A program made the translations under genes and the position numbers. A DNA stretch of 64,000 bases from Ensifer sp. Root278 (lineage in GTDB: Bacteria; Pseudomonadota; Alphaproteobacteria; Rhizobiales; Rhizobiaceae). The notes under the pieces are model-generated. The model was not told where the DNA came from and made no database searches. It saw only the letters and a program-made list of their open reading frames with translations. The stretch spans positions 1 through 64,000 of the forward strand of contig NZ_LMJJ01000007.1 in assembly GCF_001429285.1 (NCBI RefSeq), written 5' to 3'. Below, in pieces: positions 1 to 64,000 of the stretch (positions are counted from its first letter, which is position 1; every line of letters starts with the position of its first letter).

Positions 1-911
1 GAGGATCGCGAGAGCGACCCCCTGGCCGGAGCGCGCATCCTCAAGGCCTTTCTGGCCGGCCCACAGGATCTTTCCTTCAGCGAAACCGCAAGCGACGTTT
101 CGATGCAGATGTGGACACGGCTGCGGGGCGTCGTCCTGCCGCAATACAGCCTCGACTGGGTGCGCGTCATCCAGCCCGCTTCCTTCAGCCTGAGTGTTGC
201 GTCCAACCGCATCAAGCCGGCGCGACTTGCCGCACCTTTCGCGCGGGCCATTGACAGCGCCTACCGCAAGCGGATGGCGCCGGGCGAACAACGTTGGTCC
301 GCCGTGTCTGCCGCCAGCATCGGCCAGGCCGGTTTCACGACACAGGAAACCGATCGCAACGGCTTTGCCGCCGTGGTCGATCGTTTCATCGCGCAGTTTC
401 CGCTGCGCCCCGAATGGGCCGAAGGGCAGCTCGACTACATTCTCGGCGATGCGGAGCAAAAGCCCGAACAGGGAGATCTCGCGAATGGGCCGAAGGGCAG
501 CTCGACTACATTCTCGGCGATGCGGAGCAAAAGCCCGAACAGGGAGATCTCGTCTACGCTCTGGTCGCGGCGCGCACCGGCACGCTCGTTGGCGCTTTCG
601 CCTATTACGCCAGGGCGGGTGCGATCGGACGGGTGCTGCAGGTTTTGGCGCTGCCGGGCCAGGCCGGCCCGGTCATCGACTGTCTTGTCGATCATGCCTC
701 CAAGCGCGGACTTCCGGGCCTAAGGGGACGGACACAGCCGGTCCTTATGGAAGCCATGCTCGGGCGTCGGATTGCCTTCGCCCATGTTTACTCAACAGTA
801 CTCCACTCCCGTGACCCGGCAATCGTCCAGGCCTGCCGGGACGGACAAGGCTTTTTCAACGGCATTGCCGGAGAACACTGGTGCCGGCTGATCGCCGGGA
901 CTTTTGGTTGA
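1..911 (+). pseudogene. GNAT-like acyltransferase gene broken by a 71-bp tandem duplication (5' end outside window)
   Basis: Frame 1 is open from base 1 and encodes an acetyltransferase-like protein up to the residues WAEGQLDYILGDAEQKPEQGDL. The 71 bases 411-481 are then repeated exactly at 482-552. Because 71 is not a multiple of three, frame 1 runs into unrelated sequence and stops at 723, while the true continuation (VYALVAARTGTLVGAFAYYARAG, typical of the central strands of a GNAT fold) resumes in another frame and ends at the stop at 909-911. Removing one copy restores a single reading frame from 1 to 911. The GNAT assignment rests on overall sequence character, not on a decisive motif. 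The gene is either a recent pseudogene, a reversible slipped-strand variant, or an assembly error. Confidence 0.75.
411..552. repeat. Perfect 71-bp tandem duplication
   Basis: Bases 411-481 and 482-552 are identical, head to tail, starting CGAATGGGCCGAAGGGCAGC and ending GGGAGATCTCG. No mismatch was seen between the copies, so the event is recent or the array is a sequencing/assembly artefact. It lies inside a coding region and shifts the frame by +2. Confidence 0.95.
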
Positions 912-1324
912 TCTTGCTCGGTGATGCGTATCCGTTCCTATGTTGTTCGATCAACCGTGCAGACCTTGAAGCACCTGGGCCGCGACTTAGCGCCCGCCGC
1001 ATCGAACGACGCGCGGAACCGGACCTTGTCAACCGCCCCCTTTTTTAGAGTTAACTACGATAGCCACAAAACATGTGCTGCGGCTGCCGAACTCCCGGCA
1101 ACCCATCGTCACTGGCGTAATTCCATGAAGAGGTATAGATTGACCGGCCGGTCGTCGCCCCGGAGCCGACGACCGGGAATGACTGCAAGGGAGTCCGAGC
1201 GATTGAAGCCTGTCTCCCTCAAGAAGGTCCGCGGGGCGAAGCCAATATCAGCGATACCCCCGCGTGAAAGTGAAAGCGTCAACTGGAAGATGCGCCGGGA
1301 ACCGCGGCCGCCAGGGAGGTTTCA
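912..1324. other. Intergenic stretch with one strong hairpin
   Basis: About 410 bases lie between the broken GNAT gene and the next small gene. The open frame crossing it has no ribosome site or recognisable protein character. The only structure I see is a 10-bp perfect stem at 1148-1176, listed separately. A CCCCCTTTTTT run at about 1037-1048 is not preceded by a clear stem. Confidence 0.5.
1148..1176. other. Perfect 10-bp stem-loop upstream of a small gene
   Basis: CCGGTCGTCG (1148-1157) pairs exactly with CGACGACCGG (1167-1176) around a 9-nt loop. No T-run follows on either strand, so it does not look like an intrinsic terminator. It lies about 150 bases upstream of the gene at 1325 and could be leader RNA structure or a protein-binding inverted repeat. 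Confidence 0.5.
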
Positions 1325-1594
1325 ATGCAGTGGGCAGTCAATGATCTCAATGGCCAATGGAATGCAACTGAGCTTGAAATGCTCCAGCGCACATTCGACC
1401 GGGTCTGCCTGTGGCAGAACATCCCTGCGAACAGTCTGCGTGCAGGGCGCCTGGTTCGGTATCTGACAGATCAGCTTCGCGGCGGCATCTGCGACGAGGG
1501 TACCCTGTTTGAAAACGCCATGTTGCTGGAGCGATCGCGTTCGGAGGCGACGTCCTTTCCCCGACGCGGCGCGCCGATGCGTGTGCTCAACTAG
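1325..1594 (+). CDS. Small protein of unknown function
   Basis: Encodes 89 residues beginning MQWAVNDLNGQWNATELEML. The start is well supported by AGGGAGG at 1313-1319, five bases before the ATG. The product is soluble in appearance, with no signal peptide or membrane segment; the middle (about residues 15-65) looks helical, and the last 15 residues are basic and low in structure. I do not recognise a family. The good Shine-Dalgarno sequence and plausible amino-acid composition argue for a real gene. The next gene starts about 200 bases downstream and is probably independent. Confidence 0.6.
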   Translation: MQWAVNDLNGQWNATELEMLQRTFDRVCLWQNIPANSLRAGRLVRYLTDQLRGGICDEGTLFENAMLLERSRSEATSFPRRGAPMRVLN

Positions 1595-1790
1595 CTCCGC
1601 CCGATAGATAGATCCGCGAGACCTGCAAGGTCGATCCCTTTTGAGGGCAGAGCGCTTCCGCGCCGGCCATCGGGACGGTGTGGAAAGTGGCTGTTGCCGC
1701 GATCAACGGCGTGTCGGCTTTCCGAGCTATGATCCCGGCCGGCTGCGGTATCTCGATGGGCGGGAACAAATCCGGCGCCCAGTTGATTGA

Positions 1791-2774
1791 ATGGTCATGA
1801 AAAACATGACCCTGTCGACAGCACTGTTGATGCTGTTTCCCGCCGCTATGGCTCTGGCCCAGCCGCTTCAGCCAGATGCGATCAACAACGCTTCGATCGC
1901 GCCCACTTCGTTGGAGCCGAAGACTGGAGCAACTGACGAACCCGACCCCACCATCGTTCGGCTTCAAGTTCTTCTGGATCGCGCGGGTGCGTCGCCTGGC
2001 GTAATAGACGGCTACGACGGCGAGAACGTCCGCAAGGCGATTGCCGCCTTCGAGACCATGCAAGGTCTGCCCGCAGACGGCAAATTGGACCCGGATGTCA
2101 TTGAACGACTTTCGGACCGGACGCCGGCGGTACAGCCCTATGTCATCTCCGAAGAAGACAGCAAAGGGCTCGTCGCTACCATACCCAAAGACTACTCCGA
2201 ACAGGCGAAAATGGATCAGCTCGGATATACAAGCGTCGCCGAGAAGCTGGCCGAGCGCTTTCACATGGACATCGATCTCCTCAAGGCGCTCAATGCGGCC
2301 TCGACGTTTTCGGTCGGCAACAGCGTGTCCGTCATGGTCCCTGGAGCCCCAAGGCAGGGGACAGTCAAACGCATCGAAGTGCACCGACGCTCCGGCCAAG
2401 TCATGGCCTTCGCAGGCGACGGGACGCTAATCGCCGCCTACCCAGCCACGATCGGCAGCCGCGAGGCCCCGTCGCCTTCCGGCACGCATAAGGTCAAGGG
2501 GGTCGCTCGCACGCCTCCCTATGTTTACAATCCGAAGATCAATTTCCAGCAGGGCGACAACCGGAAGAAACTGACCCTCCCCGGCGGTCCGAACGGCCCT
2601 GTCGGCAGCGTCTGGATCGACCTGTCAAAGCCAACCTACGGAATTCACGGCACGCCGGAACCATCGATGATCGACAAGTCCGGATCGCACGGATGCGTTC
2701 GCTTGACGAACTGGGATGCGGAAGAATTGGCGGGGATGGTCAAACCTGGCGTCATCGTTGAGTTTGTAGACTGA
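1791..2774 (+). CDS. Secreted L,D-transpeptidase with N-terminal peptidoglycan-binding-like domain
   Basis: A 327-residue periplasmic enzyme of the YkuD/ErfK family, which forms 3-3 cross-links in peptidoglycan or attaches proteins to it. An N-terminal hydrophobic segment ending ALA-Q (about residue 23) is a signal peptide. Residues about 52-92 (VRLQVLLDRAG...DGYDGENVRKAIAAFETMQGL) match a PG_binding_1 repeat. The C-terminal catalytic domain carries the family signature: HGTPEP (His286) and SHGCVRLTNWD with the nucleophile Cys302. An alternative start two codons in (ATG at 1797, MKNM) is equally plausible; neither has a strong ribosome site. The gene stands alone, with intergenic DNA on both sides. 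Family assignment is secure; the exact cross-linking role is not. Confidence 0.93.
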   Translation: MVMKNMTLSTALLMLFPAAMALAQPLQPDAINNASIAPTSLEPKTGATDEPDPTIVRLQVLLDRAGASPGVIDGYDGENVRKAIAAFETMQGLPADGKLDPDVIERLSDRTPAVQPYVISEEDSKGLVATIPKDYSEQAKMDQLGYTSVAEKLAERFHMDIDLLKALNAASTFSVGNSVSVMVPGAPRQGTVKRIEVHRRSGQVMAFAGDGTLIAAYPATIGSREAPSPSGTHKVKGVARTPPYVYNPKINFQQGDNRKKLTLPGGPNGPVGSVWIDLSKPTYGIHGTPEPSMIDKSGSHGCVRLTNWDAEELAGMVKPGVIVEFVD

Positions 2775-2882
2775 GCCACCTCAACGCTGCGAAGGGCTGA
2801 AACGACCTCGCGAATGAGAGCGTGCAGCCGCGCAAACGAGCGGTCCGGCCGAGGTACTCCGTGAAACGCCTCTTTCGAGCTA

Positions 2883-3071
2883 TCAGCGTATGCGCGTCTG
2901 AACGCGCACGATGTTCATCTGAAGCTCATGACTCGTCGCGTATCTGCCAAGCACCTTGATCAGGCGCTGCTCTTCGGTCTTGTGAATGCCAGTGCGCCGG
3001 CAATAATCGGCGACATCCCAGATATGCCTGGCCTGGGGGTTGTCGACTGTTCGGATATCCGCGTGTTTCAT
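2883..3071 (-). CDS. Small basic protein of unknown function
   Basis: Encodes 62 residues (MKHADIRTVDNPQARHIWDV...). The start is fixed by GGGGAGG directly upstream on the minus strand, about six bases from the ATG at 3071; a longer open frame in the same phase overlaps the neighbouring gene and is not credible. The product is hydrophilic, with a helical middle (ADYCRRTGIHKTEEQRLIKVLGRYATS) reminiscent of the small DUF3606-like proteins common in rhizobia, but I cannot confirm the family. It faces away from the small secreted protein at 3235, so the two may share a divergent promoter region of about 160 bases. Confidence 0.65.
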   Translation of the reverse strand: MKHADIRTVDNPQARHIWDVADYCRRTGIHKTEEQRLIKVLGRYATSHELQMNIVRVQTRIR

Positions 3072-3234
3072 CCTGCACCTCCCCTTGCGAGCGCATAACG
3101 TTGGGAGGCCGCTTTGGTTCCGCGCGAGCCGCTGAAAGCCAACGCGCGGACGGCAATTGTCGCCTTCAAGGGAACGTAGTTTCCGCCCGCTGGTTTGGGG
3201 CGCGAAATACCACCCAAAACAGGAGGCAGATGCG

Positions 3235-3489
3235 ATGTTCAACAAACTTCTAATTGCAGCCGTCATGGCCACTTCTTTCACCGGCGCCGCCATGGCCCAG
3301 GCCGATATGACGTGCGATGAGGCGGGCATGACAAAGCTGGAAACGGACGTGGGCTCCATCACCGACGCCACCAAGAAGGACATGGCAACGAAGGAACTGG
3401 CCATGGCCAAGGAAGCAATGGCGGCGAAAGATACGGCAAAATGCAAGACCCACATGGAGAATGCCATGAAGGGCAAGGACGCCATGTGA
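3235..3489 (+). CDS. Small secreted protein, lysine- and methionine-rich
   Basis: Encodes 84 residues. AGGAGG at 3221-3226 fixes the ATG at 3235 although the frame is open further upstream. Residues 1-22 (MFNKLLIAAVMATSFTGAAMAQ) are a classical signal peptide with an AMA-Q cleavage site. The mature part is about 62 residues, helical, rich in Lys, Met, Ala and Asp, with just two cysteines (Cys27 and Cys70) that could form one disulfide in the periplasm. It resembles small periplasmic helical proteins of unknown role common in rhizobia. Function is not known. A dispersed repeat with a terminator-like hairpin lies just downstream. Confidence 0.75.
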   Translation: MFNKLLIAAVMATSFTGAAMAQADMTCDEAGMTKLETDVGSITDATKKDMATKELAMAKEAMAAKDTAKCKTHMENAMKGKDAM

Positions 3490-3543
3490 TTTCAGGTTAC
3501 GGCGTCCACTGCATGTTTCCTTTGATCGTAGCCGGTTAAAGGC

Positions 3544-3613
3544 AAAAACATGCAGCGATTCAAAGTGCTACAGCGAACTTTGCGCGTCTGATAAGACGCG
3601 CGGCGCTGTAGGG
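3544..3613. repeat. Dispersed intergenic repeat, copy 1 (RIME-like, hairpin-bearing)
   Basis: The segment AAACATGCAG...TTCAAAGTGCTACAGCG...TTTGCGCGTCT..AGACGCGCGGCG matches, with scattered substitutions, the reverse complement of 20723-20786. Its core GCGCGTCT-GATA-AGACGCGC (about 3582-3601) is a perfect 8-bp stem with a 4-nt loop. CTGCATGTTT at 3509-3518 is the inverted complement of AAACATGCAG at 3546-3555. Size, intergenic position and palindromic structure resemble mosaic repeats known from rhizobial genomes. Here it separates the converging genes ending at 3489 and 3692 and may also end transcription. Confidence 0.65.
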
Positions 3614-3691
3614 TGTTTCGCCACGTCCCGCGTAGCGTGACACCCAGACCGGCGGCTCCTTGCAAGAATGCGGGGTCTTCGCGGGCTTTGA

Positions 3692-4534
3692 CTAATCGAT
3701 CTTCTGCAGAATGCGGCGGGCACGCTCGATGATCGGTGCATCCACCATCCTCTCGCCGACAAGGAAGGCGCCCCTGCCCTCGGCCGCTGCACTCGCCGCG
3801 GCGTCGAGCACGGCGCGCGCCCAGGCAACCTTTTCTTCGCTGGGTGAAAATGCCGCATTCATGATCGGCACAGCAGAGGGATGAATGCAGGTTGCGCCAT
3901 CAAAGCCATGGCGGCTTGCTTCGCGGGCGGCGGCTTCAAGGGCATCGCGCTGCTGATAGTCCGCAACGGTCGTCAGAGTGCCGAGCGACAGCTTGCCCTC
4001 CGCCTTGGCTGCGAGATGCACGAGCAACTTCGGCAGACGCAACACCTCGGGGAGCGGTTCGGCCCCCATGCTTGTGGCAATATCCTCTCCACCGGCCACA
4101 AGGCCCAACACGCGCTGACAGGCGGCAATTGGTCTTGCGTCTACCACCGCGCCGGCATCTTCCAACAGCGCCACGAAGACGAGCGGTTCGCGCCCGAGTT
4201 CGCGTTCGGTCGTTTCCAGGTGTTTGCCAAGATCGCACACCTGCTGTGGCGATTGCGTCTTGGCGATGAAAAGACCGAAGGCGCCTGCGCGGCAAGCGGC
4301 CTCGGCATCCGCCTTCTGCATTTCCGGTTCGGCATTGATCCGCACGAACACCTTGGCGCCGCTTTGCCCGGCCATGGGGACCGACTGTGCAAGTCCAGCG
4401 CGTGCCGCCTGCTTATCGCCTTCGGCGACGGAATCCTCGAGGTCGAGGACGATGGCGTCGGCGCCACGTTCGTGCGCCTTGGCGATGAAGCGTTCGGACG
4501 AGGCGGGCACGTAGAGAAGAGACCGCAGTCTCAT
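3692..4534 (-). CDS. CitE-like CoA-ester lyase (HpcH/HpaI aldolase superfamily)
   Basis: A 280-residue enzyme of the citrate-lyase beta-like family, which cleaves 3-hydroxyacyl-CoA esters such as malyl-CoA or citramalyl-CoA into acetyl-CoA (or propionyl-CoA) plus a 2-oxo acid. Family motifs are visible: LYVPASS at the N-terminus, ADAIVLDLEDSV (about residues 25-37), the VFVRIN strand, LLEDAGAVVDA (metal-binding Glu near 124) and GGEDIATSMG (about 148-157), followed by the CIHPSAVPIMNAAF segment near the C-terminus. It is the last gene of the nine-gene operon and its ATG overlaps the CoA-transferase stop by four bases. The natural reading is that the upstream CoA-transferase activates an organic acid and this enzyme cleaves the CoA ester. 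The substrate is unknown; citramalate/itaconate-type acids are one possibility. Confidence 0.88.
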   Translation of the reverse strand: MRLRSLLYVPASSERFIAKAHERGADAIVLDLEDSVAEGDKQAARAGLAQSVPMAGQSGAKVFVRINAEPEMQKADAEAACRAGAFGLFIAKTQSPQQVCDLGKHLETTERELGREPLVFVALLEDAGAVVDARPIAACQRVLGLVAGGEDIATSMGAEPLPEVLRLPKLLVHLAAKAEGKLSLGTLTTVADYQQRDALEAAAREASRHGFDGATCIHPSAVPIMNAAFSPSEEKVAWARAVLDAAASAAAEGRGAFLVGERMVDAPIIERARRILQKID

Positions 4535-5748
4535 GCCGCCTCTCCCTTCAGAATGAAGTCGATTGCGCTTGCATCCAACCCGGCTTCTGTGAGGACCTCA
4601 GCCGTATGTTCCCCAAGCGTTGGTGCCGGTCGCCGCCATGCACCCGGCGTCTCCGAAAGCCGTGGCACGATGTTGTGCATCGGCAGGCTGCCGAAGTCCG
4701 CGTCCTCTACATCGACGATGATCTCGCGCTCGGTAAAATGCGGGTCGGAAACGACATCTGCGATGTTGTAAATCGGCCCGACCGTCGCGCCGGCGTCGCG
4801 CATGATCTTCAGCGCTTCGTCGTGGTCGTGCCCGGCAAACCAGCCGCCAACGGCTTCATCGACGAGGTCCCGGTTCTTGACGCGCTCCGAATTGGTTGCA
4901 AAGCGCGGATCCTGGTTCATGTCGGCGCGGCCGATGATCTCGAAGATCCGCCTTGCGACCTGCGGCGTGGAACCGGACAGCGCCACGTATTTGCCGTCGC
5001 GGCACCGGTAGACGTTGCGCGGCGCGGCTGTGTTGGAGGCGCTGCCCACGCGCTCCTTGATCTTTCCGGTCGTCTGGTAGATCGCGGCTTCCGGTCCGAG
5101 CACCGAGAACATCGGTTCCAGCAGCGACAGGTCGATCACCTGCCCCTTTGCGTAGCCGCGATCACGCGCGAGCAGCGCCGTCACGGTGGCCGAACTTCCG
5201 TAGACACCGGCGATCATGTCGGCGAGCGCCAGCGGCGGCAGCACCGGTTCACGGTCGGGAAAGCCGGTTCGGTAGGCAAATCCGCTCATGCCTTCGACGA
5301 TCGTGCCGAAGCCCGGGAACTGCGCATAGGGGCCGGTCTGTCCGAAACCAGAGATCCGCACGATGATCAGGTTGGGGTTGCGAGCATGCAGCGCTTCCGG
5401 CGAGAGGCCCATGCGCTCCAGCGTCCCCGGCCGAAAATTCTCGATGAAGACGTCCGCCGTTTCGATCAGCGCCCAGAGCGCCGCCATGGCCGCCTCCTGC
5501 CGAAGGTTGAGCACGACGGAGCGCTTGTTGCGGCTATAGGTCTTCCAGTAGAGCGAGTGGCCGTCGTCCTTCCAGTCCCGCAGCGGATCGCCGGCCGGCG
5601 ACTCGATCTTGATGACGTCTGCACCGGCATCGGCAAGCTGCAGCGACAGCATGTTGCCGGCGACGAGGCGTGAGAGATCCAGAACCCTTGTGCCGACAAG
5701 CGGCCCCGTGGCGGCGGGATCGAACTGTCGCTTGGCAAACCCGCTCAT
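4531..5748 (-). CDS. Family III CoA-transferase (CaiB/BaiF)
   Basis: A 405-residue cytosolic CoA-transferase that moves CoA between organic acids through an enzyme-bound anhydride. The sequence has the family start ([37 protein letters not shown]), the [10 protein letters not shown] and [13 protein letters not shown] motifs, and the expected catalytic aspartate in [12 protein letters not shown] (Asp177). Length is normal for the family. The start overlaps the ATPase stop by four bases (ATGA) and the end overlaps the CitE-like gene by four, so the three are translationally coupled. Together with the lyase it should convert a carboxylic acid from the imported compound to central metabolites. 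The acid cannot be named from sequence. Confidence 0.92.
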
Positions 5749-6794
5749 CGAATACGCTCCCCGGTTTCCTTGTCGAAGAGCAGAACCTTGTCGACGTCGA
5801 TCGTGAGCGTCACATCCTGGCCGGCCGAAAGCAGCTTGCCGCCGTGGACAACGACGGAAATATCCTCGCCGCCCATATCGACGACGATTTCCTGATCTTC
5901 GCCGGTCGGTTCGACCAGGCTGATGCGGCCCGGCACGCCCGTTGCTCCAAGCGTGATATGTTGCGGGCGGATGCCGCAGACAACGCGCGTACCCGGCTGC
6001 ACCTGTCTTCCAAGCGGCAAGGAGACCCCGCCGCGGGTCAATGCCGTTTCGCCGTCAGCGATCGCCTCGATGAGGTTGATCTCCGGCGAACCGATGAAGC
6101 CGGCAACGAAGAGATTGGCGGGATCGTTGTAGAGTTCGAGCGGCGCGCCCGCCTGCTCGATCTTTCCGCCGTTCATCACCACAATCTTGTCGGCCATGGT
6201 CATGGCCTCGGTCTGGTCGTGGGTGACGTAGACCATCGTCCGGCGCAGCCGCTGGTGCAGCTTCTTGATCTCGCCGCGCATCTTCACGCGCAGCTTGGCG
6301 TCGAGGTTCGACAACGGTTCGTCGAAGAGGAAGGCGCGCGGGTCGCGCACGATGGCGCGGCCCATGGCAACACGCTGGCGCTGGCCGCCGGAGAGTTCCC
6401 GCGGCAAGCGGTCGAGCAACTTTTCCAAGCCGAGGATCTCGGCGGCCTCGATCACGCGCTTGTGGATCTCCGCCTTCGGCGCGCCGGCGAGTTTCAGCGC
6501 GAAGCTCATGTTTTCCGCGACCTTCATGTGCGGATAGAGCGCGTAGGACTGGAAGACCATGGCGATGTCACGCTCCTTCGCCGGCATGTCGTTGACGATC
6601 TTGCCTCCTATGGTGATTTCGCCGGCTGAAATATCTTCCAGCCCGGCGATCATGCGCAACAGCGTGGACTTGCCGCAGCCCGAAGGACCGACGAGCACGA
6701 CGAATTCGCCATCGCCCATCTCCAGCGAGATGTCGTTGAGTACGGCGACACTGCCATAGCTCTTGCCGACACTTCTGAGCTCTATCTCGGACAT
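5745..6794 (-). CDS. Carbohydrate ABC transporter ATPase (MalK/UgpC type)
   Basis: A 349-residue ATP-binding subunit. Walker [10 protein letters not shown] is at 36-44, the Q-loop in [10 protein letters not shown] at 81-90, the signature LSGGQ at 134-138, Walker B FLFDEP at 155-160 and the switch His192 in THDQ. The C-terminal 110 residues form the regulatory OB-type domain typical of MalK/UgpC. The start has a strong GGGAGG ribosome site. It is the only ATPase in this operon and should energise the permeases encoded at 11607-13474. MalK-type subunits are often shared between importers, so it might serve others too. Confidence 0.94.
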
Positions 6795-6824
6795 GTTTCC
6801 TCCCTTCCTTTCCTCGTCGCGCGA

Positions 6825-8924
6825 CTAGCGCTCTGCGACCTCGAGCCGGCCGATCGACATTCGTCCGGCCGAGGTCATGCGTAGACCCGCCATGCCGTAG
6901 CGGAGCGTCGCATCGTCCGCTTGGAGCACTCGCTCGCCATCGACGGAAAGCGTCAGCTTGCCACCTTCGACCGTGAGATCGACCGCGTAGCTTCGGCCGT
7001 ATTCGATACGGAACGGGCTGCGGGCGAGGATCGTGGTGCCGTGATTTTCCAGAAGGATCACGGCCTCGTCATTCTCAAAACCGGCGGCATAGAAGCGGCT
7101 TGTTCCTTGAGCGCGTGCCACCACCAGGTGCGAGGCACCGGAGAGCGGCTGAAGCTCCGCTATGACGCTGACGTCCCGCAGGTAGGCATTGCCGGTCCAG
7201 GCGTCCGCATCGGTCGCCGTATGCGCGTGGATGCGGCCCTGCTGCAGGCTCCAATGGCCGCGGTTCCAGGTAAAGCGAGTGATGCCGCCCCATTCATGCG
7301 CTTCCCTTGCCGGGTCGATGACGGCACGTCCCTTGCCCGATACGGAGAAGTCGGCAAGGAACAGCCGGCCGAGGAACTTCAGGCGGCCGAAATATTCGAC
7401 CAGGATACCGATCTCGTCGACCGCCTCGCCATTGCCATCGGGGATGGTGAACGCATAGTCCTGCCAGCCGCTCGCCGATGGCACGTGCCAGGCGCCTGTT
7501 TCCTGAATGGTGCCGCTCATGGCGCGACGGACGTAAGGCGCTACGCGCAGGTTGCCGTCGCCATTCCACGGGTCGAGCCAGAGCTTGAACTTCACCGTCT
7601 GGCCGTCATCGGCAAGCGGCGTGAACATCGGGCGGTAGCGCTCGTCGTCGAAGTCGGAGCGGCGATAGAAGGGCTTCCAGAAGATCCGCCCACCCTGCCC
7701 GCGTTCCAGCCGGTCGAGCAGGATCTCCAACGATCCCCCCGCATTCTCCGTATGGCGCTCCGCCGACGCCTTGACGGCGATCTGGTTGAACGGCTCGGTG
7801 CGAAAGCCGTGGGTTGCGCCTGGAGCGTCGAAATCGAAGCGCACGCCGCGACGCTCGAAATCCTCGACCCAGAGCGCCGGAGCTTCTCGCTCCTGCAGGC
7901 GGAGCGCCAGCACGGTCAGCTCGCGGGCAAAAGAGGGAATATCGACGACGTTGATCGTGCCGGTAACGCCCGAGGCGACGACGAAATCGTTTATTGGCTT
8001 GCGGTATTTGTCCCAGCCCGGCTGCACCTGCTGCAGGGTGCCGACGATCGCGCCGGCGTTGCCGGCGTTGCAGTCCGTATCCCAGCCGGCCATGGTCGCG
8101 ATCTCGACCGTGCGCGGCAGGTCGCCCTGGCCATAAATCAGGCTCATGACAAGCACGCCGGCATTCGGAATGATGTGGCAGACGCCGGGATAGCGGTCAT
8201 AGCCCCATTCCGCAGTCAGCATGTCTCGGCAGGCGCGCCAGTCGTTCCGATTGCTGTCGTGGAAACGAAGCACCGCGCGAGAAACTTTGGCGTAGATGGA
8301 ATCGGCTGGGATCGTCGCGAGGCCCGTCTCGATGACTTCCTCGATGCTTTTTGCAACGAAGGCCTGAGCGATCGCCGCGGTGCAGAAACGCGCGCCATTC
8401 AATCCCTCGCCGTCATGGGCGACACTTGCCGCGCGCGCCGAGGCCTTGGCCGCCGTCTTGGGATCGGCCGGGTGCACCCAGCCCCAGCTATCGATGAAGA
8501 TCTGGCCGCCGATCTGCTCGGCAACCGTGGTGCCGTTCTGGGCGATCGAGCCGGACTGCGGCGCCGGGATGCCGGCCCGAAGGTTCTGGTAGGCGGTATG
8601 CTCGGTCGAATTGCCGAAGCCGCCCCACCAATACATGCCGTGTTCCTCGGCCGCATAGTTCAGCCAGGTCTTGCCGACCTCTTCCGCGGTCGCGCCGAGG
8701 CCGTAGTCGCGCAGCGCCCGGATGAAATAGACCGGACCGTTGGTGTCGTCATCCGCCGCGAAATTCTTGAAATCGCGCAGATATTCCGTCACCTCGCCAT
8801 AGGTGTCCCGGATGCGTTCATAGCTCCAGATGGTCGGCTCGACAGGCGCGCCGAGGCGCACGCCGATCGCCTTGCCGATGAAACCGGAATAGATCCGCTC
8901 GAAGATTTCTGTGGTGCTGAGCAT
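6825..8924 (-). CDS. ADP-ribosylglycohydrolase-family protein with C-terminal beta-sandwich domain
   Basis: A 699-residue protein. The N-terminal 340 residues are of the ADP-ribosylglycohydrolase (DraG/ARH) fold, whose two-metal site uses acidic clusters seen here as DDDTN (58-62) and GWDTDCNAGNAGAIVG (282/284). Proteins of this family split N- or O-glycosidic bonds of ribosyl groups. Residues about 350-699 add a non-catalytic region with alternating strands that look like two jelly-roll (laminin-G or carbohydrate-binding-like) domains, ending ...YGMAGLRMTSAGRMSIGRLEVAER. No signal peptide is seen, so it should be cytosolic. It sits in a sugar-ABC operon beside a second, shorter family member, which suggests hydrolysis of an imported glycoside rather than removal of protein ADP-ribosylation. 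This substrate idea is inference. Confidence 0.85.
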   Translation of the reverse strand: MLSTTEIFERIYSGFIGKAIGVRLGAPVEPTIWSYERIRDTYGEVTEYLRDFKNFAADDDTNGPVYFIRALRDYGLGATAEEVGKTWLNYAAEEHGMYWWGGFGNSTEHTAYQNLRAGIPAPQSGSIAQNGTTVAEQIGGQIFIDSWGWVHPADPKTAAKASARAASVAHDGEGLNGARFCTAAIAQAFVAKSIEEVIETGLATIPADSIYAKVSRAVLRFHDSNRNDWRACRDMLTAEWGYDRYPGVCHIIPNAGVLVMSLIYGQGDLPRTVEIATMAGWDTDCNAGNAGAIVGTLQQVQPGWDKYRKPINDFVVASGVTGTINVVDIPSFARELTVLALRLQEREAPALWVEDFERRGVRFDFDAPGATHGFRTEPFNQIAVKASAERHTENAGGSLEILLDRLERGQGGRIFWKPFYRRSDFDDERYRPMFTPLADDGQTVKFKLWLDPWNGDGNLRVAPYVRRAMSGTIQETGAWHVPSASGWQDYAFTIPDGNGEAVDEIGILVEYFGRLKFLGRLFLADFSVSGKGRAVIDPAREAHEWGGITRFTWNRGHWSLQQGRIHAHTATDADAWTGNAYLRDVSVIAELQPLSGASHLVVARAQGTSRFYAAGFENDEAVILLENHGTTILARSPFRIEYGRSYAVDLTVEGGKLTLSVDGERVLQADDATLRYGMAGLRMTSAGRMSIGRLEVAER

Positions 8925-8940
8925 CGGATACTTTCAAAGA

Positions 8941-10146
8941 CTAGAGACTGGAAACCTGGGTGAGTTCGGGGACGGCAACGAGGCCCGCGCGTGCCTGCGC
9001 CCGCGCTGTTTCGCGTTTGCGGTCTGCCGCCTGGATGGCAGTCACCGTTTCGGTGAAGGCATCGGCGGAGCCGAAGAGGTCGAGCTTGTTGACGCGGTCG
9101 AGCTGGGAGGCCATCGCCCGGTCTATGATGCTTTCGCCATGCATGGCGCCGAGGATCGCGCCAGCCATGACGCCGATCGAATCCGTGTCGCGGCCGGAAT
9201 TGATGCCGTCGACGATCGTCTTGTAGAAATCCCCGTCATTGACGACGGCAAAGCCGAGGGCCAGCGGCAATTCCTCGATCGCGTGGAGGCGCGACGGCTG
9301 GTAGGCGTCCGTGGCAATGCCTGCCTTCTGCGGCGTATGCTGCACATTGTCGCCCATCGGCGAATAGCGGGCGATGATCCGATGGAACTCGGCGACGACC
9401 GTCTGATGGTCCGCGCCCCTCAGTGAGCGCGCGGCGCCCACAATGTCGGCGATCGCATCACGCGTACCGTCCTTGGCAACGGCAAGCGTTTCTTCGATGA
9501 CGGTGTCGAGCGTGGTTCCCGGCACGAACGCGGCAGCAACTGCGGCCGCGAGCACGCCGGCGGCCTCGAGACCGAAGCTCTGCTGGTGGCCGGAGGCAAA
9601 GGCGATCGCCTCGTCATAGGCTGCCTTCGGATCGCAGGCGTTCGCCACGCCGATCGGCGCGATGTACATGGCCGCGCCGCAATTCACCATGTTGCCGACG
9701 CCACCCTGTCGCGGGTCGCAGCCGGAAAGCTGATGACGCTGGAAGATCCACTTTTCCGGATAGAACAGTCGCTCGATCAGCATCGTCTCGCGCTGCAATT
9801 CCGGCACCCAGCGCGGCGTCCAGGCGATCTCGCGCACCATGCCGGAAGCCATGTCCCAGGCATCAAGGTGACGCTTGACGTCGTCGTAGATCGACATGAC
9901 GCAGAGCGTCATCAGCGTGTCGTCGGTGACGATGCCGCCACCGCGGACACGGCCGTTGCGGGCCGCTTCGCTCTGCTTCATCCGGTGCCACTCGGTATCG
10001 AGCGACGTCACCCGGCCATAGCGCTCGCGAATTTCTGCGGCGGAGAGTTTTTCGACCGGCGCCCCGATGGCGTCGCCGTAAGCGACGCCAAAGAGAAGCG
10101 CCCGGACCCTTCCCCTAAGGGAGAGCCCTGCAGCATCATTTGTCAT
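8941..10146 (-). CDS. ADP-ribosylglycohydrolase-family protein (single domain)
   Basis: A 401-residue enzyme starting MTNDAAGLSLRGRVRALLFGVAYGDAIGAPVE. The start chosen at 10146 lies inside the 3' end of the binding-protein gene (11-base overlap) with AAGGACGG just upstream; an in-frame start six codons earlier is possible. Family metal-binding motifs are complete: VTDDTLMT (Asp75, Asp76, Thr77) and SGRDTDSIGVMAGAILGA (Asp320, Asp322). It lacks the C-terminal sandwich of its neighbour at 6825, and the two share only family motifs, so they are not a recent duplication. The C-terminal 30 residues are charged and probably disordered. Probable role: hydrolysis of a ribosyl or related glycosidic bond in the transported compound. 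Confidence 0.85.
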   Translation of the reverse strand: MTNDAAGLSLRGRVRALLFGVAYGDAIGAPVEKLSAAEIRERYGRVTSLDTEWHRMKQSEAARNGRVRGGGIVTDDTLMTLCVMSIYDDVKRHLDAWDMASGMVREIAWTPRWVPELQRETMLIERLFYPEKWIFQRHQLSGCDPRQGGVGNMVNCGAAMYIAPIGVANACDPKAAYDEAIAFASGHQQSFGLEAAGVLAAAVAAAFVPGTTLDTVIEETLAVAKDGTRDAIADIVGAARSLRGADHQTVVAEFHRIIARYSPMGDNVQHTPQKAGIATDAYQPSRLHAIEELPLALGFAVVNDGDFYKTIVDGINSGRDTDSIGVMAGAILGAMHGESIIDRAMASQLDRVNKLDLFGSADAFTETVTAIQAADRKRETARAQARAGLVAVPELTQVSSL

Positions 10147-11557
10147 TGAGAACCGTCCTTGCATATTCGGTCATTTTCTCGCCGCCGGCAGCGTTCCATT
10201 CGGAAACGAACTGGTCCCATTGGTCCATCTTGGCTTCACCGGAGACGAACTTGTACACCCAGGCCCGGTAGACGTTTTCGGTCGCATCGATGTCGGTGGC
10301 GTATTCGGCAGGCCAGACGAAGGCATTGTCCGGCTTGAAGTCAGCTGAAATCGTCTTCAGCGATTGCTGCGCGGCCTCGCTCAGCCATTGCACCGGCGGC
10401 TGCCAGTTGGCGGCGACGAGGAATCGGGCATACCAGGTGGCCAGCTTGTCCGTCGGTTTGATGGTCTCGCCGTCCTTGGTGTACTGCTCGCCTTCAAACC
10501 CAAGGCGTTCGATCGCTTGGCCCTCGGGGCTGGCGATGAAATCGAGCAGCTTGACGACCTCTTCCTTGTGCTCCGAAGTCGTCGCGATGGCGAGGCCGCG
10601 CGCTTCCTTGGAAACGTCGAGTGCCATCAGGCCCTGGCCGGCCGGCCCCTTCGGCGGAGACAGCAGACTCAGCGTCACGTCAGGATGCGCCTGGCGCATC
10701 TTGCCGCCATAGATGTCGATGACCTCTGCGGAAGAGCCGAAGATCACGCCGGCCCGGCCGGAATAGAACTTGTCTTCCTTCACGTCCCACTTGGTGGTGA
10801 TGAACTCCGGGTCATAGAGGCCCTGCTCGCGAAGCGAGGCATAGAAGGCGATCTTCGCCTTTTCCGCTCCCGAGACGCGGGCATGGATCCATTCGCCGGC
10901 ATCGTTCTTCAGCCAAGTGCCGGTGACGCCGAAGGCCTGGTTGAAGATCGCATCGAGCTCCTGGGTGTTGTCGGCAGTGGTGACGCCATAGCTGTCGGCC
11001 TTGCCGTTGCCGTCGAGATCGCCGTCCTTGATCGCCTTGAAGAGGGTGACGTAATCGTCTGTCGTCTTCGGCGCCGCAACGCCCGACTTCTCGAGCCAAT
11101 CCGTGCGAATGACCGGCTGCGGCATGCGCGGCGGATAGACATAGAGCAGATAGGGATAGTTCTTCAGTCGCTCGACATTGTGCGGAAAGAGCGCGTCCTT
11201 GAGATAGGTCGTCTTCGGCAGCCAGTTGTTCCAGTCTTCGAGCACGCCCTGTTCGGCCATCTTGGCGTCGCCGCCCTGGAAATAGATGAGGTCCGGGATA
11301 TCGCCTGACAGAAGCATGGCGCTCAGCTTGTCGGCGTAGCCCGAGGACGGCAGGTCGATGACCTGAATGTGGATGTCGGTGCCCTTCGCCTTCAGCGCCT
11401 CCTCGTAGGCCTTCATGAGCTTGACGTCGTCAGGATTGCTCGTCGTGAGGTCCTTCGAGACGACGCGGATCGTTACTGGATCGGCGAAGGCGGGCATCGC
11501 GACGCTCGCCATCAGTGCCACGGCGGTCGTTGCGCCAAGGATCAGTCTTCCAAGCAT
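10136..11557 (-). CDS. Sugar-type ABC transporter substrate-binding protein (LplA-like)
   Basis: A 473-residue periplasmic binding protein of the family-1 extracellular solute-binding class. The start at 11557 is preceded by GGGAGGA, and residues 1-26 (MLGRLILGATTAVALMASVAMPAFAD) are a signal peptide with AFA-D cleavage. Motifs include GDIPDLIYF near residue 90 and a GSSAEVIDIYGG segment. Length and the partner permeases (LplB- and LplC-like) point to a large oligosaccharide or glycoside ligand. It lies downstream of the two permeases and upstream of the two ADP-ribosylglycohydrolase-family genes, an arrangement suggesting that the imported ligand is their substrate. The ligand itself is unknown. 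Confidence 0.9.
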   Translation of the reverse strand: MLGRLILGATTAVALMASVAMPAFADPVTIRVVSKDLTTSNPDDVKLMKAYEEALKAKGTDIHIQVIDLPSSGYADKLSAMLLSGDIPDLIYFQGGDAKMAEQGVLEDWNNWLPKTTYLKDALFPHNVERLKNYPYLLYVYPPRMPQPVIRTDWLEKSGVAAPKTTDDYVTLFKAIKDGDLDGNGKADSYGVTTADNTQELDAIFNQAFGVTGTWLKNDAGEWIHARVSGAEKAKIAFYASLREQGLYDPEFITTKWDVKEDKFYSGRAGVIFGSSAEVIDIYGGKMRQAHPDVTLSLLSPPKGPAGQGLMALDVSKEARGLAIATTSEHKEEVVKLLDFIASPEGQAIERLGFEGEQYTKDGETIKPTDKLATWYARFLVAANWQPPVQWLSEAAQQSLKTISADFKPDNAFVWPAEYATDIDATENVYRAWVYKFVSGEAKMDQWDQFVSEWNAAGGEKMTEYARTVLNDK

Positions 11558-11606
11558 GTTTGTTCCTCCCAATATGCTTTGGCCATTTATGTTCGGTTCG
11601 ACATCG

Positions 11607-12509
11607 TCAGCCCTTCAGCGCACCGCTCATGGTGCCCTTGGTGAAGAACTTCAGGATGAGCGGGTAGATCGCGAGGATCGGCGCGATGGTGAGCAGGATC
11701 ATGCCGGCCTTCAGCGCACGGATGTTGATTTGGCTCGCACCCGTGTAAGTGTTGCTTTCGACCACCCCGACCATGGCGAGCTTGTCGCCCTCGACCACGA
11801 ACTGGCGCAGGACGACCTGCAGCGGCCACTTCGACTGGTCGTTGAGGTAGATCATCGCCCGGAAGAACTCGTTCCAGTGGAAGACGAAATAGAAGAGCGC
11901 GATGGTTGCGAGCGCTGATTTGGCGAGCGGCAGCGCCACGTACCAGAAGATCTGGAACGGATTGGCGCCGTCGAGCTCGGAGGCCTCGATCAGTTCCTTC
12001 GGCACCTCCTCGAAGAAGCGCACCAAGATGATCAGATACCAGGCGTTGACCACCTTGAAGAGGATCAGCGACCAGTAGCTATCGAGCAGGCCGAGGCGCT
12101 TGTTGATGAAATAGTCCGGGATGATGCCGGGCTCGAAGACGATCGTGACCAGCACGAAGACGAAGATGATACGCCGTCCCGGCAGACCGGGACGAGAAAG
12201 CGCCCACGCCATCAGCGCCGTCAGCACGACACCAAGAACTGTGCTGACGAGCGTGATGAAGATCGAGTTGAGGAGGCCCCGCTGAACGGCGGAATTGTTG
12301 ATCAGCAGATCCCAGACCTCGGTCGAAAACCCATTGGGGATAACCGTCAAGCCACTCATCCCTGCGACCTTGCCCGGGTCGGAGAACGAAATGGCGAGCA
12401 GGTTGAGGAGCGGCTGGACCGTCAGGACGACGAGGAACAAGAGCGTCGAAACGATGATCGCATATTCGAGCCGCTCAAGCGGTGTTCTGCGGACGTTGTG
12501 GGCGGCCAT
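11607..12509 (-). CDS. ABC transporter inner-membrane permease (LplC/MalG type)
   Basis: A 300-residue permease with about six transmembrane segments and the cytoplasmic coupling motif EASELDGANPFQIFWYVALP that docks on the ATPase. The ATG at 12509 shares its A with the TGA of the upstream permease (TGATG) and has AAGGGGG seven bases before it; an ATG two codons earlier would leave almost no spacing. The C-terminus (...FTKGTMSGALKG) is typical of LplC-like proteins. It forms the membrane channel together with the product of 12509-13474. Confidence 0.92.
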   Translation of the reverse strand: MAAHNVRRTPLERLEYAIIVSTLLFLVVLTVQPLLNLLAISFSDPGKVAGMSGLTVIPNGFSTEVWDLLINNSAVQRGLLNSIFITLVSTVLGVVLTALMAWALSRPGLPGRRIIFVFVLVTIVFEPGIIPDYFINKRLGLLDSYWSLILFKVVNAWYLIILVRFFEEVPKELIEASELDGANPFQIFWYVALPLAKSALATIALFYFVFHWNEFFRAMIYLNDQSKWPLQVVLRQFVVEGDKLAMVGVVESNTYTGASQINIRALKAGMILLTIAPILAIYPLILKFFTKGTMSGALKG

Positions 12510-13474
12510 CACCATACCCCCTTGCCGGTAAGACGTTTGGAAAGAAGGTGCGCTGCGACGATCATCAGCATGCCGAGCACGGCCTTGAAGAGGCCGGCCG
12601 CTGTCGCCAGCGAGTATTCGCCGGTCTGCAGGCCGATGCGGTAGACATAGGTGTCGATGATATCGATCTTGCTGCGCACGACGTCGTTGGAGAAGTTGAT
12701 CACCTGGTTGAGGTCGGCGTTCAGGAACATGCCGGCGTTCAGGATGAAGAGCGTCGCGATCGTCGGCACGATGCCGGGAATGGTAACGTAGCGGATCTTT
12801 TGCCAGCGGTTCGCCCCATCGATCTCGGCCGCGTCATAGAGCTCCTGGTCGATGGCGATGATGGCAGCGAGATAGAGCAAGCTATCCCAGCCGGCTGACC
12901 GCCAAATCTCCGAGAAGACCAGCACCCAGCGGATCGAGCCGGTATCGGTCATGAAGGAGACCGGCTGCATGCCGAAGAAACCAATGATGTCATTGACCGC
13001 GCCGTCGCTCGGCGAGAGCACTGCGATGAACACGCCGGCGATGACCACCCAGGAGAGGAAGTGCGGCAGGTAGATTGCCGACTGGATGAATTTACGGAAG
13101 GCGCCTCCCCGGATCTCGTTGAGCAAGAGCGCGGTGATGATCGGGACCGGGAAGAAGAAGACAATCTTCATCGTTGACAGGATCAGCGTGTTCGCCAGCA
13201 CCTGCCAGAAGATCGGAGACGAGAACAGCGTCTGGAAATGCTTGATACCGACCCAGATGTTCGGCGGGATGATACGCAGCTGCTCGAAAGCGATCTTGGC
13301 TTCCCAGATCGGAAAATAATGAAAGATCACGAAGAAGATCAGGCCAGGAGCCATCATCAGGTAATAGGGCCACCATTGCCGCATACCCCTCGATAGGCCC
13401 CGGCGCCGAATTCTGGGAACGTTCCCATTTCGTGACATAGTTGCGTTCACCACAAGCTCGTTGCTTACCGCCAT
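12509..13474 (-). CDS. ABC transporter inner-membrane permease (LplB type)
   Basis: A 321-residue permease with a basic cytoplasmic N-terminus, about six transmembrane segments and the coupling motif DAAEIDGANRWQKIRYVTIPG. GGGAGGT precedes the ATG. Its start lies only three bases after the stop of the LacI-type regulator gene. A perfect 14-bp palindrome matching the operator candidate upstream of the regulator lies within codons 16-21 (13414-13427), so the coding sequence may double as a regulatory site. Confidence 0.92.
   Translation of the reverse strand: MAVSNELVVNATMSRNGNVPRIRRRGLSRGMRQWWPYYLMMAPGLIFFVIFHYFPIWEAKIAFEQLRIIPPNIWVGIKHFQTLFSSPIFWQVLANTLILSTMKIVFFFPVPIITALLLNEIRGGAFRKFIQSAIYLPHFLSWVVIAGVFIAVLSPSDGAVNDIIGFFGMQPVSFMTDTGSIRWVLVFSEIWRSAGWDSLLYLAAIIAIDQELYDAAEIDGANRWQKIRYVTIPGIVPTIATLFILNAGMFLNADLNQVINFSNDVVRSKIDIIDTYVYRIGLQTGEYSLATAAGLFKAVLGMLMIVAAHLLSKRLTGKGVW
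13414..13427. promoter_or_regulatory. Perfect palindrome, candidate second LacI-type operator inside a permease gene
   Basis: TGGGAACGTTCCCA is a perfect 14-bp palindrome with the central CpG typical of LacI-family operators. It differs by one base from the core of the candidate operator at 14581-14596. It lies within the first 20 codons of the permease gene, just downstream of the regulator gene. Binding of one regulator at both sites could loop the DNA over the regulator gene or block transcription into the structural genes. Confidence 0.55.
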
Positions 13475-13477
13475 TGC

Positions 13478-14527
13478 TTACCTCCCTGCCGCAACACGCA
13501 CGGGTGCCGAGGCTGAAACGTCGGCAAGCGAGCCGCGCTCCACCAGTCGGCACGGCAGATAAATCCGCTCGCGCTGGCGCCCACCAGCAATCTGATCGAT
13601 CAGGCATTCGACCGCACGAATGCCGATCTGCCGGCCGGGCTTTTCGATGGTCGTCAGGCCCGGCCAGGAAAAGGCCCCTGCCGGGATGCCGTCGAAGCCC
13701 AGGATCGAGATGTCCTCCGGGCATCTCAGCCCCGCTTCGCGGACCGCTATCATGGCCCCAAGTGCCATGAGGTCGTTGGCGACGAACACGGCGCGGTTTC
13801 CTCTCCACGGCTTCGCAAGCAAGCGGGCCATCGCGCTGCGACCGCCCTCGACGGTATAATCGGACTCTTCGACGAGCAGAACTTCGGGGTCGACATCACG
13901 GGCGACGCAATGCTCATGAACGGCCCGCAGGAAGCGGGCGCGCGCCAGACGGGAGCGCGGGCCGAGCATCAGCGCCGGCGCCGGATGTCCGCGCTCAACG
14001 AGAATATCCATGCCAAGCCGCACCGCCTGAGCGATATCGGAGCCGACGCTCAACGTATCGGGGAAGCGCTCGGCGCTGGAGCCGATGAAGACGAAAGGCA
14101 TGCCGAAACGGTCGAGGTCGTCGAAATTATCCGCAACGGGATTGATGATCGCCCCGTCAACACGGGCCCGGCGCAGGGCGCGCAGGTGGGTCGCCTCCTT
14201 GTGCGCATCCCAATCCGACGAGAAGATCAGAAGCGAAATGTCATCCTTCGCCGCCCGATCCTGCGCTCCGCGGGCAACTTCGGCCCAGAACGGGTTGGTG
14301 ATATCAGGAATGACGATGCCGAGCAGGCCGCTACGACCCGAACGCATTCCGACGGCAAGTTGATTGGGCTCGTAACCGGTGGCAGCAACCGCCTTCAATA
14401 CGCGGTCGCGCGCTTCCTCGGAAATGTTGGCGGAGCCGCCGAGAACACGCGCGACGGTGCTCTTCGAAACGCCTGCGCGTTTGGCAACGTCGATAATGGT
14501 CGCCCTTCGACCCGTCGTGTTGTTCAT
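13478..14527 (-). CDS. LacI-family transcriptional regulator (leads the ARH/ABC operon)
   Basis: A 349-residue regulator. Its N-terminal helix-turn-helix and hinge are textbook: ATIIDVAKRAGVSKSTVARVLGG...ISEEARDRVLKAVAATGYEPNQLA (residues about 7-58), followed by the sugar-binding periplasmic-protein-like domain (LLGIVIPDITNPFWAEVARGAQ onward). The ATG at 14527 has GGGAGGAAGC upstream. It is the first gene of the operon, so it should control its own synthesis through the palindrome at 14581-14596 just upstream. The inducer is presumably the imported glycoside or a breakdown product. Confidence 0.93.
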   Translation of the reverse strand: MNNTTGRRATIIDVAKRAGVSKSTVARVLGGSANISEEARDRVLKAVAATGYEPNQLAVGMRSGRSGLLGIVIPDITNPFWAEVARGAQDRAAKDDISLLIFSSDWDAHKEATHLRALRRARVDGAIINPVADNFDDLDRFGMPFVFIGSSAERFPDTLSVGSDIAQAVRLGMDILVERGHPAPALMLGPRSRLARARFLRAVHEHCVARDVDPEVLLVEESDYTVEGGRSAMARLLAKPWRGNRAVFVANDLMALGAMIAVREAGLRCPEDISILGFDGIPAGAFSWPGLTTIEKPGRQIGIRAVECLIDQIAGGRQRERIYLPCRLVERGSLADVSASAPVRVAAGR

Positions 14528-14580
14528 CAAGCTTCCTCCCAAAGCTCAAGCAATGTCTTACATGCCATCACTTGAACTCT

Positions 14581-14596
14581 GTGGGAACGTTACCAC
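14581..14596. promoter_or_regulatory. Candidate LacI-type operator in front of the nine-gene operon
   Basis: GTGGGAACGTTACCAC is a 16-bp near-perfect palindrome (one mismatched pair) with a central AACGTT, about 55 bases upstream of the regulator start. Its core recurs as a perfect palindrome at 13414-13427. Position, symmetry and the central CpG fit an autoregulatory site for the adjacent LacI-family regulator. A possible -35 (TTGCCA on the minus strand, 14611-14616) lies just upstream, so the site would overlap the -10 region. Confidence 0.65.
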
Positions 14597-14865
14597 GGCG
14601 AAAAACACTTTGGCAATATGCAGAAGAAAATATCCCGATCTTTGCTGCTAGGCCGCCAACGATCTTGCGGAAATATCGATCCTGGCTCGAAATTGCCCTT
14701 CGTCCCTTCGCGCACTGTCGAAGCGGAAGTCGCGGCTGTGGCTTTGCAGCCTCCGACGGACATTGGGAATGCTCGATGCCCTTGATGTCCTGGCGGCGTC
14801 TTACGATCCATCGGCGAGATGTGGCGGGCTTTCGATCAGACATAGACGGGAGGCAAGTCCCCTAA

Positions 14866-14890
14866 GCCGCCGAACGCTAGGCTCGGCGGC
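14866..14890 (-). terminator. Stem-loop after the kinase gene, possible transcription end
   Basis: GCCGCCGA (14866-14873) pairs with TCGGCGGC (14883-14890) around a 9-nt loop, 23 bases beyond the dihydroxyacetone-kinase stop. There is no proper T-run after it on the minus strand, so it is at best a weak intrinsic terminator or an mRNA 3'-end stabiliser. The rest of the 14528-14912 gap holds the promoter region of the LacI gene and nothing else I can identify. Confidence 0.4.
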
Positions 14891-14912
14891 GTCTCATGAG
14901 CGGCACGACAGC

Positions 14913-16532
14913 CTAAGCGGCCAGGTGCTCGAACAGCCGGGCGACGGCCTCGGCACCGGGGTCGACATGGCCCTCGAGCTGCTTTGCATTGATATAGGCC
15001 GCGCGACCGGCCTTGGCACGCGTCAAGGTGGAGGTGAAGTTCGCCCCCGTTCGTGCGGCAGCCGCTGCCGCGACCACGCTGTCGCCGAGCGCATCGAGCG
15101 CCGGAGACAGAGCATCGATCATCGTTCGGTCGCCGATCTTGGCGCCGCCGATCTCCTGCATGCGCGCAAGCCCGGTTCGAAGCGCCTCGCGCATCGGTAG
15201 ACCGCTTGATGCTCCGTCGCCGGCGGCTGCGAAGAAAATGGCAAGCAGCACCCCGGAGGAGCCGCCCATAGTCTGGCTTAGCTCCTGGCCGATCGCACGC
15301 AAAAGCTGGGTGTGATCGGATAATGGCAGCCGATCGATCGCATTGATCAGGGCGCGAGCGGCTCCCGCCAGCGTCGAGCCCGTATCGCCATCGCCGGACT
15401 TCGCGTCGAGCGCATTGAGATCCTGCTCGGCGGCGATCAACACCTTGCAGCAGTCGATCAGGAATGCACGCGTTGCCCCATGATCGGATGCCATCGGCGT
15501 GATCGGAGTCAAGCCATCCGGCAACGCGCTGACGGCGATCGGTCGGACCTCCGAGACACCCGGCCAGGCGGCGATCGCCACCGGTGCCTTCAAAAGTTCA
15601 AGTTCCGCCTGGTCTGCTGCAAAAACCGAGACCGAGAAGCCTTGCATGTCGAGCGATGTCATCAGCGGCGCTGGACCAATCGTGTGAGTGATCCTTTTGC
15701 CGAGAGGCAAATTGATGAAGTCGTGGGCGAGCACCGACATTTCGAGCACCGAGGTGCCGCCCAGATTGTTGATCAGCGCGACGTGCGTGCCTTCGCCCAT
15801 GACGGCTGCCAGACGCTCAGCCATGGTCGCCACCGCCGAGCGGGCGCCAGCAAAATCGATCTGTTCGACACCGGCCTCACCATGGATGCCGAGGCCGAGC
15901 TCCGCCTTGCCCGAAGGTATCCGTTCCTCCTTTGGCGACCCCGGAACCCGGCAGGTGTCCAGCGACATGCCGATGGTGTGCGTGCCGGCAATGACCTTCT
16001 TGGCTGCCGCCGTCACCGTGTCGAGATCGGCACCGCGTTCAGCGAGTGCGCCGGCGATCTTGTGCACAAAAAGGGTGCCGGCAACGCCGCGCGCCTGCGG
16101 CAGGTCGGGCAGCGCGATATCGTCCCCGACGACCACCATGCTGACCTTCAGTCCGAAGGCGCGGGCGCGCTCTGCCGCAAGACCGAAATTCAGCCGGTCG
16201 CCGGTGTAATTCTTGACGACGAGCAGGCATCCGGCCGGACCGGTCACGGCGAGAATGCCGGCAAGAACCGCGTCGACGCTCGGCGAAGCGAAGACATCGC
16301 CGCAGACCGCAGCCGTCAACATGCCGTGTCCAACGAAGCCGACATGAGCGGGTTCATGACCGGAACCGCCGCCTGAGACGATCGCGACCTTCGATTTATC
16401 CCAGTCGCTGCGCAACACGACCCGGATATGCGGATAGCCGTCAAGGCGGGTCAGCGCGCCGCCGGACAGGGCCAGAACACCGTCGATCGCTTCTGTCACG
16501 ACATCTTCCCGCTTATTGATGAATTGCGCCAT
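14913..16532 (-). CDS. Dihydroxyacetone kinase, single-chain DhaK-DhaL type
   Basis: A 539-residue ATP-dependent kinase making dihydroxyacetone phosphate. The DhaK domain (1-330) has GGGSGHEPAHVGFVGHGMLTAAV (about 53-75) and the substrate-binding His217 in LGIHGEAGVE. The DhaL domain (about 345-539) has the Mg-ATP loop DAKSGDGDTGSTLAGAA and QTMGGSSGVLLAIFF. AAGGAG precedes the ATG at 16532. It is the last gene of a glp-like ABC operon, starting 10 bases after the second ATPase. This implies that the imported compound is dihydroxyacetone or is converted to a triose before phosphorylation. No glycerol kinase, glycerol dehydrogenase or GlpD gene is present in the operon. Confidence 0.94.
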   Translation of the reverse strand: MAQFINKREDVVTEAIDGVLALSGGALTRLDGYPHIRVVLRSDWDKSKVAIVSGGGSGHEPAHVGFVGHGMLTAAVCGDVFASPSVDAVLAGILAVTGPAGCLLVVKNYTGDRLNFGLAAERARAFGLKVSMVVVGDDIALPDLPQARGVAGTLFVHKIAGALAERGADLDTVTAAAKKVIAGTHTIGMSLDTCRVPGSPKEERIPSGKAELGLGIHGEAGVEQIDFAGARSAVATMAERLAAVMGEGTHVALINNLGGTSVLEMSVLAHDFINLPLGKRITHTIGPAPLMTSLDMQGFSVSVFAADQAELELLKAPVAIAAWPGVSEVRPIAVSALPDGLTPITPMASDHGATRAFLIDCCKVLIAAEQDLNALDAKSGDGDTGSTLAGAARALINAIDRLPLSDHTQLLRAIGQELSQTMGGSSGVLLAIFFAAAGDGASSGLPMREALRTGLARMQEIGGAKIGDRTMIDALSPALDALGDSVVAAAAAARTGANFTSTLTRAKAGRAAYINAKQLEGHVDPGAEAVARLFEHLAA

Positions 16533-16542
16533 ATCGAGCTCC

Positions 16543-17538
16543 TTAAGCCAAACGCATGCCTGCCGCATCGAAGTAGAGCGGCTTTAGAGGTTGAATCTTG
16601 ATCGTTTCACCGCCCCGCAGCGGCGTGTGGGCGTCCGTGACGGTGATGAGATCATGTTTCCTGAAGGTCAGATGCAGACGCGTCTGGTCGCCCAAGTGCT
16701 CGACGCGCTTGACCAGAGCATCCTCCCCCGCACCCTGCTGGATGTGCTCCGGTCTGAGGCCGATGCTTGCCGCGCCTAAGGGGGCGCCGGCAAAAATGTC
16801 GGCCGGAAGCACATTGATCCGTGGCTGTCCCAGCCGCGTCGCCGCATAGACGCTGACCGGCTGCTCATACACCGCGCGCGGCGAGCCGAACTGAACGAGC
16901 TTGCCCTCATTCAGCACCCCGACATGGGTCGCCATCGTCATCGCCTCGATCTGGTCGTGAGTGACGTAGAGCAGGGTAGCGCCCGACCTTGCCTGGATGC
17001 GCTTGAGCTCGATGCGAAGATCGGCCCTGAGCTTGGCGTCGAGCGAACTCAACGGCTCGTCCATGAGGAATATCTGCGGGTCTCGGACAAGGGCACGACC
17101 GATGGAAACGCGCTGCATCTCTCCACCTGACAATGCCGTTGCCTTGTTATCGAGCTTGTGCGCGATCTGGAGAACCTCGGCAACCTCCCTCACCTTCCGG
17201 TCTATCTGTTCCCTCGGCGTCTTCAACAGCGGAGATTTCAGCGGGAACTCCAGATTCTGACGAACCGTGAGGTGCGGGTAGAGCGAGTATTGTTGAAAGA
17301 CCATGGCTACGTTGCGTTCGGCAGGCGCCAGCCCTTTCACTGGTTCTCCGTCGATATAGACCTCGCCGCGATCGGGGGTGTCCAAGCCGGAGACCATTCT
17401 CAGTGTCGTCGTCTTTCCAGCACCGGTCGGCCCGAGCAGCACGACGAAAGAACCGTCCGGAACCGTCAGTGAGACATTATCGAGAGCAACCGTACCAGCA
17501 AACGTCTTCGTCACGTTTTCCAAGACGACTTCAGCCAT
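16543..17538 (-). CDS. ABC transporter ATPase, second of two (GlpT-like)
   Basis: A 331-residue ATPase: Walker A GPTGAGKTT (36-44), Q-loop FQQYSLYPHL, signature LSGGE (136-140), Walker B FLMDEP and THDQ, then a short regulatory domain ending at QPLKPLYFDAAGMRLA. The ATG overlaps the stop of the first ATPase by eight bases. Having two non-identical ATPases in one importer is a known feature of the rhizobial glycerol transporter GlpSTPQUV, which this operon resembles in gene content though not in order. Confidence 0.93.
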   Translation of the reverse strand: MAEVVLENVTKTFAGTVALDNVSLTVPDGSFVVLLGPTGAGKTTTLRMVSGLDTPDRGEVYIDGEPVKGLAPAERNVAMVFQQYSLYPHLTVRQNLEFPLKSPLLKTPREQIDRKVREVAEVLQIAHKLDNKATALSGGEMQRVSIGRALVRDPQIFLMDEPLSSLDAKLRADLRIELKRIQARSGATLLYVTHDQIEAMTMATHVGVLNEGKLVQFGSPRAVYEQPVSVYAATRLGQPRINVLPADIFAGAPLGAASIGLRPEHIQQGAGEDALVKRVEHLGDQTRLHLTFRKHDLITVTDAHTPLRGGETIKIQPLKPLYFDAAGMRLA

Positions 17539-18628
17539 GTCTCAGCACTCCTTGATTGCCGTCGGATAACAGCACCTTGCCGGTTTCCGCATCGAAAACC
17601 GAAAGCGTTCTCGCATCGAATTCGAGGCCGATCTGCTCGCCTTCCTGAACCCGGTGGCCCGATGAAATGCGTGCCTTGAGGTCGCCGTGGCTCGTTGCAA
17701 GCGTCACGATCTGGGTGGTCCCGAGATATTCGACAGCGCTCACGCGGCCCCGATAGCCGCCGTCACTGACGAACTTCACATGTTCCGGCCGGACGCCAAG
17801 CGTCAGCCTTCCGGCGCGTCCTTCCCGCGAGGTCGGCACCTTGACCTCTATGCCGCCGAGATCGATAGCGCCGCCGCCCACGCCGATCATCCCCTCGAAT
17901 TCCAGGAAGTTCATCGGCGGAGAACCAATGAACTGAGCTACGAATTTCGTCGCGGGCCAGTCGTAGATCTGCTGCGGCTTGCCGAACTGTTCGACGACCC
18001 CATGGTTCATGACGACGATCTTGTCGCCCATCTGCATCGCTTCGAGCTGGTCATGGGTCACATAGACGGTGGTCGCACCCATGCGGTCGTGCAGTGCCCG
18101 CAGTTCCTCGGCCATGTGCTCGCGGAACTCGGCATCGAGTGCGCCGAGGGGTTCGTCCATGAAGAAGGCCTTGGGGCGACGCACGATGGCGCGCCCGAGC
18201 GCGACGCGCTGGCGGTCGCCGCCCGAAAGGCCGCCGACGGGCTTGTCGAGAATGGTCTCGATCTTGAGAATGCGGGCGACTTCGGCGACGCGCGACCTGA
18301 CTTCCTCGCCGCGCAAGCCCTGGCTGACCAGCGGATAGGAGATGTTCTTGCGCACGTTCATATGCGGATAGAGTGCAAACATCTGGAAGACGAAGGCGAT
18401 ATCGCGCTTGCTGGCCGGTTTCATCCCGACCTCTTCACCGTCGATGAAGATCTCGCCGCTCGTCGGCAGTTCCAGGCCGGCCATCATGCGCAAGGTCGTC
18501 GTCTTGCCGCAGCCGGATGGGCCGAGCAGCATGAAAAACTCGCCATCCTCAATGGTGAAGCTCGAGGAGCGCACCGCGGTGAAGGCGCCGAACTCCTTGC
18601 GCACATTCTGAATTCTGATCTGCGCCAT
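17531..18628 (-). CDS. ABC transporter ATPase, first of two (GlpS-like)
   Basis: A 365-residue ATPase with Walker A GPSGCGKTT (36-44), Q-loop FQMFALYPHM, signature LSGGD (134-138; Gln replaced by Asp), Walker B FFMDEP and THDQ. The regulatory domain follows from about residue 240. GGAG lies 11 bases before the ATG, inside the end of the small membrane-protein gene. It presumably forms a heterodimer with the ATPase at 16543. The signature substitution at the fifth position is tolerated in related proteins and does not by itself imply loss of activity. Confidence 0.93.
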   Translation of the reverse strand: MAQIRIQNVRKEFGAFTAVRSSSFTIEDGEFFMLLGPSGCGKTTTLRMMAGLELPTSGEIFIDGEEVGMKPASKRDIAFVFQMFALYPHMNVRKNISYPLVSQGLRGEEVRSRVAEVARILKIETILDKPVGGLSGGDRQRVALGRAIVRRPKAFFMDEPLGALDAEFREHMAEELRALHDRMGATTVYVTHDQLEAMQMGDKIVVMNHGVVEQFGKPQQIYDWPATKFVAQFIGSPPMNFLEFEGMIGVGGGAIDLGGIEVKVPTSREGRAGRLTLGVRPEHVKFVSDGGYRGRVSAVEYLGTTQIVTLATSHGDLKARISSGHRVQEGEQIGLEFDARTLSVFDAETGKVLLSDGNQGVLRHG

Positions 18629-18632
18629 CGGC

Positions 18633-18821
18633 TTACTCCGGAAAATGGCTGACGATGATGAACATCACCGTACCCAGCAAGGTTATGACGAAGGACCAGG
18701 AATAGAGCGCGAGAGCGAAGGGCTGCATGAGCATGAAGACGCCCGCTGCGATCAGGGCCGATGCCAGCATTTCCCAGGCACCGCGGCGCAAGTGCAGCAA
18801 TCCATTGAAGAATCTCGTCAT
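18633..18821 (-). CDS. Small two-helix membrane protein of a glp-like ABC operon (GlpU-like)
   Basis: Encodes 62 residues: a short amphipathic N-terminus (MTRFFNGLLHLRRGAWEML) followed by two hydrophobic segments (about 20-38 and 42-58). Its ATG overlaps the permease stop by four bases (ATGA) and the next gene follows after four bases, so it is firmly embedded in the operon. A small membrane protein of unknown role (GlpU) sits at the same place in the Rhizobium leguminosarum glycerol importer; this protein may be its counterpart, a supposition from position and topology only. Confidence 0.75.
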   Translation of the reverse strand: MTRFFNGLLHLRRGAWEMLASALIAAGVFMLMQPFALALYSWSFVITLLGTVMFIIVSHFPE

Positions 18822-19756
18822 TTGCGTACGGCTCCGAAAGTGATGCCGCGCAGCAGGTGTTTGCGCAGAAGAATGGTGAAGACCATGACCGGCACGAGGA
18901 ACAAGGTCGCCCCGGCGGCAACAGCCGGCCAGTCCTGACCGCTGACGCCGATGATGGTTGGAATGAAGGGAGGCGCCGTCTGGGCGTTGCCCGAGGTCAA
19001 AAGCACCGCGAAGGCGTATTCGTTCCAGGCAAAGATCAGGCAGAAGATCGCGGTTGAGGCGATGCCCGTCGCCGCCTGCGGCAACACCACCTTGTAGAAA
19101 GCCTGGAACCGGGTGTAGCCATCGATGAGCGCCGCCTCCTCATACTCGACAGGTATCTCGTCGATGAAGCCCTTCAGCAGCCAGACCGACAGCGACAGGT
19201 TGACCGCCGTGTAGAGCAGGATCATGCCCGCATGGGTGTCGTTCAAGCCCAATGACCGGAACATCAGGAAGATCGGGATGGCGACGGCGATCGGCGGCAT
19301 CATGCGCGTCGATAGAATGAAGAACAGCAGATCATCCTTCAGCGGTACCTTGAAGCGCGAGAAGGCGTAGGCGGCGGCCGTGCCGAGCACGATGCAGAGC
19401 ACGGTCGAGCCGAAGCCGATGATCACCGAATTGGTGAAGCGCTCGGCAAAGCGCGACGGACCGGAGATGACGAGGCCATCCTTGCGAACCAGCCGCTCAT
19501 ACCAGGTCTGCGGCTCGCCGACCGCCTTCAACTGCTCCTCGGTGAGCCGGGTGCGCGTCGTGAAGACGTTGACATAGCCTTCCACCGTCGGCGTAAAGAA
19601 GGTCTTGGGCGGATAGGCGATCGCGTCGGCCGGCGACTTGAAGCTCGTCGCGATGATCCAGACAAGCGGTAGGATCGTGATCAGCGCGTAACCAACGACC
19701 AGGATCCCGGCGAACCACTTTTGCCGTTGCGACGGCTCGGTAACGGAATAGCTCAT
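18818..19756 (-). CDS. ABC transporter permease (MalG/GlpQ-like)
   Basis: A 312-residue permease starting MSYSVTEPSQRQKWFAG. The ATG overlaps the TGA of the upstream permease (ATGA), which decides this start over a longer open frame. About six transmembrane segments are visible, with a long periplasmic loop after the first (about residues 45-95) and the coupling motif EAALIDGYTRFQAFYKVVLPQ. It pairs with the permease at 19753-20700 to form the channel. Confidence 0.92.
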   Translation of the reverse strand: MSYSVTEPSQRQKWFAGILVVGYALITILPLVWIIATSFKSPADAIAYPPKTFFTPTVEGYVNVFTTRTRLTEEQLKAVGEPQTWYERLVRKDGLVISGPSRFAERFTNSVIIGFGSTVLCIVLGTAAAYAFSRFKVPLKDDLLFFILSTRMMPPIAVAIPIFLMFRSLGLNDTHAGMILLYTAVNLSLSVWLLKGFIDEIPVEYEEAALIDGYTRFQAFYKVVLPQAATGIASTAIFCLIFAWNEYAFAVLLTSGNAQTAPPFIPTIIGVSGQDWPAVAAGATLFLVPVMVFTILLRKHLLRGITFGAVRK

Positions 19757-20700
19757 CGTTGTTTGACCTTGTTCAGGGCTTTGACGTAGATCGACGCCAG
19801 GCCGAAGACGGTGACGAAGAGGATGACGGCGTAGGCGGATGCGTAGCCGGTGCGCCACTTCTCGAAAGCTTCACGCTTCAGGTTGATCGAGGTGAGTTCG
19901 GTGATCGATCCCGGTCCGCCGCCCGTCAGCTGCACGACAAGATCGAACATCTTGAAGTTCTCGATGCCGCGAAAGAGCACGGCGAGCATCAGGAACGGCA
20001 GTACGAGCGGAATGGTGATCGTCCAGAATTGCCGCCATTTGCTGGCGCGGTCGCATTCGGCGGCCTCATAGATGCTGCTCGGAATGGAGCGAAGGCCCGC
20101 AAGGCAGATCAGCATCACGAAGGGCGTCCACATCCAGGTGTCGACGATGATGATTGCCCAAGGGGCAAGCGACACATCGCCGATCATCGAGAAACTTGAG
20201 GGATCAGCCCCTGTCAGGAAACCGACTGCGTAGTTGAAGAGACCGATCTGTGGCTGGTAGAGGAAGGTCCAGAAATTGCCGACCACCGCCGGGCTCAGCA
20301 TCATCGGCAGAACGATGATCGTGGTCCACAGATCGTTGCCGCGGAACTTCTTGTTGATCAGGTAGGCAAGGGAAAAGCCGATGAGCACCTGAAGGACGAT
20401 CGTCCAGATCAGGAAATGGGCCGTCGCCTGCATGGTCAGCCAGATGTCCTTGTCGGACAGGATGCTCAGGTAGTTCTTGAGCCCGATGAACTGGACCTCG
20501 GCATTCGGCCTGTTGACGCGAAAATTCGTAAAGCTCAGTCGGACCGTCCAGATCAGCGGAAAGATATTGACCGCGAGAAGCAGGACGATGGACGGGGCAA
20601 CGAACAGCCAGGCCAGCGACCGATCCGAGAGACCTCGGACCCGTTTGGCAAGGGCATGCGGTGTCGCTCCGGCGACCCGGTCCACTGTTGATTTCAGCAT
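19753..20700 (-). CDS. ABC transporter permease (MalF/GlpP-like)
   Basis: A 315-residue permease starting MLKSTVDRVAG, with GAGGGA about eight bases before the ATG. It has about six transmembrane segments. The cytoplasmic coupling loop reads EAAECDRASKWRQFWTITIP, so the usually invariant Gly of the EAA...DGA motif is Arg here. The gene is separated from the binding-protein gene by about 200 bases carrying a dispersed repeat and a hairpin, whereas all later genes of the operon overlap or nearly touch. Confidence 0.9.
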   Translation of the reverse strand: MLKSTVDRVAGATPHALAKRVRGLSDRSLAWLFVAPSIVLLLAVNIFPLIWTVRLSFTNFRVNRPNAEVQFIGLKNYLSILSDKDIWLTMQATAHFLIWTIVLQVLIGFSLAYLINKKFRGNDLWTTIIVLPMMLSPAVVGNFWTFLYQPQIGLFNYAVGFLTGADPSSFSMIGDVSLAPWAIIIVDTWMWTPFVMLICLAGLRSIPSSIYEAAECDRASKWRQFWTITIPLVLPFLMLAVLFRGIENFKMFDLVVQLTGGGPGSITELTSINLKREAFEKWRTGYASAYAVILFVTVFGLASIYVKALNKVKQR

Positions 20701-20722
20701 GGGTAGTTCCCTCATTTGACTG

Positions 20723-20786
20723 CCGCGCCGCGCGTCTCAATCGAGGCGCAAAGGCCGCTGCAGCACTTTGAATTACTGCATGTTTT
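20723..20786. repeat. Dispersed intergenic repeat, copy 2 (inverted relative to copy 1)
   Basis: The segment GCCGCGCGTCTCAATCGAGG...CGCAAAGGCCGCTGCAGCACTTTGAATTACTGCATGTTTT is the reverse complement, with substitutions, of the element at 3544-3613. The GCGCGTCT stem is imperfect in this copy. It lies inside an operon, between the binding-protein and first permease genes, where such palindromic elements often stabilise the upstream message or lower downstream expression. Confidence 0.65.
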
Positions 20787-20838
20787 CGTCCTTCAATCGA
20801 CCACGATCGAAGGAACCACGCAGAAGGCGGCGACAGAA

Positions 20839-20855
20839 CCGGGGAAAATCCCCGG
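20839..20855 (-). other. Hairpin in the spacer after the binding-protein gene
   Basis: CCGGGGA (20839-20845) pairs with TCCCCGG (20849-20855) around a 3-nt loop, about 55 bases beyond the binding-protein stop. No T-run follows in the direction of transcription. Hairpins here are usual in binding-protein operons and commonly protect the abundant binding-protein mRNA. I read it as a processing or stabilising element, not a full terminator. Confidence 0.5.
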
Positions 20856-20909
20856 CTCCGTGTCGCGCCATGGCGCGCTGGGAGGTGCACAGCCATGGCC
20901 TGATGGCGG

Positions 20910-22244
20910 TCAGTACTTGCCTTCGTCGTCGAAGATCTGCGTCCAGTCCTTGACGAGACCGTCGAGTGCATCCTGCGCAGAACCCTGGCCGGCGACCACA
21001 TAGTCGTGGAAGCGCTTCTGCGTCGCCTGAAGCAGCGAGGCATAGGATGGCTCAGCCCAGAAGTCCTTCACGATCGCCATGGAGTCGAGGAAGGTCTGGG
21101 CATAGGGCTGACTGGTTGCAAAGCCAGGATCTTCGACGACTTTGCGCAGCGCCGAATAGCCGCCCATCTGCCACCACTTCTGTTGGATTTCCGGCTGGGC
21201 GAACCACTTGATGTAGGCGAGGGCATCGTCCTGCTTCTCGGACGCTGAGACTACGGAGATGCCCTGGCCGCCGAGCTGCGCGAAGGCAACGCCATCGGGA
21301 CCGGCCGGGTTCGGGAAATAGCCCGACTTGTCGCCGCCCACATTGGCATCGGCATTGATGCCGGGCCAGGTAAAGGCGAAGTTCATGTGAAGGGCAACCT
21401 GGCCTGACTTGTAGGCGTCGATGTCCTCGGACATGTAGGCGTCGGAATGCCCAGGCGGCGTGCAGCAGTCGTAGAGCGCCTTATAGAATTCCAGCCCCTT
21501 CACCGCCTTGGCGGAATTCACGTATCCCTCGAGCTCGTAGGGCTTGTCGGGGTTTTGATACTCGAAGCCGAAGCTGTAGAGCACGTCCATCGCACCCATG
21601 GTGATGCCTTCGGATCCGCGCTCGGTGTAGATCGCAGCACCGTAGACCGTCTTTCCGTCGATCTCCCGTTTCTGGAAGAATTCGGCGATGTCCTTGAGTT
21701 CGGCAAAGGTCTTCGGCACGGCAAGGTCGCGGCCATACTTGCTCTTGAATTCCGCCTGCAATTCGGGGCGGGCGAACCAGTCCTTGCGGTAGCTCCAGCC
21801 GACGACGTCGCCGAATGCCGGCAGCGCCCAGTAGTTTGGTGAGTTCTTCGGCCACTCGGCATAGCCGACGACGGTTGCGGGGATGAAGTCGCTCATCTTG
21901 ATCCCTTCCTTGTCGAAGAAATCGTTGAGCTTGACGTACTGGCCGTTTTCAGCCGCACCGCCGATCCACTGGCTGTCGCCGATCATCAGGTCGCACAGCT
22001 TGCCGCCGGAGTTCAGCTCGTTCAGCATGCGGTCGGCGAAGTTCGGCCATGGCACGAACTCATATCTCATCTTGATGCCGCTCTTGGCCTCGAAATCTTT
22101 GCTGAGTTCGACCAGGGCATTTGCCGGATCCCATGCCGCCCAGCAGAGCGTCAGCTCGGCTGCACTTGCGTGGCCGGTGTTTGCGACACTTGCCGCCAGC
22201 AGGGCACCCGATGCGGCCAATGATTTGAAATGACGAAGTTCCAT
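20910..22244 (-). CDS. ABC transporter substrate-binding protein (GlpV-like operon)
   Basis: A 444-residue periplasmic protein. The ATG at 22244 is preceded by GGGGAGGAGG, and residues 1-30 (MELRHFKSLAASGALLAASVANTGHASAAE) are a signal peptide. The mature protein has the family-1 binding-protein pattern (FEAKSGIKMRYEFVPW, DLMIGDSQW, YWALPAFGDVVGWSYRKDWF, GGQGISVVSASEKQDDALAYIKWF). An aromatic-rich start of the mature protein (LTLCWAAWDPANALVEL) resembles polyol- and glycerol-type binding proteins. It is the first gene of the operon, divergent from the LacI-type regulator at 22517. The ligand is probably a polyol or triose, by inference from the kinase at the operon end. Confidence 0.9.
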   Translation of the reverse strand: MELRHFKSLAASGALLAASVANTGHASAAELTLCWAAWDPANALVELSKDFEAKSGIKMRYEFVPWPNFADRMLNELNSGGKLCDLMIGDSQWIGGAAENGQYVKLNDFFDKEGIKMSDFIPATVVGYAEWPKNSPNYWALPAFGDVVGWSYRKDWFARPELQAEFKSKYGRDLAVPKTFAELKDIAEFFQKREIDGKTVYGAAIYTERGSEGITMGAMDVLYSFGFEYQNPDKPYELEGYVNSAKAVKGLEFYKALYDCCTPPGHSDAYMSEDIDAYKSGQVALHMNFAFTWPGINADANVGGDKSGYFPNPAGPDGVAFAQLGGQGISVVSASEKQDDALAYIKWFAQPEIQQKWWQMGGYSALRKVVEDPGFATSQPYAQTFLDSMAIVKDFWAEPSYASLLQATQKRFHDYVVAGQGSAQDALDGLVKDWTQIFDDEGKY

Positions 22245-22393
22245 AGCTGGGGCCTCCTCCCCTTCCTCCCGACCTCCATCGGAAGCTGAAAACGCCTGTG
22301 GCGAATAGCGGGCGCAAAGCGACGTTTCTTCGTGGGCAGGCCTCCCTCGCATCGCTCCGTGGCCTCACGCACTCCTCTGCCGGCCACAGCACT

Positions 22394-22422
22394 ATTTTAT
22401 TGAGGTGCGCACCTCAATGCAA
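22394..22422 (-). promoter_or_regulatory. Candidate promoter of the glp-like operon with embedded operator
   Basis: Reading on the minus strand, TTGCAT (22422-22417) and TAAAAT (22399-22394) are separated by exactly 17 bases, and that spacer is filled by the palindrome described at 22399-22418. The -10 matches the sigma-70 consensus at five of six positions, the -35 only at three. A regulator bound at the palindrome would exclude RNA polymerase. Confidence 0.5.
22399..22418. promoter_or_regulatory. 20-bp perfect palindrome, operator O1
   Basis: ATTGAGGTGCGCACCTCAAT is a perfect 20-bp palindrome with the central CpG expected for LacI-family operators. It lies between the divergent binding-protein and regulator genes. 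A second copy with one changed base lies 30 bp (about three helical turns) away at 22430-22447, so two dimers would bind the same face of the DNA. Confidence 0.8.
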
Positions 22423-22429
22423 GCAAATT

Positions 22430-22447
22430 TTGAGGTGCGCACATCAA
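22430..22447. promoter_or_regulatory. Near-identical second operator O2
   Basis: TTGAGGTGCGCACATCAA differs from the core of O1 at one position. It lies on the regulator side of the intergenic region, about 70 bases before the regulator ATG, and may govern the regulator's own promoter or cooperative binding with O1. Confidence 0.75.
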
Positions 22448-22516
22448 TTCTTGCTTTTCGATTGCTTTTGTTGGAGGAATCGCCCTGAAGGATCGAGAGC
22501 AAAGAGAAGCGATTGC

Positions 22517-23554
22517 ATGCGCCCTACCGCGAAAGATCTGGCAGAGGCAGCCGGCGTGAGCCTGGCCACCGTCGACCGCGTGCTGAACGACCGACCGAAT
22601 GTCAGCAAGAAGGCTTTCCGCAAGGTCAACGACGCCATCGAGCGCATCGGCTTCGTCAGGAACCCGGCGGCGGTAGCACTTGCGCGCAACAAGACCTACC
22701 GGTTTCGCTTCGTCCTTCCCGTCTCCGGCGACCAGTATCTGAGCGAACTGATCGGGCGCGTCACCGAGGCACGCGACGCGCTGCGCGCCGATTCCACCGA
22801 GGTCGAGGCCGTGCAGATCCCGATGGCAGACCCGCACCACGTCGCCAAGTATCTGAGCCTCATCGATCACGAAACTCTCGATGGCGTCGCGGTGATGGCA
22901 CCGGAATCGCCACAGGTTCGCGATGCGCTGGTGCGGCTCGTGGAACGAGACGTGAGGGTCGTGCAGTTCCTGTCAGGCCAGGAACGGCTGGAAAGGGCCG
23001 ACTATGTCGGTATCGACAACTTCGCGGCCGGCGCCACGGCCGGCAAGATCGCAGGCCGCTTCATCGGCAACCAGCCCGGCAAGATCATGGTCGTGGCGGA
23101 AACCATGATGGCACTCGACAGCATCCAGCGCCGTCTCGGCTTCGACAGCATCATCAATGCGCAGTTTCCGCGTCTCCAGTGTCTGCCTTCGCTCGAAACC
23201 TATGCCGACGAGAAACGCGCCGAATTGATCATCAACAGGACGTTGCAACACAACCCCGATACGCTTGCCGTCTATGTGCTGAGTTCCGAGGCGCGAGCGC
23301 CGTTAACGGCGGTCTGGAATGCGCAGGGCTCGCGTCAGCTCACCGTCGTTGCTCACGAGCGCACGCCGTTCAGCGAGCGGGCGTTGATGGACGAACGCAT
23401 TGATGCCCTGATCGCCCAGGACCCCGGCCATGCGGTCAGAAGCGCACTGCGCATCATGCGCGCCCGCGCAGATCATCGCGAGCTGCTGGCTTCGCAGGAG
23501 AGGATTCGCATCGAGATCCTGCTTAAGGAAAATCTTCAGTTTCAGGGCCCCTAG
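22517..23554 (+). CDS. LacI-family transcriptional regulator of the glp-like operon
   Basis: A 345-residue regulator. HTH and hinge: MRPTAKDLAEAAGVSLATVDRVLNDRPNVSKKAFRKVNDAIERIGFVRNPAA (residues 1-52), then a periplasmic-binding-protein-like effector domain (FRFVLPVSGDQYLSELIGRV, DYVGIDNFAAGATAGKIAGRF, GKIMVVAETMMALDSIQRRLGF). The effector-domain style is that of the sugar-responsive LacI/DUF-type regulators that use TVDRVLN instead of TVSRVLN. The frame is open upstream, but the ATG at 22517 starts the HTH directly and has AGAGAAG nearby. It is divergent from the ABC operon with two operators in between, a classical local-repressor layout. Confidence 0.92.
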   Translation: MRPTAKDLAEAAGVSLATVDRVLNDRPNVSKKAFRKVNDAIERIGFVRNPAAVALARNKTYRFRFVLPVSGDQYLSELIGRVTEARDALRADSTEVEAVQIPMADPHHVAKYLSLIDHETLDGVAVMAPESPQVRDALVRLVERDVRVVQFLSGQERLERADYVGIDNFAAGATAGKIAGRFIGNQPGKIMVVAETMMALDSIQRRLGFDSIINAQFPRLQCLPSLETYADEKRAELIINRTLQHNPDTLAVYVLSSEARAPLTAVWNAQGSRQLTVVAHERTPFSERALMDERIDALIAQDPGHAVRSALRIMRARADHRELLASQERIRIEILLKENLQFQGP

Positions 23555-23643
23555 AGAGGCGTTGGCAGCCACAGCCGCCCTATACAGGCAGTGGCGATCA
23601 GGGTCGCACGGGAAGACGGGCGTCCCCCGATCGCGAGATTGCT

Positions 23644-26600
23644 TCAGAACATCTGGGCAAGCGTCTCAACGACCCGCGGCGTCGAGAGACCTTGATTGCA
23701 TTGGCGCGCCGGAAGAAGCGTGCGGCATTGCCGGGCCAATGCCCTTTGGGCGGCCGCGTTGAGCCGTCCGTCAACCGGCCCGACGCGCACACCGTTTTGG
23801 CGCAATTGTGCTTCTATCAGGTAGGCAAACAGTCGAGGGTTGGTCCTTGCCAAATCACGCACGGCCCTTTGGCGTTCCGGTTGTGTCAGGGACTTAAACC
23901 TGTTGCTGAGCGCCGCAAACGCGCTGGCTTTTGCCGTCGAGGCATCCAACAGAAAGGTTTGAATGCTCTTTTCGGGGCCTGAGAGCAGGTCGGCCGACGC
24001 GAGCAAGACCGACTTCGCTTTCGCGTTGTCCCTTTTTACGAGTTGTGTGCGGCCATCGCGCTTGCCATCACGATAGGCTTCGATCAAATCGATTGCCGCA
24101 ATCCGATCGCCCTCCTTGGCAGCGTTCTGCAGGACGGCGAGAGCCTTCTTGCTGCTGCGCGTGACGCCTTGACCGTAAAATAGGGCCTCAGCGACAACCG
24201 ATGATGCTCCGACCACTTTCTCGTCTGCGGAGCGTTGGAGCAAGGCCATGCCCGCAGCTGCATTCTTGCGTGTCTTTGTCAACGCCTTGAAGCGGCCGAG
24301 CGCCACATTGGCACCCGGGTTCCCCGTTTCGAAGGCCATCTGGTAGTACCTTTCGGCCTCCTTCGTATTACGCGGGACAAGACGTCCGTTGTTGTAGGCA
24401 TCACCGAGTCTGAGCATCGCTGAAACGCTACCCTGCTCCGCTGCGGCCTTATAATGTTTCACAGCCAGCTTCGGATCTTGCGCAGTAACTTGCCCCCCGC
24501 CGTAAATGTCACCGAGGGAGAGCAGGGCGGAAGCTGAGCCCTCGGCCGCCAGCGATGAAAGCATATTGACCGCCGAAGCGACGTCCTTCTTTATGCCCTG
24601 GCCGCGGGCTTCCATCTCGGCAAGGCGTATTTTGGCGTCCACATCGCCCTGCTCGGCTGCCTGGCGATAGTGCTCAAGCGCAGCGCTGTAGTCCGCCTTT
24701 ACATCATCTCCCTCGGAATAGAGGTCGCCCAGCCGTAGATGCGCCCGGACGGATCCCAAATGCGCCGCCTTCTCAAGCGCCGCGACGGCAGGCGCTGGCT
24801 GCAATGGGATACGTCCGGAGAGGTAGAGTTCGGCGAGTGTGACCAGGAGATCCGGGCTCTCGCTTGCTCCGAGTGCACGAAGCTCCGCCATGCCGGCATT
24901 CACATCTGGCTGTGTCCCCTCACCCCTGATTGTCAGTTCGGCGACACGTAGCTGGCCTTCCAGGTTGCCTTGATCTGCTGCGGTGCTATAGGCCGCAAAC
25001 GCCTTACCTGGATCGTCCGACCGATAGCCGTCACCAAGCCTCAACATGGCCCTCACGCTGCCTTGATCTGCGGCTTGCTGGTAATATTGCCGAGCCCGCA
25101 GCGGATCAACTGGCACCGTTTGGCCCTTGGCGTAAAGGTCGCCCAAAGAGTAGGCCGCGCCCGCTTCACCTTGGGCGGCAAGCATCGCCAGTTCGCCGGT
25201 GGCGCTTCCCGCGTCGGGAGCCATGCCCCGGCCGAGTGCCTTCATTTCAGCGAGCCGCACCTTCGCCTCCAGGCTGCCTTGATCGGCCGCCTGGCGATAG
25301 TGCTCTAGTGCGAGAGCATAGTTGACCGTCACGGCATCCCCGGCGGCGTAGAGATCGCCGAGCCGTACATGCGCCGGCACCGAGCCGAGGCGCGCAGCGC
25401 GCTCCAAGGTTGTGATGCCGAGTTCCGGCTGCATCGGCACGCGACCGGACAAGCAGAGGTCGGCCAGCGCTTCCAGTACGTTCGGATTGTCACTTTCGGC
25501 GAGCGATCGCATCGTCGCAACGCCTTGCGGGACATCGCGTAACGTTCCTTCGCCACGGATCGTCAGCTCCGCAACACGCAGGCTGCCGTCTAGACTACCC
25601 TGCTTGGCCGCTGCGCTAAAGGCGGCGAAGGCCTTGCCTGGTTCGCGACCTCGATAAACGTCGCCGAGCCGCAGCAGCGCCGTCAAACTCCCTTGTTTTA
25701 CGGCTTGTTCGTAGTAGTGGGCGGCCCGGATCGGATCATTGGGCATCACGCCTGCACGTCCATAGAGATCGCCAAGGGCGAGTGCAGCGCTGGCTTCGCC
25801 TCTGTCGGCAAGCGCCGCCAATTCGGCACTGGCGGCCTCCATGTTCTGCTCTCCACCTTGGCCTCGGGCCTGCATCTCTGCAAGCCGTATCTTCGCCTCG
25901 ACGTTGCCCTGTTCTGCCGCCCGGCGGTAGTAGCTTTGGGCCAGCGGAAAGTCGGTCGTGGCTGCCTCGCTTTGCGAATAGAAATCCCCAAGCCGCAGCA
26001 ATGCGGCGACATTGCCTTGCGCGGCGGCCTGTCGATAATAGTCCGCCGCACGGGCGCGATCGGCCGGCACCGCCTCGCCCTTGCTATAGAGATCGCCGAC
26101 GGCAAGCGACGCCTCGGCCCCGCCGCGCGCGGCAAGGTTTTCCAGCTCGGTCTTGGCAGCGGAGAGGTCCTGGGGGATGCCCTTGCCCTGCGCCCGCATT
26201 TCCGCAAGCCGAACCTTGGCCTCCAAATTGCCCCGCTCTGCCGCGCGGCGATAGTGATCGAAGGCGGCCGCAAAGTCCGTCCTCACCCCCTTGCCCGCGT
26301 AATAGAGGTCGCCCAATCGAACATTCGCCGTTGTGCTGCCTTGCGACGCGGCTTGCCGGAAATATTGCACTGCTTGCGCGGGATCAGCCGGCACAACTTT
26401 TCCGTCACCATAAAGATCACCCAATGCCAGTGAAGCCTCCTGTCTGCCGGATGCAGCAAGGCTTTTAAGCTCGGCCTGGGCCGCCGCGAGGTCCTGCGGA
26501 ACGCCAAGGCCCCGGGCTTTCATTTCCGCAAGCCGGACCTTCGCCTCAACGCTACCCTGGCTTGCCGCCTGACGGTAGAAGTTTTGCGCGCGAGCGTAGT

Positions 26601-29600
26601 CAGTCATGGCCGTCTGGCTCTTGGAGTAAAACTCGCCGAGACGTATCATCGCCGTCACGCTGCCGCGCTCGGCCGCCTGGCTATAGTACTCGACCGTGCG
26701 CCCAGGGTCGGCTTGCACAACCTCCCCCTGGCGATAGAGCTCACCGAGAGAAAGCGCGGCTACTGTCTCTCCCTTTTCGGCCAGGGCAGCCAATTCTTGT
26801 GTGGCCGATGCCACATCCCGCGCCATGCCCTGTCCCCGAGCCTTCATTTCGGCGAGCCGGACTGCGGCCTCTGTGTTCCCCCGACCGGCAGCCTGCCGAT
26901 AATAGTTTTGCGCCAGAGCAAAGTCCGCCACTGGCGACCCGCTTTCGGAGTAATAGCTCCCCAGTCTCAGCAACGCGGTAATGCTGCCGTTCTGGGCGGC
27001 CTGCCGGTAGTAATGCAGCGCTCTCACAGGATCGGCTGGGACCACGTCTCCCGCGCCATAAAGGTCCCCAAGCGAGATCGCAGCGGCGGTCTCTCCCCTG
27101 TCGGCGAGCGCAATCAATTCACGCGTTGCCGTTGCTACGTCGCGGGCAGTCCCCTGGCCCCGCGCCGTCATTTCAGCCATCCGGATCTTTGCCTCGTTGC
27201 TGCCGCGCTCTGCCGCCTGGCGATATTGGTCGAATGCTCCGGCGTAGTTCGTCGCCAAAAGACCGCCGGCAGAGTAAAGATTGGCCAAGCGAAGATGTGC
27301 GGTGGCGCTTCCCTGCGAGATCGCCTGCCTATAGTAGTTGACGGCGGCTGATGGATCTTGGGGTACGACCTTTCCTTCGGCATAGAGATCACCAAGGGCG
27401 AGGGACGCGCTGGCCTCCCCTCCCTTGGCAAGCGCCGCCAGCTCGGCGGTGGCAGCCGTCACGTCTTGCTTGACGCCCAGCCCTCTTGCCTCCATCTCCG
27501 CAAGCCGCACCCTTGCCTCAACGCTACCAAGCTCTCCGGCGCGGCGATAATAGCCGGCAGCAAGGGTTGGGTCGGCAGGCACGACCTGTCCATTGCTGTA
27601 GAGTTCGCCAAGCGCAATCGCTGCGGCTTTTTCTCCTCCTTTTGTCAGGGCGGTCAATTCGCTTGTCGCCGACGCGACATCCGGCGCCATACCCTGGCCG
27701 CGCGCCTTCATTTCGGCGAGCCGAACCTTCGCCACCAAATTCCCTCGTTCAGCAGCGCGGCGGTAGTGGTCTAGCGCTGCCGCGTAATCCGTCGCCGATG
27801 TGGTGCCGGCGGAATAGAGGTCGCCAAGCCGCAAATACGCAGTCATGCTGCCTTGCGTGGCCGCCTGGCGATAATATTGCAAACCCTGCGCCGGATTGAC
27901 CGGTACGGCTTCTCCCCTGCCATAGAGGTCGCCCAACGCCAGCGCGGCAGCCGTCTCACCTCGCTGCGCGAGCTCGGTCAGTTCCCGAGTCGCGGCGGAT
28001 ACGTCCCGCGCAATACCTTGCCCGCGTGCTTGCATTTCGGCGAGCCGGATCTTGGCGCTCACATTCCCCCGGCCGACCGCTTGACGGTAAAAGTCCTGCG
28101 CAAGCCCGTAGTCGAGCATCGTCGGTTGGCCTTGTGAATAAAAGTCGCCGAGCCGCAACAAGGCGGTCACGCTGCCCCCATCGGCAGCCCGCCGATACTG
28201 GCTGAGAGCTTTCTCAGGATCGAACGCGACAACTTCGCCCTTACCATAGAGGTCGCCGAGAGCCAGTGAGGCATCTGCCTCGCCCGCTGCTGCGAGCTGC
28301 TCGAGTCCGGCTTTCGCGGCGGCGATGTCCTGGTTGATGCCGCGCCCCCGCGACTTCATCTCCGCCACCCGTATCTTTGCGTTGACGTTTCCTGCATCTG
28401 CGGCCTTGTGATAGAACTCGATGGCGCGCGCGTAATCGGCGGCGGTCCGTTCACCGTCGGAATAAAGGTCGCCAAGGCGAAGAAGCGCCGTGACACTGCC
28501 CTGTGCAACTGCCTGCTGATAGTAGAGGAGGGCCTGAGCTGGCTCGGCTGCCAGAGCCTGTCCGTCACTGTACAGATTGCCGAGCGATAGCGAAGCGCCC
28601 GCGTCCCCGGCCGACGCGAGAGAATCCAACTCTGCCTTCGCGGCTGCAACGTCCTGCGTTGTGCCGCGTCCTCTCGCCTTCATTTCCGCGAGCCGCACCT
28701 TCGCACCGACGTTTCCCCTCGCCGCTGCCTGCTCATAGCTTACTCTTGCGGCCCTATAGTCGCCCGTTAGTGCGCCCTGGGTGAGGTAGAGATCGCCCAG
28801 TCGAAGCAAGGCCGTTATGCTTCCAAGCGCGGCAGCGTGCTGGTAATATCCGGTTGCGCGTGCCGGATCCGCCCGGGTGACTTCCCCGGAGTAATAGAGA
28901 TCACCCAAGCTAAGGGCGGCAGCCGGTTCACTCCGTTCGGCAAGCGACGTCAAAATTCGCGTCGCCGTCGATACGTTGCGAACGAGCCCCTGCCCGTGAG
29001 CCTCCATTTCTGCGAGCCGCACCTGGGCGCTCACGCTTCCTCTGCTGACGGCGCGCCGATAGTAGTCCTGCGCGAGGGTATAGTCTGGCTTAGCCCTACC
29101 GTTGCCGGCGTAGAGATCGCCAAGCCGTGTCAGCGCAGCGACGCTTCCCTGATCGACAGCACGCCGATAGTGGAGCCAGGCTTGGGCAGGATCGGCTGGC
29201 ATGACATCCCCACGGGCGTAGAAATCACCCAAGAGAAGGGATGCCTCCCCCTCGCCGCGGGCTGCAAGTTTTTCCAGTTCGGCTTTGGCGGCGGCGACAT
29301 CCTGCGGCACGCCTCGGCCCATGGCCGTCATTTCTGCCAACCGGACCTTTGCACTGACGCTGCCCCTAGCGATTGCGGCACGATAGTATTCCAACGCACG
29401 TCCGTACTCGGGTCGGGATAACTCGCCTTGCGAATGGAATTCCCCGAGCCGGAGCAACGCCGTGACACTGCCCTGAGCGGCGGCCTGTCGATAGTAGATC
29501 AGAGCTTTGGCGGGCTCGATGGCTAACGCGCGCCCTTCGCCATAGAGATCGGCAAGCGCCAAAGAGGCACCGGCCTCCCCTGCACTTGCAAGCGTCATCA

Positions 29601-30810
29601 GTTCCGTCGTCGCCGCGGCAAGATCCCTCGGCATTCCGCGCCCTCGCGCCTTCATTTCCGCAAGCCGTACTCTCGCGCCTGGATTGCCGTTCGCTGCGGC
29701 CTGTTGATAGCTTTGAACGGCTGGACCATAGTCGCCAGTCACCGCCCCCTCATCCGCATAGAGGTCTCCAAGCTGCATCAGCGCCGTCCCGCTGCCACGG
29801 GCGGCGGCCTGACGGAAGTATTTTGCCGCACGAACCGGGTCGGCCAGCACGACATCGCCTTTCAGATAGAGACTTCCAAGGGAGAGGTCGGCAATCGGTG
29901 CGCCGAGATCGGCCAGAACCTGCAATTCGCGCACCGCCTTCGTCACGTCGCGGGCCATGCCTTGACCGCGCGCCTGCATTTCGGCAATCCGAACTTTTGC
30001 ATCCACATTTCCGTGTCCCGCAGCCAGACGGTAATGAACAAGCGCGGCGGAATAGTCCGAAACCAGGACTGTTCCGGCGTAGTAGAGTTCGCCGAGCCTG
30101 AAGTGCGCCCTTGCGGAACCCATATCTGCCGCCTTGCGCAGCGCCGAAACCGCCATATCGGTCTGTTCCGGTATGCGTCCGGAAAGGCAAAGCTCAGCTA
30201 CTAGCTCCAGCACGCTGGGATTTTCGGATTGACCGAGCACGCGCAGGCTCGCCTCGCCTGCCGTCACATCGCGTTTCGTGCCCTCACCCCGGATCATCAA
30301 TTCCGCCATCCGCAACTGCGCCGCGGGGATCCCCTGATTTGCCGCCTCGGCATAAGCGGCAAATGCCTTTTCGGGATTGCGAGGGACGAGTTCGCCACGA
30401 CTGTAGAGATCACCGAGACCAAACAGCGCGCCCCGATAGCCGTAGGCTGCCGCACGTTCGTAGAGAGTAAGCACGCGGGTGCCATCGGGCGCTTCGTTGA
30501 CAACCTCACCCGAGCCTCTCGGCTGCGATACCGCGACAATCGCATCCGGCCCGGCATTGCGCAGCATACCTTCATACTCGCCGAGCAGACGATCCACGGT
30601 CGTGGCATCGACCTTGCGTGCAATGTAGAGGTCAGCCAGTTGCGCCAATGCCCGGCCTAGGTTGGGCTGGAAGACAACCTGTTGCCCTCCTTCAGACCGA
30701 TCGTGTTGGGATAGAGGGTCGATCGCTGAGGTTTCCGGCGCGGCGGCAGACGCCGACCCGGCCCACAGGACACCGACAGCGACAAGTCCGATCCAGCCCG
30801 AGGAACTCAT
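23644..30810 (-). CDS. Giant secreted Sel1-like-repeat protein (2388 aa) with C-terminal peptidoglycan-binding-like domain
   Basis: Starts MSSSGWIGLVAVGVLWAGSASAAA, a signal peptide; the ATG at 30810 shares its A with the stop of the deacetylase gene (TGATG), so the two are translationally coupled. Nearly the whole protein is Sel1-like repeats (about 36 residues, of the type A.LRLGDLYS.G....DYA.A..YYRQAA.QG), organised mostly in blocks of three (about 108 residues, 324 bp) marked by 16 copies of RxAEMxAxGxG. Some blocks have only two repeats. The last 65 residues (QLRQNGVRVGPVDGRLNAAAQRALARQC) look like a PG_binding_1 repeat. Sel1/TPR solenoids of this kind act as periplasmic scaffolds in polysaccharide export (AlgK, PelB); that role is inferred from neighbours. 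No beta-barrel or membrane anchor is visible. Confidence 0.9.
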   Translation of the reverse strand: MSSSGWIGLVAVGVLWAGSASAAAPETSAIDPLSQHDRSEGGQQVVFQPNLGRALAQLADLYIARKVDATTVDRLLGEYEGMLRNAGPDAIVAVSQPRGSGEVVNEAPDGTRVLTLYERAAAYGYRGALFGLGDLYSRGELVPRNPEKAFAAYAEAANQGIPAAQLRMAELMIRGEGTKRDVTAGEASLRVLGQSENPSVLELVAELCLSGRIPEQTDMAVSALRKAADMGSARAHFRLGELYYAGTVLVSDYSAALVHYRLAAGHGNVDAKVRIAEMQARGQGMARDVTKAVRELQVLADLGAPIADLSLGSLYLKGDVVLADPVRAAKYFRQAAARGSGTALMQLGDLYADEGAVTGDYGPAVQSYQQAAANGNPGARVRLAEMKARGRGMPRDLAAATTELMTLASAGEAGASLALADLYGEGRALAIEPAKALIYYRQAAAQGSVTALLRLGEFHSQGELSRPEYGRALEYYRAAIARGSVSAKVRLAEMTAMGRGVPQDVAAAKAELEKLAARGEGEASLLLGDFYARGDVMPADPAQAWLHYRRAVDQGSVAALTRLGDLYAGNGRAKPDYTLAQDYYRRAVSRGSVSAQVRLAEMEAHGQGLVRNVSTATRILTSLAERSEPAAALSLGDLYYSGEVTRADPARATGYYQHAAALGSITALLRLGDLYLTQGALTGDYRAARVSYEQAAARGNVGAKVRLAEMKARGRGTTQDVAAAKAELDSLASAGDAGASLSLGNLYSDGQALAAEPAQALLYYQQAVAQGSVTALLRLGDLYSDGERTAADYARAIEFYHKAADAGNVNAKIRVAEMKSRGRGINQDIAAAKAGLEQLAAAGEADASLALGDLYGKGEVVAFDPEKALSQYRRAADGGSVTALLRLGDFYSQGQPTMLDYGLAQDFYRQAVGRGNVSAKIRLAEMQARGQGIARDVSAATRELTELAQRGETAAALALGDLYGRGEAVPVNPAQGLQYYRQAATQGSMTAYLRLGDLYSAGTTSATDYAAALDHYRRAAERGNLVAKVRLAEMKARGQGMAPDVASATSELTALTKGGEKAAAIALGELYSNGQVVPADPTLAAGYYRRAGELGSVEARVRLAEMEARGLGVKQDVTAATAELAALAKGGEASASLALGDLYAEGKVVPQDPSAAVNYYRQAISQGSATAHLRLANLYSAGGLLATNYAGAFDQYRQAAERGSNEAKIRMAEMTARGQGTARDVATATRELIALADRGETAAAISLGDLYGAGDVVPADPVRALHYYRQAAQNGSITALLRLGSYYSESGSPVADFALAQNYYRQAAGRGNTEAAVRLAEMKARGQGMARDVASATQELAALAEKGETVAALSLGELYRQGEVVQADPGRTVEYYSQAAERGSVTAMIRLGEFYSKSQTAMTDYARAQNFYRQAASQGSVEAKVRLAEMKARGLGVPQDLAAAQAELKSLAASGRQEASLALGDLYGDGKVVPADPAQAVQYFRQAASQGSTTANVRLGDLYYAGKGVRTDFAAAFDHYRRAAERGNLEAKVRLAEMRAQGKGIPQDLSAAKTELENLAARGGAEASLAVGDLYSKGEAVPADRARAADYYRQAAAQGNVAALLRLGDFYSQSEAATTDFPLAQSYYRRAAEQGNVEAKIRLAEMQARGQGGEQNMEAASAELAALADRGEASAALALGDLYGRAGVMPNDPIRAAHYYEQAVKQGSLTALLRLGDVYRGREPGKAFAAFSAAAKQGSLDGSLRVAELTIRGEGTLRDVPQGVATMRSLAESDNPNVLEALADLCLSGRVPMQPELGITTLERAARLGSVPAHVRLGDLYAAGDAVTVNYALALEHYRQAADQGSLEAKVRLAEMKALGRGMAPDAGSATGELAMLAAQGEAGAAYSLGDLYAKGQTVPVDPLRARQYYQQAADQGSVRAMLRLGDGYRSDDPGKAFAAYSTAADQGNLEGQLRVAELTIRGEGTQPDVNAGMAELRALGASESPDLLVTLAELYLSGRIPLQPAPAVAALEKAAHLGSVRAHLRLGDLYSEGDDVKADYSAALEHYRQAAEQGDVDAKIRLAEMEARGQGIKKDVASAVNMLSSLAAEGSASALLSLGDIYGGGQVTAQDPKLAVKHYKAAAEQGSVSAMLRLGDAYNNGRLVPRNTKEAERYYQMAFETGNPGANVALGRFKALTKTRKNAAAGMALLQRSADEKVVGASSVVAEALFYGQGVTRSSKKALAVLQNAAKEGDRIAAIDLIEAYRDGKRDGRTQLVKRDNAKAKSVLLASADLLSGPEKSIQTFLLDASTAKASAFAALSNRFKSLTQPERQRAVRDLARTNPRLFAYLIEAQLRQNGVRVGPVDGRLNAAAQRALARQCRTLLPARQCNQGLSTPRVVETLAQMF

Positions 30811-31640
30811 CACGCCCCACTTTCTGCTCCGGCCACTTGGCGCCTTGGAAACACCGAGCGGTGCAAGGCGCGCAGGCGTCTTGCTGCGCGCCAACCGGTG
30901 GCAATCAGCCGATCGGCTGGTGGTGCGACGGGAAGCTGCGGCGTCTCGATCATATCCAAGAGCGCGTCTGGCGTTACTTCACTGGTGACAACAATGCGAG
31001 AAAGAGCGAAGAGATTTTCCGTCTCGTCGCTGAGCGCGTGACGAACACGGCAGGCGGCGAGGTATCCAGCATCTTTTGCAATCCTGCGCGTTGCGCGGGA
31101 CGCGTAGCCATGAGGGTATGCGAATGTGGTGACTGCCGCGCCCAACCCGTCTTCCAGGGCCTTTTTGCTATCGCGAAGCTCGCTGGTAGCCTTTGCAAAG
31201 GACAGTGTGTCAAGTTCGGGATGAGTTACAGAGTGCGCGCCGATCTCGATCCCGGCGTCGTGCAGGTCACGCAGCGCGGACCAGTTGAGCATTGGGCGAT
31301 TGCCTTCATCGAGATCCGCAAGCCATCGGGCGGTCGCCCCCACGAAACCGGTGGCGACATAGAGTGTGGCGGCAAACTTCCGGTCGACCAGAACTGGCAT
31401 TGCGGCTTCGGCAAAGTCGCGAAGTCCATCGTCGAAGGTAATGACGCAGGTGCGCGGAGGGATCGGTTGTCCGCTGCAACGCAATAGCGCAAGGTCGCGA
31501 ACCGTCATTGAGCGGTAGCCGCGCTGCGTCAGGGCCTGGAGATATGCGTCCAACTCCCGCTCGGTCACCAGCCAGCGTCGATAGGCCGGGCCGCAAGTGC
31601 GGCCGACGCTGTGATAGACCAGGATCGGGATAGCTTGCAT
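30810..31640 (-). CDS. Polysaccharide deacetylase (NodB homology domain, carbohydrate esterase 4)
   Basis: A 276-residue enzyme starting MQAIPILVYHSVG; GAGAGG precedes the ATG, which begins one base after the stop of the glycosyltransferase gene. CE4 motifs are present: CVITFDDGLRDF (Asp70, Asp71) and the zinc-binding HSVTHPEL (His136, His140), followed by FAYPHG. No clear signal peptide is seen, so it may act in the cytoplasm on lipid-linked intermediates or be exported another way. In this context it should remove acetyl groups from N-acetylhexosamines of the polymer made by the locus. Confidence 0.9.
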   Translation of the reverse strand: MQAIPILVYHSVGRTCGPAYRRWLVTERELDAYLQALTQRGYRSMTVRDLALLRCSGQPIPPRTCVITFDDGLRDFAEAAMPVLVDRKFAATLYVATGFVGATARWLADLDEGNRPMLNWSALRDLHDAGIEIGAHSVTHPELDTLSFAKATSELRDSKKALEDGLGAAVTTFAYPHGYASRATRRIAKDAGYLAACRVRHALSDETENLFALSRIVVTSEVTPDALLDMIETPQLPVAPPADRLIATGWRAARRLRALHRSVFPRRQVAGAESGA

Positions 31641-31641
31641 G

Positions 31642-33813
31642 TCAAACCTCTCTTTCTGCCGGTCGTCTTTCGTCAACGCCATTACGCGGTCGATCGTCGC
31701 GCCGACGTTTTGCTAGGCTGCGCAAATAGCCTGGTACACCTGCAAGGATGCCAAGGCGCTCCATCCAGACGAGCCGTAGCGGGTAGTCGCTTGGTAGCCG
31801 CGCGGTTTTCTGCGATGTCGGCCCGGCCATGTGTAAGATGCCTGCTGGAAATGCCGCAGCGAGCCGAATAGCCCGACGTGGTTCGTCGACAACGATCTTC
31901 GTCAGGTAGGCGCCAAGCCCCATGCCATAACAAAAGGCTTGCCGACGCATGCCGTCTTCGCCGCGGCGGTGGTAGTGCCAGATAATGCCCTGAGGCTGGT
32001 AGACCAGTCTAAAGCCGCCGCTAACGATGGCGAAGAAGGCAGCAAGGTCATCGCCGCCACGCGCCAGCGTTCCAGCACCGAGTGCTGCATCGAAGCCGCC
32101 AAGCCGGCGCAACGCACTTGCCCGGAACGCCATGTTGGCACCTGAACCGAATTGACCAGCGGTGAAGGGAAAGAGCATGCTTTTGGGACGGTTCGCCTCC
32201 AAATCGTAAACTCGACGTTGCAGCCCCTTCCCGAAGCCGCCATGCCGCTCCGTCCAGACCTGCGCCCGAGTTTCGAGTTCGGCTGGCAGGATCAAACCGG
32301 TCACGCAACCGACAGCCTTATCCTCCTCCATCGGCGCCGCCATCGCTTCGACCCAATGTCGGTCGAGCACGACGTCATCATCGGTAAAGAGAACGATGTC
32401 GCTGGACACGTAGCGCAGGCCAGTATTGTGTGCCCGTCCGAGCCCCGGGGTTGGCTCGAGCACATAGTGCACCCGTCCGCGGTAATGTGCCGAAATCAGA
32501 TCCAATGTCGCCTTCGAGGCCGGAGCGTTGTCTACAACGTGCACCTCATCGGGGGCGCGGGTCTGATCAAACAGCGACGCGAGGCAGCGATCCAGGCTCT
32601 CTGCGCGATCACGCGTTGCAATCACCACCGCCACTCTTTCACGCGCAGGCGCACGGCTGGAGTTAACTGAAGGCAAGGACCGCACGGAGCCGATCTCCGC
32701 GAGCAAGTCTGCAGGCGCAATCATGGGGCCAGAATGCTGCAACTCGACGAGTGAGAGCGGCTGCGCGCCAGAGCGGATCAAACAGAAAACGCCGCCATAG
32801 GGCACATCGCCGCTCGGCCTGGTAAGGTCGATCGCCGGAAGTGGCTTGGTATGGTCTATGTCTACGATCTTAATTGGGCGGAAAGGACTTGAGCGTCTGG
32901 AGAATTTTGCGGCAAGATAGGCTGCCGTCGTAAACATAAGCCCCGCGACGATTGTGAACGCACGCATCGGCCCCGAAGGGTCAAGTCGCGTCACCATATC
33001 CATCAAGCCGCGAAAGACGCCAGCCGGCAAGGTGCGGGTAACATAGGCACGCTCGGCACCAAGCTTGTCGCCCGCCCCTGCGGTTTCGACCACAACACTT
33101 TTCGAGCGTCCCTCAGCCTGGCATCGTCTGCGGAAGTAGGCCCACCGCGTCCGTTCTCTGGTAACGTGGTGATGAACCACGGCTAGCGGATCGTAGAGAA
33201 TGACTGCTGCCGGGAAGTGCCGGCGGGCGCGAATGCAAAGCTCTGTTTCCTCGCACCCTGCGGCATCCTGGCCGCTGCGACCGAGACCCTCGCGAAAGCC
33301 GCCCACGGCATCGAAGACGGTCCGTCGGAACGACATGTTGCAGCCAATCGGATTGCGAACCGGGCTCAGCCTGTTCGGCAGGCCCTTGTAACTGCAGCCG
33401 ACCACCCACTGGAATTCTTCTGGAAACCAGCGCGGTCGCTGATCTGGCCAAAGTGGCAGCACCTTGCCACCGACGCCGATAATGTTTGGATCCACAAAGT
33501 GCAGCGCGAGCCGTTGCAGCCAGTCGGCTTCGGCGACAGCGTCGTCGTCAAGAAACGCAACGATATCGCAGGGCGCGGCGGCATGCACGCCGGTGTTTCG
33601 CGCACCCGAGAGGCCTCGCGCCCCGTCATTGGCGATCACCTCGACACCTGGGTAAGAGGTCCGCATGTCCCGCAGCAGGTCGTCGTTGTGGTCGATGACG
33701 ACGACGAGCCGATCAGGTTTGCGGGCTTGTTTCAATACCGAGTTAATAGCGTCGCCCAGTTGTAGGCGGCGCTCATCGCAGTAAGCGCAGATCACAACCG
33801 CAATCGAAGACAT
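31642..33813 (-). CDS. Double-domain family 2 glycosyltransferase
   Basis: A 723-residue protein with two complete GT2 domains in tandem. Domain 1 (about 1-310) starts SSIAVVICAYCDERR and has its DDD nucleotide-sugar/metal motif at 89-91 (AFLDDDA). Domain 2 (about 390-690) starts ERVAVVIATRDRAESLDRCL and has TDDD near 478. A linker of about 80 residues lies between them, and one possible hydrophobic segment (AFTIVAGLMFTTAAYLA, about 288-304) could touch the membrane. Each domain probably adds a different sugar to a lipid-linked repeat unit. The ATG at 33813 follows TTGAGG and lies eight bases after the previous stop. Confidence 0.9.
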   Translation of the reverse strand: MSSIAVVICAYCDERRLQLGDAINSVLKQARKPDRLVVVIDHNDDLLRDMRTSYPGVEVIANDGARGLSGARNTGVHAAAPCDIVAFLDDDAVAEADWLQRLALHFVDPNIIGVGGKVLPLWPDQRPRWFPEEFQWVVGCSYKGLPNRLSPVRNPIGCNMSFRRTVFDAVGGFREGLGRSGQDAAGCEETELCIRARRHFPAAVILYDPLAVVHHHVTRERTRWAYFRRRCQAEGRSKSVVVETAGAGDKLGAERAYVTRTLPAGVFRGLMDMVTRLDPSGPMRAFTIVAGLMFTTAAYLAAKFSRRSSPFRPIKIVDIDHTKPLPAIDLTRPSGDVPYGGVFCLIRSGAQPLSLVELQHSGPMIAPADLLAEIGSVRSLPSVNSSRAPARERVAVVIATRDRAESLDRCLASLFDQTRAPDEVHVVDNAPASKATLDLISAHYRGRVHYVLEPTPGLGRAHNTGLRYVSSDIVLFTDDDVVLDRHWVEAMAAPMEEDKAVGCVTGLILPAELETRAQVWTERHGGFGKGLQRRVYDLEANRPKSMLFPFTAGQFGSGANMAFRASALRRLGGFDAALGAGTLARGGDDLAAFFAIVSGGFRLVYQPQGIIWHYHRRGEDGMRRQAFCYGMGLGAYLTKIVVDEPRRAIRLAAAFPAGILHMAGPTSQKTARLPSDYPLRLVWMERLGILAGVPGYLRSLAKRRRDDRPRNGVDERRPAEREV

Positions 33814-33821
33814 GGCAGGCC

Positions 33822-34613
33822 TCAACCTGCCCGCTGCGTACGGTTTCTGACCATGGCACCGGCGCGACTGCGTTGACTGAGGCCCAGCCGAGCAATTGTC
33901 TTCAGGACGCGCCAGCCATCGGGGATCGTGCGTAGATTGCTGACGCCGTGAATCCGCGCATATTCCCGGCTCGGAAGCTCCGCTATGGCGAGGCCTGCTT
34001 GTAGCGCGCGGATATTCATTTGCGTTTCGATCTCGAAACCGGTCGCGGACTCGACCCGCAAATGGGGTAAAACGTCACGCCAGAAGGCGTTGTAACCGTA
34101 GCAAAGATCGCTGTAGCGACCGCCGAAGCGCAGACGCACCAATTGCAGCAGGCCCCAGTTTCCAAGACGTCGGTACCATTCCATGTCACGCGTATCGCCG
34201 CCTTGGAGAAACCGCGAACCCTTTACGAAATCGGCGCCTGCAAGCAATGCACCCACAAAACCAGTCATCTCTTCGGGGTCAGCGGAACCATCCGCGTCAA
34301 GGGTGATGAGGATGTCTCCGCGGGCCGCGGCGAAACCAGCAGCAAGCGCCACCCCTTTTCCAAGGCGCGGCTGCTCTATTACGACGATATCGGGCATAAG
34401 TTCGCGCGCAACGGCGACGGTGCCATCGGTAGAGTTTCCGTCTACAAGGATGACCTCGTCTATCCAGGCGGGTATGCGTGGCAGGACATGCGGTAGGTTT
34501 TTTGCCTCATTTACCGTAGGGACGATGACACTGACCCTCGGGACAACGATGGCCCTGTCCATGGTGGACGGGCGGAGGGCTGCTCTTAATGAATTGTGAA
34601 AATGCTCACCCAT
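33822..34613 (-). CDS. Family 2 glycosyltransferase (dolichyl-phosphate-mannose-synthase-like)
   Basis: A 263-residue enzyme with VSVIVPTVNEAKNLPHVL, VDGNSTDGT and the catalytic DAD at 106-108 (LDADGSADP), closest in style to DPM1/DPG-synthase-like GT2 proteins that load a sugar on polyprenyl phosphate. It lacks the extra C-terminal membrane helices of GtrB-type proteins. The start at 34613 has GGAGG 12 bases upstream, longer than usual; an in-frame TTG three codons earlier is a weaker choice. It is the first gene of the leftward polysaccharide arm, and the AT-rich region upstream should hold its promoter. Confidence 0.88.
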   Translation of the reverse strand: MGEHFHNSLRAALRPSTMDRAIVVPRVSVIVPTVNEAKNLPHVLPRIPAWIDEVILVDGNSTDGTVAVARELMPDIVVIEQPRLGKGVALAAGFAAARGDILITLDADGSADPEEMTGFVGALLAGADFVKGSRFLQGGDTRDMEWYRRLGNWGLLQLVRLRFGGRYSDLCYGYNAFWRDVLPHLRVESATGFEIETQMNIRALQAGLAIAELPSREYARIHGVSNLRTIPDGWRVLKTIARLGLSQRSRAGAMVRNRTQRAG

Positions 34614-35380
34614 CTTATTCAAAATCCTCCAACCAAAAAAAAAGAAAATTGAAAACAATAAGCGTTCATCCCCGGTCATGCAGATGGCCGCGGAAGAGAA
34701 AAGTGTGTATTACTTGTACATATTCAGTTTTATTACAATATTCTAACTTTGTAAACTACCGCGTGAATTTCCTGAAAAAGAGCACTTTATAGTAGAAGCC
34801 GTTATTTTCCTTGGTTTATTCCAAGATAGGCTCGATGGTGCCGTTTTATTGCAGAAATATGTCACAGTATAATGGATGGAATAGTTCCGTTCACAAAAAA
34901 ATTTAGGAAACAAATTCTCTCTCGGACGCAATTTCTCCGGCATCGTTATATTTATACCCTTTATTTTTCTCTGGAAAATAAGATATTTTCCGAATTTCAA
35001 TACATAAACCTCAATATAAGCAACTCCTTAAATGAGAGAATTCGCCGGAGATTCATAACGAGCGGAGCCACACTGTGAGCGCACATGGCTGACTGCTATC
35101 CACACACGTTGTCGTGACCAGAGCGCCTCGTCGCCGCGTCAGTTAAAGAACAGCTCGCCCTCGGATATCCTGGTTTGTGTGCCGTAGAAGCACAACATAG
35201 CGCCGCGCAAAGCTGAGCGCAGTCGAATCTAACCGATTGAATTTGCCTAGCTATGAGGGATAACGGAGGGTTGCGACCCACGAAGGTTGCAAGATCGATG
35301 GCTTATCAAGCGGGAATCGCGTATATTTGCAGCGCGAGGCATGATGCAGATTACCGTGCAATCAAAGGTAAGCGAGGCTG
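34614..35380. other. Long AT-rich intergenic region between two arms of the polysaccharide locus
   Basis: About 770 bases without a credible gene. Roughly 34620-35050 is visibly AT-rich in an otherwise GC-rich window, with many A and T runs; it contains a perfect 7-bp stem GGAAAAT/ATTTTCC (34973-34991). It probably carries promoters for the leftward glycosyltransferase arm and perhaps binding sites for nucleoid proteins. Short open frames here lack ribosome sites and coding character. Confidence 0.55.
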
Positions 35381-35683
35381 ATGCAGTCGGAAGAACATAT
35401 CGCCAAGGCACCGACAACGGACCCAGTCAAGCGGTGGATGAAGCTCATGGAAGAGTGGAACGCTCTGATTGCGGACTTGAGGGAATTGCGACGTTCCATC
35501 GCAACAGCCGCGAGCGCGGATAACGCTACCTTAATCCAGGCCGAGGCGGCGCTCGTCGCCAAAGGCCAGGCGCTTAAGGAAGAGATTGACGCTGTTCTCG
35601 GCGAGGCCGCCAGTCAACGCCAGCCAGTCAACGGCCCACTGATTGTCGGAACCCTTATTCCGACGCCCAAAGGCGAGCAATAG
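35381..35683 (+). CDS. Small helical protein of unknown function
   Basis: Encodes 100 residues (MQSEEHIAKAPTTDPVKRWMKLMEEW...). GCGAGG precedes the ATG closely. The centre (about 15-80) is predicted helical and charged with heptad-like spacing (WNALIADLRELRRSIATAASADNATLIQAEAALVAKGQALKEEIDAVL), so a coiled coil is likely. No signal peptide or membrane segment. It ends 27 bases before the convergent end of the POTRA-protein gene. No family recognised; the regular helix pattern makes a real gene more likely than chance. Confidence 0.55.
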   Translation: MQSEEHIAKAPTTDPVKRWMKLMEEWNALIADLRELRRSIATAASADNATLIQAEAALVAKGQALKEEIDAVLGEAASQRQPVNGPLIVGTLIPTPKGEQ

Positions 35684-35710
35684 CACACGTTCAGCCTAAC
35701 GCATGCCGTG

Positions 35711-36760
35711 TCAAGCTAAGAAGCTAACGAGCCTGAGAGCCGCCAACACTGCAAATATCAATAGGCAGCCACCTGTGCACCATATTAGTGGGCGCAACCG
35801 GGATCGCGGCAAGCCAGTCTGTGCGCCCATCTGAACAAAAAATAGACCTGCGATCGCGGCGAGGCCACTTCCAACGTCGAGCGGGTTCGTATGGCGTAGC
35901 GTCTCGAGATTTGCAGGCGCTTCGCGGATCCTGACATCGATCGGGACCATTCCGTCTTCGTCTTTACCTATGGCAATCCTTACAGACTTCACAGTACCAA
36001 GGGCCTCAATATTGTGACGTAGCTGTTCGACAGCTGCGGCGCTGTAGCGGTCGCCGGAACGAAAGGGAACGAGGCGCTGGAGTTCGGATTGCATGCGAAG
36101 ACCGCCACTAAATCGAACCTCACCGAAACGGTTGCGGGGGCCCAAGTCGAGATCAATGACAGCAGTCGCGACACCCTCGCCCTTACGGACCCAATCCGTT
36201 GCCCGTCGCCGTGCGTGCGCGAAATCTTGGGCGGTGACGATTTGGAGGATACGCCGAGTGAACGTATCAACGACGAATGTCGTCGCGGGCTGCCCGACAA
36301 ACTCATCAATGATCGCGGCGAGCCGATCGAGGACCTCACGGTCCAGTTCCGATGGACGAATGCCCTTGAGTTCAACGGACGTCACCCTGTAGATATCACC
36401 AAGCTTGGGGTGGAGAACTATTTTCCCTTTCTGATCCTCCTCGGATACCTCCGCGTCCAAATAGCCAAAGCCGGCGATCACGCCCTTGAGCCGGGCCTTT
36501 TCGGTCGCGAGCGCCTCCTTTCGTTCGGCCGGCGAAGCGCCGGCGTCTAACAGAAGCGGCAATTGGTAAGCCTGCTCAAGTGCCCGCGCGAGATACGGTA
36601 AGGAAATTTCCTGCGTGTCGAGTACCACCGATTGGGCTGACGCCGGTAAGACCGCAAACATCCAGACGGCGCCAGCGGTAAGGAACCTTGTGACGCACCA
36701 GTTCATCTTTTTGAGCTTCTGTTTCGCCGTTAATATTCGGTTTTGCGATCGATGCGGCAT
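35711..36760 (-). CDS. POTRA-domain protein, TamA-like N-terminal part without a beta-barrel
   Basis: A 349-residue protein with a basic N-terminus, a hydrophobic signal segment ending ASAQ (about residues 28-43), and POTRA-type repeats: KARLKGVIAGFGYLDAEV...GKIVLHPKLGDIYRVTSVELKGIR and LDLGPRNRFGEVRFSGGLRMQSELQRLVPFRSGDRYSAAAVEQLRHNIEALGTVKSVRI. This order resembles the three POTRA domains of the outer-membrane assembly factor TamA, but where TamA continues into a 16-strand barrel this protein ends after a hydrophobic segment of about 25 residues. It is therefore probably tethered in the inner membrane by its C-terminus. GGAG lies seven bases before the ATG at 36760; a shorter start at 36706 is possible. 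Likely a periplasmic docking protein for the polysaccharide locus, by inference. Confidence 0.75.
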   Translation of the reverse strand: MPHRSQNRILTAKQKLKKMNWCVTRFLTAGAVWMFAVLPASAQSVVLDTQEISLPYLARALEQAYQLPLLLDAGASPAERKEALATEKARLKGVIAGFGYLDAEVSEEDQKGKIVLHPKLGDIYRVTSVELKGIRPSELDREVLDRLAAIIDEFVGQPATTFVVDTFTRRILQIVTAQDFAHARRRATDWVRKGEGVATAVIDLDLGPRNRFGEVRFSGGLRMQSELQRLVPFRSGDRYSAAAVEQLRHNIEALGTVKSVRIAIGKDEDGMVPIDVRIREAPANLETLRHTNPLDVGSGLAAIAGLFFVQMGAQTGLPRSRLRPLIWCTGGCLLIFAVLAALRLVSFLA

Positions 36761-36935
36761 TTGCTGGCTCCAAACATAACCTGCCAGTGTGCTGTCCTAT
36801 ATTAGTAAAGCACAAAATTGTGAAGATGCACGCCCCCTAAGAGATCATTCTCGGGCATTTCATTTCCTGCTTATTCGTCCTATGCTTGTGAAACGCACCG
36901 ATGAACGACCATGAGGGAAGCGCTGGATCGGCTGT

Positions 36936-38024
36936 ATGAGTTTGGAGACGGCATCAACGCAACCGATCGGCCCTAACGCCTTTGGTCACCTCATCCAATC
37001 AAGTGGGCCGGCCTCAGATGCCGTTTGGCTTGACCTTTATCAAAGTGACCCGACCGCGCTCGTCAGCCAATCGCACCAATGGGCACAAGCCGTCACCGCC
37101 AGCGGCAACTACCAACGCAGCCCGCAGTACTTCCATTTCGCCGACGGTTCCCAAGCGGTATTGCCCCTATTTACCAAGGGTGTCGCCTCCTTGCGTTACG
37201 CTTGGTCGCCACCGCCGGCCTGGGGGTTCGGTGGCCTGCTTTCTGACGAGGGAATTTCACCTGACAAGTTGCGTTGCGTTCTCGCTCATCTTGAGACGTT
37301 GCCCTATGTCGGACTTAAAATCCGACCAAACCCTCTTTTAGCGAATATCTGGGCTGAGGCTGCCCGCCCCGGCTGGGCGACCATTCCCCGTCTGGCGCAT
37401 GTCGTTGACTTGGCCGGAGGGACTGAGGTTGTACGGGCGCGCTTTCGCTCTAATGCTGGAACCAACATCCGACGCGCCCAAAAATGTGGCGTTGAGGTGG
37501 AAGCAGGTAACAGCGCTCGACTGATCGATGAGTTTCACAGCCTGCTCGAACTTTCGTTGTTGCGTTGGGCGCGCAAGCAGCATGAACCTGCAGTACTTGC
37601 ACGCTTCCGTGGGTTACGCCGTGATCCACGTTCAAAGTTCGCCGAAATGGCGAGCCATCTCGGCGAGGCTTTTCGGCTCTATGTGGCGCGCATCAACGGC
37701 CGGCCCGTTGCCGCAATATTAGTGCTCATGCATCACCAAGCCCATTACACGCGCGGCGCGATCGATGAGGAGCTCGCGGGCGAAAGCCGCGCCACATACC
37801 TGCTTCAAGCCCGGGCAATCGAAGATGCCTGCCGGCTCGGCAGTACACATTATCATATGGGCGAGACCGGCAATTCCGCTTCGCTCGCCCAATTCAAATC
37901 TCGCTTCGGCGCGGTCGCCATCCCCTATGCGGAATACCGCTATGAGCGACTTCCCCTCGCAAGCCTCGACAGTTTCGCCCGAAGTACAGTCAAACGCGTG
38001 GTGGGGTTTCGTGATGCATCTTAG
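36936..38024 (+). CDS. FemAB/GNAT-fold acyl- or aminoacyltransferase-like protein, copy 1
   Basis: A 362-residue soluble protein of the GNAT_6/FemAB-like class found in many exopolysaccharide clusters. Recognisable parts: a double GNAT layout, the RARFRSNAGTNIRRAQKCGVEVE helix-strand segment (about 170-190), LYVARINGRPVAAILVLMHHQAHYTRGAIDEE (about 250-280) and the terminal HMGETGNSASLAQFKSRFGA. It is a paralogue of 44774-45853, sharing for instance IRPNPL, the GETGNSASL/GESGNSASL motif and the GAID motif. Probable role: acylation of a sugar or of a lipid-linked intermediate. It starts the rightward arm and overlaps the next gene by 11 bases. Confidence 0.8.
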   Translation: MSLETASTQPIGPNAFGHLIQSSGPASDAVWLDLYQSDPTALVSQSHQWAQAVTASGNYQRSPQYFHFADGSQAVLPLFTKGVASLRYAWSPPPAWGFGGLLSDEGISPDKLRCVLAHLETLPYVGLKIRPNPLLANIWAEAARPGWATIPRLAHVVDLAGGTEVVRARFRSNAGTNIRRAQKCGVEVEAGNSARLIDEFHSLLELSLLRWARKQHEPAVLARFRGLRRDPRSKFAEMASHLGEAFRLYVARINGRPVAAILVLMHHQAHYTRGAIDEELAGESRATYLLQARAIEDACRLGSTHYHMGETGNSASLAQFKSRFGAVAIPYAEYRYERLPLASLDSFARSTVKRVVGFRDAS

Positions 38025-38856
38025 GCAATCGATCACCCTCACCGCCATACTCCTGTCTCTCTGTCTCGCAACATCGGCGGCGCGTGCTGACGGACCGGTT
38101 CCGATCGCTGCCAAAGGTTCGTGGCGGCTGATCTTTGAAGATAACTTCGACGGACCCGAACTTGACCGGGAAAAGTGGACCACCTGTTATTGGTGGAACA
38201 AGGACGGCTGTACCAATCTCGGCAATGCCGAATTGCAATGGTACCGACCAGAAAACGTCACTATGTCCGAAGGACTTTTGCGGCTCACTGCTCGACGACA
38301 AAAGGCCAAGGGCATCGAAGACCGGACTTTCGACTACACTTCCGGCATCGTCACCACGGGGCGCGACTACGACGAACTGCCTCGTCCCTCGCGTGTTCGG
38401 TTCCGTTACGGCCACGTTGAAGTCAAGGCAAAAGTTCCTGCGGGCACGGGGCTCTGGGCCGCGATATGGCTTCTGCCGGAGACACGCAAATCCCGTCCGG
38501 AAATCGATATTATGGAGGTTCTTGGCGATTCATCCTCCACGTTGCGAATGCACTATCATTACCTTGACGCGGCCTCTGAGAAGAAGAGCGTCGGGAAGGA
38601 CGTCGAGACATCAGACTTGACGGCGAACTGGCACATCTACAGTCTGACCTGGGACGCGGACAAGATCATTTGGTACCTCGACGGCAAGGAGGTCTGGCGA
38701 CACGCGGACGTCCCGACGATATCCAGTGAAGAGATGTACCTGCTCCTCAATCTGGCTGTTGGCGGTGAGTGGGCGGGGGCTCCATCGAAGACTACGAAAT
38801 TTCCCTCCGCATACCTCGTCGACTACGTACGTATCTGGCAGCGGGACGACGGCTGA
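38014..38856 (+). CDS. Secreted family 16 glycoside hydrolase (beta-glucanase/ExoK-like)
   Basis: A 280-residue enzyme. The ATG at 38014 gives a signal peptide (MHLRQSITLTAILLSLCLATSAARAD). The GH16 domain spans about 35-278 (WRLIFEDNFDGPELDREKW at the start, YLVDYVRIWQ at the end) with the catalytic signature EIDIME: nucleophile Glu163, Asp165 and acid/base Glu168. Enzymes of this type cut beta-1,3/1,4-linked glucans and galactans and, in EPS clusters, trim the polymer (compare ExoK). The gene overlaps the FemAB-like gene upstream by 11 bases and shares one base with the flippase gene (TGATG). Confidence 0.93.
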   Translation: MHLRQSITLTAILLSLCLATSAARADGPVPIAAKGSWRLIFEDNFDGPELDREKWTTCYWWNKDGCTNLGNAELQWYRPENVTMSEGLLRLTARRQKAKGIEDRTFDYTSGIVTTGRDYDELPRPSRVRFRYGHVEVKAKVPAGTGLWAAIWLLPETRKSRPEIDIMEVLGDSSSTLRMHYHYLDAASEKKSVGKDVETSDLTANWHIYSLTWDADKIIWYLDGKEVWRHADVPTISSEEMYLLLNLAVGGEWAGAPSKTTKFPSAYLVDYVRIWQRDDG

Positions 38857-41381
38857 TGTTGCAGCGTAACAACCACGACCACGTCAACTTCATGGCCCGA
38901 GTCTCGGGGGCCTATCCAGCGTTGGCTGCGCTTGCCCACTCGTCACTCCTAAAAAACGGCTACGCGCTAATCGCGAGCGCCGGGCTCACTTCGGTGCTCG
39001 GACTCGCCTTCTGGGGCCTGGCTTCCCGCTTTTACTCCCCCGAACAAGTCGGGCTTGGGGCAGCACTCATCTCTACCATGCTGGCGCTTGGAAACATCTC
39101 GCAGCTCAACATGGGCAACTTTCTGAACCGCTATCTACCTGCGACCGCGAAGGAGGGCGTCCGGCGTCTGGTGCTTTGGGCCTATGCATTAGCCGCCATT
39201 GCGGCGGCTTTTCTTTCCACGCTCGCCATCATTTTCATCTCCCGTATCACACCCGAATTGGGTTTCCTGCGAGAGCAGCCCATCTCAGCCGCAGCCTTCG
39301 TGGTCGCAACGGTCGCCTGGACCCTCTTTGCCCTACAGGATAGCGTGTTAGCGGGTTTGCGGCGCGCGACGGTCGTGCCTATTGAAAACGCCATATTCGC
39401 CGTTGCCAAGCTTTTGTTGCTTACACTATTTGCAGGCTCCTCCATTCTCGGTGCTGGGCTCTATGCGGCGTGGATCTTGCCGCTGCCACTCTTGTTGGCC
39501 GGCATTAATTGGCTGATTTTTATCCGTTTTCTTCCGAAACACCGCATCAACGGCGAGTCCCAGAGAGCTGACCGCAGAGCGCTCACTCGATATTTTGGGT
39601 GGGACTATCTGGGTACGCTCGCCTCAATGACGGCAATGGGCATCGCGCCTCTCGTCGTCCTGCATTATGGCGGCTCGGCCAATCTGGCTGTCTATTATAT
39701 CAGCTGGGAAATCGTCTACGGGGTCTATTTGATCAGCCGTTCGATGGGCGTCTCCCTCTTGGCAGAAATCGCGTTCGATAAGTCGAAATTGCATCGGCTC
39801 GCCGTAGATGCCTTGCTCTACACGATCGCGCCATTGGCAGCTGTTGTGTTGGTGTTGATCATAGGCGCGCCACTTCTGTTGACGGTGCTCGGTATCGATG
39901 TCTCGTTTACAAATTCGACGCTGCTGCGCCTGCTCGCTATATCCTGCCTGCCTTGGAGCCTCGTCACGCTCGTTCTCGCTGTTCACCGTGCGACGGGTCG
40001 GACACAAGTCGTTGCACTCGCACAAGTCGTAACGTTAGTCATTGTGCTTGGTCTTGGCACTCCGCTTGTCGCAGCCTATGGCGCTCTAGGGATGGCGGCC
40101 GCGTGGCTGATCGCCCACAGCTTAACGGCGGTCGGCCTGTTAGGCGACCTGTCGCGCCGTCTCGGACCGTCCGGTCGGATCGATCTTACATTGCGTTTGT
40201 TATCGTCGTTGGCGCGGATCTGGAGCAATGTCGCACCGCGGCGGCACTCAGCGCCGCCACTCGAGGCGTCAATTGCGAGCTTCTGTGCCGCCACCGGGCT
40301 TGCAATGCCAGCTGCGCAGTCCGTGCGGGAATTTTTCCGTGAAAGCGACGTACGAACAGGCATGTTCCGGACGGATGACGCTGCGAACGAACTCCTGGTC
40401 TTCAAGGCATCGACATCGCCAGAGGGGCACCGAGCAGTTACCCGCCACATCGAACGCAGCCGTGAACTCGCCACCAATCCCGCGTTCCGACACCTTGATT
40501 TTGCGGTTTCAACGATTATCGCGAGTTCTGTTGACCCATCAGGAGCGAAGCTCGCGGAGCGCGCGTTGCCGGGTGCCGACGGTCGTTCGGTTTTTGCCAA
40601 GTCTGAACAGTACCTTTCCGCACTCACCCAAGCGATAGACGCCATCCACATAATGCACTCGCGCACAGGAACAAAAGGGGTAATCAACCAGGATTGGCTG
40701 GAAAGCTGGCTCTATTATGGATCCGATATTGTATGCGCATCGCAATCGCATTTGCTCGGCCCGGCGTCGCGCGCAGAGGCACTTGCTGTCTTTCAGGCGC
40801 AACAACGCGAGTTCTGGAGCGGTCGTTCGTTGTCTCTCAGTCTCGGCCATGGGGATTTCGCCCCCGGAAACTTGCTTTTCACGTCCGGCCCAGATGAAGC
40901 TGATGTCCGCCTGAGTGCAATTATTGACTGGGAGACGGCCACCCAGGATACCCCGCCCGGCCTTGATGTCATCTTCCTGTTGCTGACCGCGCGCGCATTG
41001 CGCAGCGGCGAAGACCTGGGTTTCGTTGTACGCCGCTTTTTGGAAGTGCCGCAATTGTCACCCGAGGAGGTGAAGGCCATGGCACCAATGCGTGCCACAC
41101 TTGAGGAGAGCTACGGTGCACTTACGGACCCCGCCGTGTTGCGCGCGCTTTGCGGGTTGGCGTGGTGGCACCACATTGCGACCAATTTGACCAAATCGTC
41201 TTGTTTTGCTGATAAGGCGCTATGGCTGGCGGTCAACATCGACCTCGTCCTGGCCTGGTATGGCGGTAAGGTGAACGCGGCACCGCACATACTTGCGATC
41301 GGCTGCCTCCGCAGACAAAAGCGCAAGACAAGCGCGACGTCGTCCTACCCCATTCCTGCCGGCTCCACGAAGAGGGGGTAA
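38856..41381 (+). CDS. Polysaccharide flippase fused to an aminoglycoside-phosphotransferase-like kinase domain
   Basis: An 841-residue protein. Residues about 25-430 contain a dozen hydrophobic segments with the pattern of MATE/Wzx-type oligosaccharide flippases (LTSVLGLAFWGLASRFYSPEQVGLGAALIS... near the start). After a basic linker (about 435-465) comes a soluble domain with protein-kinase-like APH motifs: HGDFAPGNLLF (catalytic Asp667, Asn672; Brenner motif) and IIDWE (metal-binding Asp691). The fusion is in one unbroken frame; the ATG shares its A with the GH16 stop. A flippase joined to a putative small-molecule kinase suggests phosphorylation of a sugar or lipid carrier coupled to transport, or regulation of flipping. 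No lysine-containing P-loop was located with certainty. Confidence 0.85.
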   Translation: MLQRNNHDHVNFMARVSGAYPALAALAHSSLLKNGYALIASAGLTSVLGLAFWGLASRFYSPEQVGLGAALISTMLALGNISQLNMGNFLNRYLPATAKEGVRRLVLWAYALAAIAAAFLSTLAIIFISRITPELGFLREQPISAAAFVVATVAWTLFALQDSVLAGLRRATVVPIENAIFAVAKLLLLTLFAGSSILGAGLYAAWILPLPLLLAGINWLIFIRFLPKHRINGESQRADRRALTRYFGWDYLGTLASMTAMGIAPLVVLHYGGSANLAVYYISWEIVYGVYLISRSMGVSLLAEIAFDKSKLHRLAVDALLYTIAPLAAVVLVLIIGAPLLLTVLGIDVSFTNSTLLRLLAISCLPWSLVTLVLAVHRATGRTQVVALAQVVTLVIVLGLGTPLVAAYGALGMAAAWLIAHSLTAVGLLGDLSRRLGPSGRIDLTLRLLSSLARIWSNVAPRRHSAPPLEASIASFCAATGLAMPAAQSVREFFRESDVRTGMFRTDDAANELLVFKASTSPEGHRAVTRHIERSRELATNPAFRHLDFAVSTIIASSVDPSGAKLAERALPGADGRSVFAKSEQYLSALTQAIDAIHIMHSRTGTKGVINQDWLESWLYYGSDIVCASQSHLLGPASRAEALAVFQAQQREFWSGRSLSLSLGHGDFAPGNLLFTSGPDEADVRLSAIIDWETATQDTPPGLDVIFLLLTARALRSGEDLGFVVRRFLEVPQLSPEEVKAMAPMRATLEESYGALTDPAVLRALCGLAWWHHIATNLTKSSCFADKALWLAVNIDLVLAWYGGKVNAAPHILAIGCLRRQKRKTSATSSYPIPAGSTKRG

Positions 41382-41387
41382 CAGGTA

Positions 41388-43250
41388 ATGACCGTTCTTG
41401 CCCGCGTCGAAGACATGCCATTGAACACAGGCGCTGACACAGTCTCCAAGCGATATGGCGTAGCCCTGGCCGCTATACTCTTTGCGACGCTCCTCCTTTG
41501 GGCGATATCGTTGCCTGCGATCGAGCCCGATCGGATGACCGACGTCGGCTTGGTTTCGGTTTTGCCCAGGAGCTTCTTTCTGTCACTGGCGTTGCTAGCA
41601 GCAGGTTTTGCCTGGCTGGTATGTGCTGGGCGTACCGCTGGCCCCTTACCCGTCTTCTATCTGATCGCGCTCGTCATCGTCCTTCACGCGACCCCACCGA
41701 TCGTTTACGGAACATTGCGCTATTCCTGGGCCTGGAAGCACCTCGGCGTCGTCGACTACATCCAACGTTATGGAGCCGTTGACCGAAATGCATCTTTCCT
41801 CGCGGCCTATCACAATTGGCCCGGGCTGTTCGCGGCGACGGCTTGGTTGGCCGACCGCTTCGGCTTGAGATCGGTCGATCTCGCACCAATCGTAAGCTTC
41901 ACCCCGCCGGTCCTCACGCTCGGGCTTGTCGGGGCGTTTCTGGGAATTGCCAAACGCCTGTCCGCAGATCGCCGCCTACAACTGACGGCCTGTTGGCTAT
42001 TCGTAGTCGCCAACTGGGTCGGCCAGGACTATTTTTCGCCGCAAGGCGTTACATTTCTTTGTTACCTCATTCTCATAGGCCTATTTCTTGGCCCCTTGCG
42101 CAAACGCGAAACGACTTGGGCGGCGCGACGACCTGGTTTTCTGTATGTGCTCGGCCCTGTCTCACGCCCCATCGGGCTACCTTCCTGGACGGGCAGCCGC
42201 TTTGTGCGTACCTTCTCCGCGTTGCTGGCGATGGTGCTCATTTGCGTGGTCGTGGTCACGCATCAGCTGACGCCTCTCATGATCATCCTCGCGGCGGTAT
42301 CGCTGACCCTCCTCGGATGGCTTTCGCCCGCCTATCTGGTGTTTGCTATCGTCGCTGAAATTGGATGGCTTCTCTGGCCAGCGGCCCCCTTTGTCTACGA
42401 GCAAATTTTGAGCGAACTGGCCAGCATGGGTACGCTGTCAGAAGCCACCAGCAAGCTCGCGAATGTGGCCGACGTGAGTGCCGAACGTGCATGGGTGGTT
42501 TTGTTCGGGCGCGCGCTTTCGGCAGGCGTCATAGTCCTTGCGCTCCTCGGCGGTTTGCGTCGGCTCTTAAATGGCCACTGGGACCTCACCGCCGCCGCAC
42601 TCTTGCTCTCACCAATGCCGCTGATAGCGGTTGCGTATGGCGGAGAGTCGATATTTCGCGTTTACCTCTTTGCGTCGCCCTTCCTTGCCTTCTTCGCTGC
42701 CGCCGCGTTCTTTCCATCGACGCGGGCGGGAAAGCCGGCCTATGTCTTCCTGCCGCTTGCTATCGTGCTTCTTTTTTCGACCATCGGTTTCCTATTCGCA
42801 AACAATGGCAAGGACCGCGAATACCGCTTTGCGCAAGATGAGGTCGCCGTGGCCGAATGGCTCTATCGCACAGCTCCGGAGGGCACACTCCTCATCGAAG
42901 GTTCGCGTAGTTACCCGTCGCAGTTCATGAACTACGAGAATTTCTACTATTTGGCGATTTCGTTGGAAGCGAAGTCAACGCGAGAAGAAATTGCCGCCGA
43001 CCCATCAGGTGTCTTTTTGCGGTGGATGGATAGTCCCCAATGGCGTGACGCCTACGTGATTCTCACGCGCAGCCAGAAAGCTTCTCTCGAAGCCAACGGG
43101 CAGTTGCGGCCGGGCGACTTCGACCACATCGAACGGGACCTGCTGACCTCGCCTCGCTTTAAGCTGGTGCGGGCATCGACCAATGCGAAAGTATTTCGCT
43201 TACTGCCCGCGACTGCGGACGGCAGCGCCCGCGACAATCGGTACCATTGA
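41388..43250 (+). CDS. Polytopic membrane protein, putative polysaccharide polymerase or GT-C-type transferase
   Basis: A 620-residue protein with about 11-13 hydrophobic segments between residues 25 and 460 and a soluble C-terminal part of about 140 residues (NNGKDREYRFAQDEVAVAEWLYRTAPEGTLLIEGSRSYPSQFMNYENFYYL...). A loop DYIQRYGAVDRNASFLAAYHNWPG after the fourth segment (about 125-148) resembles the first periplasmic loop of GT-C enzymes. No signature of Wzy, WaaL or a known GT family is decisive. It follows the flippase by six bases and completes the rightward operon, where a polymerase would be expected. Function is inferred from context. Confidence 0.7.
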   Translation: MTVLARVEDMPLNTGADTVSKRYGVALAAILFATLLLWAISLPAIEPDRMTDVGLVSVLPRSFFLSLALLAAGFAWLVCAGRTAGPLPVFYLIALVIVLHATPPIVYGTLRYSWAWKHLGVVDYIQRYGAVDRNASFLAAYHNWPGLFAATAWLADRFGLRSVDLAPIVSFTPPVLTLGLVGAFLGIAKRLSADRRLQLTACWLFVVANWVGQDYFSPQGVTFLCYLILIGLFLGPLRKRETTWAARRPGFLYVLGPVSRPIGLPSWTGSRFVRTFSALLAMVLICVVVVTHQLTPLMIILAAVSLTLLGWLSPAYLVFAIVAEIGWLLWPAAPFVYEQILSELASMGTLSEATSKLANVADVSAERAWVVLFGRALSAGVIVLALLGGLRRLLNGHWDLTAAALLLSPMPLIAVAYGGESIFRVYLFASPFLAFFAAAAFFPSTRAGKPAYVFLPLAIVLLFSTIGFLFANNGKDREYRFAQDEVAVAEWLYRTAPEGTLLIEGSRSYPSQFMNYENFYYLAISLEAKSTREEIAADPSGVFLRWMDSPQWRDAYVILTRSQKASLEANGQLRPGDFDHIERDLLTSPRFKLVRASTNAKVFRLLPATADGSARDNRYH

Positions 43251-43339
43251 GCGGAGCTCAACCAACATCAGAAAGGTGTGTCGCATCGGAGCGCACATTG
43301 GTGTGGTCATGCGTGGGGGCCGCAACAAGGCCTTTCAGG

Positions 43340-44263
43340 CTATTGCCGCCCTTGCGTAAGCAACTGTGCCAGTCCAGTGCGAAGATCCGTACGGCATCGT
43401 TGGTCGAGCTCTGCCTGGAGCGCTTGGGTGCACCCTTGAGAACGCCTGACTTCGCCGAGCAGTCCGTCCACGTAACTGATTGCGCATTGAGACTTGGTTT
43501 CTTCGATCATGATCCGCGCGAGCTCATTGATCGATGTCTCGACACCGCTGCAAACATTTAAGATCCGAGCACCGTCCGGAATCCGCTCCGCTGATCGGAT
43601 AAGCGCCTCGACGACATCGGCGACGTAAACGAAATCACGGGTCTGCTTGCCATCGCCGTAGATCACGATGTCCTCGTTGTTTCCCAGCCGCTGCGCAAAT
43701 TTGGTGATCACACCGGAATAGGGTGACTGCGGATCCTGGCCCGGTCCAAAGACGTTGAAGAAGCGAAGGCCCGTCGTCGAGAGACCATAGACTTCGTAGG
43801 CGGCTCGGGCGTGCAATTCGCACGAAAGCTTGTCGGCGCCGTAGGGCGAAAGCGGAACGCACTTGCCTTCCTCCGAGAGCGGCAGGTCCTGGCTCGCGCC
43901 GTAAACGGCGGCTGAGGAGGCGTAGACTACTGTTCGCTTGGTGCCAGACTTCGCAATTTCCTCAACCAGATTTAGGAACCCGGTGATGTTGATTGCGTGA
44001 GAATGCGTCAGCTCTCGATTGCATTTTTCGACGGAAGCGACAGCGGCCAGATGAATGCAGGCATCGACACCGGAAAGCGCACCGCGAACGACCTCTTTAT
44101 CCAGAATAGAACCGTTAATAAACGTGGCTGCCTTCGGCACATTGTCACGCTTTCCTGAACTGAGGTCATCCAGCACCACAACCTCGCGGCCAGTTTCCAG
44201 CAATCGCCGCGCCAGATGCGCACCGATGAACCCTGCCCCCCCGGTAACCAAGATCGTTTTCAA
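43340..44263 (-). CDS. NAD-dependent sugar epimerase (GalE/WbpP-like SDR)
   Basis: A 307-residue extended short-chain dehydrogenase. Counting from a TTG start at 44263 (preceded by GGGGGAAACGGG; no ATG is available without breaking the Rossmann start), the nucleotide-binding loop is TGGAGFIGAHL (Gly8, Gly11, Gly14), the Ser of SSAAVYG follows, and the catalytic pair is Tyr141-Lys145 in YGADK. RFFNVFGPGQDPQSPYSGVI is typical of UDP-hexose 4-epimerases. It should supply a UDP-galactose or UDP-GalNAc/uronic acid precursor for the polymer. It runs against the flippase operon and converges with the polymerase-like gene. Confidence 0.9.
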   Translation of the reverse strand: MKTILVTGGAGFIGAHLARRLLETGREVVVLDDLSSGKRDNVPKAATFINGSILDKEVVRGALSGVDACIHLAAVASVEKCNRELTHSHAINITGFLNLVEEIAKSGTKRTVVYASSAAVYGASQDLPLSEEGKCVPLSPYGADKLSCELHARAAYEVYGLSTTGLRFFNVFGPGQDPQSPYSGVITKFAQRLGNNEDIVIYGDGKQTRDFVYVADVVEALIRSAERIPDGARILNVCSGVETSINELARIMIEETKSQCAISYVDGLLGEVRRSQGCTQALQAELDQRCRTDLRTGLAQLLTQGRQ

Positions 44264-44773
44264 CCCGTTTCCCCCATGACATTTGGTCTCGGCGAAAGTT
44301 GTCGCGGCAATTAGCCAACCAGAACGCGCAAATGAGTTGCGAACGAAACCAATACTTTGCTGTCTCTGCGCCACCACCGACGCTCTCAGCGTCTCTATTC
44401 AATCCTCTATTTTCGCTGCCTAGCAGTCAAGTCACCGATGCCCCCCATCCTTGCTACTCGCGTCCAGGTAGCGGGCATCGAGAGAGGGCATGCGAAGCGC
44501 TAAATCCTGGCTGCCAAAACTTGGGGCCGTTCCTGGTCGTAAACTAGTTGTGGGTCTACTCCGTGCCGGGGGGCGCGCGAATGTAGTCTGCGCCCTCTTT
44601 CCTTAAATTAAAACATACGTAATATATATCATGCGGAAGTTTGTACGGCCGAAGTGAATTATGGGTTTTAGCTTCTTCGCGGACCGACGCTTAAGTGTCG
44701 GATTCCACGCGATTTATTTGCATAAAATGATTTTCTTGTTCTTGCGTGTCCACTCTTCTTGCGTATTGGGCCA
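44264..44773. other. Intergenic region between divergent epimerase and FemAB-like genes
   Basis: About 510 bases. It should hold promoters for both flanking genes. The part 44604-44750 is AT-rich (for instance AATATATATCAT near 44621). I see no gene, no clear hairpin terminator and no convincing -35/-10 pair. Confidence 0.5.
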
Positions 44774-45853
44774 ATGCAACACACTTACGACAACCGGATC
44801 GCACCCACGATTTGCTATCGCGTCACAAGCCCCGCACCGCGTGACGCGTGGAGGCAATTGATGAACCATGACCCCGAGGCGATGCCTTATCAATCGCCAG
44901 AGTGGAACAATGCAATCTGCGCTGAGGGCAGGCTCAGGGACATCAGCCGCTACTACCAGTTCGAAGACGGGTGCCAGATCCTAGTTCCGCTCGTGACCGT
45001 GACGGCCATTGGTCCCGTGGACCTTGTTGCGGGGTCGTATCCCGATGGTTGCGGTATGGGCGGGGCTGTCTGCTGCGAGAACACGACCAACCGCCACCTC
45101 AGGGAAGTCCTGAAGGATCTCATGGCTTTGCGTTTCCTCAGCATTCGGATCAGGCCCAACCCATTACAGGGAAAACGATGGTCCGAAGCGGCGGCCGGCC
45201 TAGGTCTGATGACGAAACCGCGACGCGCGCACGTTATCGATCTCAAGGATGGTTTCGATCACGTCTACAGCAAGCTCTTCACCAAGGCGACAAGGGTCAG
45301 TATCCGCAAGGCCGAGAGGGAGGCCGTTGTCGTTAAGAGCAGCAGCAGCGGCGAGTTGATCCCGTTGCTCCACAGCTTGCTTGAGACGTCCGTCAAGAGA
45401 TGGGCCGAACAGCACAACGAACCGCACTGGCTGGCGAAGTTTCGCTTTGGGAGACGGGATCCCATCAAAAAGCTCTATCGGATTCAGGAGGCGCTCGGAG
45501 CATCCTGCAAGGTGTGGGCAGCCTGGGTGAACGGACAACCCGTTGCAGCGTCCCTGGTCTTGATGGGGAAGAATGTGAACGACGCACGCGGCGCAATCGA
45601 CCGGGTTGCATTGGGTACGTCGCGCGCCAACGATCTCCTTCAAAAGCTCTCCATCGAAGATGCGTGCCGGGCGGGCTGCCGTTTCTATCACCTTGGCGAG
45701 AGCGGCAATTCGGCCTCACTTTCACATTTCAAGGAGCGCTTTGGCGCGACACACTACGACTACTCCGAGATATTCATCGAGCGATTCCCGATTTCCCGAG
45801 CCGAATACCTGCTTAAATCAGGCGTCAAGCGAGCGATCGGCTTCAAGGACTGA
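44774..45853 (+). CDS. FemAB/GNAT-fold acyl- or aminoacyltransferase-like protein, copy 2
   Basis: A 359-residue paralogue of 36936-38024, with corresponding segments throughout: IRIRPNPLQGKRW, FTKATRVSIRKAEREAVVV, CKVWAAWVNGQPVAASLVLMGKNVNDARGAIDR, FYHLGESGNSASLSHFKERFGA. Alignment with copy 1 extends upstream of the well-placed ATG at 44861 (which has GTGGAGG before it), so I prefer the start at 44774, but 44861 remains possible and would remove the first 29 residues. It stands alone at the edge of the polysaccharide locus. Likely adds an acyl or aminoacyl group to the polymer or its precursor. Confidence 0.78.
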   Translation: MQHTYDNRIAPTICYRVTSPAPRDAWRQLMNHDPEAMPYQSPEWNNAICAEGRLRDISRYYQFEDGCQILVPLVTVTAIGPVDLVAGSYPDGCGMGGAVCCENTTNRHLREVLKDLMALRFLSIRIRPNPLQGKRWSEAAAGLGLMTKPRRAHVIDLKDGFDHVYSKLFTKATRVSIRKAEREAVVVKSSSSGELIPLLHSLLETSVKRWAEQHNEPHWLAKFRFGRRDPIKKLYRIQEALGASCKVWAAWVNGQPVAASLVLMGKNVNDARGAIDRVALGTSRANDLLQKLSIEDACRAGCRFYHLGESGNSASLSHFKERFGATHYDYSEIFIERFPISRAEYLLKSGVKRAIGFKD

Positions 45854-46135
45854 ATCCGCGTTCGTCCCGTTCACCGCGCCCCGCCCATTTAACGAGAATG
45901 TGCCGGGGGCCGTTAAACGGGGCACAAGTTTGCGTCACTTATACGCATTGAATCGCCGCGAGCGCACCAACAAATCGGCATTTGATCTCGGCAAGCCGGA
46001 AATGGATGCCAAATGGAAGGCCCGGATGGCTCCCGAGGAGCTGCCCACCCGCGCAACTGTCGGCGTTGCCGATCTTGGCGGCGACACGCTGATCGCAGTC
46101 GTCGTCGGCGTTCAAGTGACGCCTCGGTCGTAACG
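45854..46135 (+). other. Possible remnant of a coding sequence ending in front of a terminator
   Basis: One frame is open through this stretch and stops with TAA at 46131-46133, three bases before a strong terminator-like hairpin. The translated part ...ALNRRERTNKSAFDLGKPEMDAKWKARMAPEELPTRATVGVADLGGDTLIAVVVGVQVTPRS has protein-like composition but no good start site and no family I recognise. It may be the 3' remnant of a decayed gene, or a short gene starting near 45948-46001. Low confidence. Confidence 0.25.
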
Positions 46136-46169
46136 GCACTCTGCGGGGCCGCCGCGTCCCGCAGAGTGC
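46136..46169 (+). terminator. Strong stem-loop, probable transcription terminator
   Basis: GCACTCTGCGGG (46136-46147) pairs perfectly with CCCGCAGAGTGC (46158-46169) around a 10-nt loop; on the plus strand it is followed by a T-rich stretch (TCTACTTTCATTT). It separates the FemAB-like gene side from the convergent phosphatase operon ending at 46266. The absence of a T-run on the minus strand means it would stop leftward transcription less well. Confidence 0.65.
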
Positions 46170-46265
46170 TCTACTTTCATTTGCACACACGCCACTTCGC
46201 AGGCCCCGATTTGTCAGCTTGCTCCCGGGCCTCGCGCGAGTGTCGAGGCCATCGTCCTTGGTGTA

Positions 46266-46910
46266 TCAGCAACCAATTGCGCGTGCCCATCCGGCCGCGC
46301 GCCGCGCCGCTTCCGTCAACACGGGCTTTGGTGCCTTGTACCATTCCTCTTCAGGAAGGTTGCGCCTATCACGAACGAAGTCGATCGCGGCCTCCAGGGT
46401 TGGGAACTGCTCAGGTAGTGTAAGATGCAGAAACAGCGACACGACGGCTACGGACCGCGAACGGCCGCCGCGGCAATTGACGAGAACCCCACCGCGCTCG
46501 CGCCTTGGGTAGGACGGCTTTTCCGGCAGGATCTGCTCCAGCGCAGCGCGTAGGATATAGTACGCTGCCAACATCTGGGTATCCGGATTCCCGTCCCCGT
46601 CGATCAGCCCGACCTTGTAGTAACGGATCTCACCTGGACCATGGACACTGTTGCGATGATCCGAGACGAGTTGCGGTTGGCGGACGAAATTGAAATCCAG
46701 GTTGACCGCGCAGTTGACGACGGCGGTAATGCCATTGCTGCGCAGGAGATCGAGATCGCTCGCCCCCTCCTTGCCCGCGATGAAGATGTCGACCCCATAG
46801 GCCGGATGCTTGGCGTATATGAGGCTGAGCTTTGGCAACACGCTGCTGGTCTTTTCGGTTGTGGGGGTGTCGGTCGCGCTAATTTGCATGATTTCCTCAT
46901 AGGCAGTCAT
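46266..46910 (-). CDS. Dual-specificity-phosphatase-like protein, copy 1
   Basis: A 214-residue cytosolic protein with the Cys-X5-Arg phosphatase loop VNCRGGRSRSV (Cys146, Arg152); the His usually preceding the Cys is Asn. A candidate general acid lies in GLIDGDGNPD (Asp104/Asp106). The sequence is clearly paralogous to 59614-60234 (both share ITxVVNCAVNLD, YYKxGxIDGDGxPDT and NCRGGRSRSV). Its ATG overlaps the stop of the monophosphatase gene by four bases (ATGA). A phosphatase acting on a small phosphate ester (rather than on protein tyrosine) is likely from the context. It is the last gene of the operon. Confidence 0.82.
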   Translation of the reverse strand: MTAYEEIMQISATDTPTTEKTSSVLPKLSLIYAKHPAYGVDIFIAGKEGASDLDLLRSNGITAVVNCAVNLDFNFVRQPQLVSDHRNSVHGPGEIRYYKVGLIDGDGNPDTQMLAAYYILRAALEQILPEKPSYPRRERGGVLVNCRGGRSRSVAVVSLFLHLTLPEQFPTLEAAIDFVRDRRNLPEEEWYKAPKPVLTEAARRAAGWARAIGC

Positions 46911-47800
46911 GGTGCGAGGACTTTAGCAACACGGCCATCCGAAATGGCCATGGCGACACGGTTCAAGGTCGGATAATCCGCGCCGGCGCCGTATGCCACG
47001 TAACCCGGGCACAGATAATCGGGGGAACCGGCCGGCACCTTGCCGAGGGTCAGAGGCACATAGCGGCCGCCGGCGTTCTTCAGGATCAGCGTGGCGGCCG
47101 CCACGTCCCATGCATTGACACCGAAGCCGGCGGCGGCATCGGCGAAGCCCGCGGCCACATGCGCGATGCTGAGCGCGGCGCTACCGGGCCTTCGCAACGT
47201 TGAGAAGGTCTCGACCAGATCGCCGAAGCGGCGAAGCGCGACATCCTGCCCATCGAGGCGAAAGTCCCTGGAAACGGGATATCCTGTGATCAAGGTCGCA
47301 CGGTTTTCATCGCTGACCGACTTTGAGACGATGACGTGCCCATTCAAATAGGAGCGCTCGAGATCACTCGCGAAGAGCATGTCGGCGACCGGGTCGTAGA
47401 CGACCCCTGCCACGACGGCCCCGGCTTCGACCGCGGCGATCGACACGCACCAGAAAGCAAGCCCTCTGGCGAAATTGGCCGTTCCGTCGATCGGGTCGAC
47501 ATACCACTGGATGTCACCCTTGCCGATCTGGCCTCCTTCCTCGCCAAGCATGGTGGAGTTCGGTTCGTTCGCGAAGATGACGTCGCGGATCAACGCCTCG
47601 GCATTCCTGTCATGTATCGTCACGATATCGTGCAGGTCGCGCTTGTAATCGACCGCCATTTCGGCCCGAAAGGCGGCAATCAGCGACGGTCCGACGGCGC
47701 GGGCAGCGCCCTCGGCAATCTTCATCAGATGACGCGAGCGGCCAAATCGGCCCGCATCGTCCGATCGGCTCTGGCTTGCCTGCGGATAGGCGTTGTCCAT
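46907..47800 (-). CDS. Inositol-monophosphatase-family phosphatase, copy 1
   Basis: A 297-residue Mg-dependent phosphomonoesterase. The signatures are intact: GEEGG, WYVDPIDGTANFARG (metal-binding Asp-Pro-Ile-Asp-Gly-Thr) and the C-terminal WDVAAATLIL. GGAAAAAGAG precedes the ATG at 47800. Family members hydrolyse myo-inositol phosphates, histidinol phosphate, fructose bisphosphate or PAP; this one cannot be assigned further. It follows three binding-protein genes and is coupled to the DSP-like gene. The pair recurs at 59614-61135. Confidence 0.92.
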   Translation of the reverse strand: MDNAYPQASQSRSDDAGRFGRSRHLMKIAEGAARAVGPSLIAAFRAEMAVDYKRDLHDIVTIHDRNAEALIRDVIFANEPNSTMLGEEGGQIGKGDIQWYVDPIDGTANFARGLAFWCVSIAAVEAGAVVAGVVYDPVADMLFASDLERSYLNGHVIVSKSVSDENRATLITGYPVSRDFRLDGQDVALRRFGDLVETFSTLRRPGSAALSIAHVAAGFADAAAGFGVNAWDVAAATLILKNAGGRYVPLTLGKVPAGSPDYLCPGYVAYGAGADYPTLNRVAMAISDGRVAKVLAP

Positions 47801-47870
47801 GCTCTTTTTCCGTTCATTCAGAAACGGCCGGCGCGACCCGCATTCGTGAGGCCGCGCCGAGCCCAAGTTT

Positions 47871-48998
47871 CTATTTGCCGTAGTTAACTCGCCAGAAGTC
47901 CTGCCATTCCTCGCGCCGGTCGAAATCCTCAAGACCCGTTGCGGCATCGTAGGGGAACAGGCGGTCCGCCACTTCCATGATCCCCGACGGCTCGTCCGCC
48001 GGCATCTTGATATCGGAGTTGGTCGGCAGCTTGCCGTCCTTCATCTGCGGCGCAATCCCCTCTTCCGTCAGCACGTAATGGATGAAGAGCCTTGCGGCGT
48101 TCGGGCTTGCGGTCTTTGCCGCGACCATGCCGAGCTTGGTGTAGGTCCAACCGACCCATGGCCGGAGTTCCGTACACAGCCCGAGCTTATAGCCCTTGCC
48201 TTCATTGTCGCGGAACTTGGCCGAACTCAGGAGCCCGAAGAAAGGCTCCTTCTGGCCGGCGGCGCCAACCGCTTCAGCCACCGGGTCGTCGCCTTCCGTG
48301 ACGAGCGGTCCGTTCTGGGCGAGCGCCTTGATCCATGCCGCCGCGGCGCTCTTTTCACCCGTCTCCAAGTCCCTGCCAAAGTGGACCTTGTAGGCCTCCG
48401 CGACCTTGGCGTCGGCGTGTCTCTCCAACTGGTTGAACCAGTCGGTATAGGTACTCTTGGTCAGGGGATCGACGAGCGCGATCTTGCCTTTCCATTTCGC
48501 CTCCGTCAGTTCCCAGATGTTGCTGATGGGGCATTTGTCATAGACCTCGGTGTTATAGGCCCAGACATTGGCATTGGTCGAAATTGCCAGAGGGTTCTGG
48601 AAGGCCGCCGGTATTTTTTCCTTCATATCACCGGGCAGATAGCTTTCGACAAAGCCCTGCGGCAGAAGCTGCGCCAGCGCGCCGGGTGCATCGGTGATCA
48701 GCGCGACATCGCCCTGGACATTGCCGGCCTGCGCCTCCCGGATGATCATCTCCAGCTGGCTGTTTGCCGACACTTTCACGCCCGTTGCCTTGACCCCGTA
48801 TTTGGCAGTGAAGGCCTCGGCCATTTCGACGATCTTGCCTGTACTGTCATAGACGTTGATCGGTTTTTCCTTCTTCGCAGCCTCGACCAACGCTTCGAGA
48901 TCGAAGGCTTCTTCGGCGCGCGCCTCAACTGCGACAGCGGTCGCAAGGGCGGCAAACGCCACCCCCATTACAAGAAACTTGCTGTTGCCTTTTTTCAT
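47871..48998 (-). CDS. Periplasmic binding protein of a ferric-type ABC importer, paralogue 1
   Basis: A 375-residue protein starting MKKGNSKFLVMGVAFAALATAVAVEARAEE (signal peptide; GGGAGGGG before the ATG). Mature sequence: INVYDSTGKIVEMAEAFTAKYGVKATGVKV, then ANVWAYNTEVYDKCPISNIWELT and KLGLCTELRPWVGW. Two cysteines (in DKCP and LGLC) are conserved in all three tandem paralogues and probably form a disulfide. The class includes ferric-ion, thiamine and hexose-phosphate (AfuA) binding proteins; the Tyr ligands that define iron binding were not recognised. With phosphatases in the operon, a phosphate ester is a more likely ligand than iron. Confidence 0.88.
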   Translation of the reverse strand: MKKGNSKFLVMGVAFAALATAVAVEARAEEAFDLEALVEAAKKEKPINVYDSTGKIVEMAEAFTAKYGVKATGVKVSANSQLEMIIREAQAGNVQGDVALITDAPGALAQLLPQGFVESYLPGDMKEKIPAAFQNPLAISTNANVWAYNTEVYDKCPISNIWELTEAKWKGKIALVDPLTKSTYTDWFNQLERHADAKVAEAYKVHFGRDLETGEKSAAAAWIKALAQNGPLVTEGDDPVAEAVGAAGQKEPFFGLLSSAKFRDNEGKGYKLGLCTELRPWVGWTYTKLGMVAAKTASPNAARLFIHYVLTEEGIAPQMKDGKLPTNSDIKMPADEPSGIMEVADRLFPYDAATGLEDFDRREEWQDFWRVNYGK

Positions 48999-49037
48999 GG
49001 TTTCCCCTCCCAAGGAGACCGTTTCAAATTCACGAAG

Positions 49038-50180
49038 CTATTTCTGGTAGTTGATCCGCCAGAGGTCTTGCCAGGTTTCGCGCTTTTGGAGATCGTCATC
49101 GGCCGTCGCAGCATCAAAGACCATCAGTTCACCGAGGTGTTTGGAGACGCCGGAAGGCTCGTCCGCAGGCAGGGCAATCGTCCTGTTGCCGGAGACCTTT
49201 CCGTCAACGGTCTGCGGCGCGATCCCCTCGGCGGTCATGAGATACCGAACAAAAAGCTTCGCCGCGTTCGGGCTCTTCGTCTGGGCGGCGATCAAGCCAA
49301 GGCCGGGATAAAGGAAGCCCGTGAACGGCTCGACACCGGCACAAATACCGAGCTTCAGTCCCTTGGTGACATTCTCCCGGTACTTTGCAGTCGAGGTAAT
49401 CGCAAAGAACGGCTCTGCCTGACCGGGCGCACCTGCGGCCTCGGCCACGGTTGATGAATCGGCGAGCAGCGGGCCATTTGAGGCGAATGCCTTGACCCAA
49501 GCGACCGTTGCGCTCTCGCCTTGCGTATCGAGCGTCTTGCCGTAGTGCGCCTCATAGGCGCGCGCGACGTCGTTGTCGCGATGAGCAGCGATCTGATTGA
49601 ACCAATCCGCATAGAGCGGCTTGTCGAACAGATCGAGCATCGCGACCTTCCCCTTCCATTCCGGCTCGGTCAGCTGCCAGATGTTGGTAATGGGGCATTT
49701 CTCGTACTTCTCCGTGTTGTAGGTCCATACGTGCGGATCGGAGACGACCACCAACGGGTTGCGCGACGTCTCGGCAATGTCACCCGCAAGATCGGGCGGC
49801 GTCCAGCTGGTGGCGATGCCCTCGGGAAGAATCTGCCCAACTGCGGAAGCAACATCCATGGCGAGGCTGACATCGCCGACGGCGTTGCCCGCCTGATGCT
49901 CGCGGATCATGAGTTCGACCTGCGTCGCCTCATTCACCTTCTTGCCATTTGCTTCAATTCCGTATTTTTCGGTGAAGTCTTTGACAGTATCGACGATTTT
50001 GCCGGTCACGGCATAGACTGTGATCGGCGGTTCTTTCTTTGCCGCCGCGATCGTCGCTTCAAGATCGAAGATTTCCTCGCCCTTGGCTGCGGAAGCGAAG
50101 GATATAACGGCCGCCATACCCAAGGCGGTGACGGACACAACCGCTCCGAGCCGACGGGACTCCATGATTTGAGTGCTCAT
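49038..50180 (-). CDS. Periplasmic binding protein of a ferric-type ABC importer, paralogue 2
   Basis: A 380-residue protein starting MSTQIMESRRLGAVVSVTALGMAAVISFASAAKGEE (signal peptide; GAGGA before the ATG). It shares the FDLEATIAAAKKEPPITVYAVTGKIV start, the YEKCPITNIWQLTEPEWKGK segment and LGICAGVEP with its neighbours, but is the most divergent of the three (for example VYAVTGKIVDTVKDF in place of VYDSTGKIVEMAKAF, and PFTGFLYPGLG in place of PWLGWMYPGVG). It probably binds a related but different ligand, or binds with different affinity, and uses the same permease and ATPase. It ends 39 bases before paralogue 1. Confidence 0.88.
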   Translation of the reverse strand: MSTQIMESRRLGAVVSVTALGMAAVISFASAAKGEEIFDLEATIAAAKKEPPITVYAVTGKIVDTVKDFTEKYGIEANGKKVNEATQVELMIREHQAGNAVGDVSLAMDVASAVGQILPEGIATSWTPPDLAGDIAETSRNPLVVVSDPHVWTYNTEKYEKCPITNIWQLTEPEWKGKVAMLDLFDKPLYADWFNQIAAHRDNDVARAYEAHYGKTLDTQGESATVAWVKAFASNGPLLADSSTVAEAAGAPGQAEPFFAITSTAKYRENVTKGLKLGICAGVEPFTGFLYPGLGLIAAQTKSPNAAKLFVRYLMTAEGIAPQTVDGKVSGNRTIALPADEPSGVSKHLGELMVFDAATADDDLQKRETWQDLWRINYQK

Positions 50181-50202
50181 AAAATTATCCTCGGATCTCG
50201 CT

Positions 50203-51339
50203 TCACTTCTGGTAGTTAATGCGCCAGAGGTCCTGCCAGGTTTCGCGTGCGTCCCAGTCGTCGAGGCTGGTCGACATCTCATAAGGCATGACCTGGTCGA
50301 GGACGGCGCCGATGCCGGACGGTTCGTCGGCAGGCAGCGAGACATCCTTGTTCGTCGACATCTTCCCGTCTTCGGCCTGCGGGGCGATGCCTTCGGCGGT
50401 CATCACATAGTGGATGAAGAGCTTCGAGGCGTTCGGGCTGTTGGTGCCCTTTGTGATCAGCCCGACACCTGGATACATCCAGCCGAGCCACGGCTTCAGG
50501 TCCTTGCAAAGCCCGAGCTTCATGCCCTTCTCGGCATTGTCACGAAACTTTGCCGAACTCATCAGTCCCATGAACGGCTGCGATTGACCGGGCGCCCCGA
50601 CGGCATCGGCAGCCGCCGCATCGGCATCGGTCAGGAGCGGAGCATTGGCGGCAAGCGCCTTCACCCAGGCGGCGGTTGCACTGCCGTCGTCGGTTTGAAG
50701 GTCCTTGCCATGGAGCTCCTTATAGGCGGCGGCAACCTTGTCGTCGCCGTGCTTGGCCATCTGGTTGAACCAGTCGACATAGGACGCCTTGCCGAGCGGG
50801 TCCTGCATCGCGACTTTACCCTTCCACTCCGGTCCGGTCAGCTGCCAGATGTTCGTGACCGGACACTTGTCGAAGAGTTCGGTGTTGTAGGCCCAGACAT
50901 TGGCGCTGGTGACCACGGTGAGCGGGTCGTGGTATTGCGCGGAAATCTTCGATGCGAGGTCCGGCGGCAGCCAGCTCTCGGCAAAGCCCTGCGGTATGAG
51001 CTGCGCCATCGCGGCCGGCGCGTCGCTGATGATCGAGACATCGCCCTGGATATTGTTGGCCCGGGCTTCGCGAATGATCATCTCGAGCTGTGCTGTCGCC
51101 TTGACCTTGGAACCCTCGGCGCCCACACCGTATTTCTCGGCAAAGGCCTTGGCCATTTCGACGATCTTGCCGGTGCTGTCGTAGACCGTGATCGGCGGCT
51201 CCTTGCGCGCAGCCTCGATCAGCGCGTTGAGACCGAACGGCTCCTCCGCCAGCGCCGGGCCACCCAGTGTGGCGATGGCCGATGCCAGCAACGCGCGTCT
51301 GATTGCCCGTCTTGTCCTGTCAGTCTTCCGAAATTGCAT
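50203..51339 (-). CDS. Periplasmic binding protein of a ferric-type ABC importer, paralogue 3
   Basis: A 378-residue protein. The N-terminus MQFRKTDRTRRAIRRALLASAIATLGGPALAEE is an unusually arginine-rich signal peptide, reminiscent of but not matching a strict Tat motif. The mature part carries ITVYDSTGKIVEMAKAF, AYNTELFDKCPVTNIWQLTGPEWKGKVAM and LGLCKDLKPWLGWMYPGVG, closest to paralogue 1. It is the first binding-protein gene after the ATPase and is followed 22 bases later by paralogue 2. The three together indicate local gene amplification with retention of all copies as intact genes. Confidence 0.88.
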   Translation of the reverse strand: MQFRKTDRTRRAIRRALLASAIATLGGPALAEEPFGLNALIEAARKEPPITVYDSTGKIVEMAKAFAEKYGVGAEGSKVKATAQLEMIIREARANNIQGDVSIISDAPAAMAQLIPQGFAESWLPPDLASKISAQYHDPLTVVTSANVWAYNTELFDKCPVTNIWQLTGPEWKGKVAMQDPLGKASYVDWFNQMAKHGDDKVAAAYKELHGKDLQTDDGSATAAWVKALAANAPLLTDADAAAADAVGAPGQSQPFMGLMSSAKFRDNAEKGMKLGLCKDLKPWLGWMYPGVGLITKGTNSPNASKLFIHYVMTAEGIAPQAEDGKMSTNKDVSLPADEPSGIGAVLDQVMPYEMSTSLDDWDARETWQDLWRINYQK

Positions 51340-51386
51340 CGTCTGTTCCTCCCTCAGAGCGTGTTTCTGTTTATCGCTGTGGCGCC

Positions 51387-52517
51387 TTAGTTCAGCGTGC
51401 GCGCACGCAGAAGCGCGTCCGCTTCGGCGATGCGCTGGCCGTCTTTGTCGAAGACGTGCAGCGCATCGGATGGCGCAAAAAAATCGACCCTGGATCCGGT
51501 CTCGACGCGCGGGAGCGCGTTGGTTGTCAGGAACAGCGTGTCGTTGTCGTTCCTCAGTTCAAGGATCCAGCTGCCGCCGGTCGGCAAGACCCCAGTCACC
51601 GTCATCTCACCTGTGAAGCTTCCGGCCGGAACATCCCCGCCCTTTGTCGCGTAGCCGATCGCTTCCGGCCGGATGCCGACCGAACCGACGCCGCGCGACG
51701 ACGGATAGCGCTCGCCGAGATAGGCTGCGGCGGCCCGCGACATCGCCGATGCGGACGATCCGAAGGTCAGGATATTGATCGGCGGGCTGCCGACGAATTC
51801 TGCAACGAAGCGATTGGCGGGGCGGTCGTAGATATCGTTCGGCGTGCCCATCTGCTGCAACGTGCCTTCGTTCATGACGGCAATCGTCGTCGCCAGCGTC
51901 ATCGCTTCCCATTGGTCGTGTGTCACGAAGACGATCGTCGTCTTGAATTCCTTGTGGATGCGCTTGAGCTCCGCCCGCATTTCGAGACGCAGCCGCGCAT
52001 CGAGGTTGGAGAGCGGCTCGTCGAGCAGAAGCACGCCCGGATTGACCGCGAGCATCCGGGCAAGCGCCACACGCTGCTGCTGGCCGCCGGAAAGTTGCGA
52101 GGGGTAGCGGTCGCGATATTTGGCGATGTCGAGCGCTTGCATGACCTTCTCGACCCGCTGCTCCCGCTCTTCCTTCGGCAGCTTGCGCAGGCGCAGACCG
52201 AAGTCGGTATTGCGTTCGATGGTCAGATGCGGCCACAGCGCGTAGCTCTGGAAAACAAGCCCCATCTCGCGCTTTTCCGGGGGTATGAACACACCTGCCC
52301 TGACCGAGTCAACCACACGCTCGCCAATGCGGATTTCTCCATCGGAGAGGTTCTCGAGGCCGGCGATCATACGCAGCGTCGTGGTCTTGCCGCAGCCGGA
52401 CGGCCCGAGCAGACACATGAACTCACCGTCGCGGATTTCGAGGTCAAGGTTCGAAACGGCATTGGCGGAATTCACGCCATAGTTCTTCTGAGCACCGCTG
52501 AGATTGATGGTGGGCAT
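51387..52517 (-). CDS. ABC transporter ATPase of the ferric-type/organophosphate importer
   Basis: A 376-residue ATPase: Walker A GPSGCGKTT (38-46), Q-loop FQSYALWPHL, signature LSGGQ (142-146), Walker B LLLDEP, THDQ, then a C-terminal regulatory domain of about 130 residues. The start at 52517 overlaps the permease stop by one base (TGATG), which decides against the longer open frame upstream. Ferric-type importers use such an FbpC-like ATPase with one fused permease. It should serve all three adjacent binding proteins. Confidence 0.93.
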   Translation of the reverse strand: MPTINLSGAQKNYGVNSANAVSNLDLEIRDGEFMCLLGPSGCGKTTTLRMIAGLENLSDGEIRIGERVVDSVRAGVFIPPEKREMGLVFQSYALWPHLTIERNTDFGLRLRKLPKEEREQRVEKVMQALDIAKYRDRYPSQLSGGQQQRVALARMLAVNPGVLLLDEPLSNLDARLRLEMRAELKRIHKEFKTTIVFVTHDQWEAMTLATTIAVMNEGTLQQMGTPNDIYDRPANRFVAEFVGSPPINILTFGSSASAMSRAAAAYLGERYPSSRGVGSVGIRPEAIGYATKGGDVPAGSFTGEMTVTGVLPTGGSWILELRNDNDTLFLTTNALPRVETGSRVDFFAPSDALHVFDKDGQRIAEADALLRARTLN

Positions 52518-54367
52518 CAGCTTCCGAGTCCTTCTGCGAGGTTGGTCTTGGTCAGCTTCTGGGCTGCCAGGGTTCCGAGATAGGCGATGGCGGCGATGAT
52601 CAGCACGACCGCGTTTGCCGCCTGGGTGTAGTGGTAGTCGACGAGCCGGAGCGAGTAGGTCGTCAGCACATCGGTGCTCGGCACGGCGAGGATGACGAAG
52701 AGGCTCAGCCCCTTGATGCCGGAGATGAACGGCAACAGCACGCCAGTGACGAGCGACCCCTTCTGGATCGGGATGACGATCGAGATCATCCGTCGGAACC
52801 AGCCGGCGCCGGCGATCTGGGCCGCCTCTTCGGGATCCTTGCCGAGTTGGGTCATGGCGGAAATACCGGCGCGCGAGGCATAGGGCATCTGGTCGGCAAT
52901 CAGCGCCAGGATCAGGATCGTGACCGTGCCGTAGAGAGCGGGCATTGGCCCACGCGGCACGGCGAAGAGCGAGAGGTAGGCGGCGGCGAAGGCGATGCCG
53001 GGCACCAGATAGGGCAGGAAGGTCACCTGGCGCAGATAGACCGACAGCGCTTTGACCGGTGTGCGGATGACGACATAGCCGACGAACAGGCCGAGGATGC
53101 CGGAGGTCAGCGAGGCAAGACCGACGATCATGAGCGTGTTCTTGGCGGCAGCCCACAGGTCCGGGCTCAAGAGTATGCCTGTCTGCAGCGCCACAGTGTT
53201 GAGATCACGGCCGATCCAGTAGTCGAGCGTGAAGTTGTCGAGTGTAAACTGTGCCGGCAGCTTCATGATGGTGGACAGGAACAGGGTGAGCAGCGGCAAC
53301 CCGACGCTCAGCAGGAAGATAAGCGCGGCGAAACCCGTCGCCGGCAGACGATACTTACCAAGCCGGCTCTGGCGGTTCATCGAGCCCTTCGAGCCGACGG
53401 TGACAAACCGTCTGGCTTCGCGGACAAGCCGGGCGTCGATCATCAGGGTCATGATGCCGATCAGCATGATCGAGGCCGCGACGACACCGGCAACGCCCGT
53501 CTGACGGGAGGCGATGCTGCGGAAGAGAGACGTCGAGAGCACTTCGAACTTGACCGGCAGGCCGAGGACATAGGGTACGCCGAACTCGCCGAGGCATTTG
53601 GCGAAGATCAGCACCATGGAGGACAGCAGCGCCGGGCGCATCAGCGGCAGGATGATCTGGATCGCCACCTGGTAACGCTTGGCTCCCAGGATGCGCGCGG
53701 AGTCTTCGAGCTGCGAGTCGAAACGGCGAAGAGCCGAGCCAAACAGCAGGATGACGAACGGCGTATAGTGCAGCGCCAGGATAACGATGATCGGGAAGCG
53801 ACCATAGGCGACCCAATCGGGCGGCGTCAGCCCCATCGCCTCGAACCACCCTGGTTGGCCGCCAACCGTCCTGTTCTTGAAGAGCGTCGTCCAGGCGAGC
53901 GCGAAGGTCCAGGCTGGCAGCATGTACGGCACTATGAGCGCGGTCGCGAACCAGCGGCGCCCAAACATATCTGTTCGGCTGATCAACCATGCGAGCACAG
54001 TCCCGATCAGCAGCGACAGGCTGATGGCCCCGAGGGCGACCGACAGGGTGTTCAGGAGGGGCCGCCAGAAGAGATCAACCGAAACAGGTGAAAGGAACGC
54101 ACGATCAAGATAGTAGAGCGTCAGATCACCAAAATCCTTGCCGAGCCGCCGCTCGTGACCGAACTGAACCCGAACTGAATCCAAGACGATCGAAATAATC
54201 GGCACGACGATCAGATAGGTGAACAGAAGAGCCGTCAGGATTCCGATCAATGTGGTCGGCTCCCGGGAAGCGACCTTCGCGCGATAGCGCCAGCGCTGCC
54301 ATGGCGTCGGCGCGATCGCGCCATCTGGCACTGTCGACGCCTTGGCTGTTTCACTCAATAAGGCCAT
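52517..54367 (-). CDS. Fused two-domain ABC permease (FbpB/AfuB type)
   Basis: A 616-residue permease made of two homologous membrane halves in one chain, each with about six transmembrane segments and its own coupling loop: DSARILGAKRYQVAIQIILP in the first half and EAAQIAGAGWFRRMISIVIP in the second. GAGGGGAAGAGC precedes the ATG at 54367; the frame is open for another 109 codons, but that part has no protein character and runs into the promoter. The fused organisation is standard for ferric, 2-aminoethylphosphonate and hexose-phosphate importers. It is the first gene of operon A. Confidence 0.92.
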   Translation of the reverse strand: MALLSETAKASTVPDGAIAPTPWQRWRYRAKVASREPTTLIGILTALLFTYLIVVPIISIVLDSVRVQFGHERRLGKDFGDLTLYYLDRAFLSPVSVDLFWRPLLNTLSVALGAISLSLLIGTVLAWLISRTDMFGRRWFATALIVPYMLPAWTFALAWTTLFKNRTVGGQPGWFEAMGLTPPDWVAYGRFPIIVILALHYTPFVILLFGSALRRFDSQLEDSARILGAKRYQVAIQIILPLMRPALLSSMVLIFAKCLGEFGVPYVLGLPVKFEVLSTSLFRSIASRQTGVAGVVAASIMLIGIMTLMIDARLVREARRFVTVGSKGSMNRQSRLGKYRLPATGFAALIFLLSVGLPLLTLFLSTIMKLPAQFTLDNFTLDYWIGRDLNTVALQTGILLSPDLWAAAKNTLMIVGLASLTSGILGLFVGYVVIRTPVKALSVYLRQVTFLPYLVPGIAFAAAYLSLFAVPRGPMPALYGTVTILILALIADQMPYASRAGISAMTQLGKDPEEAAQIAGAGWFRRMISIVIPIQKGSLVTGVLLPFISGIKGLSLFVILAVPSTDVLTTYSLRLVDYHYTQAANAVVLIIAAIAYLGTLAAQKLTKTNLAEGLGS

Positions 54368-54652
54368 GCTCTTCCCCTCGGAACTCGACATGCGCAATCT
54401 GTCGCGGCGATCGAAGCCGGGCAGCGCTCCAGTAATGTTGATGGGGAAGCAGAGTTCGCGCTTCGCTCTACGCAGCGCGCGCAGCGCCGCACACGGACAC
54501 AAGATACCGCACCCGCCCGGCTCCAATCCTCCCCACTCGCGGACAGGTACGAACGCCCTGCCAAAACGACAGCTCCAACTCCTCAAAGGCGCCGCCATTG
54601 TCGCGAACACAGACGGAACAAATATTCCAAAAACTCTCCGGCTGTGGAATGC

Positions 54653-54681
54653 ATGATCCAACGCAGACTTAATCTTGTCAA
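54653..54681 (-). promoter_or_regulatory. Candidate sigma-70 promoter of operon A
   Basis: On the minus strand, a perfect TTGACA (54681-54676) is followed after 17 bases by GATCAT (54658-54653, four of six matches to TATAAT). The palindrome at 54690-54703 lies nine bases upstream of the -35 box. The position would suit either activation or repression by the divergent regulator. Confidence 0.45.
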
Positions 54682-54689
54682 TAAAAAAA

Positions 54690-54703
54690 TGCACACGTGC
54701 GCA
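54690..54703. promoter_or_regulatory. Palindromic operator candidate of the organophosphate regulon (operon A)
   Basis: TGCACACGTGCGCA is a 14-bp palindrome with one mismatched pair and a central CpG. Two close relatives (TGCACACGCGTGCA and TGCACGCGTGTGCA) lie in front of operon B at 61149-61182. It is situated between operon A and the divergent LacI-type regulator, the usual place for such an operator. Confidence 0.65.
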
Positions 54704-54946
54704 ATGATTTATCCGTCTGTTTTAATTGATATTTTTTTGATGGTTGGCTATTCATTTTAGAACACGTGATCAATCGCCTATCGAGGGGTCTTTCCGAGGC
54801 TACGATCAATGGCGAGCGCGGAGGTAAAAGTACCGTGGATAGAGGCTGTCGAGCGGGAGCCGTGGACTGTCGGTCCTAAGCGGGTGCTTGCACTTTTTCG
54901 TTGGAATGGGGCAGCTTTTATGGCCCTGATGGAAATGTCTGATTCA

Positions 54947-55948
54947 ATGGGGGAAGGCATGGCAAGAGGGTTCGTGACGGCCGAGGAAGTCGCAAAGCGC
55001 GCGGGCGTCTCGCGCTCGGCGGTCTCTCGGACCTTTACACCTGGAGCCAGCGTTTCCCAGTCCGTGAGGCGCAAGGTTTTGAAGGCTGCCCGGGAGCTCG
55101 GCTACCGTGTCAACCGGCTGGCGCAAGGCTTGAACAACGACCGATCGAACCTGATCGGTGTCGTCGGCGCCAACCTCAGCTCACCCTTCATTTCGAAACA
55201 GCTCGATCTGCTGAGCATCGGCCTCTTGCGAAAGGGTTTGCAGTGCCTGCTACTCAATGCCGCGGATGCCCGCAAGGATATCGCGCCGCTGATCGAACTG
55301 CTCTTCGAGTTCCGCGCGCAGGCCATCGTGGTTCTTTCCGGAGAGCCGCCGGAATCCATCGTCGACCAGTGCATCGCGAACGGCGTTAGGTTGATCCTCA
55401 TCAACCAGAAACTCGAACGCACCGATACGAGCATGGTCTTGAGCGACGATTCCCGTGGCGCCGATCTCGCGGCCGTTCGGTTGATTGAGGCGCAGTGCAA
55501 GAAGGTCGCGGTCATTTCAAGCGGCAGTCAGACACCGGCGCAGGTTCGTCGGGCAACGGCTTTCAAGCAGAAGATGGCTACGGCAGGCGTTGAAGTCGTT
55601 GCCTGGTCGGGCGGCCCGACCAGCTACGAGAGTGGCTATCAGGCCGGTTGTGAGGTGCTGAAAGATGAGGCCATTGACGGCGCATTCTGCGTCACCGATC
55701 TGCTCGCCCTCGGCTTTCTAGATGCGGCGCGTACCGAGATGCATCGCCGCATCCCTGCCGACCTTTCCGTCGTTGGCTTCGACGATATTCCGCAGGCGAG
55801 TTGGAAGAGCTACGAGCTCACCACCGTCGCGCAATCCTTTACCGCGCTGACCGATCACGTGCTGGCCGCGCTTGATTCCGACGATGCCGAAACCCGTCTC
55901 CGGGTCGTGCCCGTCGCGATGGTCGAGCGCAAGACGGCAAGACGCTAA
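54947..55948 (+). CDS. LacI-family transcriptional regulator of the organophosphate regulon
   Basis: A 333-residue regulator beginning MGEGMARGFVTAEEVAKRAGVSRSAVSRTFTPGASVSQSVRRKVLKAARELGYRVNRLA; the HTH uses SAVSRTF in place of TVSRVL, a variant seen in rhizobial LacI proteins. The effector domain follows (LIGVVGANLSSPFISKQLDLL, DLSVVGFDDIPQASW). The true start is uncertain: ATGs at 54935, 54947 and 54959 are all in frame; GGGGGAAGG lies too close to 54959. It is divergent from operon A, and operon B begins beyond the convergent neighbour gene, so it is placed between the two sets it probably controls. Confidence 0.88.
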   Translation: MGEGMARGFVTAEEVAKRAGVSRSAVSRTFTPGASVSQSVRRKVLKAARELGYRVNRLAQGLNNDRSNLIGVVGANLSSPFISKQLDLLSIGLLRKGLQCLLLNAADARKDIAPLIELLFEFRAQAIVVLSGEPPESIVDQCIANGVRLILINQKLERTDTSMVLSDDSRGADLAAVRLIEAQCKKVAVISSGSQTPAQVRRATAFKQKMATAGVEVVAWSGGPTSYESGYQAGCEVLKDEAIDGAFCVTDLLALGFLDAARTEMHRRIPADLSVVGFDDIPQASWKSYELTTVAQSFTALTDHVLAALDSDDAETRLRVVPVAMVERKTARR

Positions 55949-55957
55949 GCCATTTCC

Positions 55958-57604
55958 TCAAGAAGCCGCCGGCCTGATGCGGCTGTCGATCAACAGTCCG
56001 CTTTGATCCAGGATCGGATGCGCAACCGACGCGATATGCGCATTGATGCGCTTCAAGTCGCGCAACATGTCGAGATGAAGCGAGCTGGTTTCGATGCTTT
56101 CGGCGCGTCCGTCGCGTAGCCGTTGGAGATGCCGTTCGGCCGATTGCCGCTCCAATCTGCGAACATCTTCTTTCGCTTCGACAAGGCGCCGCGCCATGGC
56201 GTTGTCGCGCGTGGCAAATACCGCCTGCGCCATGCGCAGGTTGTCGATCGTGACCGCGAACAGCCGCGATAGTTCTTCGTGGCCGTCGCGGGAAAAGGTA
56301 AGGCCTCGAGTAATCTTCTTCGCGAGTTCGGCCAACAAACCCTTTTCGATGATGTCGCCGATGTGCTCGAGGTTGATGGCATAGTCGACGATGTCCGTGG
56401 CCCGGCGTCGGTGCTGGTCGCCGATTTCGGTCTGGCCCACGCGGGAGACATACACCTTGATTTCGTGCTGAACGCGATCGACCCGCCCCTCGAGCGCACT
56501 GATCGTCGACAGCTTGGAAATGTCCGTCTGCTGTAGCGCGTCGTTTGCCTGCACGAGCATGCGCTCGATCATGTCCCCGACGCCGAGGACCTCGCGGCTG
56601 GCGCCAGCGAGGGCTGCAACAGGTGTCTGTAGATCGCTCTGTTCCAGAAACGACCGGCCATTCTCGGCTTTAGCCGGGTCCGGCAAAAGCCGCGTGGTCA
56701 GGCGAGAAAGCGAGCCAGTGAAAGGAGCAGCCAGGACCGCCAGCGCAAGATTGAAGCCGAGATGCGCGTCGACCGGCAGCTTGTCGTGCGACAGGGGCAG
56801 CAGTTCGAGCAATTGGGCGGAATAGCCAGCGAGCGGCAGCGCCAGAAAGCAACCGACCGCCCGCACGATCAGGTTACCAACCGCAACGCGCCTGGCGCTC
56901 GGCGCTGCATGCAGCGTGGCCAGCACCGGCGGCACGGCCCCGCCAAGATTTGCGCCGAGCACAAGGACGATGAGCAGGCCTGTCGAAAGGTGCCCTGATG
57001 CCGCAAGCGAGAGGATCAACACCACGATCGCCAGGCTGGACGAGGCAAGCACGGCGAGGACGGCGGAGATGATGAGGGCGACCGGCCAGGCGTTGTCGAG
57101 CAGCGCGAGGAAGGCCGAAAGCGCGGCTGATGTGCGAAGCGGCTCCGTCGCGGCGCCGATCAGATGCAGCGACAGCAACATCAGCCCGATGCCCACAAGG
57201 GCAGCACCTGCCCCCTTGCGTGCGTTCGAGCTTCCACGCCCCACGACAACGCCAGAAAGCAACAGAAGCGGCGAAAGCCAACCCACGCCCATTGCGACGA
57301 TCCAAGCAGTCATTGCCGTTCCGACATTGGCGCCAAGCAACACCACTTGCGCTATGCGGGGCAGGATGAGGTCACGCTCGACGAAGGACGCGACCATGAG
57401 GGCGGTGGCGGTCGAACTCTGAAGAGCGACGGTCGCAACAAGGCCGGCAAAGAAGGCGCGCGGACTATCGCGCGTTCCGGTCGCCAGGCCCGCCTTCAGG
57501 CGAGCACCGAAGGCGCGCTGCATGCCGTCACGCACCAGACCGAGACCGAACAGAAGCAGGGCCACGGCGCCGAAGAGATTGATGCTGACGATCGCCGAAT
57601 CCAT
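55958..57604 (-). CDS. Na/Pi cotransporter family protein (NptA-like) with PhoU-like C-terminus
   Basis: A 548-residue inner-membrane protein. The N-terminal 300 residues contain two repeats with the family QSS/SSS motifs: LQSSTATALMVASF (about 61-74) and VLASSSLAIVVLILSLAASGH (about 185-205), plus LLGANVGTAMTAW and LVLGANLGGAVPP. The C-terminal 220 residues are helical and PhoU-like. Family members move inorganic phosphate with sodium. GGGGAGAGG precedes the ATG. As last gene of operon B, it could import or export phosphate and so balance the phosphate released by the upstream phosphatases. Confidence 0.9.
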   Translation of the reverse strand: MDSAIVSINLFGAVALLLFGLGLVRDGMQRAFGARLKAGLATGTRDSPRAFFAGLVATVALQSSTATALMVASFVERDLILPRIAQVVLLGANVGTAMTAWIVAMGVGWLSPLLLLSGVVVGRGSSNARKGAGAALVGIGLMLLSLHLIGAATEPLRTSAALSAFLALLDNAWPVALIISAVLAVLASSSLAIVVLILSLAASGHLSTGLLIVLVLGANLGGAVPPVLATLHAAPSARRVAVGNLIVRAVGCFLALPLAGYSAQLLELLPLSHDKLPVDAHLGFNLALAVLAAPFTGSLSRLTTRLLPDPAKAENGRSFLEQSDLQTPVAALAGASREVLGVGDMIERMLVQANDALQQTDISKLSTISALEGRVDRVQHEIKVYVSRVGQTEIGDQHRRRATDIVDYAINLEHIGDIIEKGLLAELAKKITRGLTFSRDGHEELSRLFAVTIDNLRMAQAVFATRDNAMARRLVEAKEDVRRLERQSAERHLQRLRDGRAESIETSSLHLDMLRDLKRINAHIASVAHPILDQSGLLIDSRIRPAAS

Positions 57605-57621
57605 GGCCTCTCCCCTGAACG

Positions 57622-57915
57622 CTACTGTCTGCCGCGCATCAACTCGGCCCTGAAGAGCCGCTGAAAGGCCGCGTAGCTTTCGAAGCCAAGATCGCTGACC
57701 AGGCGCATCACGGTCGTCGTCGAGACACCACTGCGTTCGGCCACTTCGCGCGCACTCGCAAAGGCGACATCATAGGGGTGAGCAAGCACGAACTTCGCCA
57801 CCTCGAGGCGCCCGCCCTTCAATCGCCGAACGCCGAGGCGGCAGGACTCTCGCAGTTCGATGAAGGTCGCAGGCGCGGCGGTGGAGGTCGCGCGGACGGA
57901 CAACTGATGCGTCAT
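57622..57915 (-). CDS. Stand-alone RpiR-type HTH protein lacking the SIS domain
   Basis: Encodes 97 residues. The C-terminal two-thirds (RLKGGRLEVAKFVLAHPYDVAFASAREVAERSGVSTTTVMRLVSDLGFESYAAFQRLFRAEL, about 31-92) is the N-terminal HTH_6 domain of RpiR regulators. Full-length RpiR proteins are about 280 residues and continue into a sugar-phosphate-binding SIS domain, which is absent here; the following gene starts 17 bases after the stop, with no SIS remnant. It is either a truncated regulator or a DNA-binding protein that works without its own ligand domain. It begins two bases after the phosphoesterase stop. Confidence 0.78.
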   Translation of the reverse strand: MTHQLSVRATSTAAPATFIELRESCRLGVRRLKGGRLEVAKFVLAHPYDVAFASAREVAERSGVSTTTVMRLVSDLGFESYAAFQRLFRAELMRGRQ

Positions 57916-57917
57916 GT

Positions 57918-59621
57918 TCAGGCCGCCTCCTCTTTCGCGGACGCGTTCTCAATGCGGATGCGAAGACCGCCAGCCTCGGCGCGATCGAGGAAGGCGTCAA
58001 ACGCGCCGAAGAAGATCGAAAGGAACCCGTCCGTCGAGCCATCCCAGCCGCTTTCCGGAGGGCGCCCAAACCGTTCAGCGAGTGCGCGATAAAGCCAAAG
58101 GCGTGGCGCGGGAATTTTGTCGAGTGCAAGCACCGAGGCCTGCCGCAGGCAATACCAATCGGCGATCAGCTCGAGCATATCGAGGCGAGCCAACTGACCG
58201 GCATCTTCGAGCGCGCATGCCGCGACCACATCTGTTATCGTGCCGGGACCACCGAGGCGTTCGCAGACACCTTCGACAGTGAGCCCGGAAATTTCGTCGA
58301 CGACTTCCTTCGGCCATTCCTTCGGGAAATAGCGGTGCTGGACCAGAGCACGCTTGTGCGCCTTCAGGAGCGCTCCGTAGTCAGACGGATCAAAGGCGGG
58401 ATCAAGGTTTTCTTCCAGTTGCGCCATTTCGCGTCGATAGCCGTGCAGGATGCGCGGATCGACAGCAGTGGAATGCAGTTCAATAGTTTCAACCAAGAAA
58501 TCCGATGCGGATGACTCGACAACCTTGAAGGCTGGTGGAAAGGCCACCAGTGACGGCACGGCAATATTGGTAAGTTGCCGACCGCCCCGTTCTCGGCGTG
58601 TGACGCCCTCGACATGCAGATGTCCGCTGAAATGCACCGTCATTCCGCAGTCGATGAGCACTTCCGCGACGGCCTCGCGTGGCGTCCTGCGGGCAATGTT
58701 GGTCTCGCCGAAGAGCACGCCTTCGGCTCCCGTCGCGCCGTCGAAGGGGTCGAGCACCGGGTAATGCGAGAAGGCAAGAAGCGTTTTGCCGAGGCTCCTG
58801 GCCCGCGCCGATACGTCGGCGATCCACTCGATGATGAACGGCTTCAGCCTCAACAGTGCGTTCCAGCCGGCGCCGGTACTGTCGACGAAGGCGGCCTCGC
58901 CGCCCTCCTCCTCGAAGGTTCCGTCGCGCGGCTCGAACACGTTGGCATCGATCATCATCAGCCAGAGGCCGGGCGCCGGCTCGACCAGATAGGAAGCGTC
59001 CATCAGCGTGTAGCTGTTTCGGCCATCGGAGGATGAAACCTGATATAGCCGGTCCTCGGCCTTGTCCGAGGTGCCGAATGGCGTCTCCCAATGGATGTCG
59101 CCGGGCCTCCGGAAGTATCCGAACGCGGCCATGGGGGCGAGACCCTTCGGATATCCCTCACAGTACATCAGCGGCGTTGCGTACGTACCAGGGCCAGCCT
59201 TCTCGCCGTCGCTCGTGACAATGACCCTCGCGGCGTTCGCACCAAGGAACTGCTTCGTGTGATGGCGCCCCTTCGGGCCGAAGATGTCGTGGTTGCCGGG
59301 AAGCGCATAGAAGCGCGTATCGTGCTCGCGTTCGTGTCGCTCCAGGATGGCGCGCAGCCGTTCGGTGGTTTGCCTTTGGCCGTCATCCGTGTAGTCGCCG
59401 AGAAGGACGACATGCCGGATGTCGCGCCGAAGCACCTCCGCAAGCGCCTCGTCCAATGCCTTCGCACTCTCGTTGAAAACGCGGGTGGACTCGCGGGTAT
59501 CGGCCCAGCTTCTGATGGCAATCCTCTCGCCATCGACCTCGATGGCGGGAAATTCGAAGTTACCCTCAAGATCATGAAAGTGAGCATCGGCAATGACGGC
59601 GATCCGCGGCAAATCAGCCAT
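57918..59621 (-). CDS. Calcineurin-type metallophosphoesterase
   Basis: A 567-residue enzyme with the full set of two-metal motifs: ADAHFHD (residues 9-15), GDYTDDG (about 77-83), GNHD (about 109-112), FSHYPV and SGHLHVEG (about 335-342). The C-terminal 200 residues are helical and unique. No signal peptide is visible, so it should act in the cytoplasm. The ATG at 59621 overlaps the DSP-like gene by eight bases. Such enzymes split phosphodiesters or monoesters, for example glycerophosphodiesters or cyclic nucleotides. In this operon it may release an alcohol group from an imported phosphodiester before the monophosphatases act. Confidence 0.88.
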   Translation of the reverse strand: MADLPRIAVIADAHFHDLEGNFEFPAIEVDGERIAIRSWADTRESTRVFNESAKALDEALAEVLRRDIRHVVLLGDYTDDGQRQTTERLRAILERHEREHDTRFYALPGNHDIFGPKGRHHTKQFLGANAARVIVTSDGEKAGPGTYATPLMYCEGYPKGLAPMAAFGYFRRPGDIHWETPFGTSDKAEDRLYQVSSSDGRNSYTLMDASYLVEPAPGLWLMMIDANVFEPRDGTFEEEGGEAAFVDSTGAGWNALLRLKPFIIEWIADVSARARSLGKTLLAFSHYPVLDPFDGATGAEGVLFGETNIARRTPREAVAEVLIDCGMTVHFSGHLHVEGVTRRERGGRQLTNIAVPSLVAFPPAFKVVESSASDFLVETIELHSTAVDPRILHGYRREMAQLEENLDPAFDPSDYGALLKAHKRALVQHRYFPKEWPKEVVDEISGLTVEGVCERLGGPGTITDVVAACALEDAGQLARLDMLELIADWYCLRQASVLALDKIPAPRLWLYRALAERFGRPPESGWDGSTDGFLSIFFGAFDAFLDRAEAGGLRIRIENASAKEEAA

Positions 59622-60234
59622 TGGAATTGACCTGCGCACGCGATGTTTCGACGAGATCGATCCAGGCGGAGGCACGCCTTGCCGCTTCGTACAGCATGGG
59701 CTTCGGCGTCTCGAACCATTCGTCCTGCCTCAGTTCGCGGTGCTCCCGGATGTGGGCGACTGCGGCGTCCAGCGTTGGAAACAGATGCGGCTGTTGCTTG
59801 TGCAGAAAAAGCGCCACCAACGATACGGAGCGACTACGCCCGCCGCGGCAATTGACCAGAATGTTGCCGCCGTCGACGAATGGGTAGGTTGAGCGTTTCG
59901 GCATCGTCTGGCGCAAAGCGCCATCGAGAATGTAATAAGCGCCGAGCATCATCGTGTCCGGGCTGCCGTCACCGTCAATCATGCCGAGCTTGTAGTAGCG
60001 TATGTCGGCGTAACCACTCGCACAGAGGTCATCGTTGACTGCAATTTCCTCTTCGCGCACCAGATTGATATCCAAGTTGACCGCGCAATTGACGACGATG
60101 GTGATCCCGTGGCGCTTGAGCAGATCCATGTCGCGCGCGCCGTCGCTACCGCCGATATAGAGATCGGCGCTGTGCGGTCCGAGCCCTTTTGCGATCAGAC
60201 TGATTGCGGGGCGCGCATATACCGGTGCATTCAT
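59614..60234 (-). CDS. Dual-specificity-phosphatase-like protein, copy 2
   Basis: A 206-residue paralogue of 46266-46910 with the Cys-X5-Arg loop NCRGGRSRS (Cys129, Arg135) and Asn in place of the usual His before the Cys. The segments ITIVVNCAVNLD, YYKLGMIDGDGSPDT and HIREHRELRQDEWFETPKPML correspond to copy 1. It lies 61 bases after the second monophosphatase gene. Presence of the same IMPase-DSP pair in two operons points to a two-step or paired dephosphorylation. Confidence 0.82.
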   Translation of the reverse strand: MNAPVYARPAISLIAKGLGPHSADLYIGGSDGARDMDLLKRHGITIVVNCAVNLDINLVREEEIAVNDDLCASGYADIRYYKLGMIDGDGSPDTMMLGAYYILDGALRQTMPKRSTYPFVDGGNILVNCRGGRSRSVSLVALFLHKQQPHLFPTLDAAVAHIREHRELRQDEWFETPKPMLYEAARRASAWIDLVETSRAQVNSNG

Positions 60235-60295
60235 TGGTGTTTCCTTCTAGGGCGGCGAACGCGTCGTTCGGCCGGTGATCCCGCCATTCGTTGAT

Positions 60296-61135
60296 TCAGG
60301 CCGATTGAAGCGCAGCCGTCATTTCGCGGGCGCTGACCGGAATGCCCGAAGCCTCGCTCACACCAGCAGCGATGGCCGGTGTCGACGCAAGCACCGGCCC
60401 TCCCTCCTGAAGGCTGCCGATCTCCATGAAGGGGCACACGACGCCGCCCGCTTCGGCCACGAGCAGGAGCCCGGCGAGACAATCCCATGAGTTCATATGC
60501 AATTCCACATAGGCGTCCGAGCGCCCGTCGGCAACATAGGCAAGCGCAAGTGCGCCCGACGCGCCGCGTCGGACATTGGCTCCTTTGGCGAGCATCCCCC
60601 GCATGGTTTCGAGGTAGGCCTCGTCCGGCACGCGGCGTGACCATCCCATTTCGATGGAGGCCGCATCGAATGCGACCGTCGACGAGATGCCGATGGGTTT
60701 TTCGTTCAATGTCGCTCCAGCCCCCCTTCGACAAAAATAGAGTTCGTCCTGAGCGGGATTATAGATGGCGCCGATCTCTGCCCTGCCCCGCTCCACATAG
60801 GTGATCGAGATGCAGAAATGCGGGATCCCGCGCGCAAAATTGGCAGTGCCATCCACCGGGTCGACGACCCACATGCGCTCGGCGATCAAGCCGCCGCCTT
60901 CCTCTCCCAGAAATGCATCGCCAGGGAAGTGTGTCGCAATCGCCTGACGGATGTGAGCCTCGGACGCAGCATCGGTCTCGGTCAGAAAGTCCTGAGGGCC
61001 CTTCAACGAGAAGCCGCGCCTGAAACTCTCTTTGAAACCGGCGAGCACCAGCTCGCCAGCGGAGCGAATGACGTCCCGACATAACGACGCTCGCCCTGCG
61101 AGATCATTGGAATAGTGCGGATTTTGATCGTTCAT
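60296..61135 (-). CDS. Inositol-monophosphatase-family phosphatase, copy 2
   Basis: A 279-residue Mg-dependent phosphomonoesterase. Motifs: DFLTETDAASE, GEEGG, MWVVDPVDGTANFARG and the C-terminal NSWDCLAGLLLVAEAGG (WDxAx variant). GGAG lies just before the ATG at 61135, and only 13 bases further upstream the inverted repeat 61149-61182 begins. It is the first gene of operon B. It is related to the monophosphatase at 46907 but is not a close duplicate, so the two probably differ in substrate. Confidence 0.92.
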   Translation of the reverse strand: MNDQNPHYSNDLAGRASLCRDVIRSAGELVLAGFKESFRRGFSLKGPQDFLTETDAASEAHIRQAIATHFPGDAFLGEEGGGLIAERMWVVDPVDGTANFARGIPHFCISITYVERGRAEIGAIYNPAQDELYFCRRGAGATLNEKPIGISSTVAFDAASIEMGWSRRVPDEAYLETMRGMLAKGANVRRGASGALALAYVADGRSDAYVELHMNSWDCLAGLLLVAEAGGVVCPFMEIGSLQEGGPVLASTPAIAAGVSEASGIPVSAREMTAALQSA

Positions 61136-61148
61136 CAGTGGGACTCCA

Positions 61149-61182
61149 GTGCACACGCGTGCACATTTGCACGCGTGTGCAC
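61149..61182. promoter_or_regulatory. 34-bp inverted repeat, double operator candidate in front of operon B
   Basis: GTGCACACGCGTGCA (61149-61163) and TGCACGCGTGTGCAC (61168-61182) are exact inverted complements separated by CATT. Each arm is itself nearly palindromic and resembles the operator candidate at 54690-54703. The repeat lies 14 bases from the ATG of the monophosphatase gene, so a bound protein would block transcription into operon B. Confidence 0.75.
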
Positions 61183-61220
61183 GGCGCGCAAGCAGAATCT
61201 GCGCCGCCGCCTCGTCGTCT

Positions 61221-61697
61221 CTACGGCCGCATGGGGCGCTTAGTACTGGTTCGCGTCGCGAGCACGTTACGGATCGCAAAACTCGAATGTATTCGCGAAA
61301 CACCGGGAAGAGCCGAGAGGATTTCCTTGTGAATGCGCTCGAACTCACCGGCATTGGCGACTTCGACGCGCAATAGATAATCCGATCCGCCCGTCATCAG
61401 GAAACACTCCTTTATTTCGGGGTGCCTGCGTATCGCAGCCTCGAAGCGGTCGAGGTATTCCTCGGTCTGACGATCGAGCGTGATGTTGATGATCACGGCG
61501 ATGGTGGCTTCGATGTTCGATGTGTCCACCAGCGCAGTATAGCCGCGGATAACTCCGGCCTGCTCCATCAGTTTTATGCGCCTGAGGCAGGCCGATGGCG
61601 AAAGGCCGACTTCGGCGGCAAGGCTCGCATTGCTGCGTCGGGCATCGAGACGAAGCAGGCGAAGAATGTTGCGGTCTATCGCATCAAGTGCGGCCAT
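61221..61697 (-). CDS. Lrp/AsnC-family regulator of the alanine racemase operon
   Basis: A 158-residue regulator: N-terminal HTH (DAIDRNILRLLRLDARRSNASLAAEVGLSPSACLRRIKLMEQAGVIRGYTALVD, residues 5-58) and a C-terminal RAM/AsnC ligand domain (IAVIINITLDRQTEEYLDRFEAAIRRHPEIKECFLMTGGSDYLLRVEV). It is divergent from dadX; Lrp-type regulators next to dad genes usually activate them in response to alanine or other amino acids. The 125-base intergenic region is the likely binding site. Confidence 0.92.
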   Translation of the reverse strand: MAALDAIDRNILRLLRLDARRSNASLAAEVGLSPSACLRRIKLMEQAGVIRGYTALVDTSNIEATIAVIINITLDRQTEEYLDRFEAAIRRHPEIKECFLMTGGSDYLLRVEVANAGEFERIHKEILSALPGVSRIHSSFAIRNVLATRTSTKRPMRP

Positions 61698-61822
61698 TGC
61701 AGATTATTCCAATTTATCATCGTTTCTTTCAATGAACATGATTTCACGCAACGATCAATCATTCTTTCCTTGGCAATTTCACGATCGTTTCACTAATCTC
61801 CCGGCAACATGGGGAGGCTGGA
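61698..61822. promoter_or_regulatory. Divergent Lrp-dadX control region
   Basis: This 125-base region between the Lrp-type regulator and dadX is AT-richer than its neighbours and holds repeated short motifs of the type CAATTTATCATCG, TTTCAATGAACATGATTTC and CAATTTCACGATCGTTTC, which are spaced by roughly 20-40 bases and could be Lrp-family sites. The dadX ribosome site GGGGAGG lies at 61811-61817. Exact promoter boxes cannot be assigned. Confidence 0.4.
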
Positions 61823-62956
61823 ATGGACGCGGCAATACAGGCAAGAAGGCAAGGTACGGCGACCGCCATGGGCGGCGCATCGGGCTATCTGACCATCGAT
61901 CTAGGGGCCATTGCTCGCAACTATGAAAAGCTGGCGGCTGAGGTAGCGCCTGCGCGCGCAGCCGCAGTCGTCAAGGCGGATGCCTATGGGCTCGGCGCCA
62001 ACCGGGTCGCCGCCAGGCTTTACGAACATGGTTGCCGTCACTTCTTCGTCGCCCAATTTGTTGAAGCCCTGCGCCTGCAGCCAAGTCTCGCCGCGGACGC
62101 GACCGTCTACGTGTTGAACGGCCTCCAGCCCGGCAATGAAACTGCCTGCGCCGAGCATCACATCGTGCCGGTCATCAATTCGCTGGAGCAGTTGCAGCGC
62201 TGGAGCGAGACTGCGAAGGCGCTCGGCGGCAAGCTGCCGGCGGCTCTGCAATTCGATACCGGCATGTCTCGCCTCGGCGTTCCACCGGCAGAACGCGCCG
62301 CCGTTGCTAGCCTGCTGGCGGCAAGCGGCGGCATTGATGTCCAGTTCATTATGAGCCACCTCGCCTCCGCCGACGAGGCCGAGAACGAGCAGAACGGAAG
62401 CCAGCTCGCCGAGATGAACCGCATCACGGCCGAATTCCCCGAGTTCCACCTTTGCTTCGCCAATTCGGGCGGCATCTTCCTCGGCAGGCCCTATCACGGC
62501 GTACTTGCCCGTCCCGGCATCGCACTCTACGGCGGTGCGCCGACCGCCAACCAACCCAATCCGATGGAACCCGTCCTGCGCCTCGATGTGGCTATCGTGC
62601 AGACCCGCACCGTGCCTGCCGGCGCGCGCGTCGGCTACAGCGGCACCCATATTGCCGCGGGAGAAACCCGCCTCGCCACCATTGCCGCCGGCTATGCCGA
62701 TGGCCTTCCGCGCAGCCTGAGCGGCCGGGGCGCGGTCTATTGCGACGGCATTCGCATGCCGATCGTCGGCCGGGTCTCGATGGACAGCATCACCATCGAC
62801 ATCTCCGCTTTGCCGGACGGTCGCCTGCATCTTGGCAGCCTTGTGGAAGTGCTCGGCTCCAATCAGGCGCTTGAAGACATTGCGCGCGACGCCGGTACCA
62901 TATCCTACGAAATCCTGACCGGCCTCGGCCAGCGCTACGAGCGGCAATACCGCTGA
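61823..62956 (+). CDS. dadX: Alanine racemase, catabolic type
   Basis: A 377-residue PLP-dependent enzyme interconverting L- and D-alanine. The PLP lysine is Lys51 in AAVVKADAYGLG, the second catalytic base is Tyr272 in RVGYSGTHIA, and GRVSMDSITID is present near 315. GGGGAGG precedes the ATG. The immediate partner is D-amino-acid dehydrogenase 27 bases downstream, so the pair converts L-alanine via D-alanine to pyruvate. The dadX naming rests on this linkage; by sequence it could equally be labelled alr. Confidence 0.94.
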   Translation: MDAAIQARRQGTATAMGGASGYLTIDLGAIARNYEKLAAEVAPARAAAVVKADAYGLGANRVAARLYEHGCRHFFVAQFVEALRLQPSLAADATVYVLNGLQPGNETACAEHHIVPVINSLEQLQRWSETAKALGGKLPAALQFDTGMSRLGVPPAERAAVASLLAASGGIDVQFIMSHLASADEAENEQNGSQLAEMNRITAEFPEFHLCFANSGGIFLGRPYHGVLARPGIALYGGAPTANQPNPMEPVLRLDVAIVQTRTVPAGARVGYSGTHIAAGETRLATIAAGYADGLPRSLSGRGAVYCDGIRMPIVGRVSMDSITIDISALPDGRLHLGSLVEVLGSNQALEDIARDAGTISYEILTGLGQRYERQYR

Positions 62957-62983
62957 CCCCTTCTCTTCTCCCGTGAGGACACC

Positions 62984-64000
62984 ATGAAAGTTATCGTTCT
63001 CGGCGCCGGCATCATCGGCGTGACCTCGGCCTACCAGCTTGCCAAGGCAGGACATGAGGTGACGGTCATCGACCGTCAGCCCGGTCCCGCCCTGGAGACG
63101 AGCTTCGCCAATGCCGGCGAAGTCTCTTTCGGCTACTGCTCGCCCTGGGCCGCGCCCGGCATTCCGATGAAGGCGATGAAGTGGCTGTTCATGGAGCATG
63201 CACCTCTGATCCTGCGCCCGAAGGTCGACACCGCCATGCTGTCGTGGATGGTGAGGATGCTCTCCAACTGCACGTCCAAGCGCTACGCCATCAACAAAAG
63301 CCGGATGTTGCGCCTCGCCGACTACAGCCGCATCTCGCTCGCCACACTGCGCGCAGAGACCGGCATCGCCTATGACGAGCGGATGCAGGGCACGCTGCAA
63401 TTGTTCCGCACGCAGCAACAACTCGATGCGTCCGGAAAGGACGTCAAGGCACTCGCCGCCGACGGCATTCCCTACGAGGTATTGGACCGCGACGGCTGCA
63501 TCCGGGTCGAGCCGGCGCTGAAGCATGTTCGCGAAAAGATCGTCGGCGGCCTGCTGACGCCGAAGGACGAGACCGGCGATTGCTTCAAGTTCAGCAACGC
63601 GCTTGCGAAAAAGGCTGAAGAACTCGGCGTGCGCTTCAATTATGGCAGCATCATCCGTGGCCTCGACGTCGAGGGTGGCCGCATACGTGGTGTCGTCACC
63701 GCGCACGGAACGCTGCAGGGCGACGCCGTTGTCGTGGCGCTCGGCAGCTTTTCGCCGCTGCTCGTCAGGCCGCACGGCATCCGTCTGCCGGTCTATCCGG
63801 TCAAAGGCTATTCGCTGACGATCCCGATCATCGACGCGTCGCGCGCGCCGGAATCGACTGTGATGGACGAGACCTTCAAGATCGCCATCACAAGGCTCGG
63901 TGATCGCATCCGCGTCGGCGGCATGGCCGAAATCTCCGGCTACACCAACGATCTCGGCGAGCCCCGCCGCCTCACACTGCAGCATTCTGTCACCGACCTC
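62984..64000 (+). CDS. dadA: D-amino-acid dehydrogenase, small subunit (3' end outside window)
   Basis: At least 339 residues, still open at the last base. The N-terminus [31 protein letters not shown] is the FAD-binding Rossmann motif (Gly7, Gly9, Gly12), followed by [24 protein letters not shown], typical of DadA. Family members are about 415-435 residues, so some 80-90 residues are missing. The enzyme oxidises D-alanine and other D-amino acids to 2-oxo acids and passes electrons to the respiratory chain at the inner membrane. GAGGA precedes the ATG; it is co-transcribed with dadX. Confidence 0.95.

Follow-up and report, generated by a model that had tools for sequence, protein, structure and literature searches.

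A candidate LacI-controlled system for the uptake and dephosphorylation of inositol phosphates in Ensifer and its relatives

Gene content and organization of the locus

The window analyzed here, a 64,000-nucleotide stretch of the genome of Ensifer sp. Root278 (the host), contains two minus-strand operons with a plus-strand regulator gene between them; gaps between genes within both operons range from −8 to 70 bp. Operon 1 encodes a fused two-domain ABC permease (52517..54367; PF00528, BPD_transp_1, in two stretches), an ABC ATPase (51387..52517; PF00005, E 4.5e-34), the binding proteins SBP1 (50203..51339), SBP2 (49038..50180) and SBP3 (47871..48998), the inositol-monophosphatase (IMPase) family protein IMP1 (46907..47800) and the 214-aa dual-specificity-phosphatase-like protein DSP1 (46266..46910). 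Operon 2 encodes a second pair of the same kind, IMP2 (60296..61135) and DSP2 (59614..60234), followed by PE, a 567-aa calcineurin-like metallophosphoesterase (57918..59621), a 97-aa RpiR-type HTH protein without the sugar-binding domain (57622..57915) and a Na/Pi cotransporter-family protein with C-terminal PhoU domains (55958..57604; PF02690 and PF01895). A first-pass annotation of this DNA had called the importer, the two IMPase/DSP pairs, the phosphoesterase, the RpiR-type HTH and the Na/Pi–PhoU protein, and each was recovered at the same position. Absent from its gene list was the gene between the operons, which encodes a LacI-family regulator (54809..55948; PF00356, E 1.1e-10, and Peripla_BP_3) whose true start probably lies near 54959.

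The Na/Pi–PhoU protein scored 334 bits against TIGR01013 (cut-off 306) and the RpiR-type HTH protein 29.1 bits against PF01418 (cut-off 28.3). YjbB, a Na/Pi cotransporter-type protein like that of the window, has been described as a Pi exporter (PMC11389368); the window protein, the gene for which is often lost in relatives, may export Pi likewise.

The importer belongs to the ferric-type class

With its fused two-domain permease, single ATPase and binding proteins of the corresponding family, the importer falls within the ferric-type ABC class. It shares this architecture with the PhnSTUV and PhnU2–PhnT2 systems, and PhnU2 was the best-scoring permease model. A role as a 2-aminoethylphosphonate importer was nevertheless set aside, as the permease reached 141 bits against the PhnU2 NCBIfam equivalog model (cut-off 593) and the ATPase 330 bits against PhnT2 (cut-off 458), both far under the curated cut-offs. 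For the ATPase, 187 NCBIfam models matched, and in each of the 25 listed the score fell under the cut-off. The Pfam scan covered SBP2 and SBP3, which both matched PF13531; SBP3 is 62% identical to SBP1, which itself gave weak profile matches to ferric-type structures. Signal peptides were recognized by eye in the binding proteins, including an N-terminal signal sequence in SBP3. The predicted model of SBP1 (pLDDT 52) was too poor for its pocket to be read.

Five phosphatases without recognizable signal peptides

None of the five phosphatases showed a signal peptide on inspection by eye. IMP1 (PF00459, E 1.6e-49; GEE, DPIDGTANF and WD motifs) and IMP2 (best PDB match E 2.1e-42) are members of the inositol monophosphatase family, as judged by profile or structure matches together with the GEE, DPxDGTxNF and WD motifs, and the nearest PDB matches of both are inositol monophosphatases/SuhB. 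Neither reached the cut-off of the inositol-1-monophosphatase equivalog PRK10757 (120 bits for IMP1 and 148 for IMP2, cut-off 332).

DSP1 carries a CX5R motif (NCRGGRSRS); DSP2 (52% identity to DSP1, E 6e-64) has a CX5R motif as well, and CX5R is invariant across an 11-row alignment (A1). The match of DSP1 to DSPc (PF00782; E 9.4e-8, 32.4 bits) lies slightly under the cut-off of 33.5, and its AF2 model (pLDDT 71.5) matches DUSP structures with a best E of 5.8e-8; the CX5R loop and the predicted fold place it in the dual-specificity phosphatase superfamily. The best 50 of 1046 structural matches to this model were mostly DUSP-type proteins and included none named as a phytase, giving no support to a reading of DSP as a PTP-like phytase; the fold is similar to that of protein phosphatases. 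PE is a calcineurin-like phosphoesterase by its PF00149 match (E 1.3e-11) and its D-x-H, GD, GNHD and GHxH motifs (DAH, GDY, GNHD and GHLH, respectively).

The importer–phosphatase association is conserved

Conservation within Rhizobiaceae was assessed with 14 same-genus loci, two Sinorhizobium meliloti loci and four Agrobacterium-labelled loci. The 14 same-genus loci share the gene order, with single genes lost or broken in some, indicating that the locus is more than a chance assembly; both S. meliloti loci, where the RpiR gene lies elsewhere, show the same order, as do the four Agrobacterium-labelled loci as far as the flank reaches. SBP1 was present in every locus of this comparison and SBP2 in 6 of the 14 same-genus loci. 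The Na/Pi gene was absent or broken in five of these 14, and SBP3 and IMP1 were reduced to remnants in one.

Beyond the family, a core of permease, ATPase, SBP, IMP, DSP and LacI genes was found in Thioclava and in genomes G579 and G732, and in Klebsiella and Erwinia the core occurs with IMP and DSP fused. The first-pass annotation had suggested searching other genomes for the phosphatase/importer set and had named lack of conservation as grounds for abandoning its proposal; since phosphatase and importer genes occur together in Rhizobiaceae, Thioclava, Erwinia, Klebsiella, G732 and the genus of G579, that objection falls away. Phosphatases were regular companions of the importer in the Pseudomonadota loci looked at. 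PE is absent from the cores in Thioclava, Erwinia, Klebsiella and the genus of G579. Seven loci represent a variant with an MBL hydrolase and no IMPase match, and in loci L074 and L075 a DSP gene lies beside a more distant importer, again with no IMP match. Two of the seven MBL-variant loci adjoin genes that resemble, by eye, those of uronate catabolism.

Shared operator-like sites connect the two operons

An operator-like near-palindrome, TGCACACGTGCGCA (54690..54703, no strand assigned), lies between the permease and LacI genes, and two tandem operator-like palindromes, TGCACACGCGTGCA (61150..61163) and TGCACGCGTGTGCA (61168..61181), likewise without assigned strand, lie upstream of operon 2. 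One palindrome type (TGCACACGCGTGCA) precedes both operons in the window and in part of the relatives, and an operator-like half-site was present in 18 of 20 permease/LacI intergenic regions. The earlier proposal that the two operons form one regulon is therefore well supported in the window and in part of the relatives. The LacI-family protein is the candidate regulator acting on these palindromes. A PhoB-box pattern, with up to three mismatches allowed, had no match in the locus (two matches in the window versus 3.4 expected), and PhoB control was set aside. A LacI regulator with shared sites, together with the absence of a PhoB box from the locus, would fit a carbon compound as the inducer.

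No sign was seen that this operator also governs iol genes: the palindrome occurred in 0 of 20 loci (L103–L122), and the one extra perfect copy in the host genome (C40:504124) sits among genes that by eye seem unrelated.

Linkage to inositol and phytase genes in distant relatives

The gene iolB belongs to myo-inositol catabolism. Its linkage to DSP was evaluated in 48 genomes of the genus of G579, which belongs to a different class from the host, with the iolB neighborhood defined as within 5 kb. DSP was found in 20 of the 48 genomes, at 23 sites, 12 of which lie ≤5 kb from iolB; of the 13 genomes with both genes, 12 have such a site. All five solo DSPs and 7 of the 18 importer operons are near iolB, and 11 of the 18 are not within 5 kb of it. 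By genome, iolB was present in 13 of the 20 with DSP (absent from seven) versus 10 of the 28 others (Fisher p 0.078); this co-occurrence is weak and no more than suggestive, and co-localization carries the weight instead. At one DSP site the iol-type genes were confirmed by Pfam.

On Klebsiella plasmids, the genes ahead of the same importer code for a histidine phosphatase and a KdgM porin; the best PDB match of the phosphatase was a 3-phytase (E 8.5e-82), with glucose-1-phosphatases matched as well. Six distant PE loci were inspected: in one, the PE gene neighbors a PI-PLC gene, with an inositol oxygenase gene 5 kb away, and in another it adjoins the gene of a phytase-annotated protein. Other PE relatives lie near glycosyltransferase genes (Phyllobacterium and Shinella WSC3-e) or near PTS and GH38 genes (Chimaeribacter). 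For an Azospirillum phytase homologue, the importer was absent from the stretch shown. The linkage to inositol catabolism and phytase genes is thus a feature of distant relatives: around the window operons neither iol nor phytase genes were seen, and the host genome carries iolB elsewhere, with no histidine acid phosphatase found.

A proposed route for inositol phosphates

We favor the interpretation that the locus is a LacI-controlled system for the uptake and dephosphorylation of inositol phosphates, the ligands most likely being lower inositol phosphates such as products of phytate breakdown or products derived from phosphoinositides. The periplasmic binding proteins would capture the phosphate ester, the ferric-type importer would take it in intact, and the IMPase-family and DSP-like phosphatases would then strip its phosphates in the cytoplasm, with PE handling diester, cyclic or other forms. 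The inositol skeleton would enter the iol pathway, with its genes elsewhere in the genome, and surplus phosphate would perhaps exit through the Na/Pi–PhoU protein. Import of an intact phosphate ester followed by dephosphorylation inside the cell, the general scheme of the first-pass annotation, gains support from the conserved association and from signal peptides being present in the binding proteins and absent from the phosphatases. Inositol phosphate, which it had given as an example ligand, now has specific support in the iol neighbors, the Klebsiella phytase homologue and the PI-PLC gene beside a distant PE.

The same genes could instead serve another phosphate ester (hexose, heptose or pentose phosphate); the IMPases would then be sugar phosphatases and the importer would work in the manner of AfuABC. 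We consider this reading rather unlikely. Sugar operons typically have LacI regulators, sugar phosphates of many kinds are substrates of IMPase-family proteins, and the seven DSP genomes lacking iolB fit this reading too. A profile search links the binding proteins to AfuA (4r72; E 4.3e-7), which binds glucose-6-phosphate (PMC4546632), and P5PA binds pyridoxal phosphate (PMC8427247). However, other ferric-type structures also gave weak matches, and AfuA was no nearer to the binding proteins than several iron-annotated proteins. The phosphate of the AfuA ligand is contacted by Ser37, Gly38, Thr60 and Ser148–Thr150 and its ring by Tyr103, His205 and Gln269 (PMC8427247); Ser37 (numbering inferred) aligns to a non-conserved position in a weak profile alignment in which most sites are unreadable. 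A sugar phosphate would also leave the repeated iolB and phytase linkage unexplained.

A diester substrate, such as glycerophosphoinositol or a cyclic inositol phosphate, cut first by PE (or by the MBL enzyme in other genera) and then by IMPase, appears improbable. The PE superfamily includes diesterases, PI-PLC adjoins a distant PE relative, and the MBL hydrolase takes the place of the missing IMPase; yet cores without PE exist, so the core substrate does not require a diesterase. Ferric iron import, with the phosphatases present by chance or freeing iron from phytate or phosphate complexes, is very improbable despite the family-level likeness to iron-binding proteins and the database name 'iron ABC transporter permease', because the adjacent tyrosines that ligate Fe3+ in FbpA-type proteins were not found in the binding-protein consensus (TYYIGLL of 1y4t falls opposite EPFIGLL in a weak second-domain alignment of modest weight, i-Evalue 5.5), the phosphatases are regular partners and we know of no LacI proteins that regulate iron.

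Relation to known systems

Agrocinopine utilization offers a precedent for the scheme proposed for inositol phosphates: the acc operon imports a sugar phosphodiester that is processed by a phosphodiesterase and an IMPase-like phosphatase, through a peptide-type rather than a ferric-type importer. AfuABC of Actinobacillus, a ferric-type hexose/heptose-phosphate importer once mistaken for iron uptake (PMC4546632), resembles the window importer at class level by profile; the window system differs in its cytoplasmic phosphatases, LacI regulator and up to three binding proteins, in AfuA phosphate contacts that are not clearly conserved, and in linked genes that point to inositol. P5PAB shares the importer class and a phosphorylated ring ligand but is reported as confined to Pasteurellaceae, with no phosphatase partners mentioned in the portion of the report consulted (PMC8427247).

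A further-reaching version, which we offer tentatively, is that this is a dedicated ABC importer for inositol polyphosphates (phytate-derived InsP2 to InsP4, or higher), that the DSP-fold family comprises new inositol polyphosphate phosphatases working beside IMPase, and that the cell draws on phytate carbon internally while pumping out phosphate as waste. A major share of the organic phosphorus in soil is present as inositol phosphates, with phytate foremost, and most accounts place phytases outside the cytoplasm. No report of a bacterial inositol phosphate ABC importer was found among the titles and abstract openings of the matches listed, a scope mostly outside subscription journals. If the proposal holds, plant-associated bacteria could draw both carbon and phosphorus from partly degraded phytate, with no phosphate lost to neighbors, the 'iron permease' genes of many rhizobia would need a new name, and the small DSP family would gain a suggested role. 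The importer operon on pSymB of S. meliloti, a model organism in which the importer can be tested, probably corresponds to SMb20155-8.

Organization of the two operons

The region at 46266–61135 of the window is predicted to encode an inositol phosphate importer with cytoplasmic phosphatases. It is occupied by two minus-strand operons with internal intergenic distances of −8 to 70 bp. Operon 1 encodes a fused permease, an ATPase, three periplasmic binding proteins (SBP1, SBP2 and SBP3), an inositol-monophosphatase-family protein (IMP1) and a dual-specificity-phosphatase-like protein (DSP1). The upstream operon 2 encodes IMP2, DSP2, a calcineurin-type phosphoesterase (PE), an RpiR-type helix–turn–helix (HTH) protein of 97 aa and a Na/Pi cotransporter-family protein with PhoU domains. 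Gene calls agree with the two operons of the first-pass annotation, which overlooked a plus-strand LacI-family gene between them (54809–55948).

Catalytic motifs are present in IMP1 and IMP2 (GEE, DPxDGTANF and WD), DSP1 and DSP2 (CX5R) and PE (DAH, GDY, GNHD and GHLH), and the predicted DSP1 structure (pLDDT 71.5) resembles DUSP structures (best E 5.8e-8). As judged by eye, signal peptides are apparent in all three binding proteins and at none of the N termini of the five phosphatases. Elsewhere in the window are a single 2416-aa ORF (23644–30894, minus strand) and a segment of possibly acquired DNA (34001–36000) with a G+C content of 0.518, compared to ~0.61 around it.

Probable shared control by palindromic sites

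Palindromes of a common type precede both operons in the window, in keeping with the single regulon proposed earlier. A tandem pair, TGCACACGCGTGCA and TGCACGCGTGTGCA, immediately precedes IMP2, and TGCACACGTGCGCA is located between the permease and LacI genes. Genome-wide (7.1 Mb), the pattern TGCACNCGNGNGCA has seven matches, three of which are in this locus; with one mismatch allowed, the window holds nine matches versus 3.4 expected. Across 20 loci (window counted), the half-site TGCNCACGTG was found in 18 permease/LacI gaps, and 34 of its 36 matches in these loci, counted on both strands, fall within the gaps. Among 16 loci searched, nine carry the operon-2 site (eight with the tandem pair and Sinorhizobium meliloti with one) and seven do not; support for shared operon-2 control therefore does not extend to this second clade. 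Loci L103–L122 contained no similar palindromes (0/20). A carbon-source role fits better than a phosphate-starvation role, as the regulator is of the LacI family, its putative sites are shared and the locus showed no PhoB box.

Conservation among relatives

The host genome (7.1 Mb, 44 contigs) has Sinorhizobium chiapasense, Ensifer adhaerens and other Ensifer as its nearest named matches. Of the 16 genomes of the genus, host included, 15 carry DSP1; it was detected in none of 45 others from the same family or order. Outside the genus the DSP family is rare: at E 1e-10 or better, and with the host counted, it was detected in 4 of 385 genomes at the class level and in 6 of 398 at the phylum level. 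Gene order is maintained across the 14 same-genus loci retrieved, six of which have a detectable SBP2. The Na/Pi gene is defective in five of the 14, being absent from L037 and L040 and truncated or in pieces in L032, L038 and L041; SBP3 and IMP1 are reduced to remnants in L041. Interruption by ~2 kb, truncation or loss of the Na/Pi gene in L038 (11168–14703), L032 (10541–10957), L037 and L040 was accompanied by the other core genes. In four Agrobacterium-labelled loci (L046 and L048–L050), the flank covers only Na/Pi to DSP1.

The S. meliloti pSymB loci L052 and L053 match the window arrangement except for the RpiR-type gene, which follows DSP1 in operon 1 (L053:25908–26276) instead of lying in operon 2. 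The importer genes of S. meliloti 1021 are probably SMb20155–8, as the descriptions of SMb20162 (transcription factor), SMb20163 (uncharacterized protein) and SMb20164 (histidine kinase) match the genes that come after DSP1 in L053, and a passage of the EcpR1 sRNA work calls SMb20155–8 a strongly upregulated ABC transporter operon (PMC4414408).

Linkage to inositol catabolism and phytase

In the genus of G579, a relative from the same phylum and another class, 23 DSP sites are spread over 20 of 48 genomes, and 12 of these sites are less than 5 kb from the myo-inositol catabolism gene iolB, at distances of 1.7 to 4.1 kb. Of the 13 genomes with both genes, 12 have such a site. By chance, ~0.3% of sites would lie this close (10-kb target, 4-Mb genome), although these related genomes are not independent. 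The 12 sites comprise seven full importer operons (L105 and L108–L113) and five solo DSPs (L077, L114, L121, L122 and L125). At L077, Pfam confirmed IolB and gave families fitting IolC, IolD, IolE and two MocA-type dehydrogenases. As 5/5 solo DSPs but 7/18 importer operons are near iolB, and three genomes (G579, G804 and G834) have a solo DSP at the iol genes with the importer elsewhere, the importer is tied to the iol genes less firmly than DSP is. The main doubt about the inositol phosphate reading is that most importer operons in this genus (11 of 18) lie away from iolB and that 7 of the 20 DSP genomes lack iolB, so that the ligand range may differ there, or phosphorus may be the gain.

A second link comes from Klebsiella pneumoniae plasmids (L055 and L129), annotated in the order KdgM porin, histidine phosphatase, permease, ATPase, SBP, IMP–DSP fusion and LacI-type regulator. 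The top PDB match of the histidine phosphatase is a 3-phytase (E 8.5e-82), with glucose-1-phosphatases ranking lower. Of four Klebsiella records with DSP, the three named all carry this phosphatase (93–100% identity); NZ_CP138437, also bearing it, is probably the fourth. Insertion sequences on either side of the plasmid systems (L055:4840–13594 and L129:3531–12306) suggest that plasmids move the porin–phytase homologue–importer–fusion system. In Erwinia the IMP–DSP fusion recurs with no phytase; the phytase homologue was observed only in the Klebsiella version.

Predicted function

The earlier reading, import and dephosphorylation of an organic phosphate ester, was right in the main and can probably be narrowed to inositol phosphates from the iol and phytase linkage. 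Most likely, the binding proteins capture the ester, which is imported intact; IMP and DSP would strip the phosphate in the cytoplasm, PE would act on diester, cyclic or other forms, and inositol would enter metabolism through the iol genes (iolB is present in the host). Surplus phosphate may be exported by the Na/Pi–PhoU protein, by likeness to YjbB, a Na/Pi protein described as a Pi exporter (PMC11389368); frequent loss of the gene indicates that this protein is helpful, not essential. A search covering the histidine acid phosphatase family of phytases alone found none in the host genome; the host may thus rely on other organisms to release inositol phosphates.

The importer shares the ferric-type class with AfuA and P5PA, which bind glucose-6-phosphate (PMC4546632) and pyridoxal phosphate (PMC8427247), respectively. 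The SBP profile matches AfuA (4r72) with E 4.3e-7, no better than iron-annotated proteins; in a weak alignment over the second domain, P-F takes the place of the 1y4t tyrosine pair. Among the papers listed, no title or abstract opening names a bacterial inositol phosphate ABC importer. What is new here is a predicted inositol phosphate variant within the known ferric-type phosphate-ester importers.

Distant variants

Six distant PE loci were inspected. PE adjoins PI-PLC in Catenovulum, with an inositol oxygenase ~5 kb off, and has a neighbour annotated as phytase in Variovorax. Two importers and one IMPase accompany it in Shinella PSBB067, glycosyltransferases are nearby in Phyllobacterium and Shinella WSC3-e, and PTS and GH38 genes are nearby in Chimaeribacter. 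At L074 and L075, which gave no IMP match, the importer next to DSP is a more distant one. Seven loci (L059–L061, L073 and L079–L081), also without an IMP match or annotation, consist of ATPase, SBP, permease, MBL-fold hydrolase and a DSP of the same family, with a LacI gene adjoining in most. This sister system probably handles another phosphate ester, related to that of the window system. In four of the seven (L059 and L079–L081), palindromes similar to those of the window occur between the LacI and ATPase genes; hosts include Pannonibacter, Paracoccus and Alloyangia.
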